55,968 nucleotides of DNA from Tsukamurella sp. M9C (lineage in GTDB: Bacteria; Actinomycetota; Actinomycetes; Mycobacteriales; Mycobacteriaceae). Numbering within the stretch: the stretch's first letter is position 1; each line of letters begins with the position of its first letter. A model generated the notes under the pieces. The model did not search any database and was not told the DNA's origin. It saw nothing but the letters and a program-made list of their open reading frames with translations. This document shows positions 1-55,968 of this stretch, in pieces. The stretch lies in NCBI RefSeq assembly GCF_020169415.1, contig NZ_JAIULG010000029.1:1-55968 (forward strand), in the 5' to 3' direction. The translations under genes were made by a program, and so were the position numbers.

Positions 1-61
1 GACTCGGGGCGGGGAGTTCTTCGACGGTCAGGCGGCCTTCGGTGCACACGACAGCTTTCAT
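1..61 (-). CDS. Zinc-type alcohol dehydrogenase, N-terminal fragment
   Basis: Only the first 20 codons lie in the window; the gene continues past base 1. The reading begins M-K-A-V-V-C and continues through VEELPAP, the usual opening of medium-chain Zn/NAD(P)-dependent alcohol dehydrogenases and quinone reductases. No metal-binding or Rossmann residues are visible, so the exact substrate class cannot be given. The ATG at 61 has no Shine-Dalgarno sequence. A -10-like TATTCT (minus strand, 74 to 69) ends 7 nt before it, which fits a leaderless mRNA. The gene diverges from the secreted lipase at 178. Confidence 0.6.
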   Translation of the reverse strand, partial: MKAVVCTEGRLTVEELPAPS

Positions 62-68
62 ACGTTCG

Positions 69-74
69 AGAATA
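69..74 (-). promoter_or_regulatory. -10 element of the alcohol dehydrogenase gene
   Basis: TATTCT on the minus strand, 7 nt upstream of the ATG at 61. The spacing suggests that transcription starts at or next to the start codon. Confidence 0.4.
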
Positions 75-141
75 ATCGCTGCCCCCGAGGAGTCGGTTTC
101 CCCCACCGGGTGGGTGCTATGAGCCCCCTCACCTTCCCGTG

Positions 142-174
142 TGTTGCGATCGCAACATTGCCTGCTATGTTGCG
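142..174. promoter_or_regulatory. Operator with three TGTTGCG half-sites over the lipase promoter
   Basis: Bases 142-157 (TGTTGCGATCGCAACA) are a perfect 16-bp palindrome. A third half-site, ATGTTGCG at 167-174, forms a perfect 8-bp inverted repeat with 151-158. The palindrome covers the predicted -35 (TTGCGA, 144-149) and the third half-site covers the -10 (TATGTT, 166-171). A bound repressor would block the lipase promoter. The regulator is not in the window. Confidence 0.6.
144..171 (+). promoter_or_regulatory. Leaderless promoter of the secreted lipase
   Basis: -35 TTGCGA (144-149), 16-bp spacer, -10 TATGTT (166-171). The -10 ends 6 nt before the ATG at 178, and there is no Shine-Dalgarno sequence, so mRNA probably starts at the ATG. 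Confidence 0.45.
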
Positions 175-177
175 TTC

Positions 178-915
178 ATGCAGATCCTGAAGAAGTCCTT
201 CGTCGCCGCCGTAGCAGGCCTCGGTGTCGTCGCCGCCGTCCCCTCGATCGCCCACGCCGCCGAGCGTGACCTGGTGATCGTGTACGCGGGCCTGATCGCC
301 CCCGGCCAGATCTACGAGCCCCTGAACACCAACCTGCGCAATGCCGGTTTCGACGTCAAGAACCTGTGGCTGCCCGGTTTCGACCACCGCAAGGAGGCCG
401 GAGAGCTCAAGGCCACGGTGGACCAGGCGAAGAAGGCCTCGCCGAACCGCACCGTCTCGATCGTCTCGCACAGCTCCGGCGCGATCAGCAGCCGCTACTA
501 CATCAAGGCGCTGGGCGGATCCAAGGACGTCGCCCGCTCGGTGGTGCTCGGCGGCGTCGAGTACGGCTCGCCGACCGGCTGTGTGCTGCCGGCGCCCGCG
601 AACGGCGCCTGCAACGGATCGGCGATCCTGAACCAGTTGAACGCCGGCGTCGACACCCCCGGCCCCACCGAGTTCTACTCGATCCGCAGCACGACCGATC
701 CGCTGTCCGGCAACCTCGACGGCCGCCAGTGCCGCGCCACGGTCAAGGGCTACCTCCCGGCGGCCGCGTCGTTCGACCACGCGTACCTCGCCTGGGATCC
801 GCGGGTCGTCCCGCTCGTCACCAGCTCGCTGCGGGGGAGCTGCCCCGGCCAGTGGGTGAACTCGCCCGAGGGCTCGGTCACCTACGAGAACAGCGTCGAC
901 ATGAACCGCAAGTAG
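178..915 (+). CDS. Secreted lipase/esterase (alpha/beta hydrolase, lipase class 2 type)
   Basis: A 245-residue exported hydrolase expected to act on acylglycerols or other esters outside the cell. Residues 1-27 form a signal peptide: two lysines, a hydrophobic core, and A-H-A before the likely cleavage site at 27/28. The nucleophile elbow is S-H-S99-S-G, the Ser99 pentapeptide of lipase_2-type enzymes with Ser for the first Gly. Two Cys pairs in the second half could form disulfides. The D-H in FDHAYLAWDP near the C-terminus probably supplies the catalytic His. The ATG at 178 was chosen over the upstream in-frame GTG at 139, which lies before the signal peptide and outside the predicted transcript. 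The family is clear; the substrate is not known. Confidence 0.8.
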   Translation: MQILKKSFVAAVAGLGVVAAVPSIAHAAERDLVIVYAGLIAPGQIYEPLNTNLRNAGFDVKNLWLPGFDHRKEAGELKATVDQAKKASPNRTVSIVSHSSGAISSRYYIKALGGSKDVARSVVLGGVEYGSPTGCVLPAPANGACNGSAILNQLNAGVDTPGPTEFYSIRSTTDPLSGNLDGRQCRATVKGYLPAAASFDHAYLAWDPRVVPLVTSSLRGSCPGQWVNSPEGSVTYENSVDMNRK

Positions 916-961
916 ATTCCATCCCTGGGCACGATGCGGGTGCACCTGGTTCGATGAGTGC

Positions 962-1417
962 GTGAGCACATCGGATGACACCCGCATCGTCTCCGCCTCC
1001 CGCGACATCGCGGCCCCGGCGGACCTCCTGTTCGACTTGATCGCCGACCCGGCGCGCCAGCCCGAGTGGGACGGCAACGACAACCTCACCGAGGCGGCGC
1101 CGGGCCAGCGGGTGCGCGCCGTCGGGGACGTCTTCACGATGACGTTGACCAACAGCCAGGTCCGCGAGAACCACATCACCGAGTTCGACGAGGGCCGGCT
1201 CATCGCCTGGAAGCCGTCGCCCGTCGGCGAGCCCGCCCCGGGTCACCTCTGGCGGTGGGAGCTGGCGCCGCTCGCCGACGGAGCCACCCGGGTCACGCAC
1301 ACCTACGACTGGACGCAGCTCCACGACGAGCAGCGCCTCCCGCGGGCCCGGGCGACCACCGCGGACCGTCTGGCCGCGTCCGTCGACCGGCTCGCGGCCC
1401 GCGCCGAGGATCGGTGA
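962..1417 (+). CDS. SRPBCC-family protein
   Basis: A 151-residue START/polyketide-cyclase-like fold protein. It opens with IVSASRDIAAPADLLFDLIADPARQPEWDG-type sequence, the characteristic first strand and helix of the SRPBCC ligand-binding fold, and a tryptophan-rich strand follows near residues 80-100. Such proteins bind small hydrophobic ligands, but the sequence does not show which. The GTG at 962 is the only reasonable start, because the nearby ATG at 953 runs into a stop. Its stop overlaps the next gene's start (GTGA), so the two are probably translationally coupled. Confidence 0.75.
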   Translation: MSTSDDTRIVSASRDIAAPADLLFDLIADPARQPEWDGNDNLTEAAPGQRVRAVGDVFTMTLTNSQVRENHITEFDEGRLIAWKPSPVGEPAPGHLWRWELAPLADGATRVTHTYDWTQLHDEQRLPRARATTADRLAASVDRLAARAEDR

Positions 1418-2649
1418 GCGGACCCGCACTGCAGCGGACGCTCGGCCTCGGGGACGCCGTCACCGTCGGCCTCTCCGCGATGATCGGCGCGGGCGTCTTC
1501 GTCGTCTTCGCGCCGGCCGCCGCGGCGGCGGGCTCCGGGCTGTTCCTCGGCCTGGCGATCGCCGCGCTGATCGCGTACTGCAACGCGAGCAGCTCCGCCC
1601 GGCTCGCCGCGCGGTACCCGCAGTCCGGCGGCACCTACGTGTACGGGCGCGAGCGGCTCGGCCCGTTCTGGGGCCACCTCGCCGGCTGGAGCTTCCTGGT
1701 CGGCAAGTCCGCGTCCTGCGCCGCGATGGCGCTCACCGTCGGCCACTACGCCTGGCCCGCCCAGTCGCACGCCGTCGCCGCGGGTGCCGTCGTCGCGCTG
1801 ACCGCCCTCAACGTCGCGGGCGTGGAGCGCTCGGCGCGGGTCGCGCGCGTGATCGTCGCCGTCGTCCTGGCGGTGCTCGTCGCGGTCGCGGTCGCCGCGT
1901 TCACCTCCGGCGCGGCGGAGCCGTCCCGGGTGTTCGACGGTGCGGCCGCCGGCCCGTTCGGGGTGCTGCAGGCCGCGGGCCTGCTGTTCTTCGCGTTCGC
2001 CGGGTACGCGCGCATCGCCACCCTGGGCGAGGAGGTGCGCGATCCGGCCCGGACCCTCCCGCGCGCGATCTTCGTCGCGCTCGCCGTCGCCCTCGGGGTG
2101 TACGTGCTCGTCGGCGTCGCGCTGGTCGTAGTCCTCGGCACGGCCGGGCTCGCGGCCTCGGCCGCGCCGGTCGCCGATGCGGCGCGGGCGGCCGGATTCC
2201 CGGTCGCGGTGGTCACGGTGACCGCCTGCGTCGCGGCGCTGGGTTCGCTGCTGGCGCTGCTGCTCGGCGTCTCCCGCACCGCTCTCGCGATGGCCCGCGA
2301 CGGTCATCTGCCGCGCCCGCTCGCCGCGGTCGACGGCCGGCGCGGGGTCCCGGTGCACGCGGAGCTGGCCGTCGGCGCCGTCGTCACGGTGGTCGCGGCC
2401 ACGGCCGATCTCGGCGCCGCCATCGGCTTCTCGTCGTTCGCGGTACTCGTCTACTACGCCGTGGCGAACGCGTCCGCCTGGACGCTCGACGCCGCGGTCC
2501 GCGCCCGGATCGTGCCCGCCATCGGGCTGGCCGGGTGCCTGCTCGTGGCGCTGTCGCTGCCCGCCGGCTCGGTGTCCGCGGGCATCCTCGTGCTGGTCGC
2601 GGGCGCCCTCGCCTACGCCGTGACCCGCACGAACGGCGCGTCCGGCTAG
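1414..2649 (+). CDS. APC-family amino acid permease
   Basis: A 411-residue integral membrane transporter with about 12 hydrophobic segments. Near residues 18-28 the stretch GLSAMIGAGVF is the TM1 substrate-binding signature of the APC superfamily. YPQSGGTYVYGRERLGP followed by GHLAGW near 70-90 is the conserved TM2-TM3 region. It would import an amino acid or amine with a proton; the substrate cannot be read from sequence. The GTG at 1414 overlaps the TGA of the SRPBCC gene, so an upstream in-frame start at 1066, inside that gene, was rejected. The 3' end meets the convergent YdcF gene, with stops overlapping at 2646-2649. Confidence 0.85.
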   Translation: MSGPALQRTLGLGDAVTVGLSAMIGAGVFVVFAPAAAAAGSGLFLGLAIAALIAYCNASSSARLAARYPQSGGTYVYGRERLGPFWGHLAGWSFLVGKSASCAAMALTVGHYAWPAQSHAVAAGAVVALTALNVAGVERSARVARVIVAVVLAVLVAVAVAAFTSGAAEPSRVFDGAAAGPFGVLQAAGLLFFAFAGYARIATLGEEVRDPARTLPRAIFVALAVALGVYVLVGVALVVVLGTAGLAASAAPVADAARAAGFPVAVVTVTACVAALGSLLALLLGVSRTALAMARDGHLPRPLAAVDGRRGVPVHAELAVGAVVTVVAATADLGAAIGFSSFAVLVYYAVANASAWTLDAAVRARIVPAIGLAGCLLVALSLPAGSVSAGILVLVAGALAYAVTRTNGASG

Positions 2650-3185
2650 CAGCCCGTCTGGTACAGCGCCTTGAGCCAGCCGGCGCTCTGGTAGCCCCAG
2701 CCGAAGACCGTCTCGGCGGTGCCGCGCTGCTCGGGGAAGTCGGTCATCTGCATGGCCCGGCCGTAGCAGCGCTCGAGGATGAAGCGGGCGCGTTCGAGGT
2801 GCGCGGTGGTGGTGACCACGATGATGTCGTCCCAGCCGCGGGCGGCCGCGAGCCGCTGCACCTCCTGGGCCTCGCCGCGGGTGGTCCAGGGCTCGGGAAG
2901 GAAGCAGGTGACCTGTACGCCGGTGATCGTCCGCGCGCAGAGCTCCCGCATCCGGGTGTCGTCGGCGCCGACGGAGTTGGACAGCACGACCTGCGTCGAC
3001 AGGCCCCGCTCCGCCAGGTCGAGGCCGTACTCGAACCGGTCGTAGGGATTCCCGCCGAGCACGACGATCGCGTCCGCGGGCCTGAGTTCCCGGTCGATCT
3101 TCGGCTGCAGGTAGGCGCGGTCGAGGGCGATGCCGACGACGGCGACGAGCACGAGCACCAGGGCGCACGCGATCAGCCGACGCAT
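2646..3185 (-). CDS. YdcF family protein (DUF218), membrane anchored
   Basis: A 179-residue protein with one N-terminal hydrophobic segment (about 4-21) followed by a YdcF/SanA/ElyC-type domain. The sequence PADAIVVLGG is the family's opening strand, and the tail of the fold contains E-x-x-x-T-R-G-E-A and TTTAHLERA. ElyC and SanA act in envelope precursor metabolism, and ElyC affects undecaprenyl-phosphate use, which fits its place as the last gene of a glycan operon. The ATG at 3185 follows a G-rich stretch. An in-frame GTG at 3203 overlaps the preceding stop (GTGA) and would add six residues, so the start is not certain. Confidence 0.75.
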   Translation of the reverse strand: MRRLIACALVLVLVAVVGIALDRAYLQPKIDRELRPADAIVVLGGNPYDRFEYGLDLAERGLSTQVVLSNSVGADDTRMRELCARTITGVQVTCFLPEPWTTRGEAQEVQRLAAARGWDDIIVVTTTAHLERARFILERCYGRAMQMTDFPEQRGTAETVFGWGYQSAGWLKALYQTGC

Positions 3186-3199
3186 CCGCCGCCCCCCGG

Positions 3200-4804
3200 T
3201 CACCGCTGTTCGCACCACTGCAGTATCGCGGTTGCAACATCCGCGCGCACATCGGGGTGATACCCGGGGTGGTCGCCGGCGCCCGGCCGCACGGCGCGGA
3301 CGGTGCCCGCGCGCTGTCGGCCGGCGAGGCGAAGCAGCCGACGGAGGCCCTCGGGGCCGCGCTGGGAGTCGAACCACGCGGCATCGGGCGGGGCGAGGAC
3401 GAGGACCGCGTCGGTCCCCGCCGCGACGACCGGCCGCAGCAGGACCTCGGGGACCTGCGTGACGCCGCGTCGGCCGAGGAGCCGCCAGGCCGGGTAGGGC
3501 AGCCGGGTCCGCAGTAGTTCCTTCAGGCGCCCGCGGGGGCTGCGCGCGAAGGCGGGGTCCGTGCGCGGCACGCCCAGGTCCTGCGCGGGCGCGGCCGTGA
3601 TCCCCGGTTTGAGCCGCCACGAGTAGAGGACCGTGTTCACCAGGACCGTCGTATCCGCCGCGGCCGCGCGGGCGGCGTGCGCGGCGTACCAGGAGCCCGA
3701 GCACACCCCGGCGGTGAGCAGGGGGCCGTCGAGCGCGCGGGCCGCGGCGACCGCGTCGTCCACCCCGGCCGGCGGGAACAGCGCGACGGCCTCGCCCGCG
3801 TCGACGGGGCCCGATTCGCCGGCGCCGCGGCGGTCGAAGCGCAGCGCGGCGCCGCCCGCGGCGGCGACCTCCCGGGCCAGCGCGACCCACGCGCGGTTCG
3901 GGCCGTGCCGGGTGTCGTTGGCGGTCGCGCAGAGCAGTACGGACCGGCGCGGTGCGCCCACGGCGGGGACGGTCCTGATCGCCGCGGCGCCACCGATGTC
4001 CTCGATCCGCTCCTCGACGTCGCCCCACCGCGCCCGGGCGCGGATCTCGGGCGCGACGGTGACGCGCTCCCCGTCGGGCAGGGCGGCGCCCAGCCAGGCG
4101 GCGATGTCGGCGACCGCGGCGTCGGGGATGCGGACCAGGTGCGCGCTCGGTTCGACGAACTCCGGCATGCCGTCGACGGCGATCCGGTCGGCGCCGACGG
4201 GGCCGACGGGTGCGGCGCCGGGGCGCTCCGCGATCAGGACGCGCGGGGCGGCCAGGGCGTCGGCCGGCAGCGTCGCGAGCTCCGCGACGGCCGTGGGGTG
4301 CACGTCGAGGCCGATCCACGTGTCCGGCCCGGCGCCGATCGCCATCCGCGCGAGCGCGCCCTGCGCGCGGGTGAAGGGCCTGCCGCCGATCGGGTCCCAC
4401 AGGACCGCGGCGGGCGGGGTCAGGCCCGCGGCGCCCGCGACGGCCGCGCCCGCCCGCAGCGCCACGACCGCGGGGGCGCGCACCCCCAGATCGCGCAGGT
4501 ACGCGTCCGCGTGCCGGACCGAGACGATCCAGCCCGCGGCGGCGTCGGGCAGGCCCGCGGGGCCGGCGGAGTCGCCCGTGCCGAGGTAGTCGAAGCGGAG
4601 CACGGCGAGGCCGTCGGCGGCGAGCAGGGCGGCGAGCCGGCGCAGCCCGCGCTGGGCGTCGTACTGCTCCTTGGCGAGCGGCGGGACCAGCAGGACCGCG
4701 CCCCGCACCCGGCGCGACGCGGGCAGGTGCAACGCGCCGTACAGCGGCGCGTCGGCCGGGCCGAAATAGGTCCGCAGCTCCAGCGGGGCGTCAGTCGAGG
4801 GCAT
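3200..4804 (-). CDS. Two-part alpha/beta hydrolase-like protein of the glycan operon
   Basis: A 534-residue protein built from two alpha/beta-hydrolase-like halves. The first half (about 1-250) has the oxyanion strand VLLVPPLAKE and FDYLGTGDSAG, but at the expected nucleophile elbow it reads ALRAGA (115-120), with no Ser, Cys or Asp. The second half (about 270-534) has FDRRGAGESG and a G-V-C368-S-G elbow, so the nucleophile would be Cys368. Cys or Ser hydrolases of this layout occur beside exopolysaccharide genes and polyketide clusters, where they may act as thioesterases or acyl transferases. The start overlaps the end of the preceding glycosyltransferase by 14 bp. Function is inferred only from fold and neighbours. 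Confidence 0.6.
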   Translation of the reverse strand: MPSTDAPLELRTYFGPADAPLYGALHLPASRRVRGAVLLVPPLAKEQYDAQRGLRRLAALLAADGLAVLRFDYLGTGDSAGPAGLPDAAAGWIVSVRHADAYLRDLGVRAPAVVALRAGAAVAGAAGLTPPAAVLWDPIGGRPFTRAQGALARMAIGAGPDTWIGLDVHPTAVAELATLPADALAAPRVLIAERPGAAPVGPVGADRIAVDGMPEFVEPSAHLVRIPDAAVADIAAWLGAALPDGERVTVAPEIRARARWGDVEERIEDIGGAAAIRTVPAVGAPRRSVLLCATANDTRHGPNRAWVALAREVAAAGGAALRFDRRGAGESGPVDAGEAVALFPPAGVDDAVAAARALDGPLLTAGVCSGSWYAAHAARAAAADTTVLVNTVLYSWRLKPGITAAPAQDLGVPRTDPAFARSPRGRLKELLRTRLPYPAWRLLGRRGVTQVPEVLLRPVVAAGTDAVLVLAPPDAAWFDSQRGPEGLRRLLRLAGRQRAGTVRAVRPGAGDHPGYHPDVRADVATAILQWCEQR

Positions 4805-5786
4805 CGACGATCTCCCTCGCCCGGTCCGTGTACGTGTTCGCGCCGCCGGTGATCGCGGCGTGCCCGGCGGCGGCGATCCGCGCCGCGGCCGCGGGTTCCG
4901 CCCGCACCCGCGCGACGATGCCGTCGATCTCGGCGGGGTCGTCGTACAGCAGGGCCTCGCGGCCGTCGGCGAGCAGCTCCGCGTGCTCGGCGGTCCGCGG
5001 GCCCACGAACAGACCGCCCGCCGCGGGGACCTCGAAGGTGCGGCAGGTGTGCGTGTCGCGGTTGTCGGAGTTGAGCAGCACCAGGTTCGCGTCGATCGCG
5101 CCGATCGCCGCGGACAGGGCGGTGCCGTACTGCGGGCCGCGCACCGTCGCCCGGCTGCGCACGACGGCGGGCCTCCGGCGCCAGCCCGGGCCGGCGAGAT
5201 AGAACTCCGGGCCGAGCCGGGCGGCGAGGCCCGTGACGAGCGCGGCGCGGTCGGGGCGGGCGTTGCCGACGAAGCCGGCGGCGTACCGCCGTGACGAGCG
5301 CGGCGCGACGGGGCGGTGCCAGTCGGGGTCGTAGGCGCTCCGCACGAGGATCGCGCGCTGCGCCCCGCGCGCGAGCAGCTCCGGCACGTTGTGCGCCTTG
5401 GTGGTGACGATCGCGTCCCAGCCGGGCTCCGCGGCGAGGTACTCGGGGGTGGTGTTGACGGGGTTGGCGACGTCGTCGGCGCTGTAGTGCACGTGCCGGC
5501 CCGCAGGCAGGTTCAGCAGGCGTTCCTGGTCCAAGTGCACGGACGTGTAGCAGAACAGCAGGTCGGCGACGGGCTGCGCCTCGAGCCGCCGGTGCACGGC
5601 CTCGACGGTGGCCGGCGCCCGCCGCCCGGTGCGCTTGGCGTACCACCACGCCGGGCCGCCGCGGCGGGGGAGCGTGACGGCGGTGGTGTCGACGACGGTC
5701 ACGTCGTGCCCCGCCCGGCGGAAGCCCTCGGCGAGGGAACGGGCGTTGCTGCCGTACCAGTCGTCGCCGGCGAACAGGATCCTCAT
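4791..5786 (-). CDS. CgeB-like glycosyltransferase
   Basis: A 331-residue protein opening MRILFAGDDWYGSNARSLAEG, the N-terminal Rossmann strand and loop of CgeB-type glycosyltransferases (GT-B fold). The C-terminal half has [13 protein letters not shown] and a following acidic segment, the nucleotide-sugar binding region of the Glyco_trans_1_2 domain. It should act in the cytoplasm, adding one sugar to the lipid-linked intermediate. Its ATG overlaps the stop of the flippase gene (ATGA), so translation is coupled. The donor and acceptor sugars cannot be told. Confidence 0.75.
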   Translation of the reverse strand: MRILFAGDDWYGSNARSLAEGFRRAGHDVTVVDTTAVTLPRRGGPAWWYAKRTGRRAPATVEAVHRRLEAQPVADLLFCYTSVHLDQERLLNLPAGRHVHYSADDVANPVNTTPEYLAAEPGWDAIVTTKAHNVPELLARGAQRAILVRSAYDPDWHRPVAPRSSRRYAAGFVGNARPDRAALVTGLAARLGPEFYLAGPGWRRRPAVVRSRATVRGPQYGTALSAAIGAIDANLVLLNSDNRDTHTCRTFEVPAAGGLFVGPRTAEHAELLADGREALLYDDPAEIDGIVARVRAEPAAAARIAAAGHAAITGGANTYTDRAREIVDALD

Positions 5787-7024
5787 GCGGCGGCCCCACC
5801 GGCCGGTGCGGGGACCGCCGCGGCTTCCAGGCGCCGGGCCCGCAGGACGGAGAAGCCCGCGGCCGCGGTCTGGGCGGCAACGATCCCGGCCACGACGGTC
5901 AGCGGGTCGTGGGTCCGCAGCGCGACCGCCAGCGTCGCCGCGATGACGACCGCCCCGACCGCGCCGGCCTGCAGCACGCCCCGCGCGTCGCCCAGCACCG
6001 GCAGGACGGCCGTCGCCACGAACGACGCGACCGCCAGGCCGGGGAGGGCCCACGCCTGCACCTGCAGCAACGGGACGGCGCCGTCGAATTCGTCGCCGAA
6101 GAGGAGGGGGAGCAGCCACGGTGCGAGCAGCGTCGCGGCCGCGGCGAGCGCGACTCCGCCGGCCGCGACCAGGAGGATGCCGCGTCGTGCGGTCGCCCAG
6201 AAGGCGTCGGTGTCCCGGCGCGCGAGCCGGGGGAGCAGGCTCACCCCGACGGCGTCCAGCAGCGAGCCGGCCGCCTGCACCGGGCGGTCGCTCGCGCTGA
6301 ACAGGCCCAGCGCGTGCGGCGGGAGCGCCGGCGCGAAGACCGTCGCGGCGCCCGGGCCGTACGACGACGACAGCAGCCGCGCCGCGAACACCGGCGCCCC
6401 CGTGCGCAGGAGTGCGCGCGGCGCGCCGGGCCGGGCCGGGCGGCCGTGGTCGCGGATCGTCCGCGCCCAGGACCACCCGACCGCCAGGACGTTCCCCGCC
6501 AGCAGGCAGCCCATCGCCACCTCCGGCGTCCGGACCTGCGGCAGCAGCGCCACCAGGAGCGCCAGGTAGACGACCCGGCCCGCGGTCTGCTGCGCCACGA
6601 CGGCGCCGAACCGGCCCGTGCCGAGGAGCACCCAGTCGTCGCCGCACGCGCTCACCGACCCGACGACGAGACCCAGCGCGCCCATCTCCACGGCGCGGGG
6701 CACCGGCAGCGCCGCCGCAACCAGGAACAGCGCGGTGAACGCCGCGAGCGCCGCGGCGCGGAGCCCGGCGTAGTCGCCCCGCAGCCGGGCCAGCCCCGGC
6801 TTCTCCGCGCGGGCGGCCACGAACGCCGTGATGCCCAGGTCGGTGCAGAGCGCGCCCAGGAAGTACGTCGACATCGCGATCGCGAGCAGGCCCATCCCGG
6901 CGGGGCCCAGCAGCCGCGCGCACAGCGGGATCGTGACGAGGGTGATCGCGTACTGGCCGTACCGGCCGGCCGAGACGAGGACCACGTCCCGGAGCACCCC
7001 CGCGACGCCGGGGAGCCGCCTCAT
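5783..7024 (-). CDS. Wzx-like polysaccharide flippase
   Basis: A 413-residue polytopic membrane protein with roughly 12-14 hydrophobic segments. It begins with an amphipathic helix and then GRYGQYAITLVTIPLCARLLGPAGMG, the conserved first two helices of Wzx/O-antigen flippases (MOP superfamily). A Wzx-type protein would carry the undecaprenyl-linked oligosaccharide across the inner membrane. Its start overlaps the upstream glycosyltransferase stop and its stop overlaps the downstream start (ATGA both times). No Wzy-like polymerase gene accompanies it in this window. Confidence 0.8.
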   Translation of the reverse strand: MRRLPGVAGVLRDVVLVSAGRYGQYAITLVTIPLCARLLGPAGMGLLAIAMSTYFLGALCTDLGITAFVAARAEKPGLARLRGDYAGLRAAALAAFTALFLVAAALPVPRAVEMGALGLVVGSVSACGDDWVLLGTGRFGAVVAQQTAGRVVYLALLVALLPQVRTPEVAMGCLLAGNVLAVGWSWARTIRDHGRPARPGAPRALLRTGAPVFAARLLSSSYGPGAATVFAPALPPHALGLFSASDRPVQAAGSLLDAVGVSLLPRLARRDTDAFWATARRGILLVAAGGVALAAAATLLAPWLLPLLFGDEFDGAVPLLQVQAWALPGLAVASFVATAVLPVLGDARGVLQAGAVGAVVIAATLAVALRTHDPLTVVAGIVAAQTAAAGFSVLRARRLEAAAVPAPAGGAAA

Positions 7025-8157
7025 CGGACCCGGGCCACCCGCGCCAGCAGGGAGTCCGCGATCGCCGCGGAGGTCTTGAGGTCGAGATCGCGGCCGCGGT
7101 CGCGCGCCGCCGCCCCGAGCTGCTCGCGCAGCTCCCAGTCGGCGATGAGCGCATCGAGCGCGACGGCCAGCTGGTCGGGGCGGCGCGGCGTCACCAGGAC
7201 GCCGGTCTGCCCGTCGACGATGAGCTCCGTCGGCCCGCCGGCGCGGGCGGCGACCACGACCCGGCCCGCGGCCATCGCCTCGGCGACGACCTGCCCGAAG
7301 GGCTCGGTGAGCCGGGAGTAGTGCACCACCACGTCGGCGTCCGCCGCCTCGGCGAGCGGATCCTCGACGTGCCCGGTGAAGGTCACCCGGTGCGCGATGC
7401 CGAGGCGCTCGGCGAGTTCCTCGAGCTCGGCGAGGTACCGATCGTCGCCGTCGAAGTGGGTGCCGCCGACGAACCGCACCTCGGGCTGGGCCTCCATCTG
7501 GGCGAGCGCCCGCAGCAAGAGGTCCTGGCCCTTCCACGGCGTGATCCGGCCGATCATGGCGATCTTCACGCTCTTCGGGGCGCGCTGCGGCGCCGCGGCG
7601 GGGACCGTGCTCAGGTCGACGCCCGGGTGGCACACCGCGGTCGGGCTGCCGCCGGTCGAGATGGTGCGCAGCGTCCCGCGCGAGTTGGCGAGGTAGCCGG
7701 ACGCGGCCATCCGGCCGAGCAGACGCAGCGGGAAGCGCTTGCGGCCGAAGTACTCCGCGCTCACCCGGTCGTGCACCTGCCACACCAGGGGGATGCCCGT
7801 GCGACGGGAGGCGACCGCTCCGACGAAGAGCGACTTCGTCGACTCGGCGACCACGACGTCGGCGTCGGCGGCGAGCAGCATCGGGGCGAGCCGCCGGCCG
7901 GCGCGGTAGAGGCCGACGGCGGCGCGCAGCACGCCCACCGGCCCGGCGTCGCGGCGCACCGTCGACGGGCGGCCGGGGACGACGGTGACCGGCACGTCCG
8001 CCGCCTCGAGCACGTCGGTCAGGGGGCCGGGCGCGAGCAGCATCACGGAGGCGGGGACGCCGCGGTGGCGGAGCTCTCCGGCGAGGCGGGCGAAGGCGAG
8101 CTCCGCGCCCGAAGGTGCGGCGGTGTGCCCGAGGAAGACGGGCCGGCGCGCGCTCAT
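7021..8157 (-). CDS. Glycosyltransferase family 4
   Basis: A 378-residue GT-B glycosyltransferase. The N-terminal acceptor half begins FLGHTAAPSGAELA. The C-terminal donor half has IGRITPWKGQ, EPFGQVVAEAMAAG and a following GGPTELI, the E-x7-E nucleotide-sugar motif of GT4 enzymes. It retains stereochemistry if typical of GT4. The sugar is unknown. It is coupled to both neighbours by 4-bp overlaps (ATGA) and belongs to the seven-gene minus-strand operon. Confidence 0.85.
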   Translation of the reverse strand: MSARRPVFLGHTAAPSGAELAFARLAGELRHRGVPASVMLLAPGPLTDVLEAADVPVTVVPGRPSTVRRDAGPVGVLRAAVGLYRAGRRLAPMLLAADADVVVAESTKSLFVGAVASRRTGIPLVWQVHDRVSAEYFGRKRFPLRLLGRMAASGYLANSRGTLRTISTGGSPTAVCHPGVDLSTVPAAAPQRAPKSVKIAMIGRITPWKGQDLLLRALAQMEAQPEVRFVGGTHFDGDDRYLAELEELAERLGIAHRVTFTGHVEDPLAEAADADVVVHYSRLTEPFGQVVAEAMAAGRVVVAARAGGPTELIVDGQTGVLVTPRRPDQLAVALDALIADWELREQLGAAARDRGRDLDLKTSAAIADSLLARVARVR

Positions 8158-9218
8158 GCGGCGACCGCCCGGTAGAGGGCCGCGTGCCGCGCGGCGGCGG
8201 CGTCCCAGGTGAAGCGCTCGGCGTGCGCGCGGCAGGCCGCCGCCGAGGGGCGCGCACCGTCGAGCCCCGCGGCCAGACGGTCCGCGAGGGCCCCGGCGTC
8301 GCCCGCGGGCACGACGAGATCGGGGGCGAGATCGCGGACCGCGTCGGGGAGGCCGCCGACGTCCGTGACCACCGGGGCGCGGCCGGAGGCGAGGGACTCG
8401 AGGGCGACGAGCCCGAAACCCTCCCAAGCCAGGGACGGGACCGCCGTCAGCGTCGCGGCGGCGTACCGGCGCGCGAGGTCGGCGTCGTCGATCGTTCCCA
8501 CGAAGGTCACAGTATCGGTGATCCCCAGTTCCGCCGCGCGTTGCCGCAGAAGGTCGCGCTGCGAGCCGTCGCCCACGACGTCGAGCCTGGCGTCGGGGTG
8601 TCGTGCCAGCACCGCGGGCCAGGCCCGCAGCAGCACGTCGATGCCCATCCGGCGCTCCAGCCGCCGGACGCAGAGCACGCGGGGCGGACCGTCTGGGGCG
8701 GGGGCCGCGGCGAAGCGCGCGAGGTCGACGCCGGGCGGGATCACGTCGATCGCCCCGCGGTCGGCGCCGTACCGGGCGACGAGCACGTCGGCGAAGGCCT
8801 GCGAGAGCACCACGAACCGGTCGCTGCCGCGGTAGCGGGCGCGTTCGATGAGCGCCTTGACCGCCACGGCGGCGCGGCCCTCGCCCGCGGCGGCGCTCTC
8901 CTGGGCCCACGGGCCGTGGAAGTGGGTGACGAGCGCCGCCCCGCGGGGCGCCGGGCCGAACAGCGCGAAGTGCCGGTCGAGGACCGCGGTGTCCGCGGGC
9001 CCGGGTCGACGGGACGCCCGGATCCGGGCGGCCGTCGAGCCGGCGTCGGGCCCCCAGGTCGCGCCCCCCGACTCCGGGTCGCCGAAGGCCGCGGCGGTGG
9101 CGGCGACGTCGGTCCGCCGGCGCAGGGCCGCGAACAGGTCCGCGAAGTAGCGGGGGAGACCGCCGGGCTCGGTGCCCGGCCAGGTGGTCCCGGTCAGGTG
9201 GACGGGGACCGCGGTCAC
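8154..9218 (-). CDS. Glycosyltransferase family 4
   Basis: A 354-residue GT4 enzyme. The N-terminal half begins VPVHLTGTTWPGTEPGGLPRY, with the glycine-rich acceptor loop. The donor half shows VRRLERRMGID, FVGTIDDADLARRYAAA and EGFGLVALESLASG, the E-x7-E motif. The GTG at 9218 overlaps the stop of the ligase gene (GTGA), so the start is fixed by coupling; upstream ATG codons in this frame fall inside the ligase gene. It is the second gene of the operon, placed directly after the amino acid:carrier-protein ligase. Confidence 0.85.
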   Translation of the reverse strand: MTAVPVHLTGTTWPGTEPGGLPRYFADLFAALRRRTDVAATAAAFGDPESGGATWGPDAGSTAARIRASRRPGPADTAVLDRHFALFGPAPRGAALVTHFHGPWAQESAAAGEGRAAVAVKALIERARYRGSDRFVVLSQAFADVLVARYGADRGAIDVIPPGVDLARFAAAPAPDGPPRVLCVRRLERRMGIDVLLRAWPAVLARHPDARLDVVGDGSQRDLLRQRAAELGITDTVTFVGTIDDADLARRYAAATLTAVPSLAWEGFGLVALESLASGRAPVVTDVGGLPDAVRDLAPDLVVPAGDAGALADRLAAGLDGARPSAAACRAHAERFTWDAAAARHAALYRAVAA

Positions 9219-10168
9219 AGCTGGGCGGAGACGGAACCGGGCCACGTCGCGCGGTCGAGGCCGTGCCGCGCGAGCAGCGCCAGGGCGATCCGTTCGATGC
9301 CGAAGCCGAGGCAGGCACTGTGCGCGGGCGCGCCGTCCACGGTGGTGATGTCGAAGTGCACCCCGAAATGATCGCGGTGGTAGTTGCTGGACGCGACGGC
9401 GACCCCCGGAACGTCCTCGCCGTAGATGGGCACCAGCAGTTCGGTCTTGAGGTTCTCCGCCGTCTGGTTGGCGGCGAGCATGCGGCCCGCGCGGCCGAAG
9501 AAGGGATCCGTCGCGGGGGTCTGCCGGACGGCGAGGCCGAGGTCGCTGAGCAGGTCGGCGGCGCGCGCCACCCACGTGTCGCGGTGCGCGACGGCCGCCC
9601 GGTCCGAGCCGACGCGGACGATCTCGCGCATGCGGAAGGACTGCATCCGGGCCGGATCCGCGGAGGGCTCGCGCCGGAAGCAGTGGCCGGAGACGTCGAC
9701 CCAGGCGCCGTCGCGGGGGAGCTGCCCGCTCAGGACCGGGTACACCGAGTGGCACGCCGACGGCACGAGCGCGACGTCGCTGGCGTGGAAGTGGCCGCCC
9801 CAGTCGTGGCCCGCGTTGCGGCCAGCGAGCAGGAGGCGGTGCTCGGCGTCGCCGCCGGTGTACGTGGAGACCGCGGCCGCGAGCTGCGGGAACGACACGA
9901 TGTAGTCGGTCCGGTCGAGGTACTCGCGCGGCATCACGGGCGGGAAGGACAGCACCGTGGCGGCGCCGCCGTGCACGTCGCGCACCGTGGCGCCGATCAG
10001 CGCGTCGATCGCGGCCGTGAGCTCCGCGAACGCCGCGCCCTGCCCGTACACGCCGTCGACGCCCGACGGGATGAGGAGCCCCGCGTCGAAGAGCGACGCG
10101 CGGAACTCCTGCTGACGTGCGTGCAGGTCAGTAAAGTCGATCGCACGTGCTGCTGCGGCCTGCGTCAT
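9215..10168 (-). CDS. Amino acid:[carrier protein] ligase (class II aminoacyl-tRNA synthetase homologue)
   Basis: A 317-residue relative of the catalytic domain of atypical seryl-tRNA synthetases, without a tRNA-binding domain. In the family, studied in Bradyrhizobium, the enzyme activates glycine or alanine with ATP and loads it on the phosphopantetheine arm of a small carrier protein. By position and spacing the three zinc ligands of that family correspond to Cys139 (SACHS), Glu182 (FRMRE) and Cys286 (HSACLGFG). SACLGFGIERI is class II motif 3 and FRREPS lies in the motif 2 region. The ATG at 10168 follows a strong GGAGAAGAG; the in-frame GTG at 10201 lacks such a site. The divergent gene at 10309 encodes the expected carrier protein. 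The amino acid used cannot be read here. Confidence 0.85.
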   Translation of the reverse strand: MTQAAAARAIDFTDLHARQQEFRASLFDAGLLIPSGVDGVYGQGAAFAELTAAIDALIGATVRDVHGGAATVLSFPPVMPREYLDRTDYIVSFPQLAAAVSTYTGGDAEHRLLLAGRNAGHDWGGHFHASDVALVPSACHSVYPVLSGQLPRDGAWVDVSGHCFRREPSADPARMQSFRMREIVRVGSDRAAVAHRDTWVARAADLLSDLGLAVRQTPATDPFFGRAGRMLAANQTAENLKTELLVPIYGEDVPGVAVASSNYHRDHFGVHFDITTVDGAPAHSACLGFGIERIALALLARHGLDRATWPGSVSAQL

Positions 10169-10194
10169 CGGTCTCTTCTCCGTGGCTGGAACCG

Positions 10195-10225
10195 TTGTCA
10201 CTGCAACATGTTACCAGGCTAGGGT
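10195..10225 (+). promoter_or_regulatory. Promoter of the carrier-protein operon with 19-bp spacer
   Basis: -35 TTGTCA (10195-10200), 19-bp spacer, -10 TAGGGT (10220-10225). The spacer holds the palindrome AACATGTT (10205-10212). The first 13 bases fit TTGTCACWGCAWC, which also occurs at the priming glycosyltransferase promoter (minus strand, 13469 onward), so both may share a regulator. Confidence 0.4.
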
Positions 10226-10308
10226 GTACGACGGCGGCGCGGGAGTCGCGACTGCAAAAGGATTCGCCGCCGGTGTCGCGCCGGTGCGCGACGCTGGTGG
10301 GAGGTGCG

Positions 10309-10545
10309 GTGGACGAGGCGATCCGCTCGATCGTGGGGCGTCATGGCCGGTTGACCAGGCCGATCGCGGAAATTGCGGGTGGTGATGATCTGTTTGCACT
10401 CGGTCTCACGTCCCACGCGGCCGTGAACGTCATGCTGGCTATCGAAGACAGATTCACTATCGAGTTCCCAGACTCGTGCATGAGCAAGAACACATTCAGC
10501 ACTCTGGATTCGATCGCGGCGACGGTCCGCGAGCTCGTCGGCTGA
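10309..10545 (+). CDS. Aminoacyl carrier protein (acyl carrier protein family)
   Basis: A 78-residue, acidic, helical carrier protein. The phosphopantetheine attachment site is Ser35 in DLFALGLTS35H. Ordinary acyl carrier proteins have D-S-L at this place; G-L-T-S-H is what I recall for carrier proteins paired with amino acid:CP ligases. The ligase gene is the divergent neighbour, and a phosphopantetheinyl transferase follows two genes downstream. The GTG at 10309 was chosen because GGAGG lies 4 nt upstream; the in-frame codons from 10147 onward would add an unrelated tail. It should act in the cytoplasm as the aminoacyl-thioester donor. Confidence 0.85.
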   Translation: MDEAIRSIVGRHGRLTRPIAEIAGGDDLFALGLTSHAAVNVMLAIEDRFTIEFPDSCMSKNTFSTLDSIAATVRELVG

Positions 10546-10552
10546 GGCGCCG

Positions 10553-11659
10553 ATGACGCGCATCGCCGTCGTCCACGAGCGGTGGACCGAACAGGGCGGC
10601 TCCGAGAACGTCGCGCGGGCGCTGGTCGACGCCTGGCCCGGCAGCCGCCTCCACGTCGCCTTCGCCGATCCGCGCACCGTCCCCGACGAACTGCGGGGCC
10701 GGATCGCCGTCACGGGGCTCGACGGGGTGCACCGGGCCCTCGGGCGGCGCTCCCACGCACCGCTCATCCCCCTCGCGCCGGCCGCCTGGCGCCGCCACCG
10801 CCCGGACCCCGGCGCGGACGCTGTCGTCATCAGTCACCACGCGATGGCGGTCTCGGCCGCGCAGTCCTGGCCGGACGCCGCGGTCGTCGCCTACGTGCAC
10901 TCGCCCGCCCGCTGGGCGTGGCTGCCCGAGCTGCGGTCCGGGGAGGCCTTCGGTGGCGCCGGCCGGCTCGCGCTCGCGGCGCTCGCCGCGCAGACCCGCG
11001 CGGTCGAGACCGCCGCGGTGCCCTACCTCGACGTCGTGGTCGCCAACTCCACCGCCGTGGCCGAGCGCATCGAGCGCTGGTGGGGCGTCCCGGCCCGGGT
11101 GGTCGCGCCGCCCGTCGACGTCGCGCGGTTCACGCCCGACGGTGCCGCCCCCGGCGACTTCTTCCTGGTCGCGGGGCGCCTCGTGCCGTACCGCCGGGTC
11201 GACCTCGCCATCCGCGCGGCCCAGCGCGCGGGGGTGCGGCTCGTCGTGGCCGGCGACGGGCGGCACGACGCCGCGCTGCGCCGCATCGCCGGCGACGAGA
11301 CCGTCTTCCTCGGCCGCGTCTCGGACGCGGACATGGTGCGCCTGCAGCGCGACGCGATCGCCACCGTCATGCCCGGCGAGGAGGACTTCGGCATCGTGCC
11401 GGTGGAGGCCATGGCGGCGGGCACCCCGGTCCTGGCCCGCGCCGCGGGCGGCGCGCTGGACACCGTGGTGCCCGGGGTCTCCGGGGTGCTCGTGCCCGAC
11501 GGCCCCGACGAGCCGTTCACGGACGCCCTCGCCGCGGCGATGCGCGGCCTGCGGCCCGCGGAGTTCGACCCGGCGGTGCTGCGCGCGCACGCCGAGCGGT
11601 TCTCCGTGCCGGTCTTCCAGGAGCGGATGCGGGCGATCGTCGCGGAGGCGGTCCGGTGA
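10553..11659 (+). CDS. Glycosyltransferase family 4
   Basis: A 368-residue GT-B enzyme beginning MTRIAVVHERWTEQGGSENV, with the acceptor-side glycine loop of GT4 mannosyl- and other transferases. The donor half has VAGRLVPYRRVDLAI, FLGRVSDADMVRL and GEEDFGIVPVEAMAAG, the E-x7-E motif. AYVHSPARWAWLPE near residue 100 is typical of a WbaZ-like subgroup. It lies 7 bp after the carrier protein and overlaps the next start (GTGA), so the three genes form one operon. The donor sugar is not known. Confidence 0.85.
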   Translation: MTRIAVVHERWTEQGGSENVARALVDAWPGSRLHVAFADPRTVPDELRGRIAVTGLDGVHRALGRRSHAPLIPLAPAAWRRHRPDPGADAVVISHHAMAVSAAQSWPDAAVVAYVHSPARWAWLPELRSGEAFGGAGRLALAALAAQTRAVETAAVPYLDVVVANSTAVAERIERWWGVPARVVAPPVDVARFTPDGAAPGDFFLVAGRLVPYRRVDLAIRAAQRAGVRLVVAGDGRHDAALRRIAGDETVFLGRVSDADMVRLQRDAIATVMPGEEDFGIVPVEAMAAGTPVLARAAGGALDTVVPGVSGVLVPDGPDEPFTDALAAAMRGLRPAEFDPAVLRAHAERFSVPVFQERMRAIVAEAVR

Positions 11660-12033
11660 ACCGGGTGGGGATCGACCTCGCCGAGGTGGCGGGCATCGAG
11701 GAATCGGTGGCGCTCTTCGGTGCGCGCTTCACCGAGCGGGTCTTCACCCCGGGCGAGCTCGCCACGTGCGCCGGCGACGCGCGCCGTCTCGCCGCGCGGT
11801 GGGCGGCGAAGGAGGCCGCGATCAAGGCGCTGCGCCTCGGCCCCGACACGGCGACCCCGCCGCGCGAGATCGAGGTCGTCGGCACGCCGCACGGGCCGGA
11901 GCTGCGGCTGCACGGCGGCCTCGCCGCGCGCGCCCGCGAGCAGGGCTGGGTCCGCGCCGAGGTCTCGCTCACCCACACCGACCGCACCGCCGCCGCGGTG
12001 GTGGTCGCCGAGCTCGCGGAGCCCGGCTCCTAG
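11656..12033 (+). CDS. Holo-[acyl-carrier-protein] synthase-like phosphopantetheinyl transferase
   Basis: A 125-residue AcpS-type protein. It has the two family motifs, VGIDLAEV at the N-terminus and RWAAKEAAIKAL in the middle, and ends with the strand SLTHTDRTAAAVVVA. AcpS enzymes transfer 4'-phosphopantetheine from CoA to the carrier-protein serine. Being in the same operon as the carrier protein at 10309, it probably activates that protein specifically. The GTG start overlaps the glycosyltransferase stop. The gene ends in a 4-bp convergent overlap with the priming transferase. Confidence 0.85.
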   Translation: MNRVGIDLAEVAGIEESVALFGARFTERVFTPGELATCAGDARRLAARWAAKEAAIKALRLGPDTATPPREIEVVGTPHGPELRLHGGLAARAREQGWVRAEVSLTHTDRTAAAVVVAELAEPGS

Positions 12034-13400
12034 CGTCCGCCGCGACCGAAGAGCACGGTGCCGACGGAGATCAGGAGAATCTTCGCGTCGAGCCACAGGC
12101 TCCAGTTCTCGATGTAGTAGTTGTCGTACGACGCGCGGTCCCGGATGTCGGTGTCGCCGCGCAGCCCGTGGATCGCGGCCCACCCGGTCAGGCCCACCAT
12201 CACCCGGTGTCGGGACTGATAGGCGGGGATCTCCGCGCCGAAGCGGTTGGCGAAGTGCGGGCGCTCCGGCCGCGGGCCCACCACCGACATGTCGCCCCGC
12301 ACCACGTTCCACAGCTGCGGGAGCTCGTCGATCGAGTGGCGTCGCAGGAACCGGCCGAGCCGGGTGATCCGGAGCCGGTCGTCGGTCCAGTCGCGGTCCG
12401 ACTCCTCGTCGGGGACCGGCCGCATGGTGCGGAACTTGTACAGCGAGAACAGTCGGCCGTCCTGGCCGACCCTGGTCTGCCGGAACAGGATCGGCGCGGT
12501 CGGCTCCTGGAGCTTGATCGCCACGGATACCAGGAGCAGGAGGGGGGCGAGCAGTACCAGGCCCACGAGCGAGGTGACGAACGAGGTCACACGCTTGACC
12601 CGCCAGTGGCTCGAGCGCAGCGCGAGTCGGCGCACCAGGACCAGCGGGGTGGTGTGGATACGGTCCATGTCGCGGTCCTGGTGCACGAACTCGTACAGGC
12701 GCGGGACGACGTAGATCTCGCAGTCCAGGGTGTCGCAGTCGCGCAGCGGTTCGACCAGCGTGGAGTCGCGGTCGCGGGAGAACGCGACGATCACCGTGTC
12801 GATGTCGTGCTCGCGGATCAGGCGGGCCAGGTCGTTGCGGCGCGGGATCACCTCGACCGGGAACGCGGTGGCGTCGAGCGGGTCGTCGTCCATCACCATC
12901 ACGGGCCGCAGCCCGTACTCGGGGAACATGAACATCGAATGGACCAGCTCGCCCGCGACCTTGCCGCCGCCGATGACCAGGGTCCGTCCGCCGTTCTCGG
13001 GGTGCTGTGCGCGGTGCCGCCGGACCGCGCCGTAGTACAGCACGCGCACGCCGAACAGCACCGCCCAGCACAGCGCGGCGCCGATCAGCTGGTAGTGGTC
13101 GTCCTGCCAGACGGTGATGACGCCGATCGGCGCCAGCATCCACCCGGCGATCGCCAGCTGCGGTGCGGCGTCGAGCGCGCTCAGGGTGATCCGGGTGCGG
13201 TACAGCCCGAAGAGGTAGAAGACGCTGACGGCGAGGGAAGCGCCGAGGAGGCCCTCGACCGCGTGGGTGACGTGCGAGGGGGACGAGGAGTTCGTCGCCG
13301 CCAGGAAGGCGTAGATGATCAGGAAGTCGAAGAATGCGAGCGCCCACGAGTGGCGGCGCATGCGGCGGCCGCTGCCGGCCGGTGCACCGTTCAGGCTCAT
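12030..13400 (-). CDS. Polyprenyl-phosphate priming sugar transferase (exopolysaccharide type)
   Basis: A 456-residue WbaP/CpsE-type enzyme that transfers sugar-1-phosphate to undecaprenyl phosphate and starts glycan assembly. Residues about 15-110 hold four membrane segments, about 125-245 a Rossmann-like middle domain (TLVIGGGKVAGEL), then one more membrane segment and the catalytic bacterial sugar transferase domain with LYKFRTM, ELPQLWNVVRGDMS and VVGPRPERP. The length is normal for the family. The ATG at 13400 follows GAGGAG at good spacing. It has its own promoter (13439-13469) facing the condensation-domain gene. Confidence 0.9.
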   Translation of the reverse strand: MSLNGAPAGSGRRMRRHSWALAFFDFLIIYAFLAATNSSSPSHVTHAVEGLLGASLAVSVFYLFGLYRTRITLSALDAAPQLAIAGWMLAPIGVITVWQDDHYQLIGAALCWAVLFGVRVLYYGAVRRHRAQHPENGGRTLVIGGGKVAGELVHSMFMFPEYGLRPVMVMDDDPLDATAFPVEVIPRRNDLARLIREHDIDTVIVAFSRDRDSTLVEPLRDCDTLDCEIYVVPRLYEFVHQDRDMDRIHTTPLVLVRRLALRSSHWRVKRVTSFVTSLVGLVLLAPLLLLVSVAIKLQEPTAPILFRQTRVGQDGRLFSLYKFRTMRPVPDEESDRDWTDDRLRITRLGRFLRRHSIDELPQLWNVVRGDMSVVGPRPERPHFANRFGAEIPAYQSRHRVMVGLTGWAAIHGLRGDTDIRDRASYDNYYIENWSLWLDAKILLISVGTVLFGRGGR

Positions 13401-13438
13401 GTGCTCCTCGGGACTTTCGGATGTTGCTTCGTCGCTCG

Positions 13439-13469
13439 AATATAGGACATTGTCGCGATGCTGTGACAA
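13439..13469 (-). promoter_or_regulatory. Promoter of the priming transferase with 19-bp spacer and dyad
   Basis: Minus strand: -35 TTGTCA (13469-13464), 19-bp spacer, -10 TATATT (13444-13439), then a 31-nt leader with GAGGAG. The spacer contains an inverted repeat, TTGTCGC and GTGACAA (plus strand 13450-13469, one mismatch), a possible operator. Confidence 0.45.
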
Positions 13470-13497
13470 CCAGTGCATTCTGCCATTCGCCCGGACG

Positions 13498-13503
13498 TAG
13501 GGT
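13498..13503 (+). promoter_or_regulatory. -10 element of the condensation-domain gene
   Basis: TAGGGT ends 7 nt before the GTG at 13511. No Shine-Dalgarno sequence is present, so a leaderless start is likely. No clear -35 is seen. Confidence 0.35.
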
Positions 13504-13510
13504 GAGCGGC

Positions 13511-14929
13511 GTGCAGCCACTCCCTTCCCAGGTCGCGATGCTGCAGCTCGCCGCCGAGCAGCCGGGCGCACGGTCGCTCGTCATCGACGCGGCGTGGCGC
13601 ACCGATCTCCGGATCGACACCGCCGCCCTCGAGCGGGCGGCGGCGGGTGCGCTCGCCGAGACCGAGGCCGCCGAGATCGGGGCCGTCGTCGACGGCGGCG
13701 CGCGGTTCGTGGCCGCCCGTCCCGCCCCCGTCGGGGTGGAGCGCTTCGGCACGGAGGAGGCCTACGCGGCGTGGCGCGCAGGCGGCACGCTGCAGCTCGA
13801 CGGTGGGCCGCTGGTGCGCGCGACCATCGTGCGGGTCGGCGGCTCCCACGTCGTGCGGCTCCTCGCGCATCACGCCGTCCTCGACGGCTACGCCGTCACC
13901 CGGGTCTTCCGCCGGATCGTCGCCCGCCTGCGCGCCGAGGCCGACGGTGCGCCCCTCCCGCACGAGCGCCTCGGCGACCTCGCGGCCCTCGCCGCGGAGG
14001 CGGCCCCACTGCGCCCGCCCGACGCCGCGTTCTGGTCCGCCGCGACGGACGGCGTCGGCGACCCCGGCCGCGAGATCGCCTTCGCGGACCGCGTCGCGCC
14101 ACCGTCGGGGCGCCCGCGGCAGCGCCGGGCGCGGATCTCGGCGCCCGGGATCGCGGACCGTCGGACGTGGCCGGCGGAGGCCGTCGCCGTCGTCGCGGCG
14201 TACACCGCCCGGTACCTCGGCACCGCCGAAGCCCACGTCGGTGTGACCGCGGGCCTGCGCCGCACCGCCCTCGAGCGGGCCACGCCCGTGCAGTGGATGG
14301 CCGTGGTGCCCACCCGCCTGGCCGTGCCGCCGGACGCGACGCCCGCGACCCTCGCCGCCGACGTGCGGCGCTGGCTGGCGGCGGCGTCCGAGCGGATCGC
14401 GGGCGGCGAGCGGCCCGAGCAGCTGCTCACTGTGGTCCCCGCCGCCTGGCGAACCGGGCGCCTGCACGGGCCCATCGTCAACGTGCTCCCGGACGTGCGG
14501 ACCGACGGCTGGTCGCTCGACGTGACGGCGTGGGGGCCGGTCCCGGACTGCCTGATCTCGGTGTACTCCGAGCCCGGGGACGAGCTCGTCGTCGACGGCG
14601 TCTTCCATCCCGAGCTCTACGACGCGGCACGGGCCGCCGCCCATGTCGACGCGGTCGCGGCGCTGCTGGGCGCCGCCCTCGCCGCGCCGGATGCGCCGCT
14701 GCCCGCGGTGCCCGCCCGGCCGGTGGATCCGGACCGGATCGCGGTGCCCGGCGGGTGGGCGGTGCCCGCCCGGATCCGCGCCGCGCTCGTCGCGGCGGGC
14801 TTCCCCGCGGACGGCGTCGAGCTGCGGGCCGCGCCGCCGGTCACCGTCGTGCTGCACGGCGTGGACGTCGCGCGCCTGCCGGACGCGCGGGCCGTCCTGC
14901 CGCCGGGCGTGCGCGTCCGGATCAGCTGA
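13511..14929 (+). CDS. Condensation-domain acyltransferase (PapA-like)
   Basis: A 472-residue stand-alone condensation-superfamily protein. The catalytic motif HHxxxDG is present as H120-H121-A-V-L-D125-G126, in the order found in NRPS condensation domains and in mycobacterial PapA enzymes, which move acyl groups from carrier proteins or CoA to hydroxyls or amines. The core covers about 1-395. The last 70 residues are a proline- and valine-rich tail I do not recognise. It lies between the priming transferase and a methyltransferase, next to the carrier-protein system, so it is the best candidate to move the loaded amino acid. That link is inference. The GTG at 13511 fits a leaderless start; GTG 13502 is the alternative. 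Confidence 0.7.
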   Translation: MQPLPSQVAMLQLAAEQPGARSLVIDAAWRTDLRIDTAALERAAAGALAETEAAEIGAVVDGGARFVAARPAPVGVERFGTEEAYAAWRAGGTLQLDGGPLVRATIVRVGGSHVVRLLAHHAVLDGYAVTRVFRRIVARLRAEADGAPLPHERLGDLAALAAEAAPLRPPDAAFWSAATDGVGDPGREIAFADRVAPPSGRPRQRRARISAPGIADRRTWPAEAVAVVAAYTARYLGTAEAHVGVTAGLRRTALERATPVQWMAVVPTRLAVPPDATPATLAADVRRWLAAASERIAGGERPEQLLTVVPAAWRTGRLHGPIVNVLPDVRTDGWSLDVTAWGPVPDCLISVYSEPGDELVVDGVFHPELYDAARAAAHVDAVAALLGAALAAPDAPLPAVPARPVDPDRIAVPGGWAVPARIRAALVAAGFPADGVELRAAPPVTVVLHGVDVARLPDARAVLPPGVRVRIS

Positions 14930-14960
14930 CGATTTGCTAGAACGGCACGAGAACTTGCCG

Positions 14961-14978
14961 GCCGACCGCGTGGTCGGC
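14961..14978. other. Perfect 7-bp hairpin before the methyltransferase
   Basis: GCCGACC and GGTCGGC flank the loop GCGT. It ends 12 nt before the ATG at 14991 and has no T-run. It could be an operator, a leader hairpin or a weak terminator of the preceding gene. Confidence 0.35.
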
Positions 14979-14990
14979 ACGCTGGGTTCC

Positions 14991-15848
14991 ATGGCCGACC
15001 ACGCACACGCGCACTCGCACACCCATCCGGACTGGGAGGCCCTCGCGGCCGAGATCGAGGCGGAGGGGGAGACCCTCCTGCCGTACGTGACGCAGGCGCT
15101 CGACGTCATCGCCGGCGGCGTACCCGCGCCGGGGACGGTGCTGGACGTCGGCTCCGGCCCGGGAGTGTTCTCCACGGCGCTGGCAGCGCGGTTCCCACAG
15201 GCGCGTGTGATCGCGGTCGACGGCGCCCCCGCACTGCTGGACCGCGCCCGGGACCGCGCGACGGCGGCCGGGAACCCGATCGAGACGCTCCCCACCGACC
15301 TGCCCGCGGGGTTCGCGGAGCTGCCCGCCGCCGATCTCATCTGGACCGCGCAGACGATGCACCACGTGGGGGATCAGGGCGCCGCGGTCGCGGCGCTCGC
15401 GAGCCGGCTCAATCCGGGCGGCGTGCTCGCGGTGGCCGAGGGCGGCCTTCCCTCGCGGTTCCTCCCGCGCGACATCGGGCTCGGGCGCCCGGGCCTCGCC
15501 GAGCGGCTCGACGCTCTGCAGGCCGTGGGCTTCGGGGAGATGCGGGCCGCGCTCGATGGCACCGTCGACGCGCCGGAGGACTGGCCCGCGCTGCTGCGGG
15601 CGGCGGGGCTGCGGGACGTGCGGGCCCGCACCTTCCTGGTGGACCGCCCCGCCCCGCTCGACGACGGGGCCCGCCGCGGCGTGGCCCAGATGCTGGGCCG
15701 CTACCTGCGGATGGCGGACCGGCTCGACCCGGACGACGCGGACGTCCTGCGCCGGCTCACCGACCCGGAGGACCCGCAGAACGTGCGACGCCGCCCCGAT
15801 GCCTTCGTGCTGGCCGCACGAACGGTGTACATCGGGACGGCGCCGTGA
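14991..15848 (+). CDS. Class I SAM-dependent methyltransferase
   Basis: A 285-residue methyltransferase. A His-rich start (HAHAHSHTH, residues 4-12) precedes a helical cap, then motif I VLDVGSGPGVF near 46-56, an acidic strand VIAVDGAP, and DLIWTAQTMHHVGD, the motif IV/post-motif region. The substrate is unknown. The polyhistidine segment could bind metal, or may only reflect repeats. It follows the condensation-domain gene by 61 bp on the same strand and may belong to the same locus, for example to methylate the glycan or lipid. It converges on the LGFP lipoprotein gene 13 bp away. Confidence 0.75.
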   Translation: MADHAHAHSHTHPDWEALAAEIEAEGETLLPYVTQALDVIAGGVPAPGTVLDVGSGPGVFSTALAARFPQARVIAVDGAPALLDRARDRATAAGNPIETLPTDLPAGFAELPAADLIWTAQTMHHVGDQGAAVAALASRLNPGGVLAVAEGGLPSRFLPRDIGLGRPGLAERLDALQAVGFGEMRAALDGTVDAPEDWPALLRAAGLRDVRARTFLVDRPAPLDDGARRGVAQMLGRYLRMADRLDPDDADVLRRLTDPEDPQNVRRRPDAFVLAARTVYIGTAP

Positions 15849-15861
15849 CCGTCGTCGGAGA

Positions 15862-16434
15862 CTAGGAGACCGTCGCGACCCCGTCGCGGAAGGTGATCGT
15901 CCCGTTCTGGAAGGTCTGCTTGATCGCGCCGTTCTCGGCGGTCTCGTCGCTGGTGGGGTAGCCCAGCTTGCCGGTCTCGTGGCCCGCGTCGCCCCACTTG
16001 TCGCCGATCACGCCGTGCACGACGTGCGCGCCCGACGCCTCCGACCAGTAGATCGTGCCGCCCTTGAGCGTGAGGTACTTGCCCTTGCCGTCCGGCAGTG
16101 CGGAGACGGGGCCCAGAGGCGCACCGAGGTGCCCCTTCTCGTAGCCGTACTTCGCGTACTCGCCGATGATCGGGCCGTCGGTGAGGGTGACCTCGGTGCC
16201 GCCGGGGGTCGCGATGCTGGTCGAGGGCACGGCGGCCTGCGACTCGGAACCCGCCCCGTTCGCGCCGGATCCGTTCGCGCCGGTGACCGCCGAGGCCGCG
16301 CTGCCGGCCGCCGAGGTGGCGGCGTCCTTCGCGTCGTTCGCCGTGTCCTTGGCGTTGTCGCAGGCGGAGACGGTCACGGTCAGCGCGACGGCGGCGGCTA
16401 CTGCACCGATCGTCCGTGTGATCCGAGTATTCAT
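15862..16434 (-). CDS. LGFP-repeat lipoprotein
   Basis: A 190-residue cell-envelope lipoprotein. The signal sequence ends in the lipobox V-S-A-C25, so the mature protein should be lipidated at Cys25. An Ala/Ser/Gly-rich linker (about 28-70) is followed by LGFP-type repeats, seen as GHLGAPLGP and GKLGYPTSDE with the aromatic strands between them. LGFP repeats are found in mycolate-envelope proteins of corynebacteria and relatives, and are thought to anchor proteins in the wall. The ATG at 16434 follows GGGAGC. The gene is preceded by an inverted repeat in its promoter region. Confidence 0.85.
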   Translation of the reverse strand: MNTRITRTIGAVAAAVALTVTVSACDNAKDTANDAKDAATSAAGSAASAVTGANGSGANGAGSESQAAVPSTSIATPGGTEVTLTDGPIIGEYAKYGYEKGHLGAPLGPVSALPDGKGKYLTLKGGTIYWSEASGAHVVHGVIGDKWGDAGHETGKLGYPTSDETAENGAIKQTFQNGTITFRDGVATVS

Positions 16435-16469
16435 AAGAGCTCCCTTCGGCAGGGTGAACTGAACGCTCG

Positions 16470-16485
16470 GAATGTAACCACATTC
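16470..16485. promoter_or_regulatory. Inverted repeat upstream of the LGFP lipoprotein gene
   Basis: GAATGT-AACC-ACATTC, perfect 6-bp arms, 35 bp upstream of the ATG. On the minus strand it contains TTACAT, a possible -10. It may be a repressor site. Confidence 0.4.
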
Positions 16486-16496
16486 TTGACTGGATT

Positions 16497-17264
16497 TCAG
16501 CGCAGACGCACCGTTTGTATCTGATCCACCGTGCCGACCGGGCCCGCGATGTCGTGAATGACCGAATGGGTCAGACCAGCGCCATCGGGTCCGGTGGACA
16601 CCCGAGTGTCGAAGCCGAGAGCGGGTCCGACGGGATCGCGGAACAGGTGCGCGGTGAGGTCGAGGTTCGGATACGCGACCTCCTCCGGGGTGAACCGGGG
16701 TGTCATGCCGTTGGCGATGTCAAACAGTCGCGCGGCCCGTGCGACCGGCCCCGACGGCTCGTCGAGCAGGTCCACGTCGGACTCCACCCAGTACGCTGCG
16801 CGGCCGGGCCGCACCTCCTGGCGGCGGGCGCGCGCGGAGGCGATGTAGCCCCCGGGCCAGACAGTGCTCGGGTCCCACTCCGGCATCCCCGCCGCCGGCG
16901 GGATCGGCTCGAGCTCGGAGCCCGCGACGCCGCGCGTGTCGCGGCGGTCGAGCAGCCAGGCGCGCAGGACGAGACCGGCACGGCCGGCATGGCTCAGCGT
17001 CGCCTCGACGAGTTCGATGGTGCGGCCCGGGCGGACGACGCGGACGTCCACCTCGACCACGTCCATCGGCAGCGTGCCGAGGATGTCGTACGACAGGCGC
17101 GCGAGGCGCAGGTCGTCGTCGCGTCGCGCGTCGCGGTCCTGTTCCACCGCGTGCGCGAGGAGTGCCATGGGCGGGGCGATGTGCTGTTCGGCGGTGTTCC
17201 ACCCGCCGGAGACGTGCTCGGTCGGACGGAACGCGGTCGCGGAGACCCGGTCGAAGTACGGCAT
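16497..17264 (-). CDS. Thioesterase-family (TesB-like double hot-dog) protein
   Basis: A 255-residue protein resembling the acyl-CoA thioesterase-like family found in actinobacteria. HVSGGWNTAEQHIAPPMALLAHAVE near residues 17-41 matches the first hot-dog helix region. LARLSYDILGTLPMDVVEVDVRVVRPGRTIE near 53-84 is the strand pair that closes the substrate tunnel. It probably hydrolyses or binds an acyl-CoA; the catalytic residues cannot be assigned confidently. The ATG at 17264 gives about 29 nt of leader from the predicted promoter. It is monocistronic or reads on into the lipoprotein gene 62 bp away. Confidence 0.7.
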   Translation of the reverse strand: MPYFDRVSATAFRPTEHVSGGWNTAEQHIAPPMALLAHAVEQDRDARRDDDLRLARLSYDILGTLPMDVVEVDVRVVRPGRTIELVEATLSHAGRAGLVLRAWLLDRRDTRGVAGSELEPIPPAAGMPEWDPSTVWPGGYIASARARRQEVRPGRAAYWVESDVDLLDEPSGPVARAARLFDIANGMTPRFTPEEVAYPNLDLTAHLFRDPVGPALGFDTRVSTGPDGAGLTHSVIHDIAGPVGTVDQIQTVRLR

Positions 17265-17299
17265 GGAAGTGAGCGTACGCCCGCGACCGGCGCGTATCG

Positions 17300-17328
17300 C
17301 ACATAGGGTTAATGATCACTAACTGTAA
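17300..17328 (-). promoter_or_regulatory. Promoter with operator in its spacer (thioesterase gene)
   Basis: Minus strand: -35 TTACAG (17328-17323) and -10 TATGTG (17305-17300), 17 bp apart. The spacer contains TTAATGATCACTAA (17309-17322), a 14-bp palindrome with one mismatched pair, so a repressor there would occlude RNA polymerase. Confidence 0.5.
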
Positions 17329-17345
17329 TTCGCCCCCGGAAACGA

Positions 17346-17382
17346 CCGCGCCCCGCACACCGGAACGGTGTACGGGGCGCGG
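17346..17382 (-). terminator. Terminator after katG
   Basis: A 17-bp stem with one C-A mismatch and a GAA loop (17363-17365), 21 nt after the katG stop. It lacks a T-run, like many actinobacterial terminators. Confidence 0.75.
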
Positions 17383-17403
17383 CTGCCGGCCGGAGGAAGA
17401 GGA

Positions 17404-19623
17404 TCAGGCCTTCACATCGAACCGGTCTGCGTTGGCGAGCTTGGTCCACGCGGCGACGAAGTCGCCCACGAACTTCTCGCCGGCGTCGGCGGCGCCGTAG
17501 ACCTCGGCGATGCCGCGGAGGATCGAGTTCGAGCCGAAGACGAGGTCGGCGCGGGTGGCCGTCCACTTCTTCTCGCCGGTCGCCCGATCGGTGCCCACGT
17601 AGGTCGCGTCGTCGTCGGACGCCGGGGCCCACTTCGTGGACATGTCGAGCAGGTTCACGAACCAGTCGTTGCTCAGTGTGCCCGGGCGATCGGTGAACAC
17701 GCCCGCCTCGGACCCGCCGAAGTTGTTGCCCAGCACGCGGAGGCCACCGAGGAGCACCGTCATCTCCGGCGCCGTGAGGCCGAGCAGGTTGGCCTTCTCG
17801 ACGAGGAGGTACTCCGCCGGCATGGGCGCGCCCTTCGCGACGTAGTTGCGGAAGGCGTCGAAGCGCGGCTCGAGGACGGCGAAGGACTCGACGTCCGTGT
17901 CGGCCTGGGTCGCGTCGGCGCGGCCCGGCGTGAACGGGATCGTCACCTCGACGCCCGCGGCCTTCGCGGCTTGGGCCACGCCCGCGTTGCCCGCGAGGAC
18001 CACGACATCGGCGAACGAGACCTTCGTGCCGGACTCCGCGTTGAAGGCGTCGACGACGCCCTCGAGCGTCCGGATCACCTGTGCCAGCTCGTCGGGCTCG
18101 TTGACCTCCCAGCCGGCCTGCGGCTGCAGGCGCAGGCGGCCGCCGTTGGCGCCGCCGCGCTTGTCGGTGCGACGGAACGACGAGAACGCCGCCCACGCGG
18201 TCTTGACCAGCTGCGCGGTGGTCAGGCCGGTGGCCAGGATCCGCTCGGTGATCGCGTCGGCGTCGGCCGCGCTGATCGGGGCGCCCTCGGCCGCGGGGAT
18301 CGGGTCCTGCCACAGGTGCTCGGTCTTGGGGACCAGCGGGCCCACGTAGCGGGCGGTCGGGCCCATGTCGCGGTGCAGAAGCTTGAACCAGGCCTTGGCG
18401 AAGGCGTCGGCCAGCTGCTGCGGGTTGTCGAGCCAGCGCTTGGTGATCTCGCCGTAGATCGGGTCGTACCGCAGCGACAGGTCGGTCGTCAGCATCGACG
18501 GGTGGGTCTTGCCGGTGCCGAAGGCCTCCGGCACCGAGTTCGCCCAGCCGCCGTCCTTCGGGCGCCACTGGTTCGCGCCGGCGGGGCTCTGGAAGAGCTC
18601 CCACTCGTTGCTGTAGAGGATCTCGAGGAAGCTGTTGTCCCACTTGGTGGGGGTGTGCGTCCAGATCACCTCGAGGCCGCTGGTCACGGCGTCCTTGCCG
18701 ACGCCGGTGCCGTTGTGGCCCTTCCAACCGAGGCCCTGCTGCTCGATCGGAGAGGCCTCGGGCTCGGGGCCGTTCTCGACCGGGCCAGCGCCGTGGGTCT
18801 TGCCGAAGGTGTGGCCGCCGACGATGAGCGCCGCGGTCTCCTCGTCGTTCATCGCCATCCGGCCGAAGGTCTCGCGGATGTCGTCGGCGGCGGCGATGTA
18901 GTCCGGCACGCCCTCGGGGCCCTCGGGGTTGACGTAGATCAGGCCCATGTGGGTGGCGCCGAGCGGCTGGTCCAGATCGCGCTTGCCGGAGAACCGGCCG
19001 TCCGAGCCGAGCCACGTGTGCTCCGGGCCCCAGTAGACGTCCTCCGGCTCCGCGACGTCGGCGCGGCCGAAGGCGAAGCCCTCGGTGGTGAAGCCCATGT
19101 CCTCGAGGGCGACGTTGCCCGCGAACAGGATCAGGTCGGCCCAGGAGAGCGAGCGGCCGTACTTCTGCTTCACCGGCCACAGCAGGCGGCGCGCCTTGTC
19201 CAGGCTGACGTTGTCGGGCCAGCTGTTGAGCGGCGCGAAGCGCTGCAGGCCGGCGCCGCCGCCGCCGCGACCGTCGGTGGTGCGGTACGTGCCGGCGGAG
19301 TGCCAGGACATGCGGATGAACAGCGGGCCGTAGTGGCCGAAGTCGGCGGGCCACCAGTCCTGCGACTCGCGCATGAGCGCGACCAGGTCGGCCCGGACGG
19401 CCTCGACGTCGAGCGTGGCGACCGCGGCCGCGTAATCGAAGTCGGCACCCAGGGGGTCGCCCTCGGCGGGGTTGTTGGCGAGCACCTTCAGGTTGACCTC
19501 GTCGGGCCACCAGTCGCGATTGCCGCCGCCGGCGACCGGCGGGCGCAGCGAACCGTGGGCGACGGGGCAACCGCCGCTTCCGCTCGTCTGTTCCTGGGGG
19601 GAGGTGGTCTGATCCTCGGACAC
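17404..19623 (-). CDS. katG: Catalase-peroxidase KatG
   Basis: A 739-residue bifunctional haem enzyme that breaks down hydrogen peroxide and organic peroxides. The distal site Arg104-Trp107-His108 ([11 protein letters not shown]) has the same numbering as in Mycobacterium tuberculosis KatG. The Met-Tyr-Trp adduct would be Trp107-Tyr230-Met256. The proximal His271 lies in GGHTFGK. The C-terminal haemless domain is present, so the length is normal. The GTG at 19623 follows AGAGGA. Many mycobacteria have furA directly upstream; here it is absent. The upstream AT-rich dyads at 19721-19749 are therefore the likely control point. Confidence 0.97.
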
Positions 19624-19697
19624 GGCGTTCCTCTCGGTACGGATGTGTGTACGGCTGTTGAAGCGAGGCGGCCGGGCTGTCGGGCCGCGCGTTCTTC

Positions 19698-19749
19698 ACT
19701 GTACGTCCGCGGAGCCACGGATTCCAGCTTTTCTGGAATTATTCTAGAA
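19698..19749 (-). promoter_or_regulatory. katG promoter region with AT-rich dyads
   Basis: Minus strand -10 TACAGT (19703-19698). An inverted repeat, ATTCCAG and CTGGAAT with a 5-nt loop (19721-19739), overlaps the -35 position. TTCTAGAA, a perfect palindrome, lies at 19742-19749. The island is AT-rich against a 70% GC background and may bind a peroxide or iron regulator such as Fur or OxyR. Confidence 0.5.
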
Positions 19750-19829
19750 ATACCTGAAAGTCGAGGTGAAACGGCCTATCGGTGCGGTAGGAAACCCCTA
19801 TCGACGGGTCTGTGGCGATGCCCGGGGCG

Positions 19830-21119
19830 TCAGTCGCGCGTGCGCGGAAAGGCCGCGCCGATGGCGTCCAGGAGGGCGGGGTAGCGCTTCGCCTCCGGGT
19901 GGCCGCCCGGCTTGCCACTCGATACCACCGCGGCCGCCAGGTCCCGCTGCGGGTCGGCCCACATCGCGATCTCGGTGAGCCCGGTGTGCCCGAAGGCGGC
20001 CGGGGCGTGCCGGCCGAACGGGCCGAACCGCTCCGAGCCCAGCATGTACCCGGTGCCCCACCGCAGGGGCGCGCCGCCGGTCGCGAAGTCGGGGCGCAGT
20101 CGGCGCGCCTGCCGGGTCGCCGCCGCGAGCGTCTCGGGCCGCAGCACGCGGACCCCGTCGAGTTCCCCGCCCCGCCGGAGGATCTCGGCGAACCGGGAGA
20201 GCTCCTGCGCGTTCGAGACCAGGTTCGACGACGGCACGATCCCGGTGAGGAACTGCGGCGAGTTCGACATCGGCACGATCTGCTGCATGGTGCCGCCCAC
20301 CACCTTCCGGAAGGCGGCCTCGATCGCGGGCGGCGCGGGCCTGCCGGTCGCGTAACTCAGCCCGACGGCGGGAAGGTCCTCGGGCGCGACCCCGAAGTTG
20401 GTCCACCGGAAGCCCAGCGGGCCGAGGATCTCCGTGGCGGCGATCTCCCGGATCGTGCGCCCCGTGGCGGCCAGCACCAGCTCGCGGACCAGCGGCCCCC
20501 AGGTCAGCGCGTGGTAGAAGTGCAGCCGACCGGGGGAGTAGACGGGCTTGATCCCGGCGAGCATCGCCCGGGTGTACGCGCTGTCCTCGGACCGCCTGAG
20601 GTCCGGCTTGGGCCCGGTGTTGATCGGGATGCCCGCGCTGTGGGTCAGCACGTGCCGCACCGTGATCCGGTCCTTGCCGTCGCTGGTGAACTCCGGCATG
20701 TAGTCGCACACGCGGGCCTCGATGTCGAGGTCGCCGCGCTCGATCAGGCGGTGCAGCACGGTGACCGCCACGCCCTTGGCCGTGGAGTAGGTGCAGAACG
20801 GGGTGTCGACGGTGACCGGCACCGGCTCCGTCGCCTCGTCGCGGTTGGAGGGCAGGTCGGGGCCGTTACCGCGGGCGTGGCCGATGGCCCGGTTCAGAAC
20901 CACGTTGCCGCGGTGCCGGACGCACACCTGGATCGCGGGCTGCATGCCCGCCGCGTACCAGGACCGGGCGGCGAGCCAGATCCGCTCCACGGCGCGCGGA
21001 TCCGCGCCGGAGTGGTCCTCGATACCCACGTCCGTGATCGCGTCCAGGTCGCGCGGGACGCGGATGCGGCCCTCCTCGGGTGCGGGTGCGGGGGCGGCCG
21101 GCACGGTGTCGCTGCTCAC
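19830..21119 (-). CDS. Serine hydrolase, beta-lactamase/EstB type
   Basis: A 429-residue class C beta-lactamase-like esterase (family VIII type). The SxxK nucleophile is Ser112-T-A-Lys115. The second motif is probably Tyr202 in HFYHALTWG, and the third is GHTGL near 392. HVLTHSAGIP is the typical strand after the SxxK helix. In mycobacteria, LipE-type proteins of this layout are esterases rather than beta-lactamases. No signal peptide is visible, so it is probably cytoplasmic. The GTG at 21119 has no ribosome site; TAGGCT (minus, 21131-21126) ends 6 nt before it, which suggests a leaderless mRNA. Confidence 0.8.
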   Translation of the reverse strand: MSSDTVPAAPAPAPEEGRIRVPRDLDAITDVGIEDHSGADPRAVERIWLAARSWYAAGMQPAIQVCVRHRGNVVLNRAIGHARGNGPDLPSNRDEATEPVPVTVDTPFCTYSTAKGVAVTVLHRLIERGDLDIEARVCDYMPEFTSDGKDRITVRHVLTHSAGIPINTGPKPDLRRSEDSAYTRAMLAGIKPVYSPGRLHFYHALTWGPLVRELVLAATGRTIREIAATEILGPLGFRWTNFGVAPEDLPAVGLSYATGRPAPPAIEAAFRKVVGGTMQQIVPMSNSPQFLTGIVPSSNLVSNAQELSRFAEILRRGGELDGVRVLRPETLAAATRQARRLRPDFATGGAPLRWGTGYMLGSERFGPFGRHAPAAFGHTGLTEIAMWADPQRDLAAAVVSSGKPGGHPEAKRYPALLDAIGAAFPRTRD

Positions 21120-21125
21120 GGGACG

Positions 21126-21141
21126 AGCCTACGGATAGATT
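21126..21141. promoter_or_regulatory. Back-to-back leaderless promoters in a 28-bp gap
   Basis: TAGGCT (minus, 21131-21126) serves the serine hydrolase GTG at 21119. TAGATT (plus, 21136-21141) serves the lysoplasmalogenase GTG at 21148. Each ends 6 nt before its start codon. Each promoter's -35 region would lie inside the other gene. Confidence 0.5.
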
Positions 21142-21147
21142 GGCGCG

Positions 21148-21861
21148 GTGACCCGCCCCAGCACCGCTCTCAAGCTCGCCTACGCCGCGCTCGCGGTGGT
21201 CGACACCGCCCTGTCGGCCTCGCCGAGGCCCGCGCACCACCACGCCCGGCGGTTCACCAAGCCGCTGCTCCTGCCGACGCTCGCCGCGTCGTTCGCGACC
21301 GATCCGCGGGCGCGGCGCTCGCCCCTGCGCCGGAGCGCCCTGGCCGGGCAGGCCGCGGGGTGGGTGGGCGACGTGGCGCTGCTCGGCGACGAGCCGAAGC
21401 ACTTCGCCTTGGGCGCGAGCGCCTTCGCGACGGGCCACGCCGCCTACATCCGCGGGCTGCTGGCGCAGCGCGATCCCGACGCCTCGCTCGCGCGTCCCGC
21501 CGCCGTCGGCGCCGCCTGGGCCGTCGGCGCGCCGCGGACCCTGCTCGCCGCGTACCGGACCGAGCCCTTCCTGGCCCCGGTGCTCGCGGGCTACTCCGCG
21601 CTGCTCAGCGGCACGGCGGCGGCCGCAACGGTGCTCGGCCCGCAGATCCCCGGGGACGCCCGGCGCGCCACCCTCGCGGGCGCGGGCCTGTTCCTGCTCA
21701 GCGACTCGATCCTCGGGCTGCGCAAGTTCGTCCTCGCCGACCCGCCCGCGTGGCTCGAGGGCGCCGTCATGGCGACCTACACCGGCGCGCAGTTCCTACT
21801 CGCGGAAGGCGCGGCGCGCGCCGGGGTACCGGCGGCGGAATCCGCGCTGCCCGGGGCTTGA
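21148..21861 (+). CDS. Lysoplasmalogenase (YhhN family membrane protein)
   Basis: A 237-residue, very hydrophobic protein with about seven or eight membrane segments. The conserved family features are the FTKPLLLPTL segment near 38-47, the GWVGDVALL segment with its Asp near 70, and SDSILGLRKF near 193-202. YhhN/TMEM86 proteins hydrolyse the vinyl-ether bond of lysoplasmalogens; bacterial members are often of unproven activity. The GTG at 21148 sits at a predicted transcription start. The MerR promoter begins within its last few codons. Confidence 0.8.
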   Translation: MTRPSTALKLAYAALAVVDTALSASPRPAHHHARRFTKPLLLPTLAASFATDPRARRSPLRRSALAGQAAGWVGDVALLGDEPKHFALGASAFATGHAAYIRGLLAQRDPDASLARPAAVGAAWAVGAPRTLLAAYRTEPFLAPVLAGYSALLSGTAAAATVLGPQIPGDARRATLAGAGLFLLSDSILGLRKFVLADPPAWLEGAVMATYTGAQFLLAEGAARAGVPAAESALPGA

Positions 21862-21888
21862 CCCTCACACCGTGTCAGCCGACAGAGT
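21858..21888 (+). promoter_or_regulatory. MerR-type promoter with 19-bp spacer
   Basis: -35 TTGACC (21858-21863) and -10 CAGAGT (21883-21888) are 19 bp apart, the overlong spacing that MerR proteins correct by DNA distortion. The spacer holds an inverted repeat, CTCACAC-C-GTGTCAG (21864-21878, one mismatch). The -10 ends 7 nt before the GTG at 21896. Confidence 0.6.
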
Positions 21889-21895
21889 GGAGACC

Positions 21896-22723
21896 GTGAC
21901 CGACACCCCGGACCTCGTGCCCATCGGCAGGTTCTCCTCGCTCAGCCGGATCAGCGTGCGGATGCTGCGCCACTACGACGCCCACGGCGTCCTGGTGCCC
22001 GCGGACGTCGACGCCGTGACCGGCTACCGCCGGTACGCGCCGGCGCAGCTCGCGGAGGCCGCGGCGATCCGCCGGCTGCGCGACGTGGGATTCGGCGTGT
22101 CCGCCATCGGGGCCCTGCTGGCCGTCCGCGGGACCGAGGCGTTCGACGAGGCCCTGCGCGCGCAGCGTCTCGACCTCGCCGCGGCCGCCGAGGACTCCGT
22201 GGCGCGGCTCCGCCTCATCGACACGCTGATCCGGGAGCCCACCATGACCGACACCGTCGCCCTCACCGCCCTGCCCGCCCGCACGCTCGTGCACCTGCGC
22301 GGCACCGTCCCCGACTACGCCGGGGAGGGCGAGCTCTGGGAGCGCTTCCTCCCCGAAGTGCAGGCCCAGGACATCGCCCCCGCGGGCCCGGGTGGCTGCA
22401 TCGAGCACGACGACGAGTTCCGCGAGTCCGACGTCGACGAGTCCGTGTTCTTCGAGGTGCCCGCCGGCACTACCGCCGCGGCGCCGCTCGCCGTCTTCGA
22501 GGCGCCGGCGGGCCGCGCCGTCGAGGCCGTCGTCGACGGGCCCTACGCGCAGGCGATCCCGCGGGCGCACGAGCTGATCGGCGCGTACGTCGCCGAGCAC
22601 GGCCTGGCGCTCGCGCGCACCGTCGACGATCCGGCGACGCACCACTTCAACGTGTACCTCAACGATCCGTGCGCGGTGCCGGAGGCCGAACTGCGGACCC
22701 GCGTCGTGGTGCCGGTGCGGTAG
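21896..22723 (+). CDS. MerR-family regulator with GyrI-like effector domain
   Basis: A 275-residue regulator. Residues about 8-75 are the winged helix-turn-helix (IGRFSSLSRISVRMLRHYDAHGVL, then GYRRYAPAQ), followed by a dimer helix. From about 115 the sequence becomes a GyrI-like/SOUL ligand-binding domain ending in VYLNDP. Proteins of this layout (BmrR, TipA relatives) sense small, often toxic molecules and usually activate their own promoter. The GTG at 21896 fits both a GGAG site and the predicted leaderless start; the in-frame GTG at 21872 lies inside the operator. The stop is one base away from that of the DUF808 gene. Confidence 0.8.
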   Translation: MTDTPDLVPIGRFSSLSRISVRMLRHYDAHGVLVPADVDAVTGYRRYAPAQLAEAAAIRRLRDVGFGVSAIGALLAVRGTEAFDEALRAQRLDLAAAAEDSVARLRLIDTLIREPTMTDTVALTALPARTLVHLRGTVPDYAGEGELWERFLPEVQAQDIAPAGPGGCIEHDDEFRESDVDESVFFEVPAGTTAAAPLAVFEAPAGRAVEAVVDGPYAQAIPRAHELIGAYVAEHGLALARTVDDPATHHFNVYLNDPCAVPEAELRTRVVVPVR

Positions 22724-22724
22724 C

Positions 22725-23669
22725 TCAGTGGGACGCGGGGGCGCCGCGGAGCTTGCCGATCACGTGCACGATCGCGACCACCACGGCGCCCACCGCCAGC
22801 CCGAACAGGGCGGAGCCGAGGGTGTTGGCGAGCCAGCCCACGACCGAGCCGATCGACGGGATCAGGTCGTGCGCCCAGGTCTCGAAGTGGTGCACCACGG
22901 AGTAGGGCCAGTGCCAGCCCAGGTCGTCGAGGCCGACCAGCAGGATGTGGCCGCCGACCCAGCACATGGCGACGATGCCGACGTTCGCGAGCACGCTGAG
23001 CACCACCGGCATCGCCTTGACCATCGCGGTGCCGACCTTGCGGCTGAACTCGGACGGGCGCTGCGCGAGCGCGAGGCCCACGTCGTCCATCTTCACGATC
23101 GCCGCGACCACCCCGTAGACCAGCGCGGTGATGAGGATCGCCACCACCACGAGGATCAGCGCCCGCGACCAGATCGACTCGCTCGCGACCTCGTTCATCG
23201 CGATCACCATGATCTCGGCGGACAGGATGAAGTCGGTGCGGATGGCGCCGGCGACGACGGTGTCCTCGTCGACCTCGCCCGTGGACGACGAGGGCTCCTC
23301 GACGTCCCCGTGGCCGCTGAGCTTCTCCCAGATCTTCTCGGCGCCCTCGTAGCAGAGGTAGGTGCCGCCGAGCATGAGGATCGGGGTCAGGGCCCACGGG
23401 GCGAGCCAGCTCAGCAGCAGGATCGCGGGGAGGATGAAGATCAGCTTGTTGCGCAGCGAGCCCTTCGCGATGCGCGCGACGATGCTCAGCTCGCGCTCGG
23501 GCTTGATGCCCTGCACGTACCGCGGCGTGACCGCGGTGTCGTCGACGACGACGCCCGCGGCCTTGACGCTCGCACGCCCCGCGGCGGCGGCCACGTCGTC
23601 GACCGACGCGGCGGCGAGCCGCGCGAGAGCGGCGATGTCGTCGAGCAGGGCAGCGAGTCCTCCGGCCAT
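22725..23669 (-). CDS. DUF808 (YedI) family membrane protein
   Basis: A 314-residue protein. MAGGLAALLDDIAALARLAAASVDD at the start, then SVKAAGVVVDDTAVTPRYV, are the conserved soluble N-terminus of the DUF808 family. About seven or eight membrane segments follow, with GAIRTDFILSAEIMVIAMNEV as the best-conserved stretch. The function of the family is not established. TACGCT (minus, 23681-23676) ends 6 nt before the ATG, so the mRNA is probably leaderless. It diverges from icd. Confidence 0.85.
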   Translation of the reverse strand: MAGGLAALLDDIAALARLAAASVDDVAAAAGRASVKAAGVVVDDTAVTPRYVQGIKPERELSIVARIAKGSLRNKLIFILPAILLLSWLAPWALTPILMLGGTYLCYEGAEKIWEKLSGHGDVEEPSSSTGEVDEDTVVAGAIRTDFILSAEIMVIAMNEVASESIWSRALILVVVAILITALVYGVVAAIVKMDDVGLALAQRPSEFSRKVGTAMVKAMPVVLSVLANVGIVAMCWVGGHILLVGLDDLGWHWPYSVVHHFETWAHDLIPSIGSVVGWLANTLGSALFGLAVGAVVVAIVHVIGKLRGAPASH

Positions 23670-23675
23670 GGCGAC

Positions 23676-23746
23676 AGCGTAATCGGGGAGGGCCGCGCGC
23701 GTTTGCCGGACTGCCGTCGCGGGCTGTCGGGGTGAGGGAGGATAAT
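23676..23746. promoter_or_regulatory. Divergent promoters of DUF808 gene and icd
   Basis: Minus strand TACGCT (23681-23676) for the DUF808 gene. Plus strand GATAAT (23741-23746) for icd, with a leader of about 75 nt and GGGAGAAG before the ATG at 23827. No good -35 is seen for icd. Confidence 0.4.
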
Positions 23747-23826
23747 GGGGGAACCGTTACATGGAGACTGACAGAGCAGTTCGTACAGAGTCGACCGACC
23801 AAGACATTCGGGAGAAGCAAACACAC

Positions 23827-26064
<2,238 letters not shown>

Positions 26065-26075
26065 TCGATCCCGCT

Positions 26076-26115
26076 GGAACGGGCATCGCCGACTCCGGTC
26101 GGCGGTGCCCGTTCC
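26076..26115. terminator. Bidirectional terminator between icd and tetR
   Basis: An 18-bp stem (26076-26093 and 26098-26115) with one T-G wobble and a TCCG loop. It starts 12 nt after the icd stop and ends 1 nt before the tetR stop codon, so it can serve both convergent genes. Confidence 0.85.
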
Positions 26116-26116
26116 G

Positions 26117-26722
26117 CTATTGCGGGACGGGTGCGGCCAGCGCGACGACCATGTCGGCGACGGTGTCCAGGTCGGCGGCGGAGCGCGCCGGGTCGGGATG
26201 CGCCACGTGCTGCAGGATCAGGCCGTCGACGGCTGCGAGGATCACGCGGGCGAGCCGGTCCAGGGGCACGGCGCTGGTCTCGTGGGCGCGGTCGGCCGCC
26301 TCGGCGCACCACTGCCGCACGGCCTCGGTGTAGCGCGCGTACTGGATCCGCGCGAGGTCCTCGAGACCCGGGGTGCGGAGCGCGTGGGTCACCAGCTCGT
26401 ACTGCAGCACCTGGAGCTCGCGCTCGTCCGTCACGAGTGCCGACCAGAAGTTGCGCATGCCGTTGCGGATCGCGTGCGCCAGCCCCGCGTCGGTCTCGGC
26501 CGTGCGCCGGAGCACGTCGGAGATGTCGTCGACGACGCGCTCGATGACGGCCTGGAGCAACTGCTGCTTGCTCGGGAAGACGTGCTGCAGCGTGCCCAGC
26601 GGGATCCCGGCCTCGGCGGCAACCGCGCGCAGGCTCGTCTTGGCGACCCCGTCGCGGATCAGGACCGCTCGCGCTGCCGCGACGATCTGCGGGCCGCGCA
26701 CCGCGGACTCGACGTAGGGCAT
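26117..26722 (-). CDS. TetR-family transcriptional regulator
   Basis: A 201-residue repressor-type protein. Residues about 8-55 form the TetR helix-turn-helix: AARAVLIRDGVAKTSLRAVAAEAGIPLGTLQHVFPSKQQL is the usual pattern, with the recognition helix at GTLQHVF. The remainder is an all-helical ligand and dimer domain. It is divergent from the flavin amine oxidase gene, with a perfect 14-bp palindrome in between, so it probably controls that gene and itself. The ATG at 26722 follows GGAGG at 4-nt spacing; a longer reading from 26764 is unlikely. Confidence 0.9.
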   Translation of the reverse strand: MPYVESAVRGPQIVAAARAVLIRDGVAKTSLRAVAAEAGIPLGTLQHVFPSKQQLLQAVIERVVDDISDVLRRTAETDAGLAHAIRNGMRNFWSALVTDERELQVLQYELVTHALRTPGLEDLARIQYARYTEAVRQWCAEAADRAHETSAVPLDRLARVILAAVDGLILQHVAHPDPARSAADLDTVADMVVALAAPVPQ

Positions 26723-26772
26723 CCGGCCTCCGGTTCCAAGGGGTGGGTACTCAGCAAAGCACACCGGATTCC

Positions 26773-26838
26773 GGTCGAGGCCTCGACACAGGGGTGTGGC
26801 TCGGCTTACAGTACGTGAACCAAGTCATACAACTGACT
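26773..26838. promoter_or_regulatory. Candidate TetR operator region
   Basis: GTCGAGGCCTCGAC (26773-26786) is a perfect 14-bp palindrome. A second dyad, AGTCA-N6-TGACT (26823-26838), lies nearer the oxidase start. A possible promoter is TTACAG (26805-26810) with CATACA (26826-26831). Confidence 0.5.
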
Positions 26839-26856
26839 GACATGAGGGAGTGGGAC

Positions 26857-28224
26857 ATGACGGATGTGGACGTGATCGTGGTGGGCGCCGGTCTGGCGGG
26901 CCTCTCGGCAGCGCGGCGCCTGACGGCCGAGGGGAGGTCGGTGCGGGTGCTCGAGGCGCGGGATCGCGTCGCCGGCCGCAACCACGGTGGCTTCCTCAGC
27001 AACGGGACGCCCGTCGAGCTGGGCGGGCAGTGGATCGGCCCCGACCAGACGGCGGCGCTCGACCTCGTGGCCGATCTCGGGCTGGAGACCTTCCCCTCCT
27101 ACGACGACGGCGACGCGATCACCGTCGTCGACGGGCGCGCCGTCCGGTACGCCGACGAGTCTTTCGGCCTGGACGAGGAGTCCCTCGCCGAGGTCGGGCG
27201 GCTGTGGGTGGTCATCGAGACGCTCGCGGCCGGCGTCGATCCCGCCGCGCCGTGGGAGGCCGACGGGGCCGCCGATCTGGACCGGCACAACGTCGACACC
27301 TGGGTGAGCGCGAACACCGGGAACGCGATGGCCCGCAGCTTCTTCCGAATCATCGTGCCGGCCGTCTTCTCCGCGGAGACCGCCGAGCTCTCGTTCCTGC
27401 ACTTCCTCGCCTACATCCGCTCGGGGACGAGCCTGGCGATGCTGCTCACCACCCGCACGGGCGCGCAGGACTCCCGCGTGGTCGGCGGCACCCACCTGAT
27501 CTCGGAGCGGATGGCGGCCGACTTGGGGGAGTCGGTCCGGTTGGGCGCCGTGGTCCGCACGATCACGCAGGACGACGCGGGCGTCACCGTCGTCTACGAG
27601 AACGCCGACGGTTCGCCGGGCGGCTCGGTCACGGCGGACGAGGTGATCGTGGCGATCCCGCCGACCCTGGCCGGCCGCATCCGCTACCTGCCGGCCCTGC
27701 CCTCGGCGCGCGACGGCCTCACGCAGCAGATCCCCGCCGGCTCGGTGATCAAGGTGCAGGTCGGCTACGACCGCCCCTTCTGGCGCGAGGACGGGCTCAG
27801 CGGCTTCGTCATCAGCCTCGACGACGCCTTCAACGTGGTCCTCGACAACTCGCCGCAGGACGCGAGCTGCGGCGTGCTCGTCGGCTTCCTCGAGGGCGCC
27901 CACGCCCGCACGGCGGAGCGGCTCAGTCCTGCCGAGCGCCGCGAGCTGGTGCTCGGCGCGCTGGTGAAGTACTTCGGGCCCGAGGCCGCGGCCCCCTTCG
28001 ACTACGTCGAGATGGACTGGTGCGCGGAGGAGTTCAGCCGCGGCTGTTACGGCGGGCGGCTCGGCTGCGGGGTGTGGACGCAGTACGGCCACGCGCTCGC
28101 CGCACCCGTCGGGCGGATCCACTGGGCGGGCGCGGAGACCGCGAGCCGGTGGAACGGCTACATGGACGGCGCGATCCGCTCCGGCCGGCGCGCCGCCGAG
28201 GAGGTTCTGGCCCCGCGGGCCTGA
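26857..28224 (+). CDS. Flavin-containing monoamine oxidase
   Basis: A 455-residue FAD amine oxidase. The N-terminal dinucleotide fold is VDVIVVGAGLAGLSAARRL with E-A-R-D-R-V-A-G-R about 20 residues later. GGQWIGPDQ is the conserved substrate/FAD loop of monoamine and putrescine oxidases, and the C-terminal FAD loop is HWAGAETASRWNGYMDGAIRSG with the preceding aromatic cage. It would oxidise a primary amine to an aldehyde, NH3 and H2O2. The lack of a Cys in a covalent-FAD S-G-G-C-Y motif suggests non-covalent FAD. A C-Y-G-G motif near 392-395 is related. The ATG at 26857 follows GAGGGAG. Substrate unknown; the TetR neighbour probably senses it. Confidence 0.85.
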   Translation: MTDVDVIVVGAGLAGLSAARRLTAEGRSVRVLEARDRVAGRNHGGFLSNGTPVELGGQWIGPDQTAALDLVADLGLETFPSYDDGDAITVVDGRAVRYADESFGLDEESLAEVGRLWVVIETLAAGVDPAAPWEADGAADLDRHNVDTWVSANTGNAMARSFFRIIVPAVFSAETAELSFLHFLAYIRSGTSLAMLLTTRTGAQDSRVVGGTHLISERMAADLGESVRLGAVVRTITQDDAGVTVVYENADGSPGGSVTADEVIVAIPPTLAGRIRYLPALPSARDGLTQQIPAGSVIKVQVGYDRPFWREDGLSGFVISLDDAFNVVLDNSPQDASCGVLVGFLEGAHARTAERLSPAERRELVLGALVKYFGPEAAAPFDYVEMDWCAEEFSRGCYGGRLGCGVWTQYGHALAAPVGRIHWAGAETASRWNGYMDGAIRSGRRAAEEVLAPRA

Positions 28225-28228
28225 CGGC

Positions 28229-29056
28229 TCAGAGGAAGCGCTTCGACTGCCCGTCGACGAAGGACATGAGCCGCTGATAGCCCGAGCCGGTGACCCGGAC
28301 CAACAGGTCCAGTGCCACCGCGTCGGGGCCGATGAGGATGCGGCCGTGGTTCTTCTGCACGCCCTTGAGGATGGTGCGCGCCGCGGCGTCGGCCTCGGTG
28401 CGCGCGAGGTGCTGGTTGAAGAAGTCCGCGAACGAGGCCTGATCCTGGCCTTCGGCGACGGTCGCGTTGTTGCAGATGTCGGTCTTGATACCGCCGGGGT
28501 GCACGCAGCTGACGCCGACGTTGTGTCCGCTCGCGAGCATCTCGATCCGGAGGGCCTCGGTGAAGCCGCGCACCGCGAACTTGGCGGCGTTGTAGGCGCT
28601 CTGGCCGCCCACGCCGAACAGGCCGAAGATCGAACTGGTGTTGGCGATGTGGCCGTCGCCGGAGGCGATCAGGTGCGGCAGGAAGGCCTTGGAGCTGTTG
28701 ACCACGCCCCAGAAGTCGACGTCCATCAGGCGGTCGTAGTCCTTGAAGGAGGTCTTCTCGACGCTCGCGTGGTGCGCGATGCCCGCGTTGTTGAAGACGA
28801 GGTTGACCACGCCGTAGTGCTCGGCGACCTCGTCCGCGTAGGCGAGGATCTGCTCGCGCTCGCCGACGTTGACGACCTTGGTGTGGACGTCCGCGCCCAG
28901 GGCGCGCGCGTCGTCCGCGGTCTTCTCGAGGCCGACGGCGTCGTAGTCGCACAGCGAGAGCTTCGCGCCCTGTCGCGCCAGTTCGAGCGCGAGCTCGCGG
29001 CCCATGCCGGAGGCGACGCCGGTGACGACGGCGACCTTGCCGTGGAAGTCCTTCAT
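28229..29056 (-). CDS. Short-chain dehydrogenase/reductase
   Basis: A 275-residue classical SDR. The cofactor motif is T12-G-V-A-S-G-M-G19, N-N-A-G lies at 89-92, and the catalytic residues are Ser142, Tyr155 and Lys159 (YNAAK). Asp37 after the second strand suggests NAD(H) preference. The C-terminal 40 residues are longer than in FabG and are typical of mycobacterial SDRs acting on lipids or steroids. The ATG lies 4 bp after the lipase stop, so it is the third gene of the exporter-lipase-SDR operon. The end is 4 bp from the convergent amine oxidase. Confidence 0.85.
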   Translation of the reverse strand: MKDFHGKVAVVTGVASGMGRELALELARQGAKLSLCDYDAVGLEKTADDARALGADVHTKVVNVGEREQILAYADEVAEHYGVVNLVFNNAGIAHHASVEKTSFKDYDRLMDVDFWGVVNSSKAFLPHLIASGDGHIANTSSIFGLFGVGGQSAYNAAKFAVRGFTEALRIEMLASGHNVGVSCVHPGGIKTDICNNATVAEGQDQASFADFFNQHLARTEADAAARTILKGVQKNHGRILIGPDAVALDLLVRVTGSGYQRLMSFVDGQSKRFL

Positions 29057-29060
29057 ACGA

Positions 29061-30263
29061 TTACTCCTGGTTCTCCATGACCCGCGCGAGGAACGCGGCG
29101 GCGTCGTCGGCGGCCGCGTACACGGTGCCGAAATGGTCGGTGGGATAGAGCTTCAGCGTGACCGGCTGCCGGTGCAGGGTCAGTGCCGCGGCCAGCGACA
29201 GTCCGGACGCGACCGGTACGTCGATGTCGGTGAGGCCGTGGCCGAGGAAGATCGGCCGGTCGTACCCCTGCGTCGGCGTGCCCATGTGCGCGTGCAGGGC
29301 GTCGTAGATCCCGGGGATGCTGCGCAGCGGCGCGGTCACCCAGGTGCTGATCCGCGCGCCGCGCACCGCCTCCCGGGTGTCGTACAGGCTCAGCCGTTCG
29401 GCGAGGCCCACGATCCGTCGGCCCTCGTCGCTGAGCAGGGCGTCGATCCCGAGGTCGGGCCGGGCGTCGCGGATCCCGGCCAGGATGTACGCCGCGTAGA
29501 CGTTGGTCAGCGGCGGCAGCGTGATCGGCGGGAAGGAGGGCCGCAGGAACTGCGCCACCCGCTCGATGTTCGCGGGAGTACCGGTCGCCACCGTCCCGCG
29601 CAGGTCGAGGTCGTAGCCCGCGCCGAACTCGGCGGCGTAGCGGGCGCCGTTCATGGCCGCCCCCGCGCCTTGCGACTGGCCGACGAGGGCCCACCGTCGG
29701 GCCAGCGGCAGCCCCAGCTGCCGCGCGGCCTGCACCGAGTCGATCAGGTTGTGCGCCTCGACCTTCCCGTTGAGATAGCTCATCAGGCCGGGCGTGCCCA
29801 TGCCCGCGTAGTCGGTGGCGACCACCGCATAGCCGTGCCGCAGCCAGTGCCCCAGGTAGAACTGCTGTCGCTCGGACTGGGGTTGGGCCGACGGGGTCGC
29901 GTCGTCGCACAGTCCGACGGTGCCGTGCGCCCAGGCCACCACGGGCCATCCGGCCGCGGGCGCGTCCCCGTCGGGCAGGAACAGGGACGCGGTGCTCACG
30001 GCGTCCCCGCGCTGGTTGGTGGTCGAGTAGAGGAACCGGTACGCCTGCGACGCCTCGTCGAGGCCGAGCCCCGCGGCGAGCGGCACCCGGTCGATCGGCG
30101 TGCCGGCGGGCAGCGCGGGGCCGGAGTAAGCGCGCGCGTCGAGGCCCGACCAGTTCGGTGGGCCGATGGCGGTGACGGGGTCGGGTGTCGCGAGGCCGCG
30201 GAGCAGGCCGCCGACGCGGCTGGTCAGCGCGCGCGGCAGGGCGGACGGCGTGATCGGCACCAC
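29061..30263 (-). CDS. Secretory lipase (LIP family alpha/beta hydrolase)
   Basis: A 400-residue member of the LIP family (fungal secretory lipase type, common in mycobacteria). The nucleophile is G-Q-S197-Q-G. The acid is probably the Asp in HGLTDIDVP, and His377 in PTDHFG completes the triad. The region AWAHGTVGLCD forms the oxyanion side. I do not see a good signal peptide, although the family is often exported; the first 25 residues carry only two arginines and a weak hydrophobic run. The GTG at 30263 lies 6 bp after the MFS stop, so it is co-transcribed with the exporter. Confidence 0.8.
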   Translation of the reverse strand: MVPITPSALPRALTSRVGGLLRGLATPDPVTAIGPPNWSGLDARAYSGPALPAGTPIDRVPLAAGLGLDEASQAYRFLYSTTNQRGDAVSTASLFLPDGDAPAAGWPVVAWAHGTVGLCDDATPSAQPQSERQQFYLGHWLRHGYAVVATDYAGMGTPGLMSYLNGKVEAHNLIDSVQAARQLGLPLARRWALVGQSQGAGAAMNGARYAAEFGAGYDLDLRGTVATGTPANIERVAQFLRPSFPPITLPPLTNVYAAYILAGIRDARPDLGIDALLSDEGRRIVGLAERLSLYDTREAVRGARISTWVTAPLRSIPGIYDALHAHMGTPTQGYDRPIFLGHGLTDIDVPVASGLSLAAALTLHRQPVTLKLYPTDHFGTVYAAADDAAAFLARVMENQE

Positions 30264-30269
30264 GCCAAC

Positions 30270-31664
30270 CTAACAGTCGCGCGCAGTGTCCGCCGTCGGG
30301 CGTCGGGGGATCGCGAGCGAGCAGGCGACGGCCACCGCGCAGACGGCGAGGCAGAGCAGGATCGTCTCCGTGTACGCGCCGGCCGAGGGCGTTTCGACGG
30401 GGCCGGCCGGGGTCGCGGTGACGACCGTGCCGCCGGTCAGGACCATGGCGACGACGGCGGTGGCCATCGAGGTGCCGACCGAGCGCATCAGCGCGTTGAC
30501 GCCGTTCGCCTCGCCCGTCTGCTCGACCGGGACCACCGCCATGATCAGGGCGGGCATCGCCGAATAGGCGATGCCGAGGCCCGCCCCGACCAGCGCGCTC
30601 GACGCCAGGATCCAGACCCAGCCCACGGGCCACGGCCCGGCGATCGCCAGCAGAAGCACCAGGTAGCCCCCGGCGATGACCACGGCGCCCACAGCGAGCG
30701 AGATCCGGGCGCCGCGCCGGTCCGTGATCCACGAGCTGACCCGGGAGAAGGCGAACATGACCAGGCCGCTCGGCATGAGGACGAGGCTCGCCTCGACCAT
30801 CCCGAGGCCCAGCCCGGCGGGCGTCTGCTCCGGCGCCATGAGCACCTGGATCGGCATCATCTGCATCGCGTAGAACGCGAATCCGGTGGCGATCGACGCG
30901 GCGTTGGTGAGCAGGATCGGCCGGTACAGCAGCGTGCGCACGTCGATGAGGGCGTTGGGGATGCGCAGCTCGTACCGCCACCAGGCGGCGCCCGTGACCA
31001 GGAAGGCGGCGAACAGGCCGAGCGTCAGCGGGTCGGTCCAGCCCCACTCGGACGCCTTGGAGAGGGGGAGCAGGACGAACGTCAGGACCGCGGTGAGGCC
31101 GACGGTGCCGATAGCGTCGAAGCTGCCGCCGGGGTCGGCGGGGCCCTCCGGGACCGACCGCAGGATCGCGGCGCCACAGGCCACTGCCGCGAGCGTGCAC
31201 GCCCAGAACAGGGCGTGCCAGCTGACGTGCCGCGCGATCGAGGCGGCGAAGGGCAGCCCCAGGGCGCCGCCGACGCCCAGGGAGGCGCTCATGGTGCCCA
31301 CCGCGGAGCCGAGCCGCACCGCCGGGACGATGTCGCGCAGGATGCTGATGCCGACGGCGATCGCGCCGATGCCGAGCCCCTGCAGGCCACGGCCGATCAG
31401 GAACGTCAGGAAGGCCGTCGAGAGGGCGCACACCGTCGAGCCCAGCGCGACCGCGGCCATGGTGCCCAGCAGCACGCGGCGCTTGCCGAACATGTCGCCG
31501 AGGCGCCCTGCGATGGGCGTGCCCACCGCGCCGACGAGCAGTGTGATCGTCAGGGTCCACGACGCATTTGTCGGCGACGTGCCGAGCATCCCCGGCAACT
31601 GGGGGATCAGCGGCACGATGATCGTCTGCATGAGCGCGACCACGATCCCCGCGGCGCACAGCAC
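30270..31664 (-). CDS. MFS drug exporter, DHA2/EmrB-like
   Basis: A 464-residue transporter with about 14 membrane segments. VALMQTIIVPLIPQLP in TM1, GRLGDMFGKRRVLL after TM2, and GRGLQGLGIGAIAVGISILRD in TM4 are hallmarks of DHA2 proton antiporters. It probably exports a hydrophobic compound. The first accepted start, GTG 31664, leaves almost nothing before TM1. An in-frame CTG at 31727 lies 6 nt after a TAGGAT -10 box and would add the usual 21-residue cytoplasmic tail, so it may be the real start. It is the first gene of a three-gene operon. Confidence 0.85.
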   Translation of the reverse strand: MLCAAGIVVALMQTIIVPLIPQLPGMLGTSPTNASWTLTITLLVGAVGTPIAGRLGDMFGKRRVLLGTMAAVALGSTVCALSTAFLTFLIGRGLQGLGIGAIAVGISILRDIVPAVRLGSAVGTMSASLGVGGALGLPFAASIARHVSWHALFWACTLAAVACGAAILRSVPEGPADPGGSFDAIGTVGLTAVLTFVLLPLSKASEWGWTDPLTLGLFAAFLVTGAAWWRYELRIPNALIDVRTLLYRPILLTNAASIATGFAFYAMQMMPIQVLMAPEQTPAGLGLGMVEASLVLMPSGLVMFAFSRVSSWITDRRGARISLAVGAVVIAGGYLVLLLAIAGPWPVGWVWILASSALVGAGLGIAYSAMPALIMAVVPVEQTGEANGVNALMRSVGTSMATAVVAMVLTGGTVVTATPAGPVETPSAGAYTETILLCLAVCAVAVACSLAIPRRPTADTARDC

Positions 31665-31733
31665 GGCGACCGCGGTGCGGGGGTATGACTCGGACAGGGT
31701 CGTGCCTTCGTGATCGGCGGTGGGCAGGTAGCA

Positions 31734-31739
31734 ATCCTA
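31734..31739 (-). promoter_or_regulatory. -10 element of the exporter-lipase-SDR operon
   Basis: TAGGAT on the minus strand. The base 6 nt after it is the C of an in-frame CTG (31727), the same spacing seen at the leaderless genes of this window. Confidence 0.45.
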
Positions 31740-31750
31740 ACAATGCGGCG

Positions 31751-31792
31751 CGCGGCACCCGCACGTCGAGCGGGTCGGCGGCGGGTGCCGTG
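31751..31792 (-). terminator. Terminator after the paaX-like gene
   Basis: A 12-bp stem (31751-31762 and 31781-31792, one G-T pair) with an 18-nt loop. It begins 8 nt after the stop of the PaaX-like gene. Confidence 0.6.
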
Positions 31793-31800
31793 CTCAGGGG

Positions 31801-32622
31801 TCAGTCGCGCCGCTCGAGGTCCGCGTGGCCGGCGTACCGGGCGGCCGGCTCGGCCAGGGTTCGGCGCAGGTGCAGGAACAGCTCGCGGGCGGGCGCGCCG
31901 GGCCAGTCGGCGGGCAGCGCCTCGGCGGGAAGGCCCGGATCCCGATAGGGCAGGTCGCGCCACGCCGTGACCAGACGGAGGTGATCGGCGAAGGCCTCGG
32001 CGTCCGTGCCCGGCGCGGCGTCCCAGCGTTCCCGCACGGGCACGAACTCCGCGAGGAAGCCGCGGTACTCCTCGGCGACGGCGTCCAGGTCCCACCACTG
32101 CGCGGCCTCCGCCCGGAGGCGGTCGATGCTCGGCGGGTGCAAGTCGAACCACTCGACGTAGCCGTCGAGCTCGAGCCGGGCCAGCCGCGCGCGGGCCTCC
32201 TCGCCGATGCCCGACGGTGCGATGTAGACGCTGGCCCCGACGACGCCGAAGCCCATCTCGCCCAGCGTCTTCTTCAGCAGGACGCGGCGGGCGCGCTGCG
32301 ATTCGGGCACCGAGAAGACCACCAGCGACCACGCGGCCGTGGGGTCGTAGGGGTGGTCGCCGAAGATCCGGCTGTCGCCGGCTTCGAAGGCCGCGGCCCG
32401 CCGCCCCGCTAGGTGGTAGTGCCCCGCCTCGGCGGCGTCGAGGAGGCCCCGGGACTTCATCCGGGAGACGCTGGAGCGCACGGACTGCTCGTCCGGTCCG
32501 GCGGTCCCGATCAGGGCGATGATCTGGGAGATGGGGAGCGGCTCCGCCCCGCGGCCGTAGAGCCCGAAGAGCGAGACGATCAGATCGCGGACCAGCGGCT
32601 GCGGTCGAGCGGCGTCGGTCAT
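31801..32622 (-). CDS. PaaX-family transcriptional regulator
   Basis: A 273-residue repressor of the PaaX family, whose founding member controls phenylacetate catabolism and responds to phenylacetyl-CoA. LVSLFGLYGRGAEPLPISQIIALIGTAG-type sequence and SVRSSVSRMKSRGLL (about 46-60) form the winged helix-turn-helix. The central and C-terminal PaaX domains follow (WSLVVFSVPESQR near 103). The ATG at 32622 follows GGAGGG. It lies 46 bp downstream of ridA and near the aryl-CoA operon, so an aryl-CoA thioester is a likely signal. Confidence 0.85.
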   Translation of the reverse strand: MTDAARPQPLVRDLIVSLFGLYGRGAEPLPISQIIALIGTAGPDEQSVRSSVSRMKSRGLLDAAEAGHYHLAGRRAAAFEAGDSRIFGDHPYDPTAAWSLVVFSVPESQRARRVLLKKTLGEMGFGVVGASVYIAPSGIGEEARARLARLELDGYVEWFDLHPPSIDRLRAEAAQWWDLDAVAEEYRGFLAEFVPVRERWDAAPGTDAEAFADHLRLVTAWRDLPYRDPGLPAEALPADWPGAPARELFLHLRRTLAEPAARYAGHADLERRD

Positions 32623-32668
32623 CGTCCCTCCTCGGTGCCGTGCGGCGCGCGGCCGGCTCCCCGCGACG

Positions 32669-33079
32669 TTACCCCCGTGCGCCCGATCCGATCTCGGCGA
32701 TGCCCGCGATCTCGATGAGCGCCTCGGGCTGCCACAGCTCGCTGATGCCGATGCCCGCCATGGCGGGGTAGTGGTCGCCGGCGAGCTCGCGCCAGACGCG
32801 GCCGATCTCCTTGCCGTTGCGCTGGTAGTCCTGCACATCGGTCAGGTAGATGGTGACCGACACCAGGTCGTCCGGCGTCCCGCCGGCCTCGGCCACCGTC
32901 GCGAGCACGTTGGAGAAGGCGCGCCGGAACTGTTCGACGATGCCGCCCGGCACGATCGCGCCCTCGGCGTCCATGGCGGTCTGCCCGCCGAGGTGGAGCG
33001 TGTTCCCGACGCGCGTGCCGTGGGCGAAGCCACGGGGGACGGCGAGCTGCGGGGGATTGACGGTGACCTTGGCGGACAT
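32669..33079 (-). CDS. RidA-family protein lacking the catalytic arginine
   Basis: A 136-residue member of the RidA/YjgF/UK114 family, trimeric enzymes that hydrolyse enamines and imines. HLGGQTAMDAEG and the NVLATVAEAG helix are typical. The arginine that binds the substrate carboxylate in RidA (PARS in the Escherichia coli protein) is replaced by Met107 (PAMAG), which in other subfamilies goes with a changed or lost deaminase activity. It lies beside aromatic catabolic genes, where a RidA-like protein could act on an amino-substituted ring-cleavage product. The ATG at 33079 follows GAAAGGAA. Confidence 0.8.
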   Translation of the reverse strand: MSAKVTVNPPQLAVPRGFAHGTRVGNTLHLGGQTAMDAEGAIVPGGIVEQFRRAFSNVLATVAEAGGTPDDLVSVTIYLTDVQDYQRNGKEIGRVWRELAGDHYPAMAGIGISELWQPEALIEIAGIAEIGSGARG

Positions 33080-33134
33080 GGGGTTCCTTTCGTGCAGAGG
33101 CGGATCGGTGCTGGATCGGGGTCTGGTCCCCGGA

Positions 33135-33175
33135 TGTGATCCGTGCTACATTCAGCCTATCTGACGGACGTCAGA
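33135..33175. promoter_or_regulatory. Operator region between ridA and the aryl-CoA operon
   Basis: TCTGACG-GA-CGTCAGA (33160-33175) is a perfect 7-bp inverted repeat. TGTGATCCGTGCT (33135-33147) resembles the PaaX site as I recall it (TRTGATTCGYGWT, two mismatches). Both lie in the 126-bp gap between the divergent genes. The PaaX-like neighbour is the likely regulator. Confidence 0.45.
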
Positions 33176-33205
33176 ATCGCTACATACGACTTCGGAGGCT
33201 CTCCC

Positions 33206-34036
33206 ATGAGGCTCGCAACCCATCAGCTCGGCGACCGGACGGTCGCCACGGCCGACGCCGGATCCGGCCCCCGGTGCACCGGCGCCGCCAGCGTCGACGA
33301 CTTGCTGCGCCGGGACGACTGGCGCGCCGTCGCCCGGCGCGCCGCGGCCGACGGTGAGCCGCTCCCGCCGTCGGCCCGCCCGCTGCAGCCGGTCCTGAGC
33401 CCCGGCAAGGTGCTGTGCTGCGGGCTCAACTACCGCGCGCACATCGAGGAGATGGGTCGCGGCGTGCCCGAGGAGCCCACCTTCTTCGCGAAGTGGGCCG
33501 ACACCCTCGTCGGCCCGGACGCCGACGTCGTGCTCGATGCCGGCGACACCGAGAAGCTGGACTGGGAGGCCGAGCTCGCCGTCGTGGTCGGCGCCGACCT
33601 GCGCCGGGCCTCCGTCGACGAGTGCGCGGCGGCGATCGCCGGGTACACCGTCAGCAACGACGTCTCGCTGCGGGACCGGCAGTGGGCCACCACCCAATGG
33701 CTCTCCGGGAAGGCCTGGGACGCGACCACGCCCGTCGGGCCGGCCGTGGTCACCGCCGACGCCTTCGATCCCGCCGAGCACACCGTGACCTGCCGCGTCG
33801 ACGGGGAGACCGTGCAGCGGGCGCCGCTCGACGACCTGCTGTTCTCCGCCGCCGAACTGCTGCACCACGCCGCGCGCTTCACCCGCCTGCGCCCCGGCGA
33901 CCTGATCCTCACCGGCACCCCGGCCGGGGTGGGCGCGGGCCGCGAACCGCAGCGCTTCCTCACCGACGGCCAGGTCCTCGAGACGGAGATCTCGGGGATC
34001 GGCCTCCTGCGCAACACCATCCGCATCACAGCCTGA
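33206..34036 (+). CDS. Fumarylacetoacetate hydrolase family protein
   Basis: A 276-residue FAH-fold enzyme. PGKVLCCGLNYRAHIEEMG (about 66-84) holds the conserved metal-region start. FAKWADTLVGPD and DWEAELAVVVG supply the Glu/Asp metal ligands, and GDLILTGTPAGVG is the C-terminal signature. Family members cleave acylpyruvates such as fumarylpyruvate, or decarboxylate oxalocrotonate-type acids. In this operon it could complete breakdown of the ring-cleavage product. The ATG at 33206 follows GGAGG. It is the first gene of a six-gene operon. Confidence 0.85.
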   Translation: MRLATHQLGDRTVATADAGSGPRCTGAASVDDLLRRDDWRAVARRAAADGEPLPPSARPLQPVLSPGKVLCCGLNYRAHIEEMGRGVPEEPTFFAKWADTLVGPDADVVLDAGDTEKLDWEAELAVVVGADLRRASVDECAAAIAGYTVSNDVSLRDRQWATTQWLSGKAWDATTPVGPAVVTADAFDPAEHTVTCRVDGETVQRAPLDDLLFSAAELLHHAARFTRLRPGDLILTGTPAGVGAGREPQRFLTDGQVLETEISGIGLLRNTIRITA

Positions 34037-34067
34037 CCGCACCCATCACCACGAAAGGCGAAGCCCC

Positions 34068-34523
34068 ATGACCGACCAGATCGTCGACCCCGCACTCCTA
34101 CCCACCGGCGACGTCCCCGTCGTCACCCGGCACGGCGCGGAGAGCACCGACACCGCGCAGTCCGGCGACTGCATCCGGGTCTCCGGCGTCAGCATCCAGC
34201 ACACCCCCGCCACGAAGATCTGGTACGGCCAGGTCCGCAACAAGCCCGGCTACCGCTCGCTCCCGCACCACCACGGCGAGGCCGAGACCGGCGGCTACGT
34301 GCTCTCCGGCCACGGCCGGATCTACTACGGCGAGGACTACGCCCAGTACACCGACATGACCGAGGGCGACTGGGTCTTCGTGCCGCCCTACATGCCCCAC
34401 GTCGAGGCGAACATGTCCGTCACCGACGACCTCGTCTGGCTGACCTGCCGCACGCCGGAGAACATCGTCGTCAACCTCGACGACGTCGAGGACGCCGCGC
34501 TCGAGGGGTACCGCCGCGCATGA
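34068..34523 (+). CDS. Single-domain cupin protein
   Basis: A 151-residue cupin. The first metal motif is H67-H-H69-G-E-A-E73 and the second His is His111 in PPYMPH111VE, so a His3/Glu metal site is intact. One cupin domain is much smaller than the double-cupin gentisate dioxygenases (about 340-370 residues). It may be a ring-cleaving dioxygenase of a smaller type, an isomerase or a sensor domain; the sequence does not decide. It lies between the FAH gene and a thioesterase, and its stop overlaps the next ATG (ATGA). Confidence 0.75.
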   Translation: MTDQIVDPALLPTGDVPVVTRHGAESTDTAQSGDCIRVSGVSIQHTPATKIWYGQVRNKPGYRSLPHHHGEAETGGYVLSGHGRIYYGEDYAQYTDMTEGDWVFVPPYMPHVEANMSVTDDLVWLTCRTPENIVVNLDDVEDAALEGYRRA

Positions 34524-35434
34524 CCACCGTCGACGAATTCCACAGCAACGTGGCCGATTCCGCCCGCTTCCTCGACGCGGTGCGCCTCACCGAGACCGGC
34601 GACGCCCCGGACGGCCACCGGGTCTTCACCGCCACCACCCAGTACGTGCCCTGGCCCAAGGCCTACGGCGGCGACCTGGTGGCGCAGGCCGTGGCCGCGG
34701 CGTGCGCCACCGTCGAGGGCAAGACCGTGCACTCGGCCCACAGCTACTTCCTCCGCCCCGCCGAGATCGGCGGCGACGTGCGCTACGAGGTCGAGATCCT
34801 GCGCGACGGAAGGGGCTACGCCACGCGTCACGTCCGCGGCCTGCAGAACGGGAAGGTGATCTACACCTGCTACGCCTCCTTCGCCGCGGGAGCCGAAGGC
34901 ACGGAGATCCCCGGCGCTCCGCTCGTGGGCGAGGTGGCGGCGACCGGACTCGCGGGCGTCCCCGACCCGGAGAGCCTGCCGAGCTCCGCTCAGGCTCTCG
35001 TCGGCCGCGACGGCGCCGACGCCGACTACTGGTCGCACGGCCGCAGTTTCGAGATGCGGCACGTCCCGGACCCGATCTACCTCCCCGGCGACCGGGACCG
35101 CGTCCCGCGCCAGGCGGTGTGGATCAAGGCCTTCTCGGAGCTCCCGGAGGAGCAGACCGTGCACGACATCGCGCTCGCGTACTGCTGTGACTACACGATC
35201 CTCGAGCCCTCGCTGCGGGCGCTGGGTGCGTCGTGGTCCGACGAGGGACTGCGGACCGCGAGCCTGGATCACGCGATGTGGTTCCACCGCCCGGCGCGGC
35301 TGGACGACTGGGTCCTCTACTCGCAGGAGTCGCTGAACGTCGGCTCCTCCCGCGGCCTCAACACGGGCCGCTTCCACGACCGCAAGGGCACCCACCTGGC
35401 CACCGTGTGCCAGGAGGGCCTGCTCGCGCAGTGA
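34520..35434 (+). CDS. Acyl-CoA thioesterase II (TesB-like)
   Basis: A 304-residue double hot-dog thioesterase. KAYGGDLVAQAVAAACATV and HSAHSYFLRPAEIGG lie in the N-terminal hot-dog. LDHAMWFHRPARLDDWVLYSQES is the second, with its conserved Asp near 253, and SSRGLNTGRFHDRKGTHLATVCQEGLL is the standard end. It would release a free acid from an acyl- or aryl-CoA. In this operon it may free the hydroxylated aromatic acid after the CoA-dependent step. It is coupled to the cupin gene and lies 13 bp before the ligase. Confidence 0.85.
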   Translation: MTTVDEFHSNVADSARFLDAVRLTETGDAPDGHRVFTATTQYVPWPKAYGGDLVAQAVAAACATVEGKTVHSAHSYFLRPAEIGGDVRYEVEILRDGRGYATRHVRGLQNGKVIYTCYASFAAGAEGTEIPGAPLVGEVAATGLAGVPDPESLPSSAQALVGRDGADADYWSHGRSFEMRHVPDPIYLPGDRDRVPRQAVWIKAFSELPEEQTVHDIALAYCCDYTILEPSLRALGASWSDEGLRTASLDHAMWFHRPARLDDWVLYSQESLNVGSSRGLNTGRFHDRKGTHLATVCQEGLLAQ

Positions 35435-35447
35435 CGGAAGGCCGACG

Positions 35448-37097
35448 ATGATCCTGTCTCCCAGCGCCCACGAGGACACCTTCGCCCGCGACCATCTGCC
35501 GCCGGCGGAGCAGTGGCCGACGCTCGAGTTCACCCTGCCCGAGCTCCAGTACCCCGACCGCCTCAACGCCGCGGTGGCACTCATCGACGAGGGAGCGGAG
35601 CGGTTCGGAGAGCGGCCCGCGATCCGGACGCCCGAGGGCTTCCTGTGGACCTACAGGGAGCTGCGCGCCGCCTCGGACCGGGTCGCGCAGGTCCTCGTCG
35701 ACGAGCTCGGCGTGCGGCCCGGGAACCGGGTGCTGCTGCGCGAGGGCAACACGCCGTGGCTCGTGGCCGCCTGGCTCGGCGCTCTCAAGGCGGGCGCGGT
35801 TCTCGTGACGACGATGCCCATGCTCCGCTCCGGCGAACTCGTCGACCTCCTGGAGCGGACCGCGCCCGCGGTCTGCCTCAGTGGCGCGGCGGCCGCACCC
35901 GACCTGTGGGAGGCGCTGGAGCGCACCGGCTCCGGCGCCGCCCTGGTGCTGATCGGCGGCGACGACCCGGACCGGCTCGAGGAGCGCGCCGCACGTCGGG
36001 ACGGCGTCTTCACCCCCGTCGCGACTGCCGCGGACGATGTCGCGCTGCTCTGCCCGACCTCGGGGAGCACCGGCCGGCCCAAGATCACCATGCACTTCCA
36101 CCGCGACGTCCTGGCCAACGCGGACACCTTCGCCCGGCACGTGCTCCGCCCGGGGCCGGAGGATGTCTTCGCGGGATCGCCGCCGCTCGCCTTCACCTTC
36201 GGCCTCGGCGGGCTGGTCGTGTTCCCGCTGCGCTTCGGCGCGAGCACGGTGCTCACCGAGCGGGCCACCCCGGCGCGGCTCGCGGAGGTCGTCGCCGAGC
36301 GGGGCGTGACCGTCCTGTTCACCGCGCCCACGGCGTACCGCGCGATCATCCGCGGCGGCGGCGCGGAACTGCTCCGCGGGGTCCGTGTCGGCGTCTCCGC
36401 CGGCGAGCACCTGTCGGAGGAGACCTTCGACCTGGTGCGGGAGGAGTGCGGCATCGAGCTGGTCAACGGCATCGGCTGCACCGAGCTGCTGCACGTCTTC
36501 CTCTCCACCGCGCCCGGCCGCACCGCCGCCGGAGCCCTCGGCGTCCCCGTGCCCGGCTTCCGCGCGACGGTGCTGGGCCCCGACGACGAGGAGGTCGGCC
36601 CGGACGTCCCGGGGCGGCTGGCCGTCGTCGGGCCCACGGGCTGCCGCTACCTCGACGACGCCCGGCAGCTCGGTTACGTGGTGGACGGCTGGAACGTCAC
36701 CGGCGACACCGTCGTCCGCGACGCCGACGGCGTGTTCCGCTTCCAGGCGCGCTCCGATTCGATGATCGTCTCGTCCGGCTACAACATCGGCGGCCCCGAG
36801 GTCGAGGCGGCGATCTGCGCCGACGACGCCGTCGTTGAGGCCGCGGTCGTCGGCAGGCCCGACACCGAGCGCGGCGCCGTCGTCTGCGCCTTCGTCGTGC
36901 TCCGCGCGGGGGAGGACACCGGCCCCGCGATGGTGCGGCGCATCCAGGACGGCGTGAAGTCCCGCCTGGCGCCGTACAAGTACCCGCGCGACGTCCGCTT
37001 CGTGGACGCGCTGCCGCGCAACCCCTCCGGAAAGCTCCAGCACTTCCGGCTCCGAGATCAACTGGCCCGCGAGGCCGACGCCGCGGTCCGCGGCTGA
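35448..37097 (+). CDS. 2-Aminobenzoate-CoA ligase-like (benzoate-CoA ligase family)
   Basis: A 549-residue AMP-forming aryl-CoA ligase. The P-loop is PTSGSTGRPK (203-212), the A8 hinge region is FRFQARSDSMIVSSGYNIGG, and the catalytic Lys lies in NPSGKLQHF. The N-terminus (HEDTFARDHLPPAEQWP) is like that of ligases annotated for 2-aminobenzoate. It would make anthraniloyl-CoA, or possibly salicylyl-CoA, for the next enzyme. Salicylate clusters of Streptomyces use a two-protein AMP-ligase and CoA-synthetase pair, which is not seen here, so anthranilate is favoured. The substrate remains inference. Confidence 0.8.
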   Translation: MILSPSAHEDTFARDHLPPAEQWPTLEFTLPELQYPDRLNAAVALIDEGAERFGERPAIRTPEGFLWTYRELRAASDRVAQVLVDELGVRPGNRVLLREGNTPWLVAAWLGALKAGAVLVTTMPMLRSGELVDLLERTAPAVCLSGAAAAPDLWEALERTGSGAALVLIGGDDPDRLEERAARRDGVFTPVATAADDVALLCPTSGSTGRPKITMHFHRDVLANADTFARHVLRPGPEDVFAGSPPLAFTFGLGGLVVFPLRFGASTVLTERATPARLAEVVAERGVTVLFTAPTAYRAIIRGGGAELLRGVRVGVSAGEHLSEETFDLVREECGIELVNGIGCTELLHVFLSTAPGRTAAGALGVPVPGFRATVLGPDDEEVGPDVPGRLAVVGPTGCRYLDDARQLGYVVDGWNVTGDTVVRDADGVFRFQARSDSMIVSSGYNIGGPEVEAAICADDAVVEAAVVGRPDTERGAVVCAFVVLRAGEDTGPAMVRRIQDGVKSRLAPYKYPRDVRFVDALPRNPSGKLQHFRLRDQLAREADAAVRG

Positions 37098-37128
37098 TCC
37101 GCCAACCTCAGCACGAAGGACTTGAGAC

Positions 37129-39486
37129 ATGAAGATCGCAGTGATCGGCGGCGGCCCCGGCGGCCTCTACTTCTCCGCCCTGATGAAACAGCTCGACCCG
37201 GATCACCGGATCACGGTGTTCGAGCGGAACCGGGCCGAGGACACCTTCGGCTTCGGCGTCGTCTTCTCCGACGAGACCCTCGGCGGCATCGAGAACGCCG
37301 ACCCGGTCATCTACGGGCAGATGGAGTCCCACTTCGCCCGGTGGACCGACATCGACGTGCACTACCGGGGCGAGTGGAACACCGTGGGCGGCCAGGGCTT
37401 CGCCGCCATGAACCGGCACGACCTGCTCGCCCTCCTGCAGCGCCGCTGCCTCGACCTCGACGTGGACGTGCGGTTCGCGACACCGGCGCCCGACGTCGAG
37501 GAGCTGATGGCGACGCACGACCTCGTCCTCGCGGCCGACGGTCTCAACTCCGCGGCGCGGACCCGGTTCGCCGAGGGCTTCGAGCCCGACCTGGACCGGC
37601 GCCGCTGCAAGTACATGTGGCTCGGCACCGACAAGGTCTTCGAGGCCTTCACGTTCATCGTTGAGGACACCGAGTGGGGCACCATGCAGATCCACGGCTA
37701 CCCCTACTCCGACCAGGGCAGCACCTTCATCGTCGAGATGGCCGAGGACGTCTGGCTCCGAGCGGGATTCGACGCCACCGCGGACCGCGCCTTCGCACCC
37801 GGCGAGAACGACGACGCCGCGATCGCCCGGATTGCCGAGATCTTCGCGCCCTATCTCGGCGACGGCCGGATCCTCGCGAACAACTCGCAGTGGATCACCT
37901 TCACCACGGTCCGCAACACCAGCTGGGTGCACCGGAACCTGGTGCTGCTCGGGGACGCCGCGCACACCGCGCACTTCTCCATCGGCTCCGGCACCAAGCT
38001 CGCGATGGAGGACGCACTGTCGTTGGCGGCGTGCCTGCACGAGAACGGCGACCTGGGCACCGCGCTCAAGGTCTACGAAGTGGAGCGGCGGCCCGTCGTC
38101 GAGTCGACGCAGCGCGCGGCGCAGGCCTCCCTGGAATGGTTCGAGACCATCGGCAGCTACCGCGAGCAGGAGCAGGTGCAGTTCACCTTCAACCTGCTCA
38201 CCCGCAGCCGCCGGATCACCTTCGACAACCTCCGGCTCCGCGACGCGGACTTCGCCGACCGGGTCATGCGCTCGTTCGGCGCCGGAACCGGCGCCGGGCC
38301 CGAGACCCCGGCGATGTTCCACCCGGTCACCATCGGCGACCTGCGGCTGAAGAACCGGATCGTGGTCTCGCCCATGGACATGTACTCCGCCGTCGACGGC
38401 CTGCCGAACGACTTCCACGTGATGCACCTCGGCTCGAAGGCGCTCGGCGGCGCCGGCCTGGTGATGACCGAGATGGTCTGCGTTTCCGCCGACGGCCGGA
38501 TCACGCCCGGCTGCACCGGCCTCTACACCGACGAGCAGCGCGAGGGATGGCGCCGCGTCGTCGACGCCGTCCACGCGTACTCCGGCGCGAAGATCGGCCT
38601 GCAGCTCGGCCATTCGGGCCGCAAGGGCTCGACGAAACTCATGTGGGAGGGGATCGACGATCCGCTCGACGCCGACAACTGGGAGGTCATGGCACCGTCG
38701 GCGCTGCCCTACGGCCCGGACAGCGCGGTGCCCCGGGAGATGACGCGTGCCGACATGGACCGCGTCGTCGGGGAGTTCGCCGACGCCGCCCGCCGCGGCG
38801 CCGAGGCGGGCTTCGACCTGCTCGAGTTCCACGCCGGCCACGGCTACCTGATCTCCTCGTTCCTCTCGCCGATCTCGAACACCCGCACCGACGAGTACGG
38901 CGGTTCCGTCGAGAATCGGCTGCGCTTCCCGCTGGAGGTGTTCGACGCCGTCCGCGCCGCCTGGCCCGCCGACCGGCCGGTCTCCGTGCGCCTGTCGGCC
39001 ACGGACTGGATCCCGGACGGCAACGACATCGACGAGGCGTTGGAGATCGCCCGCGCCTTCTGCGAGCACGGCGTCGACCTCGTCGACGTCTCCACCGGCC
39101 AGGTCGCCAAGCACGAACGGCCCGCCTTCGGGCGGAGCTACCAGACCCCGTACGCGGACCGCATCCGCAATGAGGTCGCCGGTCCCGCCGGCGTGAAGGT
39201 GGTCGCCGTCGGCGCGATCTCGTCCTACGACGACGTCAACTCGATCCTGCTCGCGGGCCGCGCCGATCTCTGCGCCCTCGGCCGCGCTCACCTGTATGAC
39301 CCGCAGTGGACGCTGCACGCCGCGGCCGACCAGAAGTACGCCGGGCCCGGGGCCGAGTGGCCGGATCAGTTCCGCGCGGGCAACCGCAAGCCGCCCAGCG
39401 CTCGCACCGACGCCGTGCGCCCGCGCCTCGCGCTGCTGCGCGACGAGGAGCCCGAGCTCGCCGCGCACGTGCGGTGGACCCCGTGA
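37129..39486 (+). CDS. Bifunctional aryl-CoA hydroxylase/reductase (FAD monooxygenase fused to OYE domain)
   Basis: A 785-residue fusion. Residues 1-390 are a class A flavoprotein monooxygenase, with VIGGGPGGLYF near the start and GDAAHTAHFSIGSGTKLAMEDA near 282-303. Residues about 400-785 are an Old Yellow Enzyme domain, with FHPVTIGDLRLKNRIVVSPMDMY, LQLGHSGRKG and the catalytic loop EFHAGHGYL. The architecture is that of 2-aminobenzoyl-CoA monooxygenase/reductase and of salicylyl-CoA 5-hydroxylases. The first half hydroxylates the CoA-bound ring at C5; the second can reduce the product. It follows the ligase by 31 bp. The beta-oxidation genes of the classical aminobenzoyl-CoA pathway are missing. 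Confidence 0.85.
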   Translation: MKIAVIGGGPGGLYFSALMKQLDPDHRITVFERNRAEDTFGFGVVFSDETLGGIENADPVIYGQMESHFARWTDIDVHYRGEWNTVGGQGFAAMNRHDLLALLQRRCLDLDVDVRFATPAPDVEELMATHDLVLAADGLNSAARTRFAEGFEPDLDRRRCKYMWLGTDKVFEAFTFIVEDTEWGTMQIHGYPYSDQGSTFIVEMAEDVWLRAGFDATADRAFAPGENDDAAIARIAEIFAPYLGDGRILANNSQWITFTTVRNTSWVHRNLVLLGDAAHTAHFSIGSGTKLAMEDALSLAACLHENGDLGTALKVYEVERRPVVESTQRAAQASLEWFETIGSYREQEQVQFTFNLLTRSRRITFDNLRLRDADFADRVMRSFGAGTGAGPETPAMFHPVTIGDLRLKNRIVVSPMDMYSAVDGLPNDFHVMHLGSKALGGAGLVMTEMVCVSADGRITPGCTGLYTDEQREGWRRVVDAVHAYSGAKIGLQLGHSGRKGSTKLMWEGIDDPLDADNWEVMAPSALPYGPDSAVPREMTRADMDRVVGEFADAARRGAEAGFDLLEFHAGHGYLISSFLSPISNTRTDEYGGSVENRLRFPLEVFDAVRAAWPADRPVSVRLSATDWIPDGNDIDEALEIARAFCEHGVDLVDVSTGQVAKHERPAFGRSYQTPYADRIRNEVAGPAGVKVVAVGAISSYDDVNSILLAGRADLCALGRAHLYDPQWTLHAAADQKYAGPGAEWPDQFRAGNRKPPSARTDAVRPRLALLRDEEPELAAHVRWTP

Positions 39487-40808
39487 TCCCCGCCGCGGTG
39501 ACCCGCCGAGTCCTGCTGTGCTGCTGGATCGCGATCCTCGCCGAGGGCTACGACGTCGGCGTCTTCGGCGCCGTGGTGCCGGGCCTGCTCGCCTACGAGC
39601 CCTGGTCGCTCAGCGCGGTCGAGATCGGCGGCCTCGCGGCGTGGTCGCTGGTGGGCATGCTCATCGGCGCCACCACGATCGGCGTGCTGGCCGACCGGGT
39701 CGGGCGGAAGAACATGCTGCTCGTCGCCGTGGCGCTGTGCGCGCTGCCGCAGCTCGGCGTCGCGCTGGCGCCCAGCCGCGAGGTCCTCGGGCTGTTCCGG
39801 TTCGTCGGCGGGCTCGGCCTCGGCGGCGTCATCCCGATCGCCGCCGCCTACACCATCGAGTTCTCGCCGCCGGCCAAGAAGTCGAGGAACTACGGGATCA
39901 TGTACTCCGGCTACTCGTTGGGGATCATGCTCGCGGCGCTGGTCGCCGTGCTGTCCCTCGACGCCCTCGGCTGGCGCTGGGTGATGGGCCTCGGTTTCGG
40001 CGCCGTGATCCTGGTGCCGATCCTCGCGGTCGCGCTGCCGCAGTCGATCGAGCAGCTCGCGGCGAGCGGGCAGACCGACCGCGCCGCCGCGGAGGCCCGC
40101 AGGCTGGGCATCGAACCGCCGCCGCCGGCGGTTCCGGCCGCAGCGCGCGCCGAGCGGGGGGAGCGGGAGGGCTTCCTCGATGCGCTCCGGGTCGTCTTCT
40201 CCCCGCGGTACCGAGTGGCAACCGCCTGCTTCTGGCTGGCCCTGTTCTGCGGCCTGCTGCTGGTGTACGGGCTCAACACGTGGCTGCCGCAGATCATGCG
40301 CAAGGCCGGCTACGACCTCGGCTCGTCGCTGATGTTCCTGCTCGTCTTCTCGCTCGCCTCCGCGATCGGCGGGATCGTCGTCGGACTGCTCGCCGATCGG
40401 CGGGGCCAGAAGCCGGTCCTCGTGGTCTGTTACGCGGTCGGCGCGCTCGGCATCCTCGCCCTGATGTTCCGCGGCCCGATGGTGGTCAACTACCTCCTGG
40501 TGGGCATCGCGGGGATCGGCTCCATCTCGACCTCGCTGGTGCTCACCGGCTGGGTGGCGCACTACTACCCGGCCCGGATCCGCGCCGCGGCGACCGGGAT
40601 GGCGCTGTCCTTCGCGCGCGTCGGCGCCATCGTGGGGCCGATCGTGGGCGGGTTCATCGCAGGGGCAGGCTTCGGCTACCGCGCCAACTTCGTCTTCTTC
40701 GCCGTCGTCGGCGGCATCGCCGCGCTCGCGGTGGCCGCGCTCCCGCTCCTGCGGGGCGAATCCGACGGGGCCCCGGAGCCGGAGGAGAGCGTCACCGCCC
40801 GGACCTGA
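39483..40808 (+). CDS. MFS aromatic acid:H+ symporter (AAHS family)
   Basis: A 441-residue transporter with about 12 membrane segments. AEGYDVGVFGAVVPGL in TM1 is the AAHS version of the D-G-Y-D signature (PcaK, BenK), with Glu for the first Asp. GVLADRVGRKNMLL follows TM2 and GLLADRRGQKPVLV is the matching loop after TM8. It should import the aromatic acid used by the operon. The GTG at 39483 overlaps the hydroxylase stop (GTGA). A strong terminator follows. Confidence 0.85.
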   Translation: MIPAAVTRRVLLCCWIAILAEGYDVGVFGAVVPGLLAYEPWSLSAVEIGGLAAWSLVGMLIGATTIGVLADRVGRKNMLLVAVALCALPQLGVALAPSREVLGLFRFVGGLGLGGVIPIAAAYTIEFSPPAKKSRNYGIMYSGYSLGIMLAALVAVLSLDALGWRWVMGLGFGAVILVPILAVALPQSIEQLAASGQTDRAAAEARRLGIEPPPPAVPAAARAERGEREGFLDALRVVFSPRYRVATACFWLALFCGLLLVYGLNTWLPQIMRKAGYDLGSSLMFLLVFSLASAIGGIVVGLLADRRGQKPVLVVCYAVGALGILALMFRGPMVVNYLLVGIAGIGSISTSLVLTGWVAHYYPARIRAAATGMALSFARVGAIVGPIVGGFIAGAGFGYRANFVFFAVVGGIAALAVAALPLLRGESDGAPEPEESVTART

Positions 40809-40824
40809 CCCGCGTGCGTACGGA

Positions 40825-40856
40825 AACGGCGGCGTCCCCGGTGGGGCGCCGCCGTT
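40825..40856. terminator. Bidirectional terminator between transporter and cyclase genes
   Basis: AACGGCGGCG-T-CCCC pairs with GGGGCGCCGCCGTT: 14 base pairs with one bulged T and a GGT loop. It lies between two convergent genes. Confidence 0.75.
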
Positions 40857-40872
40857 CCGGTGTGTTCGGAGG

Positions 40873-41640
40873 TCAGTCCTCGACGAGGGCGAGGACGCGG
40901 GCGGGGGAGCCGGTGCCGCCGACGATCGGCAGCGGCGAGACCACGATCACCGCGCCCTGGGGCGGCAACTGCGCGAGGTTCCGCAGGCTCGTCAGGCCGT
41001 ACTTGTCCGCGCCGAGCAGGAAGTTGTGCGCGGGGAAGGGCGGCTCCAGCATCGCCGCATTGCCCGCGTCGATGCCCACCGTCTCCACGCCGAAGCCGGA
41101 GATCGGGACCTCCTCGGCCAACCACCGCGCGCAGGCCGCGGAGACGCCGGGGGTGTGCGAGCCGTTCTCGTCGAGGTTGAGGAAGCGCTCGCGGTCGCCG
41201 CCGTACTGATCCCAGCCCGTGCGCAGCAGGAGCCACACGCCCTCCGGGATCGCCCCGTGCTCGGCGATCCAGCCCTGCACGTCGGCGACGTCGAGCAGCC
41301 AGTCCGGATCGGCCGCGGCGCGGTCGGCGAAGTCCATCACGCACGCCGGACCGACGAGGCGCCCGGGCGGCAGCTGGCTGACGTCGGCGCCGTCACGGCC
41401 CGTGATCCAGTGGCACGGGGCGTCCACGTGCGTGCCGATGTGCTCGCCGGTGTGGATGTTGTTGTGCTGCCAGGCCGGCGCCGTCGGCTCGAACGCGGCG
41501 ACCCGCTCCAGGCTGAAGTCGATGAGGTTCACGAAGGGCTCGGGCAGGCGCAGCGTCGGGGTGTCCGCCGAGAGCGGCGTGGTCAGGTCGAGCACCCGGA
41601 TCCTCCCGCCCGCGAGGGCGGTGGCGAGTTCGGTGAGCAT
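40873..41640 (-). CDS. Cyclase-family hydrolase (kynurenine formamidase/isatin hydrolase-like)
   Basis: A 255-residue metal-dependent amidohydrolase of the cyclase family. H67-I-G-T-H71-V-D73-A-P-C-H77-W is the metal-binding signature. The family includes KynB, which opens N-formylkynurenine, and isatin hydrolase, which opens isatin to isatinate. Both routes lead to anthranilate, the presumed substrate of the neighbouring ligase, which supports this reading. The ATG at 41640 follows GAAGAGGA. Its promoter carries the module also found at 50581-50641, so it may be controlled by the AraC protein at 50719. Confidence 0.8.
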   Translation of the reverse strand: MLTELATALAGGRIRVLDLTTPLSADTPTLRLPEPFVNLIDFSLERVAAFEPTAPAWQHNNIHTGEHIGTHVDAPCHWITGRDGADVSQLPPGRLVGPACVMDFADRAAADPDWLLDVADVQGWIAEHGAIPEGVWLLLRTGWDQYGGDRERFLNLDENGSHTPGVSAACARWLAEEVPISGFGVETVGIDAGNAAMLEPPFPAHNFLLGADKYGLTSLRNLAQLPPQGAVIVVSPLPIVGGTGSPARVLALVED

Positions 41641-41721
41641 GGGTCCTCTTCTCCCCGGCACGGGCCGGTGTCGGCTGAGCGGCCGCGCGGGCCGCACCGT
41701 CGGAAAGCGGCGGCTGCGCCC

Positions 41722-41782
41722 GACGGTAGGACGCGCCGAACGGCCCGGCTATCCAGATCGCGACCGCCCGCTGTCCCGATCG
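41722..41782 (-). promoter_or_regulatory. AraC-type promoter module upstream of the cyclase gene
   Basis: On the minus strand, half-sites CGATCGGGACAG (41782-41771) and CGATCTGGATAG (41760-41749) are 22 bp apart, and each is followed within 1-2 nt by GGGC. CTACCGTC (41729-41722) holds the -10 TACCGT. The second half-site covers the -35 region. The same 61-bp arrangement occurs at 50581-50641. Confidence 0.65.
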
Positions 41783-41839
41783 GCGCGGGCACCGCGCGGG
41801 CTCTTCAACCCGTCCCGGAGCGAGGCTAGCGTGGGATGC

Positions 41840-41856
41840 ATCACACGGCCCGTGAT
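41840..41856. promoter_or_regulatory. Inverted repeat before iorA
   Basis: ATCAC-N7-GTGAT, just after a possible -10 TAGCGT (41826-41831). It lies in the leader of iorA and may be an operator. Confidence 0.35.
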
Positions 41857-41877
41857 ACGTGGAAGGCAGGTCGGGGC

Positions 41878-44055
41878 ATGGCGGAACGCTCCTTTGCGAA
41901 AGAAGTCCTCAAGCTGCGCCAGGAACCGGGGACCCGGTTCGAGGGCGAGGGGATCCTGGCGGTGACGAAGGCGCTGCTGCAGTCCGGCGTCGCGTACGTC
42001 GGCGGCTACCAGGGGGCGCCGATCAGCCACCTGATGGACGTCCTCGGCGATGCCCGCGAGATCCTCGACGAGTACGGCGTGTACTTCGAGAACAGTGCCT
42101 CGGAGGCGACCGCCGCGGCGATGCTCGCCGCCTCGGTGCACTACCCGCTGCGCGGCGCGATCACCTTCAAGTCGACGGTGGGCACCAACGTCGCCTCCGA
42201 CGCGCTGGCCAACCTCGCCAGCGGCGGCGTCACCGGCGGCGCGCTCATCATCGTCGGCGAGGACTACGGCGAGGGCAGCTCGATCATGCAGGAGCGCTCC
42301 CACGCCTTCGCGATGAAATCGCAGATGTGGCTGCTGGATCCGCGGCCCGACCACACCGCCATCGTGGACGCGGTGGAGCACGGCTTCGCGCTGTCCGAGG
42401 CGTCGAACACCCCGGTCATGCTGGAGCTGCGGCTGCGCTCGTGCCACCTGCACGGCACCTTCACGACGAGGGAGAACCGGCGGCCGCAGATGACCGTCGA
42501 GCAGGCGATGGAGAACCCGAAGCGCGACGTCAGTCGGATCGTGCTGCCGCCCGCGAGTTTCCAGCACGAGCAGGAGAAGATCGCCCACCGCTGGCCCGCG
42601 GCCGTCCAGTACATCCGCGAGCACGGCCTCAACGAGACCTTCGGCCCGGCGGACGGCAAGGTCGGCCTCATCGTGCAGGGCGGCCTCTACAACACCCTCA
42701 ACCGCGCGCTGGAACTCCTCGGCTGCTCGGACGCCTTCGGCGACACCGCGGTCCCGCTCTACGTCATGAACGTGACGTACCCGGTGATCGACGAGGAGAT
42801 CGTCGAGTTCTGCGCCGACAAGGACGCGGTCCTGCTCCTCGAGGAGGGGCAGCCCGACTACATCGAGCAGAACCTCAACGCGATCCTGCGCCGCAACGGC
42901 CTCGACACCGCGCTGCACGGCAAGGACGTGCTGCCGAAGGCGGGGGAGTACACCCCGATCGCCGTCACGAAGGGCGCCGCCGAGTTCCTCGGCCGGTACG
43001 CCCCCGAGCTGGTCACCGGCGATCCCGCGGTGCTCCTCCCGGCGGGCGACCCGCGCAGCCCGTTCACCGAGCGGGTCGACGGCCGCGCCGTCCAGCCCCG
43101 CCCGCCCGGCCTGTGCACCGGCTGCCCGGAGCGGCCGATCTTCTCCGCGCTCAAGCTCGCCGAGCGCGAGACCGGCGTGGAGCATCACGTGAGCGCGGAC
43201 ATCGGCTGCCACCTGTTCGCCATCAACGAACCCTTCAACCTGGGTGCCACGACGATGGGCTACGGCCTCGGCTCCGCCGGTGGCGCCGCGCTGAGCAGCA
43301 AGGACGCCGGCCGGCGCGGCGTCGCCGTGATGGGCGACGGCGGCTTCTGGCACAACGGCCTCACCTCCGGCGTCGGCAACGCCGTCTTCAACGAGTCCGA
43401 CCAGCTCCTGGTGGTGGTGGACAACGCTTACGCGGCCGCCACCGGCGGCCAGGACCTGCTCTCCTCCCGCGCGATCCTGCCCGACCGCAGCACCAACAAC
43501 CCGATCGAACGGGCGGTGCGCGGCGTCGGCGTGAAGTGGGCGAAGACGATGCCCGACACCTTCGACGTCGCGAAGATGCGCGACGTCTTCGTCGACGCCC
43601 TGACCAGCAAGAAGAAGGGCCCCAAGGTCATCGTCGCGCAGAGCGAGTGTCAGCTGAACAAGCAGCGTCGCGAGAAGCCGGAACGGGCCGCGGCGGTCAA
43701 GGCCGGCAAGCGCGTCGTCACCCAGCGGTTCGGCGTCGACCCGGAGACCTGCACGGGCGATCACGCCTGCATGCGGATCTCCGGCTGCCCGTCGCTGACC
43801 ATCGCGCCCAACCCCGACCCCATGCGGACCGACCCCGTCGCCGCGGTCACCGACACTTGCGTCGGCTGCGGTGTGTGCGGCAACAACGCGCACGCGGCGG
43901 CCCTCTGCCCGTCGTTCTACCGCACGGACGTCGTCACCAATCCCACCCGCGTCGACCGGATCCGCGACCGCGTGCGCGGCGCCGTGTCCGAGCGCCTCGG
44001 TCGCGGCCTCGAGGGCCGCGCGGCCCGCTTCGAATCCACGGAGGCCTTCTCATGA
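41878..44055 (+). CDS. iorA: Indolepyruvate ferredoxin oxidoreductase, alpha subunit-like
   Basis: A 725-residue thiamine-diphosphate enzyme that converts indolepyruvate or another arylpyruvate to the aryl-acetyl-CoA. The N-terminal third is the pyrimidine-binding domain. GLCTGCPERP and G486-D-G with the following N begin the ThDP diphosphate domain. Between 625 and about 680 lie two ferredoxin-type Cys clusters (CTGDHACMRISGC and CVGCGVCG). The length and Fe-S tail match split IorA-type proteins. The ATG at 41878 was preferred to 41836, which precedes a GGAAGG ribosome site. It is coupled to iorB. Confidence 0.85.
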   Translation: MAERSFAKEVLKLRQEPGTRFEGEGILAVTKALLQSGVAYVGGYQGAPISHLMDVLGDAREILDEYGVYFENSASEATAAAMLAASVHYPLRGAITFKSTVGTNVASDALANLASGGVTGGALIIVGEDYGEGSSIMQERSHAFAMKSQMWLLDPRPDHTAIVDAVEHGFALSEASNTPVMLELRLRSCHLHGTFTTRENRRPQMTVEQAMENPKRDVSRIVLPPASFQHEQEKIAHRWPAAVQYIREHGLNETFGPADGKVGLIVQGGLYNTLNRALELLGCSDAFGDTAVPLYVMNVTYPVIDEEIVEFCADKDAVLLLEEGQPDYIEQNLNAILRRNGLDTALHGKDVLPKAGEYTPIAVTKGAAEFLGRYAPELVTGDPAVLLPAGDPRSPFTERVDGRAVQPRPPGLCTGCPERPIFSALKLAERETGVEHHVSADIGCHLFAINEPFNLGATTMGYGLGSAGGAALSSKDAGRRGVAVMGDGGFWHNGLTSGVGNAVFNESDQLLVVVDNAYAAATGGQDLLSSRAILPDRSTNNPIERAVRGVGVKWAKTMPDTFDVAKMRDVFVDALTSKKKGPKVIVAQSECQLNKQRREKPERAAAVKAGKRVVTQRFGVDPETCTGDHACMRISGCPSLTIAPNPDPMRTDPVAAVTDTCVGCGVCGNNAHAAALCPSFYRTDVVTNPTRVDRIRDRVRGAVSERLGRGLEGRAARFESTEAFS

Positions 44056-45707
44056 CCTGGACCCAGGGGCAACGGCCCATCACCGTCGCGGTACTCGCCA
44101 TGGGCGGCGAGGGCGGTGGCGTCCTCGCCGACTGGATCGTCTCGCTCGGCGAGGACGAGGGCTGGACCGCGCAGAACACCTCCGTCGCCGGCGTCGCCCA
44201 GCGCACCGGAGCCACTGTCTACTACGCCGAGCTCTTCCCGCCGGACGTCACGCACCGCAGCGGGACCGGGCGCGCCCGCGAGACGCCGATCCTCTCGCTC
44301 ATGCCCACGCCCGGCGAGGTCGATGTGCTCATCGCGTCCGAGCTCATGGAGGCCGGCCGTGCGGTGCAGCGCGGCTTCGTCACCCCGGACCGCACCACCC
44401 TCATCGCCTCACTCAATCGGGTCTACTCGATCCTCGAGAAGTCCACGCTCGACGACGGCCGGGTCGACTCGGCGGCTCTGCTCGACGGTGCCGCCTCCGC
44501 GGCGAAGACCCTCGTCTCCGGTGATTTCGCGACGCTCGCCCGCGACAACGGCAGCGTGATCAGCGCGGCGCTGTTCGGCGCCCTCGCGGGCAGCGGCGCC
44601 CTGCCCTTCCCGCGCGAGGACTTCGAGGAGGCGATCCGCAAGGGCGGCAAGGGTGTCGAGACCTCGCTCGCGGCGTTCGCCGCCGGGTACGAGCGGGCGC
44701 GGCAGAGCCTCGCGGAGGACGCCGCCCGGGCGCAGGCCCCCGCCCCGGCGCCGTCCGGCAGTGCTCCCGTGCCGCTGACCCTGCAGGTGCGGCGGCCGAA
44801 GACGCCCGAGGAGCTCAAGGCCGACCGCGAGACCGAGCGCAACGAGATCGCGGCGCGCGCACCGGAATCGCTCGTCGGTCCCGCGCTCGCCGACCGGGCC
44901 CGCCGGGTCGCGCGGTCCTTCCCGCCGGCCGCCGCGTCGATGCTGCTGCACGGGCTCGAGCGCACCGCCGTCTACCAGGACCTCGCCTACGCGGACCGCT
45001 ACCTCGACCGCGTCGCGCGGATCAGCGCCCTCGATCCGGACCACGAGGGGCAGGCCCGGCTCACCGTGGAGGCGGCGCGGCACATCGCGCTGTGGATGAG
45101 CTACCAGGACACGGTGCACGTCGCGCTGCAGAAGGTGCGCGGCCGGCGCATGGACCGCGTGCGCGCCGAGGTGCGGCCCGGCGACGAGCAGGTCATGCGG
45201 GTCCACGAGTACCTGCACCCGCAGGTCGACGAGATCACCGACACGATGCCCACCGCCCTGGGCCGCGCGCTCGAGCACAACCGGGCCTTCGCCAAGGCCG
45301 TCGATACGGTGTGCCACCGCGGCTTCATCATCAACACCACCTCGGTCTGGGGCTACGCCACACTCTCCACCCTCGCCCGGATGCGGCCGCTGCGGCCGCG
45401 GTCCCTGCGGTTCGGCCGCGAGCAGGTCTTCATCGACACCTGGCTCGACACCGTGACCTCGGTGGGCCGCACCGATCCCGCGCTCGCGACCGAGGTGATC
45501 GTCGCCGCGCGGGTCCTCAAGGGCTACGGGCAGACCCACGCCCACGGCGTCGACAGCTTCGGCCTGCTGATGGAGGGGCTGGAACTGGTGCGCGGGCTGC
45601 CCGACGCCGCCGAGCGGATGCGGCGCCTGGTGGACGCCGCGGTGGCCGACGAGGACGGCGGGAAGCTCCGCGACGGCCTCGCCGCCCTGCGCCGCACCGC
45701 GGCGTAG
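44052..45707 (+). CDS. iorB: Indolepyruvate oxidoreductase beta subunit with C-terminal extension
   Basis: A 551-residue partner of IorA. Residues 1-190 are the gamma/beta domain of 2-oxoacid oxidoreductases, starting with VAVLAMGGEGGGVLADWI and AQNTSVAGVAQRTGATVYYAEL. Residues about 240-551 are an alpha-helical extension found in aerobic-type fused IorAB enzymes, not in the short archaeal IorB. So the gene pair looks like a split version of the fused enzyme. The ATG overlaps the iorA stop (ATGA). No further gene is clearly in the same operon. Confidence 0.8.
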   Translation: MTWTQGQRPITVAVLAMGGEGGGVLADWIVSLGEDEGWTAQNTSVAGVAQRTGATVYYAELFPPDVTHRSGTGRARETPILSLMPTPGEVDVLIASELMEAGRAVQRGFVTPDRTTLIASLNRVYSILEKSTLDDGRVDSAALLDGAASAAKTLVSGDFATLARDNGSVISAALFGALAGSGALPFPREDFEEAIRKGGKGVETSLAAFAAGYERARQSLAEDAARAQAPAPAPSGSAPVPLTLQVRRPKTPEELKADRETERNEIAARAPESLVGPALADRARRVARSFPPAAASMLLHGLERTAVYQDLAYADRYLDRVARISALDPDHEGQARLTVEAARHIALWMSYQDTVHVALQKVRGRRMDRVRAEVRPGDEQVMRVHEYLHPQVDEITDTMPTALGRALEHNRAFAKAVDTVCHRGFIINTTSVWGYATLSTLARMRPLRPRSLRFGREQVFIDTWLDTVTSVGRTDPALATEVIVAARVLKGYGQTHAHGVDSFGLLMEGLELVRGLPDAAERMRRLVDAAVADEDGGKLRDGLAALRRTAA

Positions 45708-45760
45708 GGTTCGGCGCCGCTTCGCCGGTCGTGCGGGGCGCTCCGTGCGAGGATCGGGCG

Positions 45761-46525
45761 ATGGAGTTCCGCGAGACCTTCGACCGGCTCGACCCGACGA
45801 TCTGGACGGACTCGTACCTGCCGGCGTGGAGTTCGCGGGCGGCCGCCCGCGCGACGGTCGCGGCGGGCCCGGACGGGCTCACGCTCTCGATCCCGCCGGA
45901 ACAGGGCCCGTGGTGTCCGGACACGCACCCCACCCCGCTGCGCGTCTCGGGCATCCACTCCGCGAACCGGTCGGGCCCCGTCGGATCGACGGACGCGCCG
46001 CAGCCCTTCCTCCCCGGCCAGACCGTGCAGGAGGAGCAGGCCACCCGCCTCGGGTTCGCGCCGCACTTCGGCGGCATCGCCGTCACCTGCTCGGCCGTGC
46101 TCACGCCCCGGTCGATGTTCGCCGCGTGGATGGTGGGGCTGGAGGACCGCGTCGAACGCTGCGGCGAGATCTGCCTCGTGGAGGTCTTCGGCGACGCGAT
46201 CGAGGACGGGATCGCCGCAGTCGGCCAGGGCATCCATCGCTTCCGCGATCCCGCGCTGACGGAGGACTTCTCCGCCGAACGCCACGCCGTCGACGTGAGC
46301 CGGCCGCACACGTACCGCGCGGACTGGGAGCCCGGGCGCGTGACCTTCTCCATCGACGGCACCGTCACGCGCGTCAGTCCCCAAGCGCCGGACTACCCGA
46401 TGATGCTCATCCTCGGGATCTTCGACTTCCCCGACCGGGTGGGGGACCCGGCGATCACGCCGAGCATGACGGTGTCCGCGGTGACGGGAACCGGCCTCGG
46501 CCCCGCCACCGCGATCCGCTCGTAG
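45761..46525 (+). CDS. GH16-like concanavalin-fold protein with altered active site
   Basis: A 254-residue cytosolic-looking protein without a signal peptide. FRETFDRLDPTIWTDSYLP at the start and HTYRADWEPGRVTFSIDGTVTR near 190-210 are typical of glycoside hydrolase family 16. The catalytic motif E-[IL]-D-x-x-E is here E136-I-C138-L-V-E141: the middle Asp is Cys. It may be a hydrolase with altered activity, or a binding protein. It lies 53 bp after iorB, but the link to that operon is unclear. Confidence 0.65.
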   Translation: MEFRETFDRLDPTIWTDSYLPAWSSRAAARATVAAGPDGLTLSIPPEQGPWCPDTHPTPLRVSGIHSANRSGPVGSTDAPQPFLPGQTVQEEQATRLGFAPHFGGIAVTCSAVLTPRSMFAAWMVGLEDRVERCGEICLVEVFGDAIEDGIAAVGQGIHRFRDPALTEDFSAERHAVDVSRPHTYRADWEPGRVTFSIDGTVTRVSPQAPDYPMMLILGIFDFPDRVGDPAITPSMTVSAVTGTGLGPATAIRS

Positions 46526-46528
46526 GAA

Positions 46529-46545
46529 CGGCCGCTCAGCGGCCG
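46529..46545. terminator. Short hairpin with a stop codon in its loop
   Basis: CGGCCGC-TCA-GCGGCCG. The loop TCA is the stop codon (TGA) of the minus-strand desaturase gene. It lies between two convergent genes and may act as a weak terminator. Confidence 0.4.
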
Positions 46546-48140
46546 AGCAGGCGCCGGACGCGGGTGAGGGCACCGTCGTCGCGCTTGAGCAGTTCCTGCG
46601 CGACGAGGTGACCGGAGCCGCCACCGAGGCCCGGCCCCGGGTGAGTGGCGGCCCCGATGTGCCACAGCCCGTCGACCGCGGTGCGGTGACGGGCGGTGAG
46701 CGGCCCGGGTCGCCAGAAGATGTTCTGGTCCAGCTCCGCGGCACCGCAGTACGGATCGCCCTGCACGGCATTGGGGTTCGCGGCCGCCAGGTCGACGGGG
46801 CTGATCGCGCTGACGGCGAGGACCGCGTCCCGGGTGCCCGGCGCCGCCTCCTCGACGAGTCCGAGCACCCGGTCGACGTAGCCGGCGACCAGCTCGTCGG
46901 TCCAGCCCGCGGACGTGTCGAGCTCGCCCGCCGCGTCGCCGACCGGCGCGAACGGGACCTCCTGCAACTGCAGCCACAGCATGCCCCGGCCCGCGGGGAC
47001 CCGGCTCGGATCGATGAGGGCCTGCTGCCCGACGACCACCGTTGGACGGGCGGGCAGCAGGCCCGCCTCGGCCTGCGCGCACGCGACGCCGACGGAGTCC
47101 GAGCCGGCGGTGAGGTGCACCAACGGCGCGCCGTCGAGCGCGGGGTCGGACCACTCGAGCGGCTCATCCAGCGCGACGTGCACCTGCATCGCCGCCCGGC
47201 CGTACTGGTAGCCGCGCGCCTCGGCGCGGACCGCCTCGGGCACGGCCGATTCCGGGAGCAGGTCGCAGTACAGCGCCGTCGGCGTCACCGAGGCGAGGAC
47301 GGCCTGCCGCGCGTCGATCCGGCGCCCGCCGACCATGACGCCCGCGGCGCGGCCCGACTCGACGAGGATCCGGTCGACCGGAGCTCCCGTCAGGACCTCG
47401 ACGCCCCGCTCGGCGAGCAGCGACGCGAAGGCGTCGAGGAAGGCCCGCTGCCCGCCCACGGCGACCGGCAGGCCCGCGCCGTGCATCGTCGCCGCGAAGA
47501 CCGGGATCATCAGCCCGCCCGAGGCGCTGTCGGGGCTCAGGCCCGCGTGCAATAGCCACGGCGCCCAGAGCTGGTCCACCTCGGTGCCCTCGAACGTCCG
47601 CCGGCCCCAGCGTCGCCCGCTCGTCGCGGCGTCGCGGACCCAGCCCTCGGTACGGCCCAGGCCGCGCCGCAGCATCGTCGCCGCGTGGCCCAGCACCCCC
47701 GGGGCTCGGGTCTCGTTGCCCAGCAGGGCGCCGATGACGTCGAGGTCGCCGCCGATCCGGTCGAGCATCGCCAGGTAGGCGGCGCGGTCCCGCTCCGAGA
47801 ACTGTTCGACGGTGCGCGCCGGGTCCCGGTGCGCGACCACCGCGGGGCGGTCGCCGGAAACCGACCCGGTGACGGCGTCGTCGGCGTTCGCGTACGCGAG
47901 ACCGTGCCGGTGCAGGTCCTCGCCGAGCGTCGCGTACGCGCCGCCGGTGACGAAGAGGGGGTGCCACGACGAGTAGGTGTCGTGCACGAAGCCCGGCAGC
48001 GTGAGCTCGTCGCTCGCGAGGAAGCCGCCGAGCCGGTCGGCGGCCTCGATGAGGCACACCGACCGGCCGGAACCCGCGAGCTCGGCCGCGGCGACGAGCC
48101 CGTTGATGCCGGACCCGATGACGACGACGTCGGCCGTCAT
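46536..48140 (-). CDS. Phytoene desaturase-like FAD oxidoreductase
   Basis: A 534-residue FAD enzyme of the CrtI/amine oxidase superfamily. VVVIGSGINGLVAAAELAGSG and E-A-A-D-R-L-G-G form the N-terminal nucleotide fold. HDTYSSWHPLF near 60 and DGLWHIGAATHPGPGLGGGSGHLVA near 500 are the substrate and C-terminal FAD regions. Members are often called desaturase or isomerase, but most are uncharacterised. No carotenoid genes lie near, so carotenoid synthesis is not supported. It overlaps the FMO stop (ATGA) as the last gene of the SDR-FMO-desaturase operon. Confidence 0.8.
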   Translation of the reverse strand: MTADVVVIGSGINGLVAAAELAGSGRSVCLIEAADRLGGFLASDELTLPGFVHDTYSSWHPLFVTGGAYATLGEDLHRHGLAYANADDAVTGSVSGDRPAVVAHRDPARTVEQFSERDRAAYLAMLDRIGGDLDVIGALLGNETRAPGVLGHAATMLRRGLGRTEGWVRDAATSGRRWGRRTFEGTEVDQLWAPWLLHAGLSPDSASGGLMIPVFAATMHGAGLPVAVGGQRAFLDAFASLLAERGVEVLTGAPVDRILVESGRAAGVMVGGRRIDARQAVLASVTPTALYCDLLPESAVPEAVRAEARGYQYGRAAMQVHVALDEPLEWSDPALDGAPLVHLTAGSDSVGVACAQAEAGLLPARPTVVVGQQALIDPSRVPAGRGMLWLQLQEVPFAPVGDAAGELDTSAGWTDELVAGYVDRVLGLVEEAAPGTRDAVLAVSAISPVDLAAANPNAVQGDPYCGAAELDQNIFWRPGPLTARHRTAVDGLWHIGAATHPGPGLGGGSGHLVAQELLKRDDGALTRVRRLLGR

Positions 48141-49711
48141 GCGGCGCGCCTCGGTCCGGCTCCGGACGGGACCGCCGAGGCGGCCGGGCGGGGCCGGCGC
48201 GCGAGGAGGCGCCTGGTCACCCACCGGTAGTCCGCGGGCTTCGGCGGGAGCAGCCACTCGCGCACCCGCTGGCGCCGCGAGAGTTTCAGGCCCATCTCCT
48301 CGATGATCTCGTCGATGTTGTGCATCGAGAACGGGATCAAGTTCGTGCCGCGGGCGTGGTGCCCCTCGGTGCGATCGCGCATCCAGCGCAGCCGCGCCGA
48401 GACCTGCTCGCGGCGCTCCGGTACCGGCGGCAGCTCGGCCGCGCCGTCGAGGACGTGCGCGACGTAGAGCGAGGCCATCTCGGCCGACAGCGGCGAGAAG
48501 AAGGAGGAGTTGTAGCCGACGAAGGCGAGGCCGGGGACCTCGTGCGGGAGGATGAAGCGGTAGAGCTCGAAGTCGCCGTTCGCGTCGGTGAGCCGGGCCT
48601 GCACGTCGGCGTCCAGGAAGGGCACGTCCTGCCGCCATCCCGTCGCCGCGATGATGACGTCGGCCGGCACCGTCGACCCGTCGGACAGGCGCGCCGCCGG
48701 GCGGCCGTCCTCGACGAGCAGCTCGGCGATCTCCGTGTCGCGGCGCACCGCGAGGCTGCCATCCTGCACCGCCTCGAAGAAGCCCTCGCTCACGAGACTG
48801 ACCGTACTGCGCGCGATGCGCTCGAAGTCGCCGTCCGGCACGAGCCCGTACTCCTTGAGCTTGAGCTGGCGCGTCGCCACGGCCTGCAGGCTCGCGAGCA
48901 TGCTGTTGCGCACGGGCTTGCCCGCGCCGTGCAGGAAGGCCTCCACGCCCTGCAGTCGCTGGTACTCGAACAGGGCCTCGCCGAGCCGGGTGAGCATGAG
49001 GAACTTGTAGTTGATCGCGCCGCCGAGGTGCCGCGGCATCTTCCACAGCAGCTTCCGTGCGATCACCGTGGCGCTGCCGGTGACGGGTGCGATCGCCGAT
49101 GCCACGTCGCAGGCCGACTTGCCGTAGCCCACGACCAGCACGTCGCGGCCGGCCACCTCGTCGAGCGAGTGCACGTCGCCGGGCGCGCAGAGTCGCCCGC
49201 CCGCCGCCTCGAAGGCCTCGCGGCCCGGCCACCCCGGGATGGACGGCGCCGAGAAGATCCCGTTCGCGCTCACCAGGTAGTCGTATTCCTCGGTGCTCAC
49301 GCCCTCCGGGCCCTCAGCGGTCACCGACCAGGTGACCGGCCGCAGCGCGGGGTTCGCGGTCACGTCGGACTCCGACGGCGCACCGTCGGGCTCGGACAGG
49401 GTGGCGGAGATGACGGTGGTGGACACCCGGAATCGGTCCCGGAGGCCGAACCGGTCGACGTAGCCGTCGAGGTACTCCTGCACCTGCGCGCTCTCGAGCC
49501 ACTGCGGGTAGTGCCGCGGCATCGTCTGATCCGACAGGCAGTACGTGCCCTTGTTGTTCTGGGTGCGCAGGCCCGGGTAGCGGCGCGACGCGCTCCAGAC
49601 CCCGCCGATGTCGGGGGCCTTCTCGTAGACGGTGACGTCGTGGCCGAACTGGGTGAGGACCTTGGCTGCGGAGACTCCGGCGAAGCCGGCTCCGATCACG
49701 GCGATACGCAT
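48137..49711 (-). CDS. FMO-type flavin monooxygenase
   Basis: A 524-residue flavoprotein of the FMO/Baeyer-Villiger group. The FAD motif is VIGAGFAGVSAAK at 4-16, and the NADPH motif is VVGYGKSACDVAS near 190-202. AATGWRQDVPFL near 350 is the conserved A-T-G strand of FMOs. The strict Baeyer-Villiger fingerprint is not clear, so either heteroatom oxygenation or ketone oxidation is possible. It follows the SDR gene by 14 bp. A dehydrogenase, a monooxygenase and a desaturase together suggest oxidation of one alicyclic or lipid-like substrate. Confidence 0.8.
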   Translation of the reverse strand: MRIAVIGAGFAGVSAAKVLTQFGHDVTVYEKAPDIGGVWSASRRYPGLRTQNNKGTYCLSDQTMPRHYPQWLESAQVQEYLDGYVDRFGLRDRFRVSTTVISATLSEPDGAPSESDVTANPALRPVTWSVTAEGPEGVSTEEYDYLVSANGIFSAPSIPGWPGREAFEAAGGRLCAPGDVHSLDEVAGRDVLVVGYGKSACDVASAIAPVTGSATVIARKLLWKMPRHLGGAINYKFLMLTRLGEALFEYQRLQGVEAFLHGAGKPVRNSMLASLQAVATRQLKLKEYGLVPDGDFERIARSTVSLVSEGFFEAVQDGSLAVRRDTEIAELLVEDGRPAARLSDGSTVPADVIIAATGWRQDVPFLDADVQARLTDANGDFELYRFILPHEVPGLAFVGYNSSFFSPLSAEMASLYVAHVLDGAAELPPVPERREQVSARLRWMRDRTEGHHARGTNLIPFSMHNIDEIIEEMGLKLSRRQRVREWLLPPKPADYRWVTRRLLARRPRPAASAVPSGAGPRRAA

Positions 49712-49725
49712 GGCTGTGTGTTCTC

Positions 49726-50529
49726 CTACTCGGTGCCCGCGGGGGCCAACAGGGGGATCGAGGGGGCGGCCTGTTCCGGCCCCATCGCGGAGTAGCCGCC
49801 GTCGGCGGCCCAATCGGCGCCGGTCACGACGGACGCGGCGTCGGAGCACAGGAAGGCGACCACGCGGCCGACCTCGATCGGGTCGGCGACGCGGCCCGTC
49901 AGGTGGAAGGGCGCGGCGACGCCGTCGGTGTGCGCGCGGTCGTGCTCGGAGACGGTGTCCATGATCTTCGACCACACCCAGCCGGGGCTGACCGAGTTCA
50001 CCCGGATCCCCTCGGCCGCATAGTCCATCGCCATCGACCGGGTGATCTGGACCAGCGCCGCCTTGCAGGCGGGGTAGACCCAGCGGCCGGTCTGCGCCAC
50101 CGAGCTGGAGATCGACGTGAAGTTCACGATCGACCCGTGCCCGCTCGCGGCCAGTGCGCGCCGCGCGGCCGCCGCGACGCGGACCGCGCTCGCGACGTTG
50201 ACGTCGAAGGCCGTCAGCCAGTCCGCGCGGGCGGTGTCGGCCCCGTCGTCGAGGTAGGTGCAGGCGAGGTTGACGACGATGTCGAGCCCGCCGTGCTCGC
50301 GGGCGGTCGCGGCGACCAGGTCCGCGACCTGTGCGTCGTCGGTGATGTCCGTTGTGCGCGCGATCACGCGCTCGCCGAGCCGATCCGCGATCGCCCGCGC
50401 ACCGTCGGCGTCGATGTCGGCGACAATCACCGTCGCGCCCTCCGCGTGCAACGCCTCCACCACGCCGTGCCCGACCAGGGTCGCCCCACCGGTCACGATC
50501 GCTGTACGCCCGTCCAGATTTCCCGTCAT
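49726..50529 (-). CDS. Short-chain dehydrogenase/reductase with variant motifs
   Basis: A 267-residue SDR. The cofactor loop is T13-G-G-A-T-L-V-G20. The usual N-N-A-G is N87-L-A-C90. The catalytic residues Asn111, Ser139, Tyr152 and Lys156 (YPACK) are present, so it should be active. Asp38 favours NAD. It is the first gene of the SDR-FMO-desaturase operon, transcribed from the AraC-type module at 50581-50641. The ATG at 50529 follows GGTGGAGG. Confidence 0.85.
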   Translation of the reverse strand: MTGNLDGRTAIVTGGATLVGHGVVEALHAEGATVIVADIDADGARAIADRLGERVIARTTDITDDAQVADLVAATAREHGGLDIVVNLACTYLDDGADTARADWLTAFDVNVASAVRVAAAARRALAASGHGSIVNFTSISSSVAQTGRWVYPACKAALVQITRSMAMDYAAEGIRVNSVSPGWVWSKIMDTVSEHDRAHTDGVAAPFHLTGRVADPIEVGRVVAFLCSDAASVVTGADWAADGGYSAMGPEQAAPSIPLLAPAGTE

Positions 50530-50580
50530 GCCTCCACCTCGCGTCGAGTCCGTGGCGCCGTGCGGGCGCCGATCGATCCG

Positions 50581-50641
50581 GACGGTAGTGACGCAGGTCA
50601 TAGCCCTGCTATCCGCTTCGGCGCGCCCACTATCCAGTTCG
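50581..50641 (-). promoter_or_regulatory. AraC-type promoter module upstream of the SDR operon
   Basis: On the minus strand, half-sites CGAACTGGATAG (50641-50630) and CGAAGCGGATAG (50620-50609) are 21 bp apart, two helical turns, each followed within 1-2 nt by GGGC. CTACCGTC (50588-50581) holds the -10 TACCGT. The second half-site overlaps the -35 position, as at class II AraC promoters. The AraC-family gene is next to it. Confidence 0.7.
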
Positions 50642-50718
50642 CGGTATTGCGCCTGCTTGACGACAGGCAGGAATGCAGCACATGATGGGGACGTGATCCA
50701 CGCCACAGGGAGGTGTCC

Positions 50719-51681
50719 GTGACCGCTCCGACGGTCCTGAGGACGAGGGACGTCGACGTAGCCCGGGCGCGGGTGGCCGACTTCTTCTGCGACCACCGGC
50801 TCGACCCGGTGGGTCGCGCGCACGCCATCGACATGCGCCTGCGCATCGACACCATCGGCTCGATGGGCCTCGTGCACCTCGACTACGGCGAGCCGGTCCA
50901 GATCCGTCCCGGGCCGCTCGCCACCTTCTACCTGGTGCAGATCCCGCTCGCTGGCCGGGCCGTCGTGGAGCACGGCGCCACGCGGGTCCAGTCCTCTCCC
51001 CATCTCGCCACCGTCCTGTCGCCCACGTCGCCGACGTCGATGACCTGGCAGCGCGGCAACCCGCAGCTCTGCGTGCGGCTGCGGCGCAGCACCGTCGACC
51101 GGGAGCTCATGCGCCGGCTCGGCAGCGAGGTCACGACGCCGCTGCGGTTCGACGTGGGCATGGACCTGCGCCGTCCCGACGTCGCGTCCTGGGTCCGGAT
51201 GGTGCGCTTCCTCGGCGACGAGGCCCTGCGCGGCTCCTCCTCAGTGGGCGGTGCCGACTGCTCCGAGTACCTCGCCCGCGGAGTCGTGAACCAGCTCCTC
51301 GACGTGCAGCCGCACAACTACAGCGCGGCCCTCGCCGCGGCGGCGGACGGTGCCGCCAGTCTCGGCTCGCGGATGGTCGCGCTCGTCGACGACCACCTCG
51401 CCGACCCGCTCGGCCCGGGCTGGCTCGCGGAGCGCCTGCGGGTGAGTGTCCGCGCGCTGCGCGAGGCCTGCCGATCCGAACTCGACTCGACGCCGATCGC
51501 CGTCGTCAAGGAGCGGCGACTGCTCGCCGCCCGCGCCCGGCTGCTGGACGCGATGCATCCGGGGCGCACGGTCACCGACGTCGCGCTGAGCGTGGGGCTG
51601 ACGCACCTGGGTCGGTTCGCCGTCGACTACCGGGAGCGCTTCGGGGAGTCGCCGAGCGAGACGGCCGCGGCGACGGCCTGA
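50719..51681 (+). CDS. AraC-family transcriptional activator
   Basis: A 320-residue regulator. Residues 1-185 are a cupin-like ligand domain of the kind found in AraC_binding-like proteins (FYLVQIPLAGRAVVEHG near 77). Residues about 215-320 carry two helix-turn-helix motifs, GWLAERLRVSVRALREACR and VTDVALSVGLTHLGRFAVDYRERFGESP. It is divergent from the SDR operon and probably activates it; the same site occurs before the cyclase gene. GTG 50719 was chosen because GGGAGG lies 6 nt upstream; GTG 50713 overlaps that site. Confidence 0.85.
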   Translation: MTAPTVLRTRDVDVARARVADFFCDHRLDPVGRAHAIDMRLRIDTIGSMGLVHLDYGEPVQIRPGPLATFYLVQIPLAGRAVVEHGATRVQSSPHLATVLSPTSPTSMTWQRGNPQLCVRLRRSTVDRELMRRLGSEVTTPLRFDVGMDLRRPDVASWVRMVRFLGDEALRGSSSVGGADCSEYLARGVVNQLLDVQPHNYSAALAAAADGAASLGSRMVALVDDHLADPLGPGWLAERLRVSVRALREACRSELDSTPIAVVKERRLLAARARLLDAMHPGRTVTDVALSVGLTHLGRFAVDYRERFGESPSETAAATA

Positions 51682-51733
51682 GGAGCGCGGAGTCGACTTC
51701 CGCGTAGCCCGGGGTTTCTGATTGGATCACCGA

Positions 51734-52360
51734 ATGCTCGTCGCCCTGCTCTCGTTCGCCGCCGCCTCCGCCGTGCTCGTCATCGTGCCCGGACCCGACA
51801 CCCTTGTCGTGGTGCGCGGCGTGGCGCAGGGCGGCCGCGGTACCGGGCTGCGCACCAGCCTCGGGGTGCTCAGCGGCCTCGTCATCTGGGTGCTCGCCGC
51901 GGTGCTCGGGCTCTCGGCGATGCTCAAGGCCAGCGAATACGGCTACACCGCGCTCAAGGTGGTCGGCGCCGCGTACCTGATCTACATGGGCGTGCAGTCC
52001 CTGCGTGCGGTGATACGCGGCACGGCGCTGGGGGAGCAGCCGGCCGCCCCGATGGAGACGTCGTGGCGCACGGGCGGCTTCACCGCGGGCTTCCTCACCG
52101 ACCTGCTCAACCCGAAGATCGGTGTGCTGTTCGTGAGCCTGCTCCCGGGCTTCGTGCCCGCCGGCTACTCGGTGACCTGGACGACGCTCGCCCTGGGCGG
52201 CGTCTACATCGCGCTGACGGCGGTCTACTGCGGCGTGTTGATCGCGGCCGCCGGCACGGTGACCCGCTGGATGCGGACGCCCCGCACCCGGCGGATGCTG
52301 GACGGCGTCGCGGGTGTCGCGCTCATCGGCTTCGGCGCCAAGCTGGTCACCGAGCGGTAG
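51734..52360 (+). CDS. LysE-family amino acid exporter
   Basis: A 208-residue membrane protein with about six segments. IVPGPDTLVVVRGVAQGGRGTGLRTSLGV is the LysE/RhtB signature, with the P-G-P in TM1. AAYLIYMGVQSL and GFLTDLLNPKIGVLFVSLLPGF are the later conserved stretches. It would export an amino acid or derivative. The ATG at 51734 gives the usual family length; the TTG at 51722 would add four residues. Its last 14 bp overlap the end of the convergent propeller gene. Confidence 0.85.
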   Translation: MLVALLSFAAASAVLVIVPGPDTLVVVRGVAQGGRGTGLRTSLGVLSGLVIWVLAAVLGLSAMLKASEYGYTALKVVGAAYLIYMGVQSLRAVIRGTALGEQPAAPMETSWRTGGFTAGFLTDLLNPKIGVLFVSLLPGFVPAGYSVTWTTLALGGVYIALTAVYCGVLIAAAGTVTRWMRTPRTRRMLDGVAGVALIGFGAKLVTER

Positions 52361-53258
52361 CGGCCGGCAGGCCGACGATGCCGGACACGAGCGTGCCGAG
52401 GTCGATGAGGATCTCGGGGGCGCGGCCGTCGAGCGGCGCGCGCCAGATGCGGCCGCCCAGGTCGGAGACGTAGGCGAGCCCGGAGGCGGCGTCCACGGCC
52501 AGGCCGATGGCCTCGTCGAAGCCGCGCGCCAGGATCGTCGGTGCGGCCCCGCGCGTGCCGACCGCCGGGAGCGGGGCCCGGTTGAGCGAGTTGCCGTCGG
52601 GGGCGGCGCCGCGGTCGGTCCAGTACAGGGTGTCGCCGACGATCTCGAGGTCGATGGGCTCGGGCAGGCCGTCCCACAGCGTCTCGACGTCGGGGCGGTC
52701 GTCCGGCGACGCGCCGGAGGGGAGTTCGAGGCCGGCGCGCAGGATGCGTCCGCGGCCGCCCTTCGCGGGCCCCTTCTGCGTCCAATAGAGGTGGCCGCGC
52801 GCGGGATCGACGGCGACGCCCACGCATTCGGCGAGCCGGTCGGGCTCGGGAACGTTGACGACGAGGTCGCGCAGCCCGGTGCCGTCCGTCCGCACCGAAC
52901 TCACCCGGCAACCCTCGCGGTCGGCCCAGAAGAGCGTGCCGGCACCGTCGGACGCGAGCTGCTTCCCGGTGGTCATCGCGCCCGCCGGCACGAGGTCGCG
53001 CAGGTCGGTGCCGTCGAGGAGGACGGAATGGACGCCGCCGGTGCGGGCGGAGAAGTCGAGGCCCTCTTCGCTCGAGGTCCCCGGGGCGCGGTCGGGGCGG
53101 CCCATCGTCGTCCAGTAGATCCGGCCGCCCTCCACGAGAACGCCGTCGGGCGAGGCCCCGGCCTCGTCGGTGTACAGCGTCTCGACCGCGCCGTCGGGGA
53201 GGGAGACGCGGAGAATCGTCCCGGTGCGGATCCCGAGGGCCAGAAGTCCTTCGAACAT
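52347..53258 (-). CDS. YWTD-type beta-propeller protein
   Basis: A 303-residue protein made of repeats of about 40-45 residues, each with an aromatic pair: IYWTTMG (47), LFWADRE (109), LYWTQKG (157), LYWTDRG (213) and AYVSDLGG near 269. This is the pattern of LDL-receptor YWTD propellers. No signal peptide and no catalytic motif are visible. Homologues are sometimes labelled 3-hydroxyacyl-CoA dehydrogenase, which the sequence does not support. The ATG at 53258 is 40 bp downstream of the GntR stop on the same strand, so they may be co-transcribed. Confidence 0.75.
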   Translation of the reverse strand: MFEGLLALGIRTGTILRVSLPDGAVETLYTDEAGASPDGVLVEGGRIYWTTMGRPDRAPGTSSEEGLDFSARTGGVHSVLLDGTDLRDLVPAGAMTTGKQLASDGAGTLFWADREGCRVSSVRTDGTGLRDLVVNVPEPDRLAECVGVAVDPARGHLYWTQKGPAKGGRGRILRAGLELPSGASPDDRPDVETLWDGLPEPIDLEIVGDTLYWTDRGAAPDGNSLNRAPLPAVGTRGAAPTILARGFDEAIGLAVDAASGLAYVSDLGGRIWRAPLDGRAPEILIDLGTLVSGIVGLPAATAR

Positions 53259-53298
53259 AGAACTTATTCTACGGTGGTGTGCTCGCGGCGGCCGCCAC

Positions 53299-53961
53299 TC
53301 ACGATGTGAGTTTCGAGACCGGTTGCGCGCCGAACAGGGTCTCCTCCGAGCGGACGAGATACTCCGCGAGCAGGTCCGCCGCCTCGTCGCCCCGGCCGTC
53401 GAGGAAGGTCTCGAGGATGGTCACGTTGTCGTCGAGGAACGGGGCGTGCAGGAACTCCGGGTCCGCGATCGCCCCGAAGGCGAGGCGCAGTTCGGCGAGG
53501 ATCGAGTCCAGGACCGCGTCGAGCCGGGGGCTGTCGCTGAGCCCGACGATGGCGCGGTGGAAGGCCAGGTCGGCCGTGCCGACCGCCTGCCAGTCGCCGA
53601 GACGCGCCGCCGCCTGCGCGGTCGCCACCGCGTCGCGCATCCGGACCGCGCCGGGGTGATCCGGTCCCGCGGCACGGAGCGCGGGCGGTTCGACGGTGCG
53701 CCGCACCAGGTAGATGTCGCGGACGGACGCGCGGGTCGGGGCGGTGACCCGGGCGCCCCGATTGGCCTCGTGCACGATCAGCCCCTCGTGAGCGAGCGTG
53801 CGCATCGCCTCGCGCAGGGTGTTCCGCGAGACGCCGAGCTCCGCCGCCAAGCGCTCCTCGCGCAGCGGGTCGCCCGGGCGCAGGGTGCCCTCGACGATGG
53901 CGCGCCGCAGGTCGTCGGTGGCCTCCGTGGCGGCGTGGCCGCGCTGTCTGCCTGTGCTCAC
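53299..53961 (-). CDS. GntR-family regulator, FadR/FCD subgroup
   Basis: A 220-residue repressor-type protein. Residues about 10-75 are the winged helix (LRRAIVEGTLRPGDPLREERLAAELGVSRNTLREAMRTLAHEGL). About 85-210 are an FCD ligand domain with D and H metal residues (TADLAFHRAIV). Two perfect palindromes of TTGTT-N-AACAA type lie in the gap to the transporter gene, one at 53990-54002 and one at 54023-54037. The GTG at 53961 lies 6 nt after TACGAT (minus, 53973-53968), which suggests a leaderless mRNA. An upstream in-frame ATG at 54039 lies beyond the first operator. Confidence 0.9.
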   Translation of the reverse strand: MSTGRQRGHAATEATDDLRRAIVEGTLRPGDPLREERLAAELGVSRNTLREAMRTLAHEGLIVHEANRGARVTAPTRASVRDIYLVRRTVEPPALRAAGPDHPGAVRMRDAVATAQAAARLGDWQAVGTADLAFHRAIVGLSDSPRLDAVLDSILAELRLAFGAIADPEFLHAPFLDDNVTILETFLDGRGDEAADLLAEYLVRSEETLFGAQPVSKLTS

Positions 53962-53967
53962 GGCTCG

Positions 53968-53973
53968 ATCGTA
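53968..53973 (-). promoter_or_regulatory. -10 element of the GntR gene
   Basis: TACGAT ends 6 nt before the GTG at 53961. The palindrome at 53990-54002 lies just upstream, over the -35 region. Confidence 0.45.
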
Positions 53974-53989
53974 CGGAGCGGTGCCGAAC

Positions 53990-54002
53990 TTTGTTGAACA
54001 AA
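53990..54002. promoter_or_regulatory. GntR operator 1
   Basis: TTTGTTGAACAAA, a perfect 13-bp palindrome around a central G. It overlaps the -35 region of the GntR gene, so it fits autoregulation. It shares TTGTT-N-AACAA with operator 2, 34 bp away. Confidence 0.7.
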
Positions 54003-54016
54003 TCGGGCGCGCGGTA

Positions 54017-54046
54017 GTGACAGATTGTTCAACAATCATCTATGGT
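54017..54046 (+). promoter_or_regulatory. Transporter promoter with GntR operator 2 in its spacer
   Basis: -35 GTGACA (54017-54022), 18-bp spacer, -10 TATGGT (54041-54046). The spacer contains GATTGTTCAACAATC (54023-54037), a perfect 15-bp palindrome. A bound GntR dimer would exclude RNA polymerase. Confidence 0.7.
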
Positions 54047-54090
54047 GTGGATCACATCAGCGCCGACCGCTCACCGAGAAGAGACCATCC

Positions 54091-55431
54091 ATGTCCACTG
54101 ATCAGCCCGAGCAGGGCGCCGTGCAGAAGGGCGCCGTCAAGGCGTACATCGCCAGCCTGACCGGCACGTCCCTCGAGTACTACGACTTCGCGCTGTACTC
54201 CGTCGCGTCCGCGCTCGTCTTCCCGCACGTCTTCTTCCCCGCGGAGGATCCGTTCATCGGGCTCCTCCTCTCGTTCTCCACCTTCGCCGTCGGCTATTTC
54301 GCCCGGCCCATCGGCGGGGTCGTCTTCGGCCGGCTCGGCGATCGCATCGGGCGCAAGAACGTCCTGGTCGCGACGCTCCTCCTGATCGGCATCGCCACGG
54401 TGCTCATCGGCGTGCTGCCGAGCTACGGCACCATCGGCGTGATCGCCCCGACGATCCTCGTGCTGCTGCGGTTCGCGCAGGGCGTCGGCGTCGGCGGCGA
54501 GTGGGGCGGCGCGGTGCTGCTCTCCAGCGAGTTCGGCGACCCGCGCAAGCGCGGCTTCTGGGCGTCCGCGGCCCAGATCGGCGTGCCCGTCGGCAATCTC
54601 ATGGCGAACGGCGTGCTCGCCCTGGTCGCGGCCCTGCTCACCGAGGACGCCTTCCGGGACTGGGGCTGGCGCATCGGCTTCCTGCTCTCGGCCGTGCTCG
54701 TCGTGTTCGGCCTCATGATCCGGCTCAAGCTGGAGGAGACTCCCGTCTTCCAGGCCATCGCCGAGCGCGCGGAGCAGCCGAAGGCCCCGATCTCCGAGGT
54801 GCTGCGCGGGCACCCGCGGGCGCTGCTCGCCGCGGCGCTCTCGCGGATCTGCCCCGACGTCCTGTACTCGCTGCTCACCGTCTTCCTCGCCAGCTACGCC
54901 ACGAAGGAACTGGACTTCCCGACCAGCCACGTGCTGACGGCGGTGCTCACCGGATCGGCGGTGCAGGTCTTCGCCATGCCGCTCGCCGGTGCGCTCACCG
55001 ACCGGTTCAACCGCCGCCTCGTCTACGGCGTCGGCGCGGTCCTCACCGCGGCGTGGGTCCCGGTGCTGTTCCTCATGATCCAGTCCGGCAGCCGCGTCCT
55101 GCTGACTCTCGGCGTCGTCGTCGGGATGTCGCTGCACGCGCTGATGTACGGCCCGCAGGCGGCGTTCATCACCGAGCAGTTCCCTGCGCGGCTGCGCTAC
55201 GTGGGCAGTTCCCTCGCCTACACGTTCGCCGGCGTCGTCGGCGGCGGCATGGCGCCGCTCATCTTCACCGTGCTGTTCCGCTGGACCGATTCCTGGGTGA
55301 TCATCGCGGTCTACGTCGCCGTGACCGCCGTCGCCACAGTCGCGGGCATGGCGCTCGGCCGCGACCCCGACCCCGAGGAGGAGTTGGAGCTGCTCGCCGA
55401 CGCCCCGGACGGTGTCGATGCTCCCCGCTGA
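54091..55431 (+). CDS. MFS metabolite:H+ symporter (MHS family)
   Basis: A 446-residue transporter with about 12 membrane segments. SLTGTSLEYYDFALYSVASALVF in TM1 and GGVVFGRLGDRIGRKNVL after TM2 are typical of MHS transporters such as ShiA and ProP. RFAQGVGVGGEWGGAVLLSSEF in TM4 is the best-conserved family segment. With pxpB following and GntR before it, import of 5-oxoproline or a related acid is likely, though not proved by sequence. The ATG at 54091 follows GAGAAGAG. Its last 14 bp overlap pxpB. Confidence 0.85.
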   Translation: MSTDQPEQGAVQKGAVKAYIASLTGTSLEYYDFALYSVASALVFPHVFFPAEDPFIGLLLSFSTFAVGYFARPIGGVVFGRLGDRIGRKNVLVATLLLIGIATVLIGVLPSYGTIGVIAPTILVLLRFAQGVGVGGEWGGAVLLSSEFGDPRKRGFWASAAQIGVPVGNLMANGVLALVAALLTEDAFRDWGWRIGFLLSAVLVVFGLMIRLKLEETPVFQAIAERAEQPKAPISEVLRGHPRALLAAALSRICPDVLYSLLTVFLASYATKELDFPTSHVLTAVLTGSAVQVFAMPLAGALTDRFNRRLVYGVGAVLTAAWVPVLFLMIQSGSRVLLTLGVVVGMSLHALMYGPQAAFITEQFPARLRYVGSSLAYTFAGVVGGGMAPLIFTVLFRWTDSWVIIAVYVAVTAVATVAGMALGRDPDPEEELELLADAPDGVDAPR

Positions 55432-55968
55432 CGTCCGCCGCCTCGGCGCCCGCGCCGTGCGCGTCCGGGTGACGCCCGGCACCGTCGAACCGCTGCGCGC
55501 CCGCCTCGCCGCCGAGCCGCTCCCCGGGCAGCGCGAGCTCGTCGCCGGGGGCGAGACCGTCACCGTCCTCTTCGACGGTGCCGGGTCGGCCGCGGAGGCC
55601 GAACGCCTGCTCGCGGAAATGCCGCCGCCGGACGCCATCACCCTGGACGGGCCGCTGGTCGAGATCGGCGTCGTCTACGACGGCGAGGACCTGCGCGACG
55701 TCGCCGAGCAGCTCGGCACCGACGAGGCGGGCGTCGTGCGGATGCACACCGCGCGCGCCTGGCACGTCGGCTTCCTCGGCTTCGCGCCCGGTTTCGCCTA
55801 CCTCCGCTCGACGGAGCCGGGGCCGGAGATCGCGCGGCGGGCCTCGCCGCGCGTGCGGGTGCCGGCCGGCGCCGTCGGGCTGGCGGGGGAGTACAGCGCG
55901 GTGTACCCGCGCACCTCGCCCGGCGGTTGGCAGCTGATCGGCCGCACCGACGCCGAGCTCTGGTCCCT
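55418..55968 (+). CDS. pxpB: 5-Oxoprolinase subunit B (PxpB/KipI family), cut by the window edge
   Basis: The first 183 codons of a protein of the carboxyltransferase C/D (allophanate hydrolase subunit 1) family. W-H-V-G-F-L-G-F-A-P-G-F-A-Y-L near residue 120 is the family signature, and RVRVPAGAVGLAGEYSAVYPRTSPGGWQLIGRT runs to the edge. With PxpA and PxpC it would form the ATP-dependent 5-oxoprolinase that makes glutamate from 5-oxoproline; those genes would lie to the right. The start is ATG 55418, or GTG 55412 in the same frame, both inside the transporter gene. Confidence 0.85.
   Translation, partial: MLPADVRRLGARAVRVRVTPGTVEPLRARLAAEPLPGQRELVAGGETVTVLFDGAGSAAEAERLLAEMPPPDAITLDGPLVEIGVVYDGEDLRDVAEQLGTDEAGVVRMHTARAWHVGFLGFAPGFAYLRSTEPGPEIARRASPRVRVPAGAVGLAGEYSAVYPRTSPGGWQLIGRTDAELWS

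Follow-up and report, generated by a model that had tools for sequence, protein, structure and literature searches.

The window, that is the whole stretch of 55,968 nucleotides of Tsukamurella sp. M9C that was analysed, carries a locus that is probably dedicated to the aminoacylation of a surface glycan by way of a carrier protein: an amino acid:carrier-protein ligase (LIG), its carrier protein (CP) and a tandem alpha/beta hydrolase proposed as transferase (HYD) would feed a lipid-linked glycan. This reading is based on gene content, residue conservation, linkage and co-occurrence, from which we infer the substrate, the direction of transfer by HYD, the acceptor and the topology.

Organization of the locus

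Between positions 2646 and 14929, profile searches recovered all the parts named in a preliminary description of this DNA: the ligase, CP, an AcpS-type enzyme, a condensation-domain protein (CON), four glycosyltransferases, a flippase (FLIP) and a priming transferase (PGT). HYD (3200-4804) and a DUF218 protein (2646-3185) were missing from the text of that description. The genes are the following:

2646..3185, minus strand: DUF218 protein, final gene of the LIG operon (PF02698, E 3.3e-11)
3200..4804, minus strand: HYD, tandem alpha/beta hydrolase, proposed aminoacyl transferase (TIGR03101 and TIGR03100 below cut-off, residues, PDB alignment, co-occurrence with LIG)
4791..5786, minus strand: GTcg, glycosyltransferase, Glyco_trans_1_2 (PF13524, E 1.1e-21)
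5783..7024, minus strand: FLIP, Wzx-type flippase (PF01943, E 8.5e-9, and PF13440, E 1.7e-7, both above cut-off)
7021..8157, minus strand: GTa, GT4-type glycosyltransferase (PF00534, E 3.6e-35)
8154..9218, minus strand: GTb, GT4-type glycosyltransferase (PF00534, E 9.6e-33)
9215..10201, minus strand: LIG, class II synthetase-like amino acid:carrier-protein ligase (NF005479, PDB 4h2w and 3mey, conserved residues)
10309..10545, plus strand: CP, carrier protein with the phosphopantetheine site at Ser35 of GLTSH (NF005480 above cut-off, PF00550)
10553..11659, plus strand: GTc, GT4-type glycosyltransferase (PF00534, E 6.7e-24)
11656..12033, plus strand: AcpS-type phosphopantetheinyl transferase (PF01648, E 3.7e-14)
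12030..13400, minus strand: PGT, priming polyprenyl glycosylphosphotransferase (TIGR03025, E 1.6e-107, above cut-off; PF02397)
13511..14929, plus strand: CON, stand-alone NRPS-type condensation-domain protein with HHAVLDG and a C-terminal extension (Pfam Condensation, E 0.0012, below cut-off; PDB matches of profile A2)
14991..15848, plus strand: methyltransferase, 3' of CON (PF13649, E 1e-14)

Overlaps of 4 bp are found at each junction of LIG, GTb, GTa, FLIP and GTcg, and likewise between GTc and AcpS; the overlap of GTcg with HYD is 14 bp long. The methyltransferase, which adjoins most of the Tsukamurella main loci, possibly belongs to the cluster. The clustering of glycosyltransferases is not due to chance, because three of the 14 PF00534 matches above cut-off in the genome (4.73 Mb) fall inside the 12.3-kb locus versus 0.036 expected (Poisson P ~8e-6). 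PF01648 is found at three places in the genome, one of which is the AcpS of the cluster. A promoter scan and a terminator scan of the DNA returned one site each.

The locus displays features of the Wzx/Wzy type, since a priming transferase, glycosyltransferases and a Wzx flippase are all present; no Wzy polymerase or Wzz co-polymerase was found among the locus proteins scanned. A related cluster of Segniliparus encodes a Wzz-like protein, below cut-off, and no homologue of protein c27, known from related clusters, was found in the genome of the strain, which is a weak negative. In the portions of the literature covered, the only Tsukamurella polysaccharide structure found is the neutral arabinomannan of T. 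pulmonis, for which neither N- or O-acetyl signals nor carboxyl signals are described (PMC6070502); because these signals are lacking, the product of the cluster would be another glycan.

Ligase, carrier protein and hydrolase

LIG is 317 aa long from the ATG at 10168 and 328 aa from the GTG at 10201. It matches NF005479 'amino acid--[acyl-carrier-protein] ligase' with 399.3 bits (cut-off 357, E 9.5e-120) and, judged from its sequence by this curated cut-off, is a member of that family; no Pfam family was found at E 0.01. The best PDB matches are both amino acid--[acyl-carrier-protein] ligase 1, 4h2w (E 8e-67) and 3mey (E 5e-65). Cys139, Glu182 and Cys286 (numbered from the ATG at 10168), which the preliminary description had proposed as zinc ligands, align with the Cys, Glu and Cys positions of 4h2w that we take to be zinc ligands, and these columns are kept in 78 homologues (Cys 78/78; Glu 76/78, the other two being Asp; Cys 78/78), a count that leaves aside two remote ligase homologues scoring under the cut-off, L123 and L124. 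CP scores 92.7 bits against NF005480 (cut-off 72) and the Ser of its phosphopantetheine site is present in 72/72 homologues. Ser35 in GLTSH and the AcpS-type enzyme at 11656-12033 are as first described.

Motif-2 variants of LIG (FRHE/FRMHE versus FRRE/FRMRE) were compared with the occurrence of an acyl-CoA dehydrogenase. Of the 44 loci having the dehydrogenase and DUF1839, 30 show His..His, 14 show His..Arg and none shows Arg..Arg, a distribution that may reflect descent.

HYD is predicted to be a tandem of two alpha/beta hydrolase domains. Its C-terminal half shows in alignment a GxCxG elbow with Cys368, and His512, as parts of a predicted Cys-Asp-His triad; in alignment with a hydrolase of known structure the Cys falls on the position of the nucleophile, and in the rows near LIG the Cys is found in 45/45 readable sequences, the His in 40/40 and the Asp in 39/40. 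In the N-terminal half an Arg stands where the nucleophile is expected, in 40/45 of these rows, and this first domain is apparently reduced to a pseudo-enzyme. HYD falls below the curated cut-offs of TIGR03101 (53.2 versus 202.75 bits) and TIGR03100 (59.8 versus 168.45 bits); on this similarity it is a fused relative, not a member, of the exosortase-A hydrolase-2 and hydrolase-1 (hydr2/hydr1). A weak profile match to 7d78, whose chain is named DltD domain-containing protein (E 1.9e-4), is one of 53 hydrolase-type matches.

Among 151 genomes searched, HYD is present in 50/50 that have LIG and in 2/101 that lack it (Fisher 4e-38, without correction for descent), where in most genomes the best nine first-look candidates were scored and HYD negatives refer to the candidates scored. 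HYD was not detected within ~10 kb of LIG in 20/52 loci of the family, though it is found elsewhere in the same genomes. In genus g28 it lies apart from LIG in 6/6 LIG-positive genomes and there adjoins PGT and GTc homologues. HYD, overlooked in the preliminary description, is a more general partner of LIG than CON.

Linkage in related genomes and the condensation-domain protein

We mapped 52 loci of the family (12 Tsukamurella and 40 other) and 28 further loci, with flanks of ~10 kb, or less where a contig ended sooner. L123 and L124 are counted among the 28 further loci, as is L041 (Gordonia otitidis), a probable member of the same GTDB family; L122 holds two ligases, of which the better one was counted, L047 was replaced by L136 on the same contig, and L033, L036, L037, L038, L040 and L043, which match genomes already counted, were left out. 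Three Tsukamurella loci were mapped separately, outside the tallies: L034 and L035 show the standard gene set as far as the contigs extend, and in L039 CP is present and the ligase match covers three frames, while none of HYD, GT4, PGT and CON is seen.

A glycan gene was detected in 12/12 Tsukamurella LIG loci, two of these with the priming transferase only, and in 23 of the 40 other family loci, 29 of which hold HYD or a glycan gene. The linkage, whose lack of conservation in relatives had been proposed as a refutation of the glycan reading, is therefore conserved. The detected linkage is weaker in the further loci, 5/28 of which have a glycan gene. In 17/52 family loci and 23/28 further loci the profiles found none within the flanks covered; the profiles come from Mycobacteriales and do not reach distant families, and for several of the further loci the flanks are shorter than 3 kb. 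The amino acid:CP ligase family spans several phyla. A Variovorax locus is a clear exopolysaccharide locus (Wzy_C, Wzz, Poly_export) and a Rhodoglobus locus holds glycosyltransferases. LIG, CP and HYD are also present together in a Salinibacterium strain. An acyl-CoA dehydrogenase and DUF1839 stand beside LIG in many relatives and are both absent from the Tsukamurella loci.

That the neighbourhood is only an island of independent genes, with LIG unlinked to the glycan, is very improbable. Genera g24 and g28, in which no convincing glycan gene lies near a set of LIG, CP, acyl-CoA dehydrogenase, DUF1839 and GH2, would fit such an island, but the 4-bp overlaps in the LIG operon and the near-perfect co-occurrence of HYD and LIG speak against it, as does the gene order GTcg-FLIP-GTa-GTb-LIG, which is kept in Segniliparus (G037) and in G079, G119 and G143 at ~45-64% identity.

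The HHxxxDG motif first noticed in CON was found as HHAVLDG, and profile A2 matches condensation domains in the PDB: ObiF1 (6n8e, 5e-21), CDA peptide synthetase I (4jn3, 5e-14), 4znm (5e-8) and 1l5a (1e-4), the last two being presumably SgcC5 and VibH. CON of the window is below the Pfam cut-off, and its homologue in G100 is above it. CON is found in 10/12 Tsukamurella loci, 0/40 other family loci and 0/28 further loci; because it is confined to Tsukamurella among the loci mapped, it was rejected as a universal transferase. The earlier reading of glycan aminoacylation keeps its conserved linkage and loses CON as general transfer enzyme; the results lend no support to its glycine or alanine as the amino acid or to a glycolipid as the product. 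A PapA-type acyltransferase is disfavoured for CON, since 0/9 PDB sequences at E <=0.01 bear that name and NRPS condensation domains do. In G030 and G100, a homologue 29% identical to CON occurs in a second cluster that is distinct by phylogeny, and the old loci of these genomes are without CON, CP, HYD and GT4 genes.

The two genomes with HYD and without LIG (G069 and G124) keep CP and AcpS, with the same G[LM]TSH motif in CP and the same Cys and Arg elbows in HYD; in each an AMP-binding gene lies within ~3 kb of CP, and their HYD/CP neighbourhood looks like small-molecule biosynthesis. The set of HYD, CP and AcpS near AMP-forming enzymes, to which G124 adds a P450 and an A-PCP-TE protein, is in favour of another explanation, by which the cluster would make a glycosylated small-molecule natural product, with LIG loading CP, CON and HYD joining and releasing the aminoacyl unit and the glycosyltransferases decorating it; moreover, CON resembles NRPS condensation domains, small-molecule ones included (6n8e, 4znm, 1l5a). 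We consider it unlikely: both the priming polyprenyl transferase and the Wzx-type flippase belong to the enzymes of envelope glycans, related clusters add the Wzz-like protein (below cut-off) or Wzy_C, Wzz and Poly_export, and a scan of 19 proteins around the locus found no multidomain NRPS or PKS and, besides the flippase, one amino-acid permease as the only transporter.

Still less likely is that HYD is a housekeeping thioesterase clearing mis-loaded CP, and that the product of CON, an N-acyl amino acid or an ester, ends in a lipid, not in a glycan. The hydrolase fold of HYD, assigned by sequence, would suit this role, and profile A2 matches CDA peptide synthetase I (4jn3), the first condensation domain of which is lipo-initiating. 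An invariant Cys nucleophile with an apparent pseudo-enzyme first domain is, however, unusual for a plain editing hydrolase, and HYD in g28 adjoins glycan genes away from LIG.

Known carrier systems and the proposed pathway

In the dedicated surface-glycan pathway that we favour, AcpS would arm CP with phosphopantetheine and LIG would convert a small amino acid, by way of its adenylate, into a CP thioester, as in characterised homologues. PGT and the four glycosyltransferases would build a lipid-linked oligosaccharide; the Cys of the C-terminal half of HYD would take the aminoacyl group from CP, and HYD would transfer it to this oligosaccharide, at a hydroxyl or an amino group, before export by the flippase. 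In many relatives this would be preceded by a modification of the carrier-bound group by the acyl-CoA dehydrogenase and DUF1839, a step that the Tsukamurella loci would have lost or never had. The Tsukamurella CON may do the aminoacyl transfer itself or add a second acyl group. Free-standing condensation domains offer a precedent for moving a carrier-bound acyl group to a non-carrier acceptor; like 4znm and 1l5a, CON is stand-alone and has HHxxxDG, but it is only weakly similar to them, has an extra C-terminal part and is proposed to act on a glycan.

LIG shares with the amino acid:CP ligases of the Bradyrhizobium Bll0957 type (4h2w, 3mey) the family, the zinc-ligand positions and a dedicated small CP; unlike many of these relatives, it is in an operon with glycosyltransferases, a flippase and HYD, and no dehydrogenase or DUF1839 adjoins it. 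The lack of a settled role for these ligases, stated in the preliminary description, agrees with a 2022 review, which assigns them none and dates their description to 2010 (PMC9437257).

The pathway, as proposed, resembles Dlt (DltA-DltC-DltB-DltD), in which an amino acid adenylate becomes a carrier thioester and then modifies a surface polymer, as outlined for D-alanylation of lipoteichoic acid in PMC12930378. The loader is an AMP-forming enzyme in Dlt (DltA) and a relative of class II synthetases in the Tsukamurella cluster (LIG), where the transfer is proposed to be cytoplasmic; no MBOAT DltB or DltD family was found among the cluster proteins scanned.

The exosortase-A (XrtA) module, which is associated with exopolysaccharide loci, is composed of a TIGR03098 ligase, an ACP, TIGR03101 hydr2, TIGR03100 hydr1, a TIGR03099 decarboxylase and TIGR03013. 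It has in common with the Tsukamurella locus a related hydrolase pair (fused here as HYD), a polyprenyl sugar transferase and a carrier protein with weak NF005480 similarity; it differs in that its loader is an AMP-forming ligase, and no decarboxylase was named at the Tsukamurella locus. The elbow is Cys in 14/14 hydr1 and Arg was found in 11/14 hydr2, matching the two halves of HYD; these are features seen here, not a published definition. In two exosortase-A loci scanned, the TIGR03098 ligase is beside the hydrolases in both, and the carrier protein and TIGR03013 are in one; no exosortase or PEP-CTERM protein was named among the proteins scanned at the Tsukamurella locus. We know of no function assigned to the ligase/carrier/hydrolase module. 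By word search, the main text of the PEP-CTERM/EpsH paper (PMC1569441) does not name a hydrolase, ligase, carrier protein or decarboxylase.

A broader reading is held tentatively, as somewhat less probable than the pathway itself: CP and the Cys-type tandem hydrolase may be a fixed transfer unit with exchangeable loaders, tRNA-synthetase-like or AMP-forming (the latter in exosortase-A loci, G069 and G124), and provide a general route of glycan aminoacylation, by which lipid-linked sugars would receive, in the cytoplasm, amino acids or the groups into which the dehydrogenase and DUF1839 convert them. In the open-access literature, mostly at the level of abstracts, no paper was found that links amino acid:CP ligases to HYD or a surface glycan or to exosortase-A genes; the nearest is a remark in PMC10318531 on a possible acyl-CoA-dependent processing of cell-wall glycans by DUF1839.

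The conserved set names for the amino acid:CP ligases a concrete partner, HYD, and a product class, surface glycan, and connects their family with the ligase, carrier and hydrolase genes found at exosortase-A loci, while the genomes with HYD and CP and with AMP-forming enzymes in place of LIG are a natural control. Since partner, product class and natural control are now named, the role of these ligases is testable with four purified proteins. If true, the reading with exchangeable loaders would explain two systems at once, the amino acid:CP ligases and the exosortase-A module.

Gene content of the ligase locus

The locus, from a 4.73-Mb Tsukamurella genome, spans positions 2646-14929, where two divergent operons are followed by a convergent gene for a priming polyprenyl glycosylphosphotransferase (PGT) and a gene for a stand-alone condensation-domain protein (CON). 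The main features are:

1417-2649, amino-acid permease (PF13520)
2646-3185, minus strand, DUF218 protein
3200-4804, minus strand, tandem alpha/beta hydrolase (HYD)
9215-10201, minus strand, amino acid:carrier-protein ligase (LIG)
10309-10545, plus strand, carrier protein (CP)
11656-12033, plus strand, AcpS
13511-14929, plus strand, CON
16497-17264, thioesterase-like gene
17404-19623, catalase-peroxidase KatG-like gene

The minus-strand operon is composed of LIG, the glycosyltransferases GTb and GTa, a Wzx-type flippase (FLIP), the glycosyltransferase GTcg, HYD and DUF218. Every junction among the first five genes is a 4-base overlap, GTcg shares 14 bases with HYD, and a gap of 14 bases separates HYD from DUF218. 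The plus-strand operon (CP, the glycosyltransferase GTc, AcpS) begins some 110-140 bases away from LIG, according to which LIG start codon is taken; the 3' end of PGT abuts AcpS, and CON and then a methyltransferase gene come next. Three of the genome's 14 PF00534 glycosyltransferases over cut-off fall within this 12.3 kb, where 0.036 would be expected, and the gene set is therefore not a chance pile.

Both identities proposed in the preliminary description are borne out: in NCBIfam, LIG exceeds the threshold set for amino acid--[acyl-carrier-protein] ligase; CP likewise exceeds that of the ligase's partner carrier. Over residues 34-313, LIG can be aligned to two ligases of solved structure, 4h2w and 3mey. 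The residues described as zinc ligands (Cys139, Glu182 and Cys286) are indeed conserved, in 78/78, 76/78 and 78/78 homologues respectively, as is the CP serine, Ser35, in 72/72. We take the three LIG residues to sit on zinc-ligand positions of solved amino acid:carrier-protein ligases.

The permease gene adjoins the cluster at the DUF218 end of the LIG operon, towards which it is transcribed, and is kept beside Tsukamurella loci; its tie to the pathway is one of position, and it could be a substrate supplier or mere backbone. The thioesterase-like and KatG-like genes flank the cluster in Tsukamurella main loci and are probably conserved backbone.

The hydrolase HYD

HYD is the partner overlooked in the preliminary description. 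It matches exosortase-A hydrolase 2 (hydr2, TIGR03101) and hydrolase 1 (hydr1, TIGR03100), both below cut-off. A profile made from 14 HYD proteins, with the best nine first-look candidates scored in most genomes, finds HYD in 52 of the 151 sampled genomes of the GTDB family: in all 50 carrying LIG versus two of the 101 lacking it (Fisher 4e-38, shared descent ignored). Both genes are absent from G003, G007, G018 and G027 and present in other genomes of the same genera; in genus g28, HYD is far from LIG, beside PGT and GTc homologues, in all six LIG-positive genomes.

The two genomes with HYD and no ligase, G069 and G124 (loci L145 and L146), carry CP and AcpS near HYD, and their CP motif and HYD elbows are the same as in ligase loci. 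An AMP-binding gene lies within about 3 kb of CP in both; G124 also has an A-PCP-TE protein directly upstream of HYD, and a P450. These HYD-CP sets look like small-molecule loci, and a natural swap of the loader is possible.

Residues were counted in 46 HYD rows near LIG, the protein end being missing from the alignment in six. The C-terminal half carries G-x-C-x-G, with Cys in 45/45 readable rows, and has the His of GDH in 40/40 and the triad Asp in 39/40; the N-terminal half has Arg at the nucleophile position in 40/45. HMMER alignments pair the Cys with the serine of GLSMG in an MHETase, and the Arg with that of GFSLG in a different hydrolase.

The exosortase-A pair resembles the HYD halves, with a Cys elbow in one protein and mostly Arg in the other. 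Among 143 genomes, 14 gammaproteobacterial loci exceed the TIGR03100 cut-off. Their hydr1 has a GLCD elbow with Cys in all 14, and hydr2 an Arg elbow in 11; in the remaining three the search pattern located no elbow. The HYD profile finds both proteins in 14/14. NCBIfam names both (L157-L170, L173, L178) merely hydrolases. Two of these 14 loci were scanned with NCBIfam, five proteins each. The TIGR03098 ligase is in both; one locus adds the TIGR03099 decarboxylase, and its counterpart a TIGR03013 sugar transferase and a carrier protein weakly similar to NF005480.

Distribution and variants of the gene set

LIG was found in 10 of 396 phylum-sample genomes (including its own and two family genomes; four over cut-off), in 10 of 240 sampled around one alphaproteobacterium (five over cut-off) and in 6 of 229 around one gammaproteobacterium (three over cut-off). 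We mapped 52 family loci (51 fetched plus the window) and 28 further ones, nearly all outside the family, using profiles made from those loci's own gene clusters. Near LIG, the family loci have CP in 50, AcpS in 37, ACAD (acyl-CoA dehydrogenase) in 35, and HYD, DUF1839 and a GH2-like protein in 32 each; the further loci have CP and ACAD in 22 each, HYD in 14 and DUF1839 in 12.

A glycan gene was detected near LIG in 35/52 family and 5/28 further loci. The 17 and 23 loci with none detected within about 10 kb, or up to where the contig stops, count against the glycan reading. The mapping profiles are mainly Mycobacteriales-derived and undercount glycan genes: Wzy_C, Wzz, Poly_export and GT4 genes lie in the Variovorax locus, GT4 and GT2 genes in the Rhodoglobus locus.

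DUF1839 occurs in 35/50 LIG-positive versus 0/101 LIG-negative family genomes, and that search found it in none of the ten Tsukamurella genomes. In many ligase loci it is adjoined by a GH2/beta-mannosidase-like protein (cluster c5; L066 7158-9566 and homologues), which may not be a glycosidase, since the one member scanned had no Pfam match to a catalytic GH2 domain. Cluster c27 (L040 15377-16765 and homologues) is a 462-residue protein encoded between GTcg and a Wzz-like gene. It has no Pfam match, is hydrophobic by eye and absent from the Tsukamurella main locus, and is a candidate polymerase.

ACAD, DUF1839 and GH2 were found in none of the 12 mapped Tsukamurella loci, and CON is present in ten. 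The two CON-less loci (L096 and L098, of G030 and G100) are also devoid of CP, AcpS, HYD and GT4 genes, and retain LIG, PGT, the methyltransferase and the final gene of LIG's operon, DUF218. Elsewhere these genomes carry a second cluster with LIG, CP, GTc, CON, GTb, GTa, FLIP, GTcg, c27 and HYD. Its CON is 29% identical, with the motif DHAVLDG, in which the second His is kept and the first is not. Its LIG groups with that of Segniliparus (G037) and not with the main Tsukamurella clade (support 100/97 and 100/99); thus CON accompanies the gene set in two separate lineages of the ligase. By PDB profile search, CON matches NRPS C-domains. In Tsukamurella sp. PLM1 (L039, around 9800-11100) the CP gene is intact, the ligase match runs across three frames, through either decay or assembly error, and HYD, GT4, PGT and CON are all missing at the locus.

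Proposed pathway and product

Family membership and conserved residues lead us to propose that LIG is the loader and CP the carrier. In several alpha/beta hydrolases, acyl transfer is favoured when Cys takes the place of Ser. By this analogy, and from its co-occurrence with LIG and its Cys nucleophile, HYD is proposed as the transferase, acting together with CON or in its place. The neighbouring genes suggest that the acceptor would be a polyprenyl-linked oligosaccharide, flipped afterwards. The sole published Tsukamurella polysaccharide that we found in the open-access literature is a neutral arabinomannan, in which acetyl and carboxyl signals are absent (PMC6070502); on that account, the product must be a different glycan, or carry a labile ester lost on extraction.
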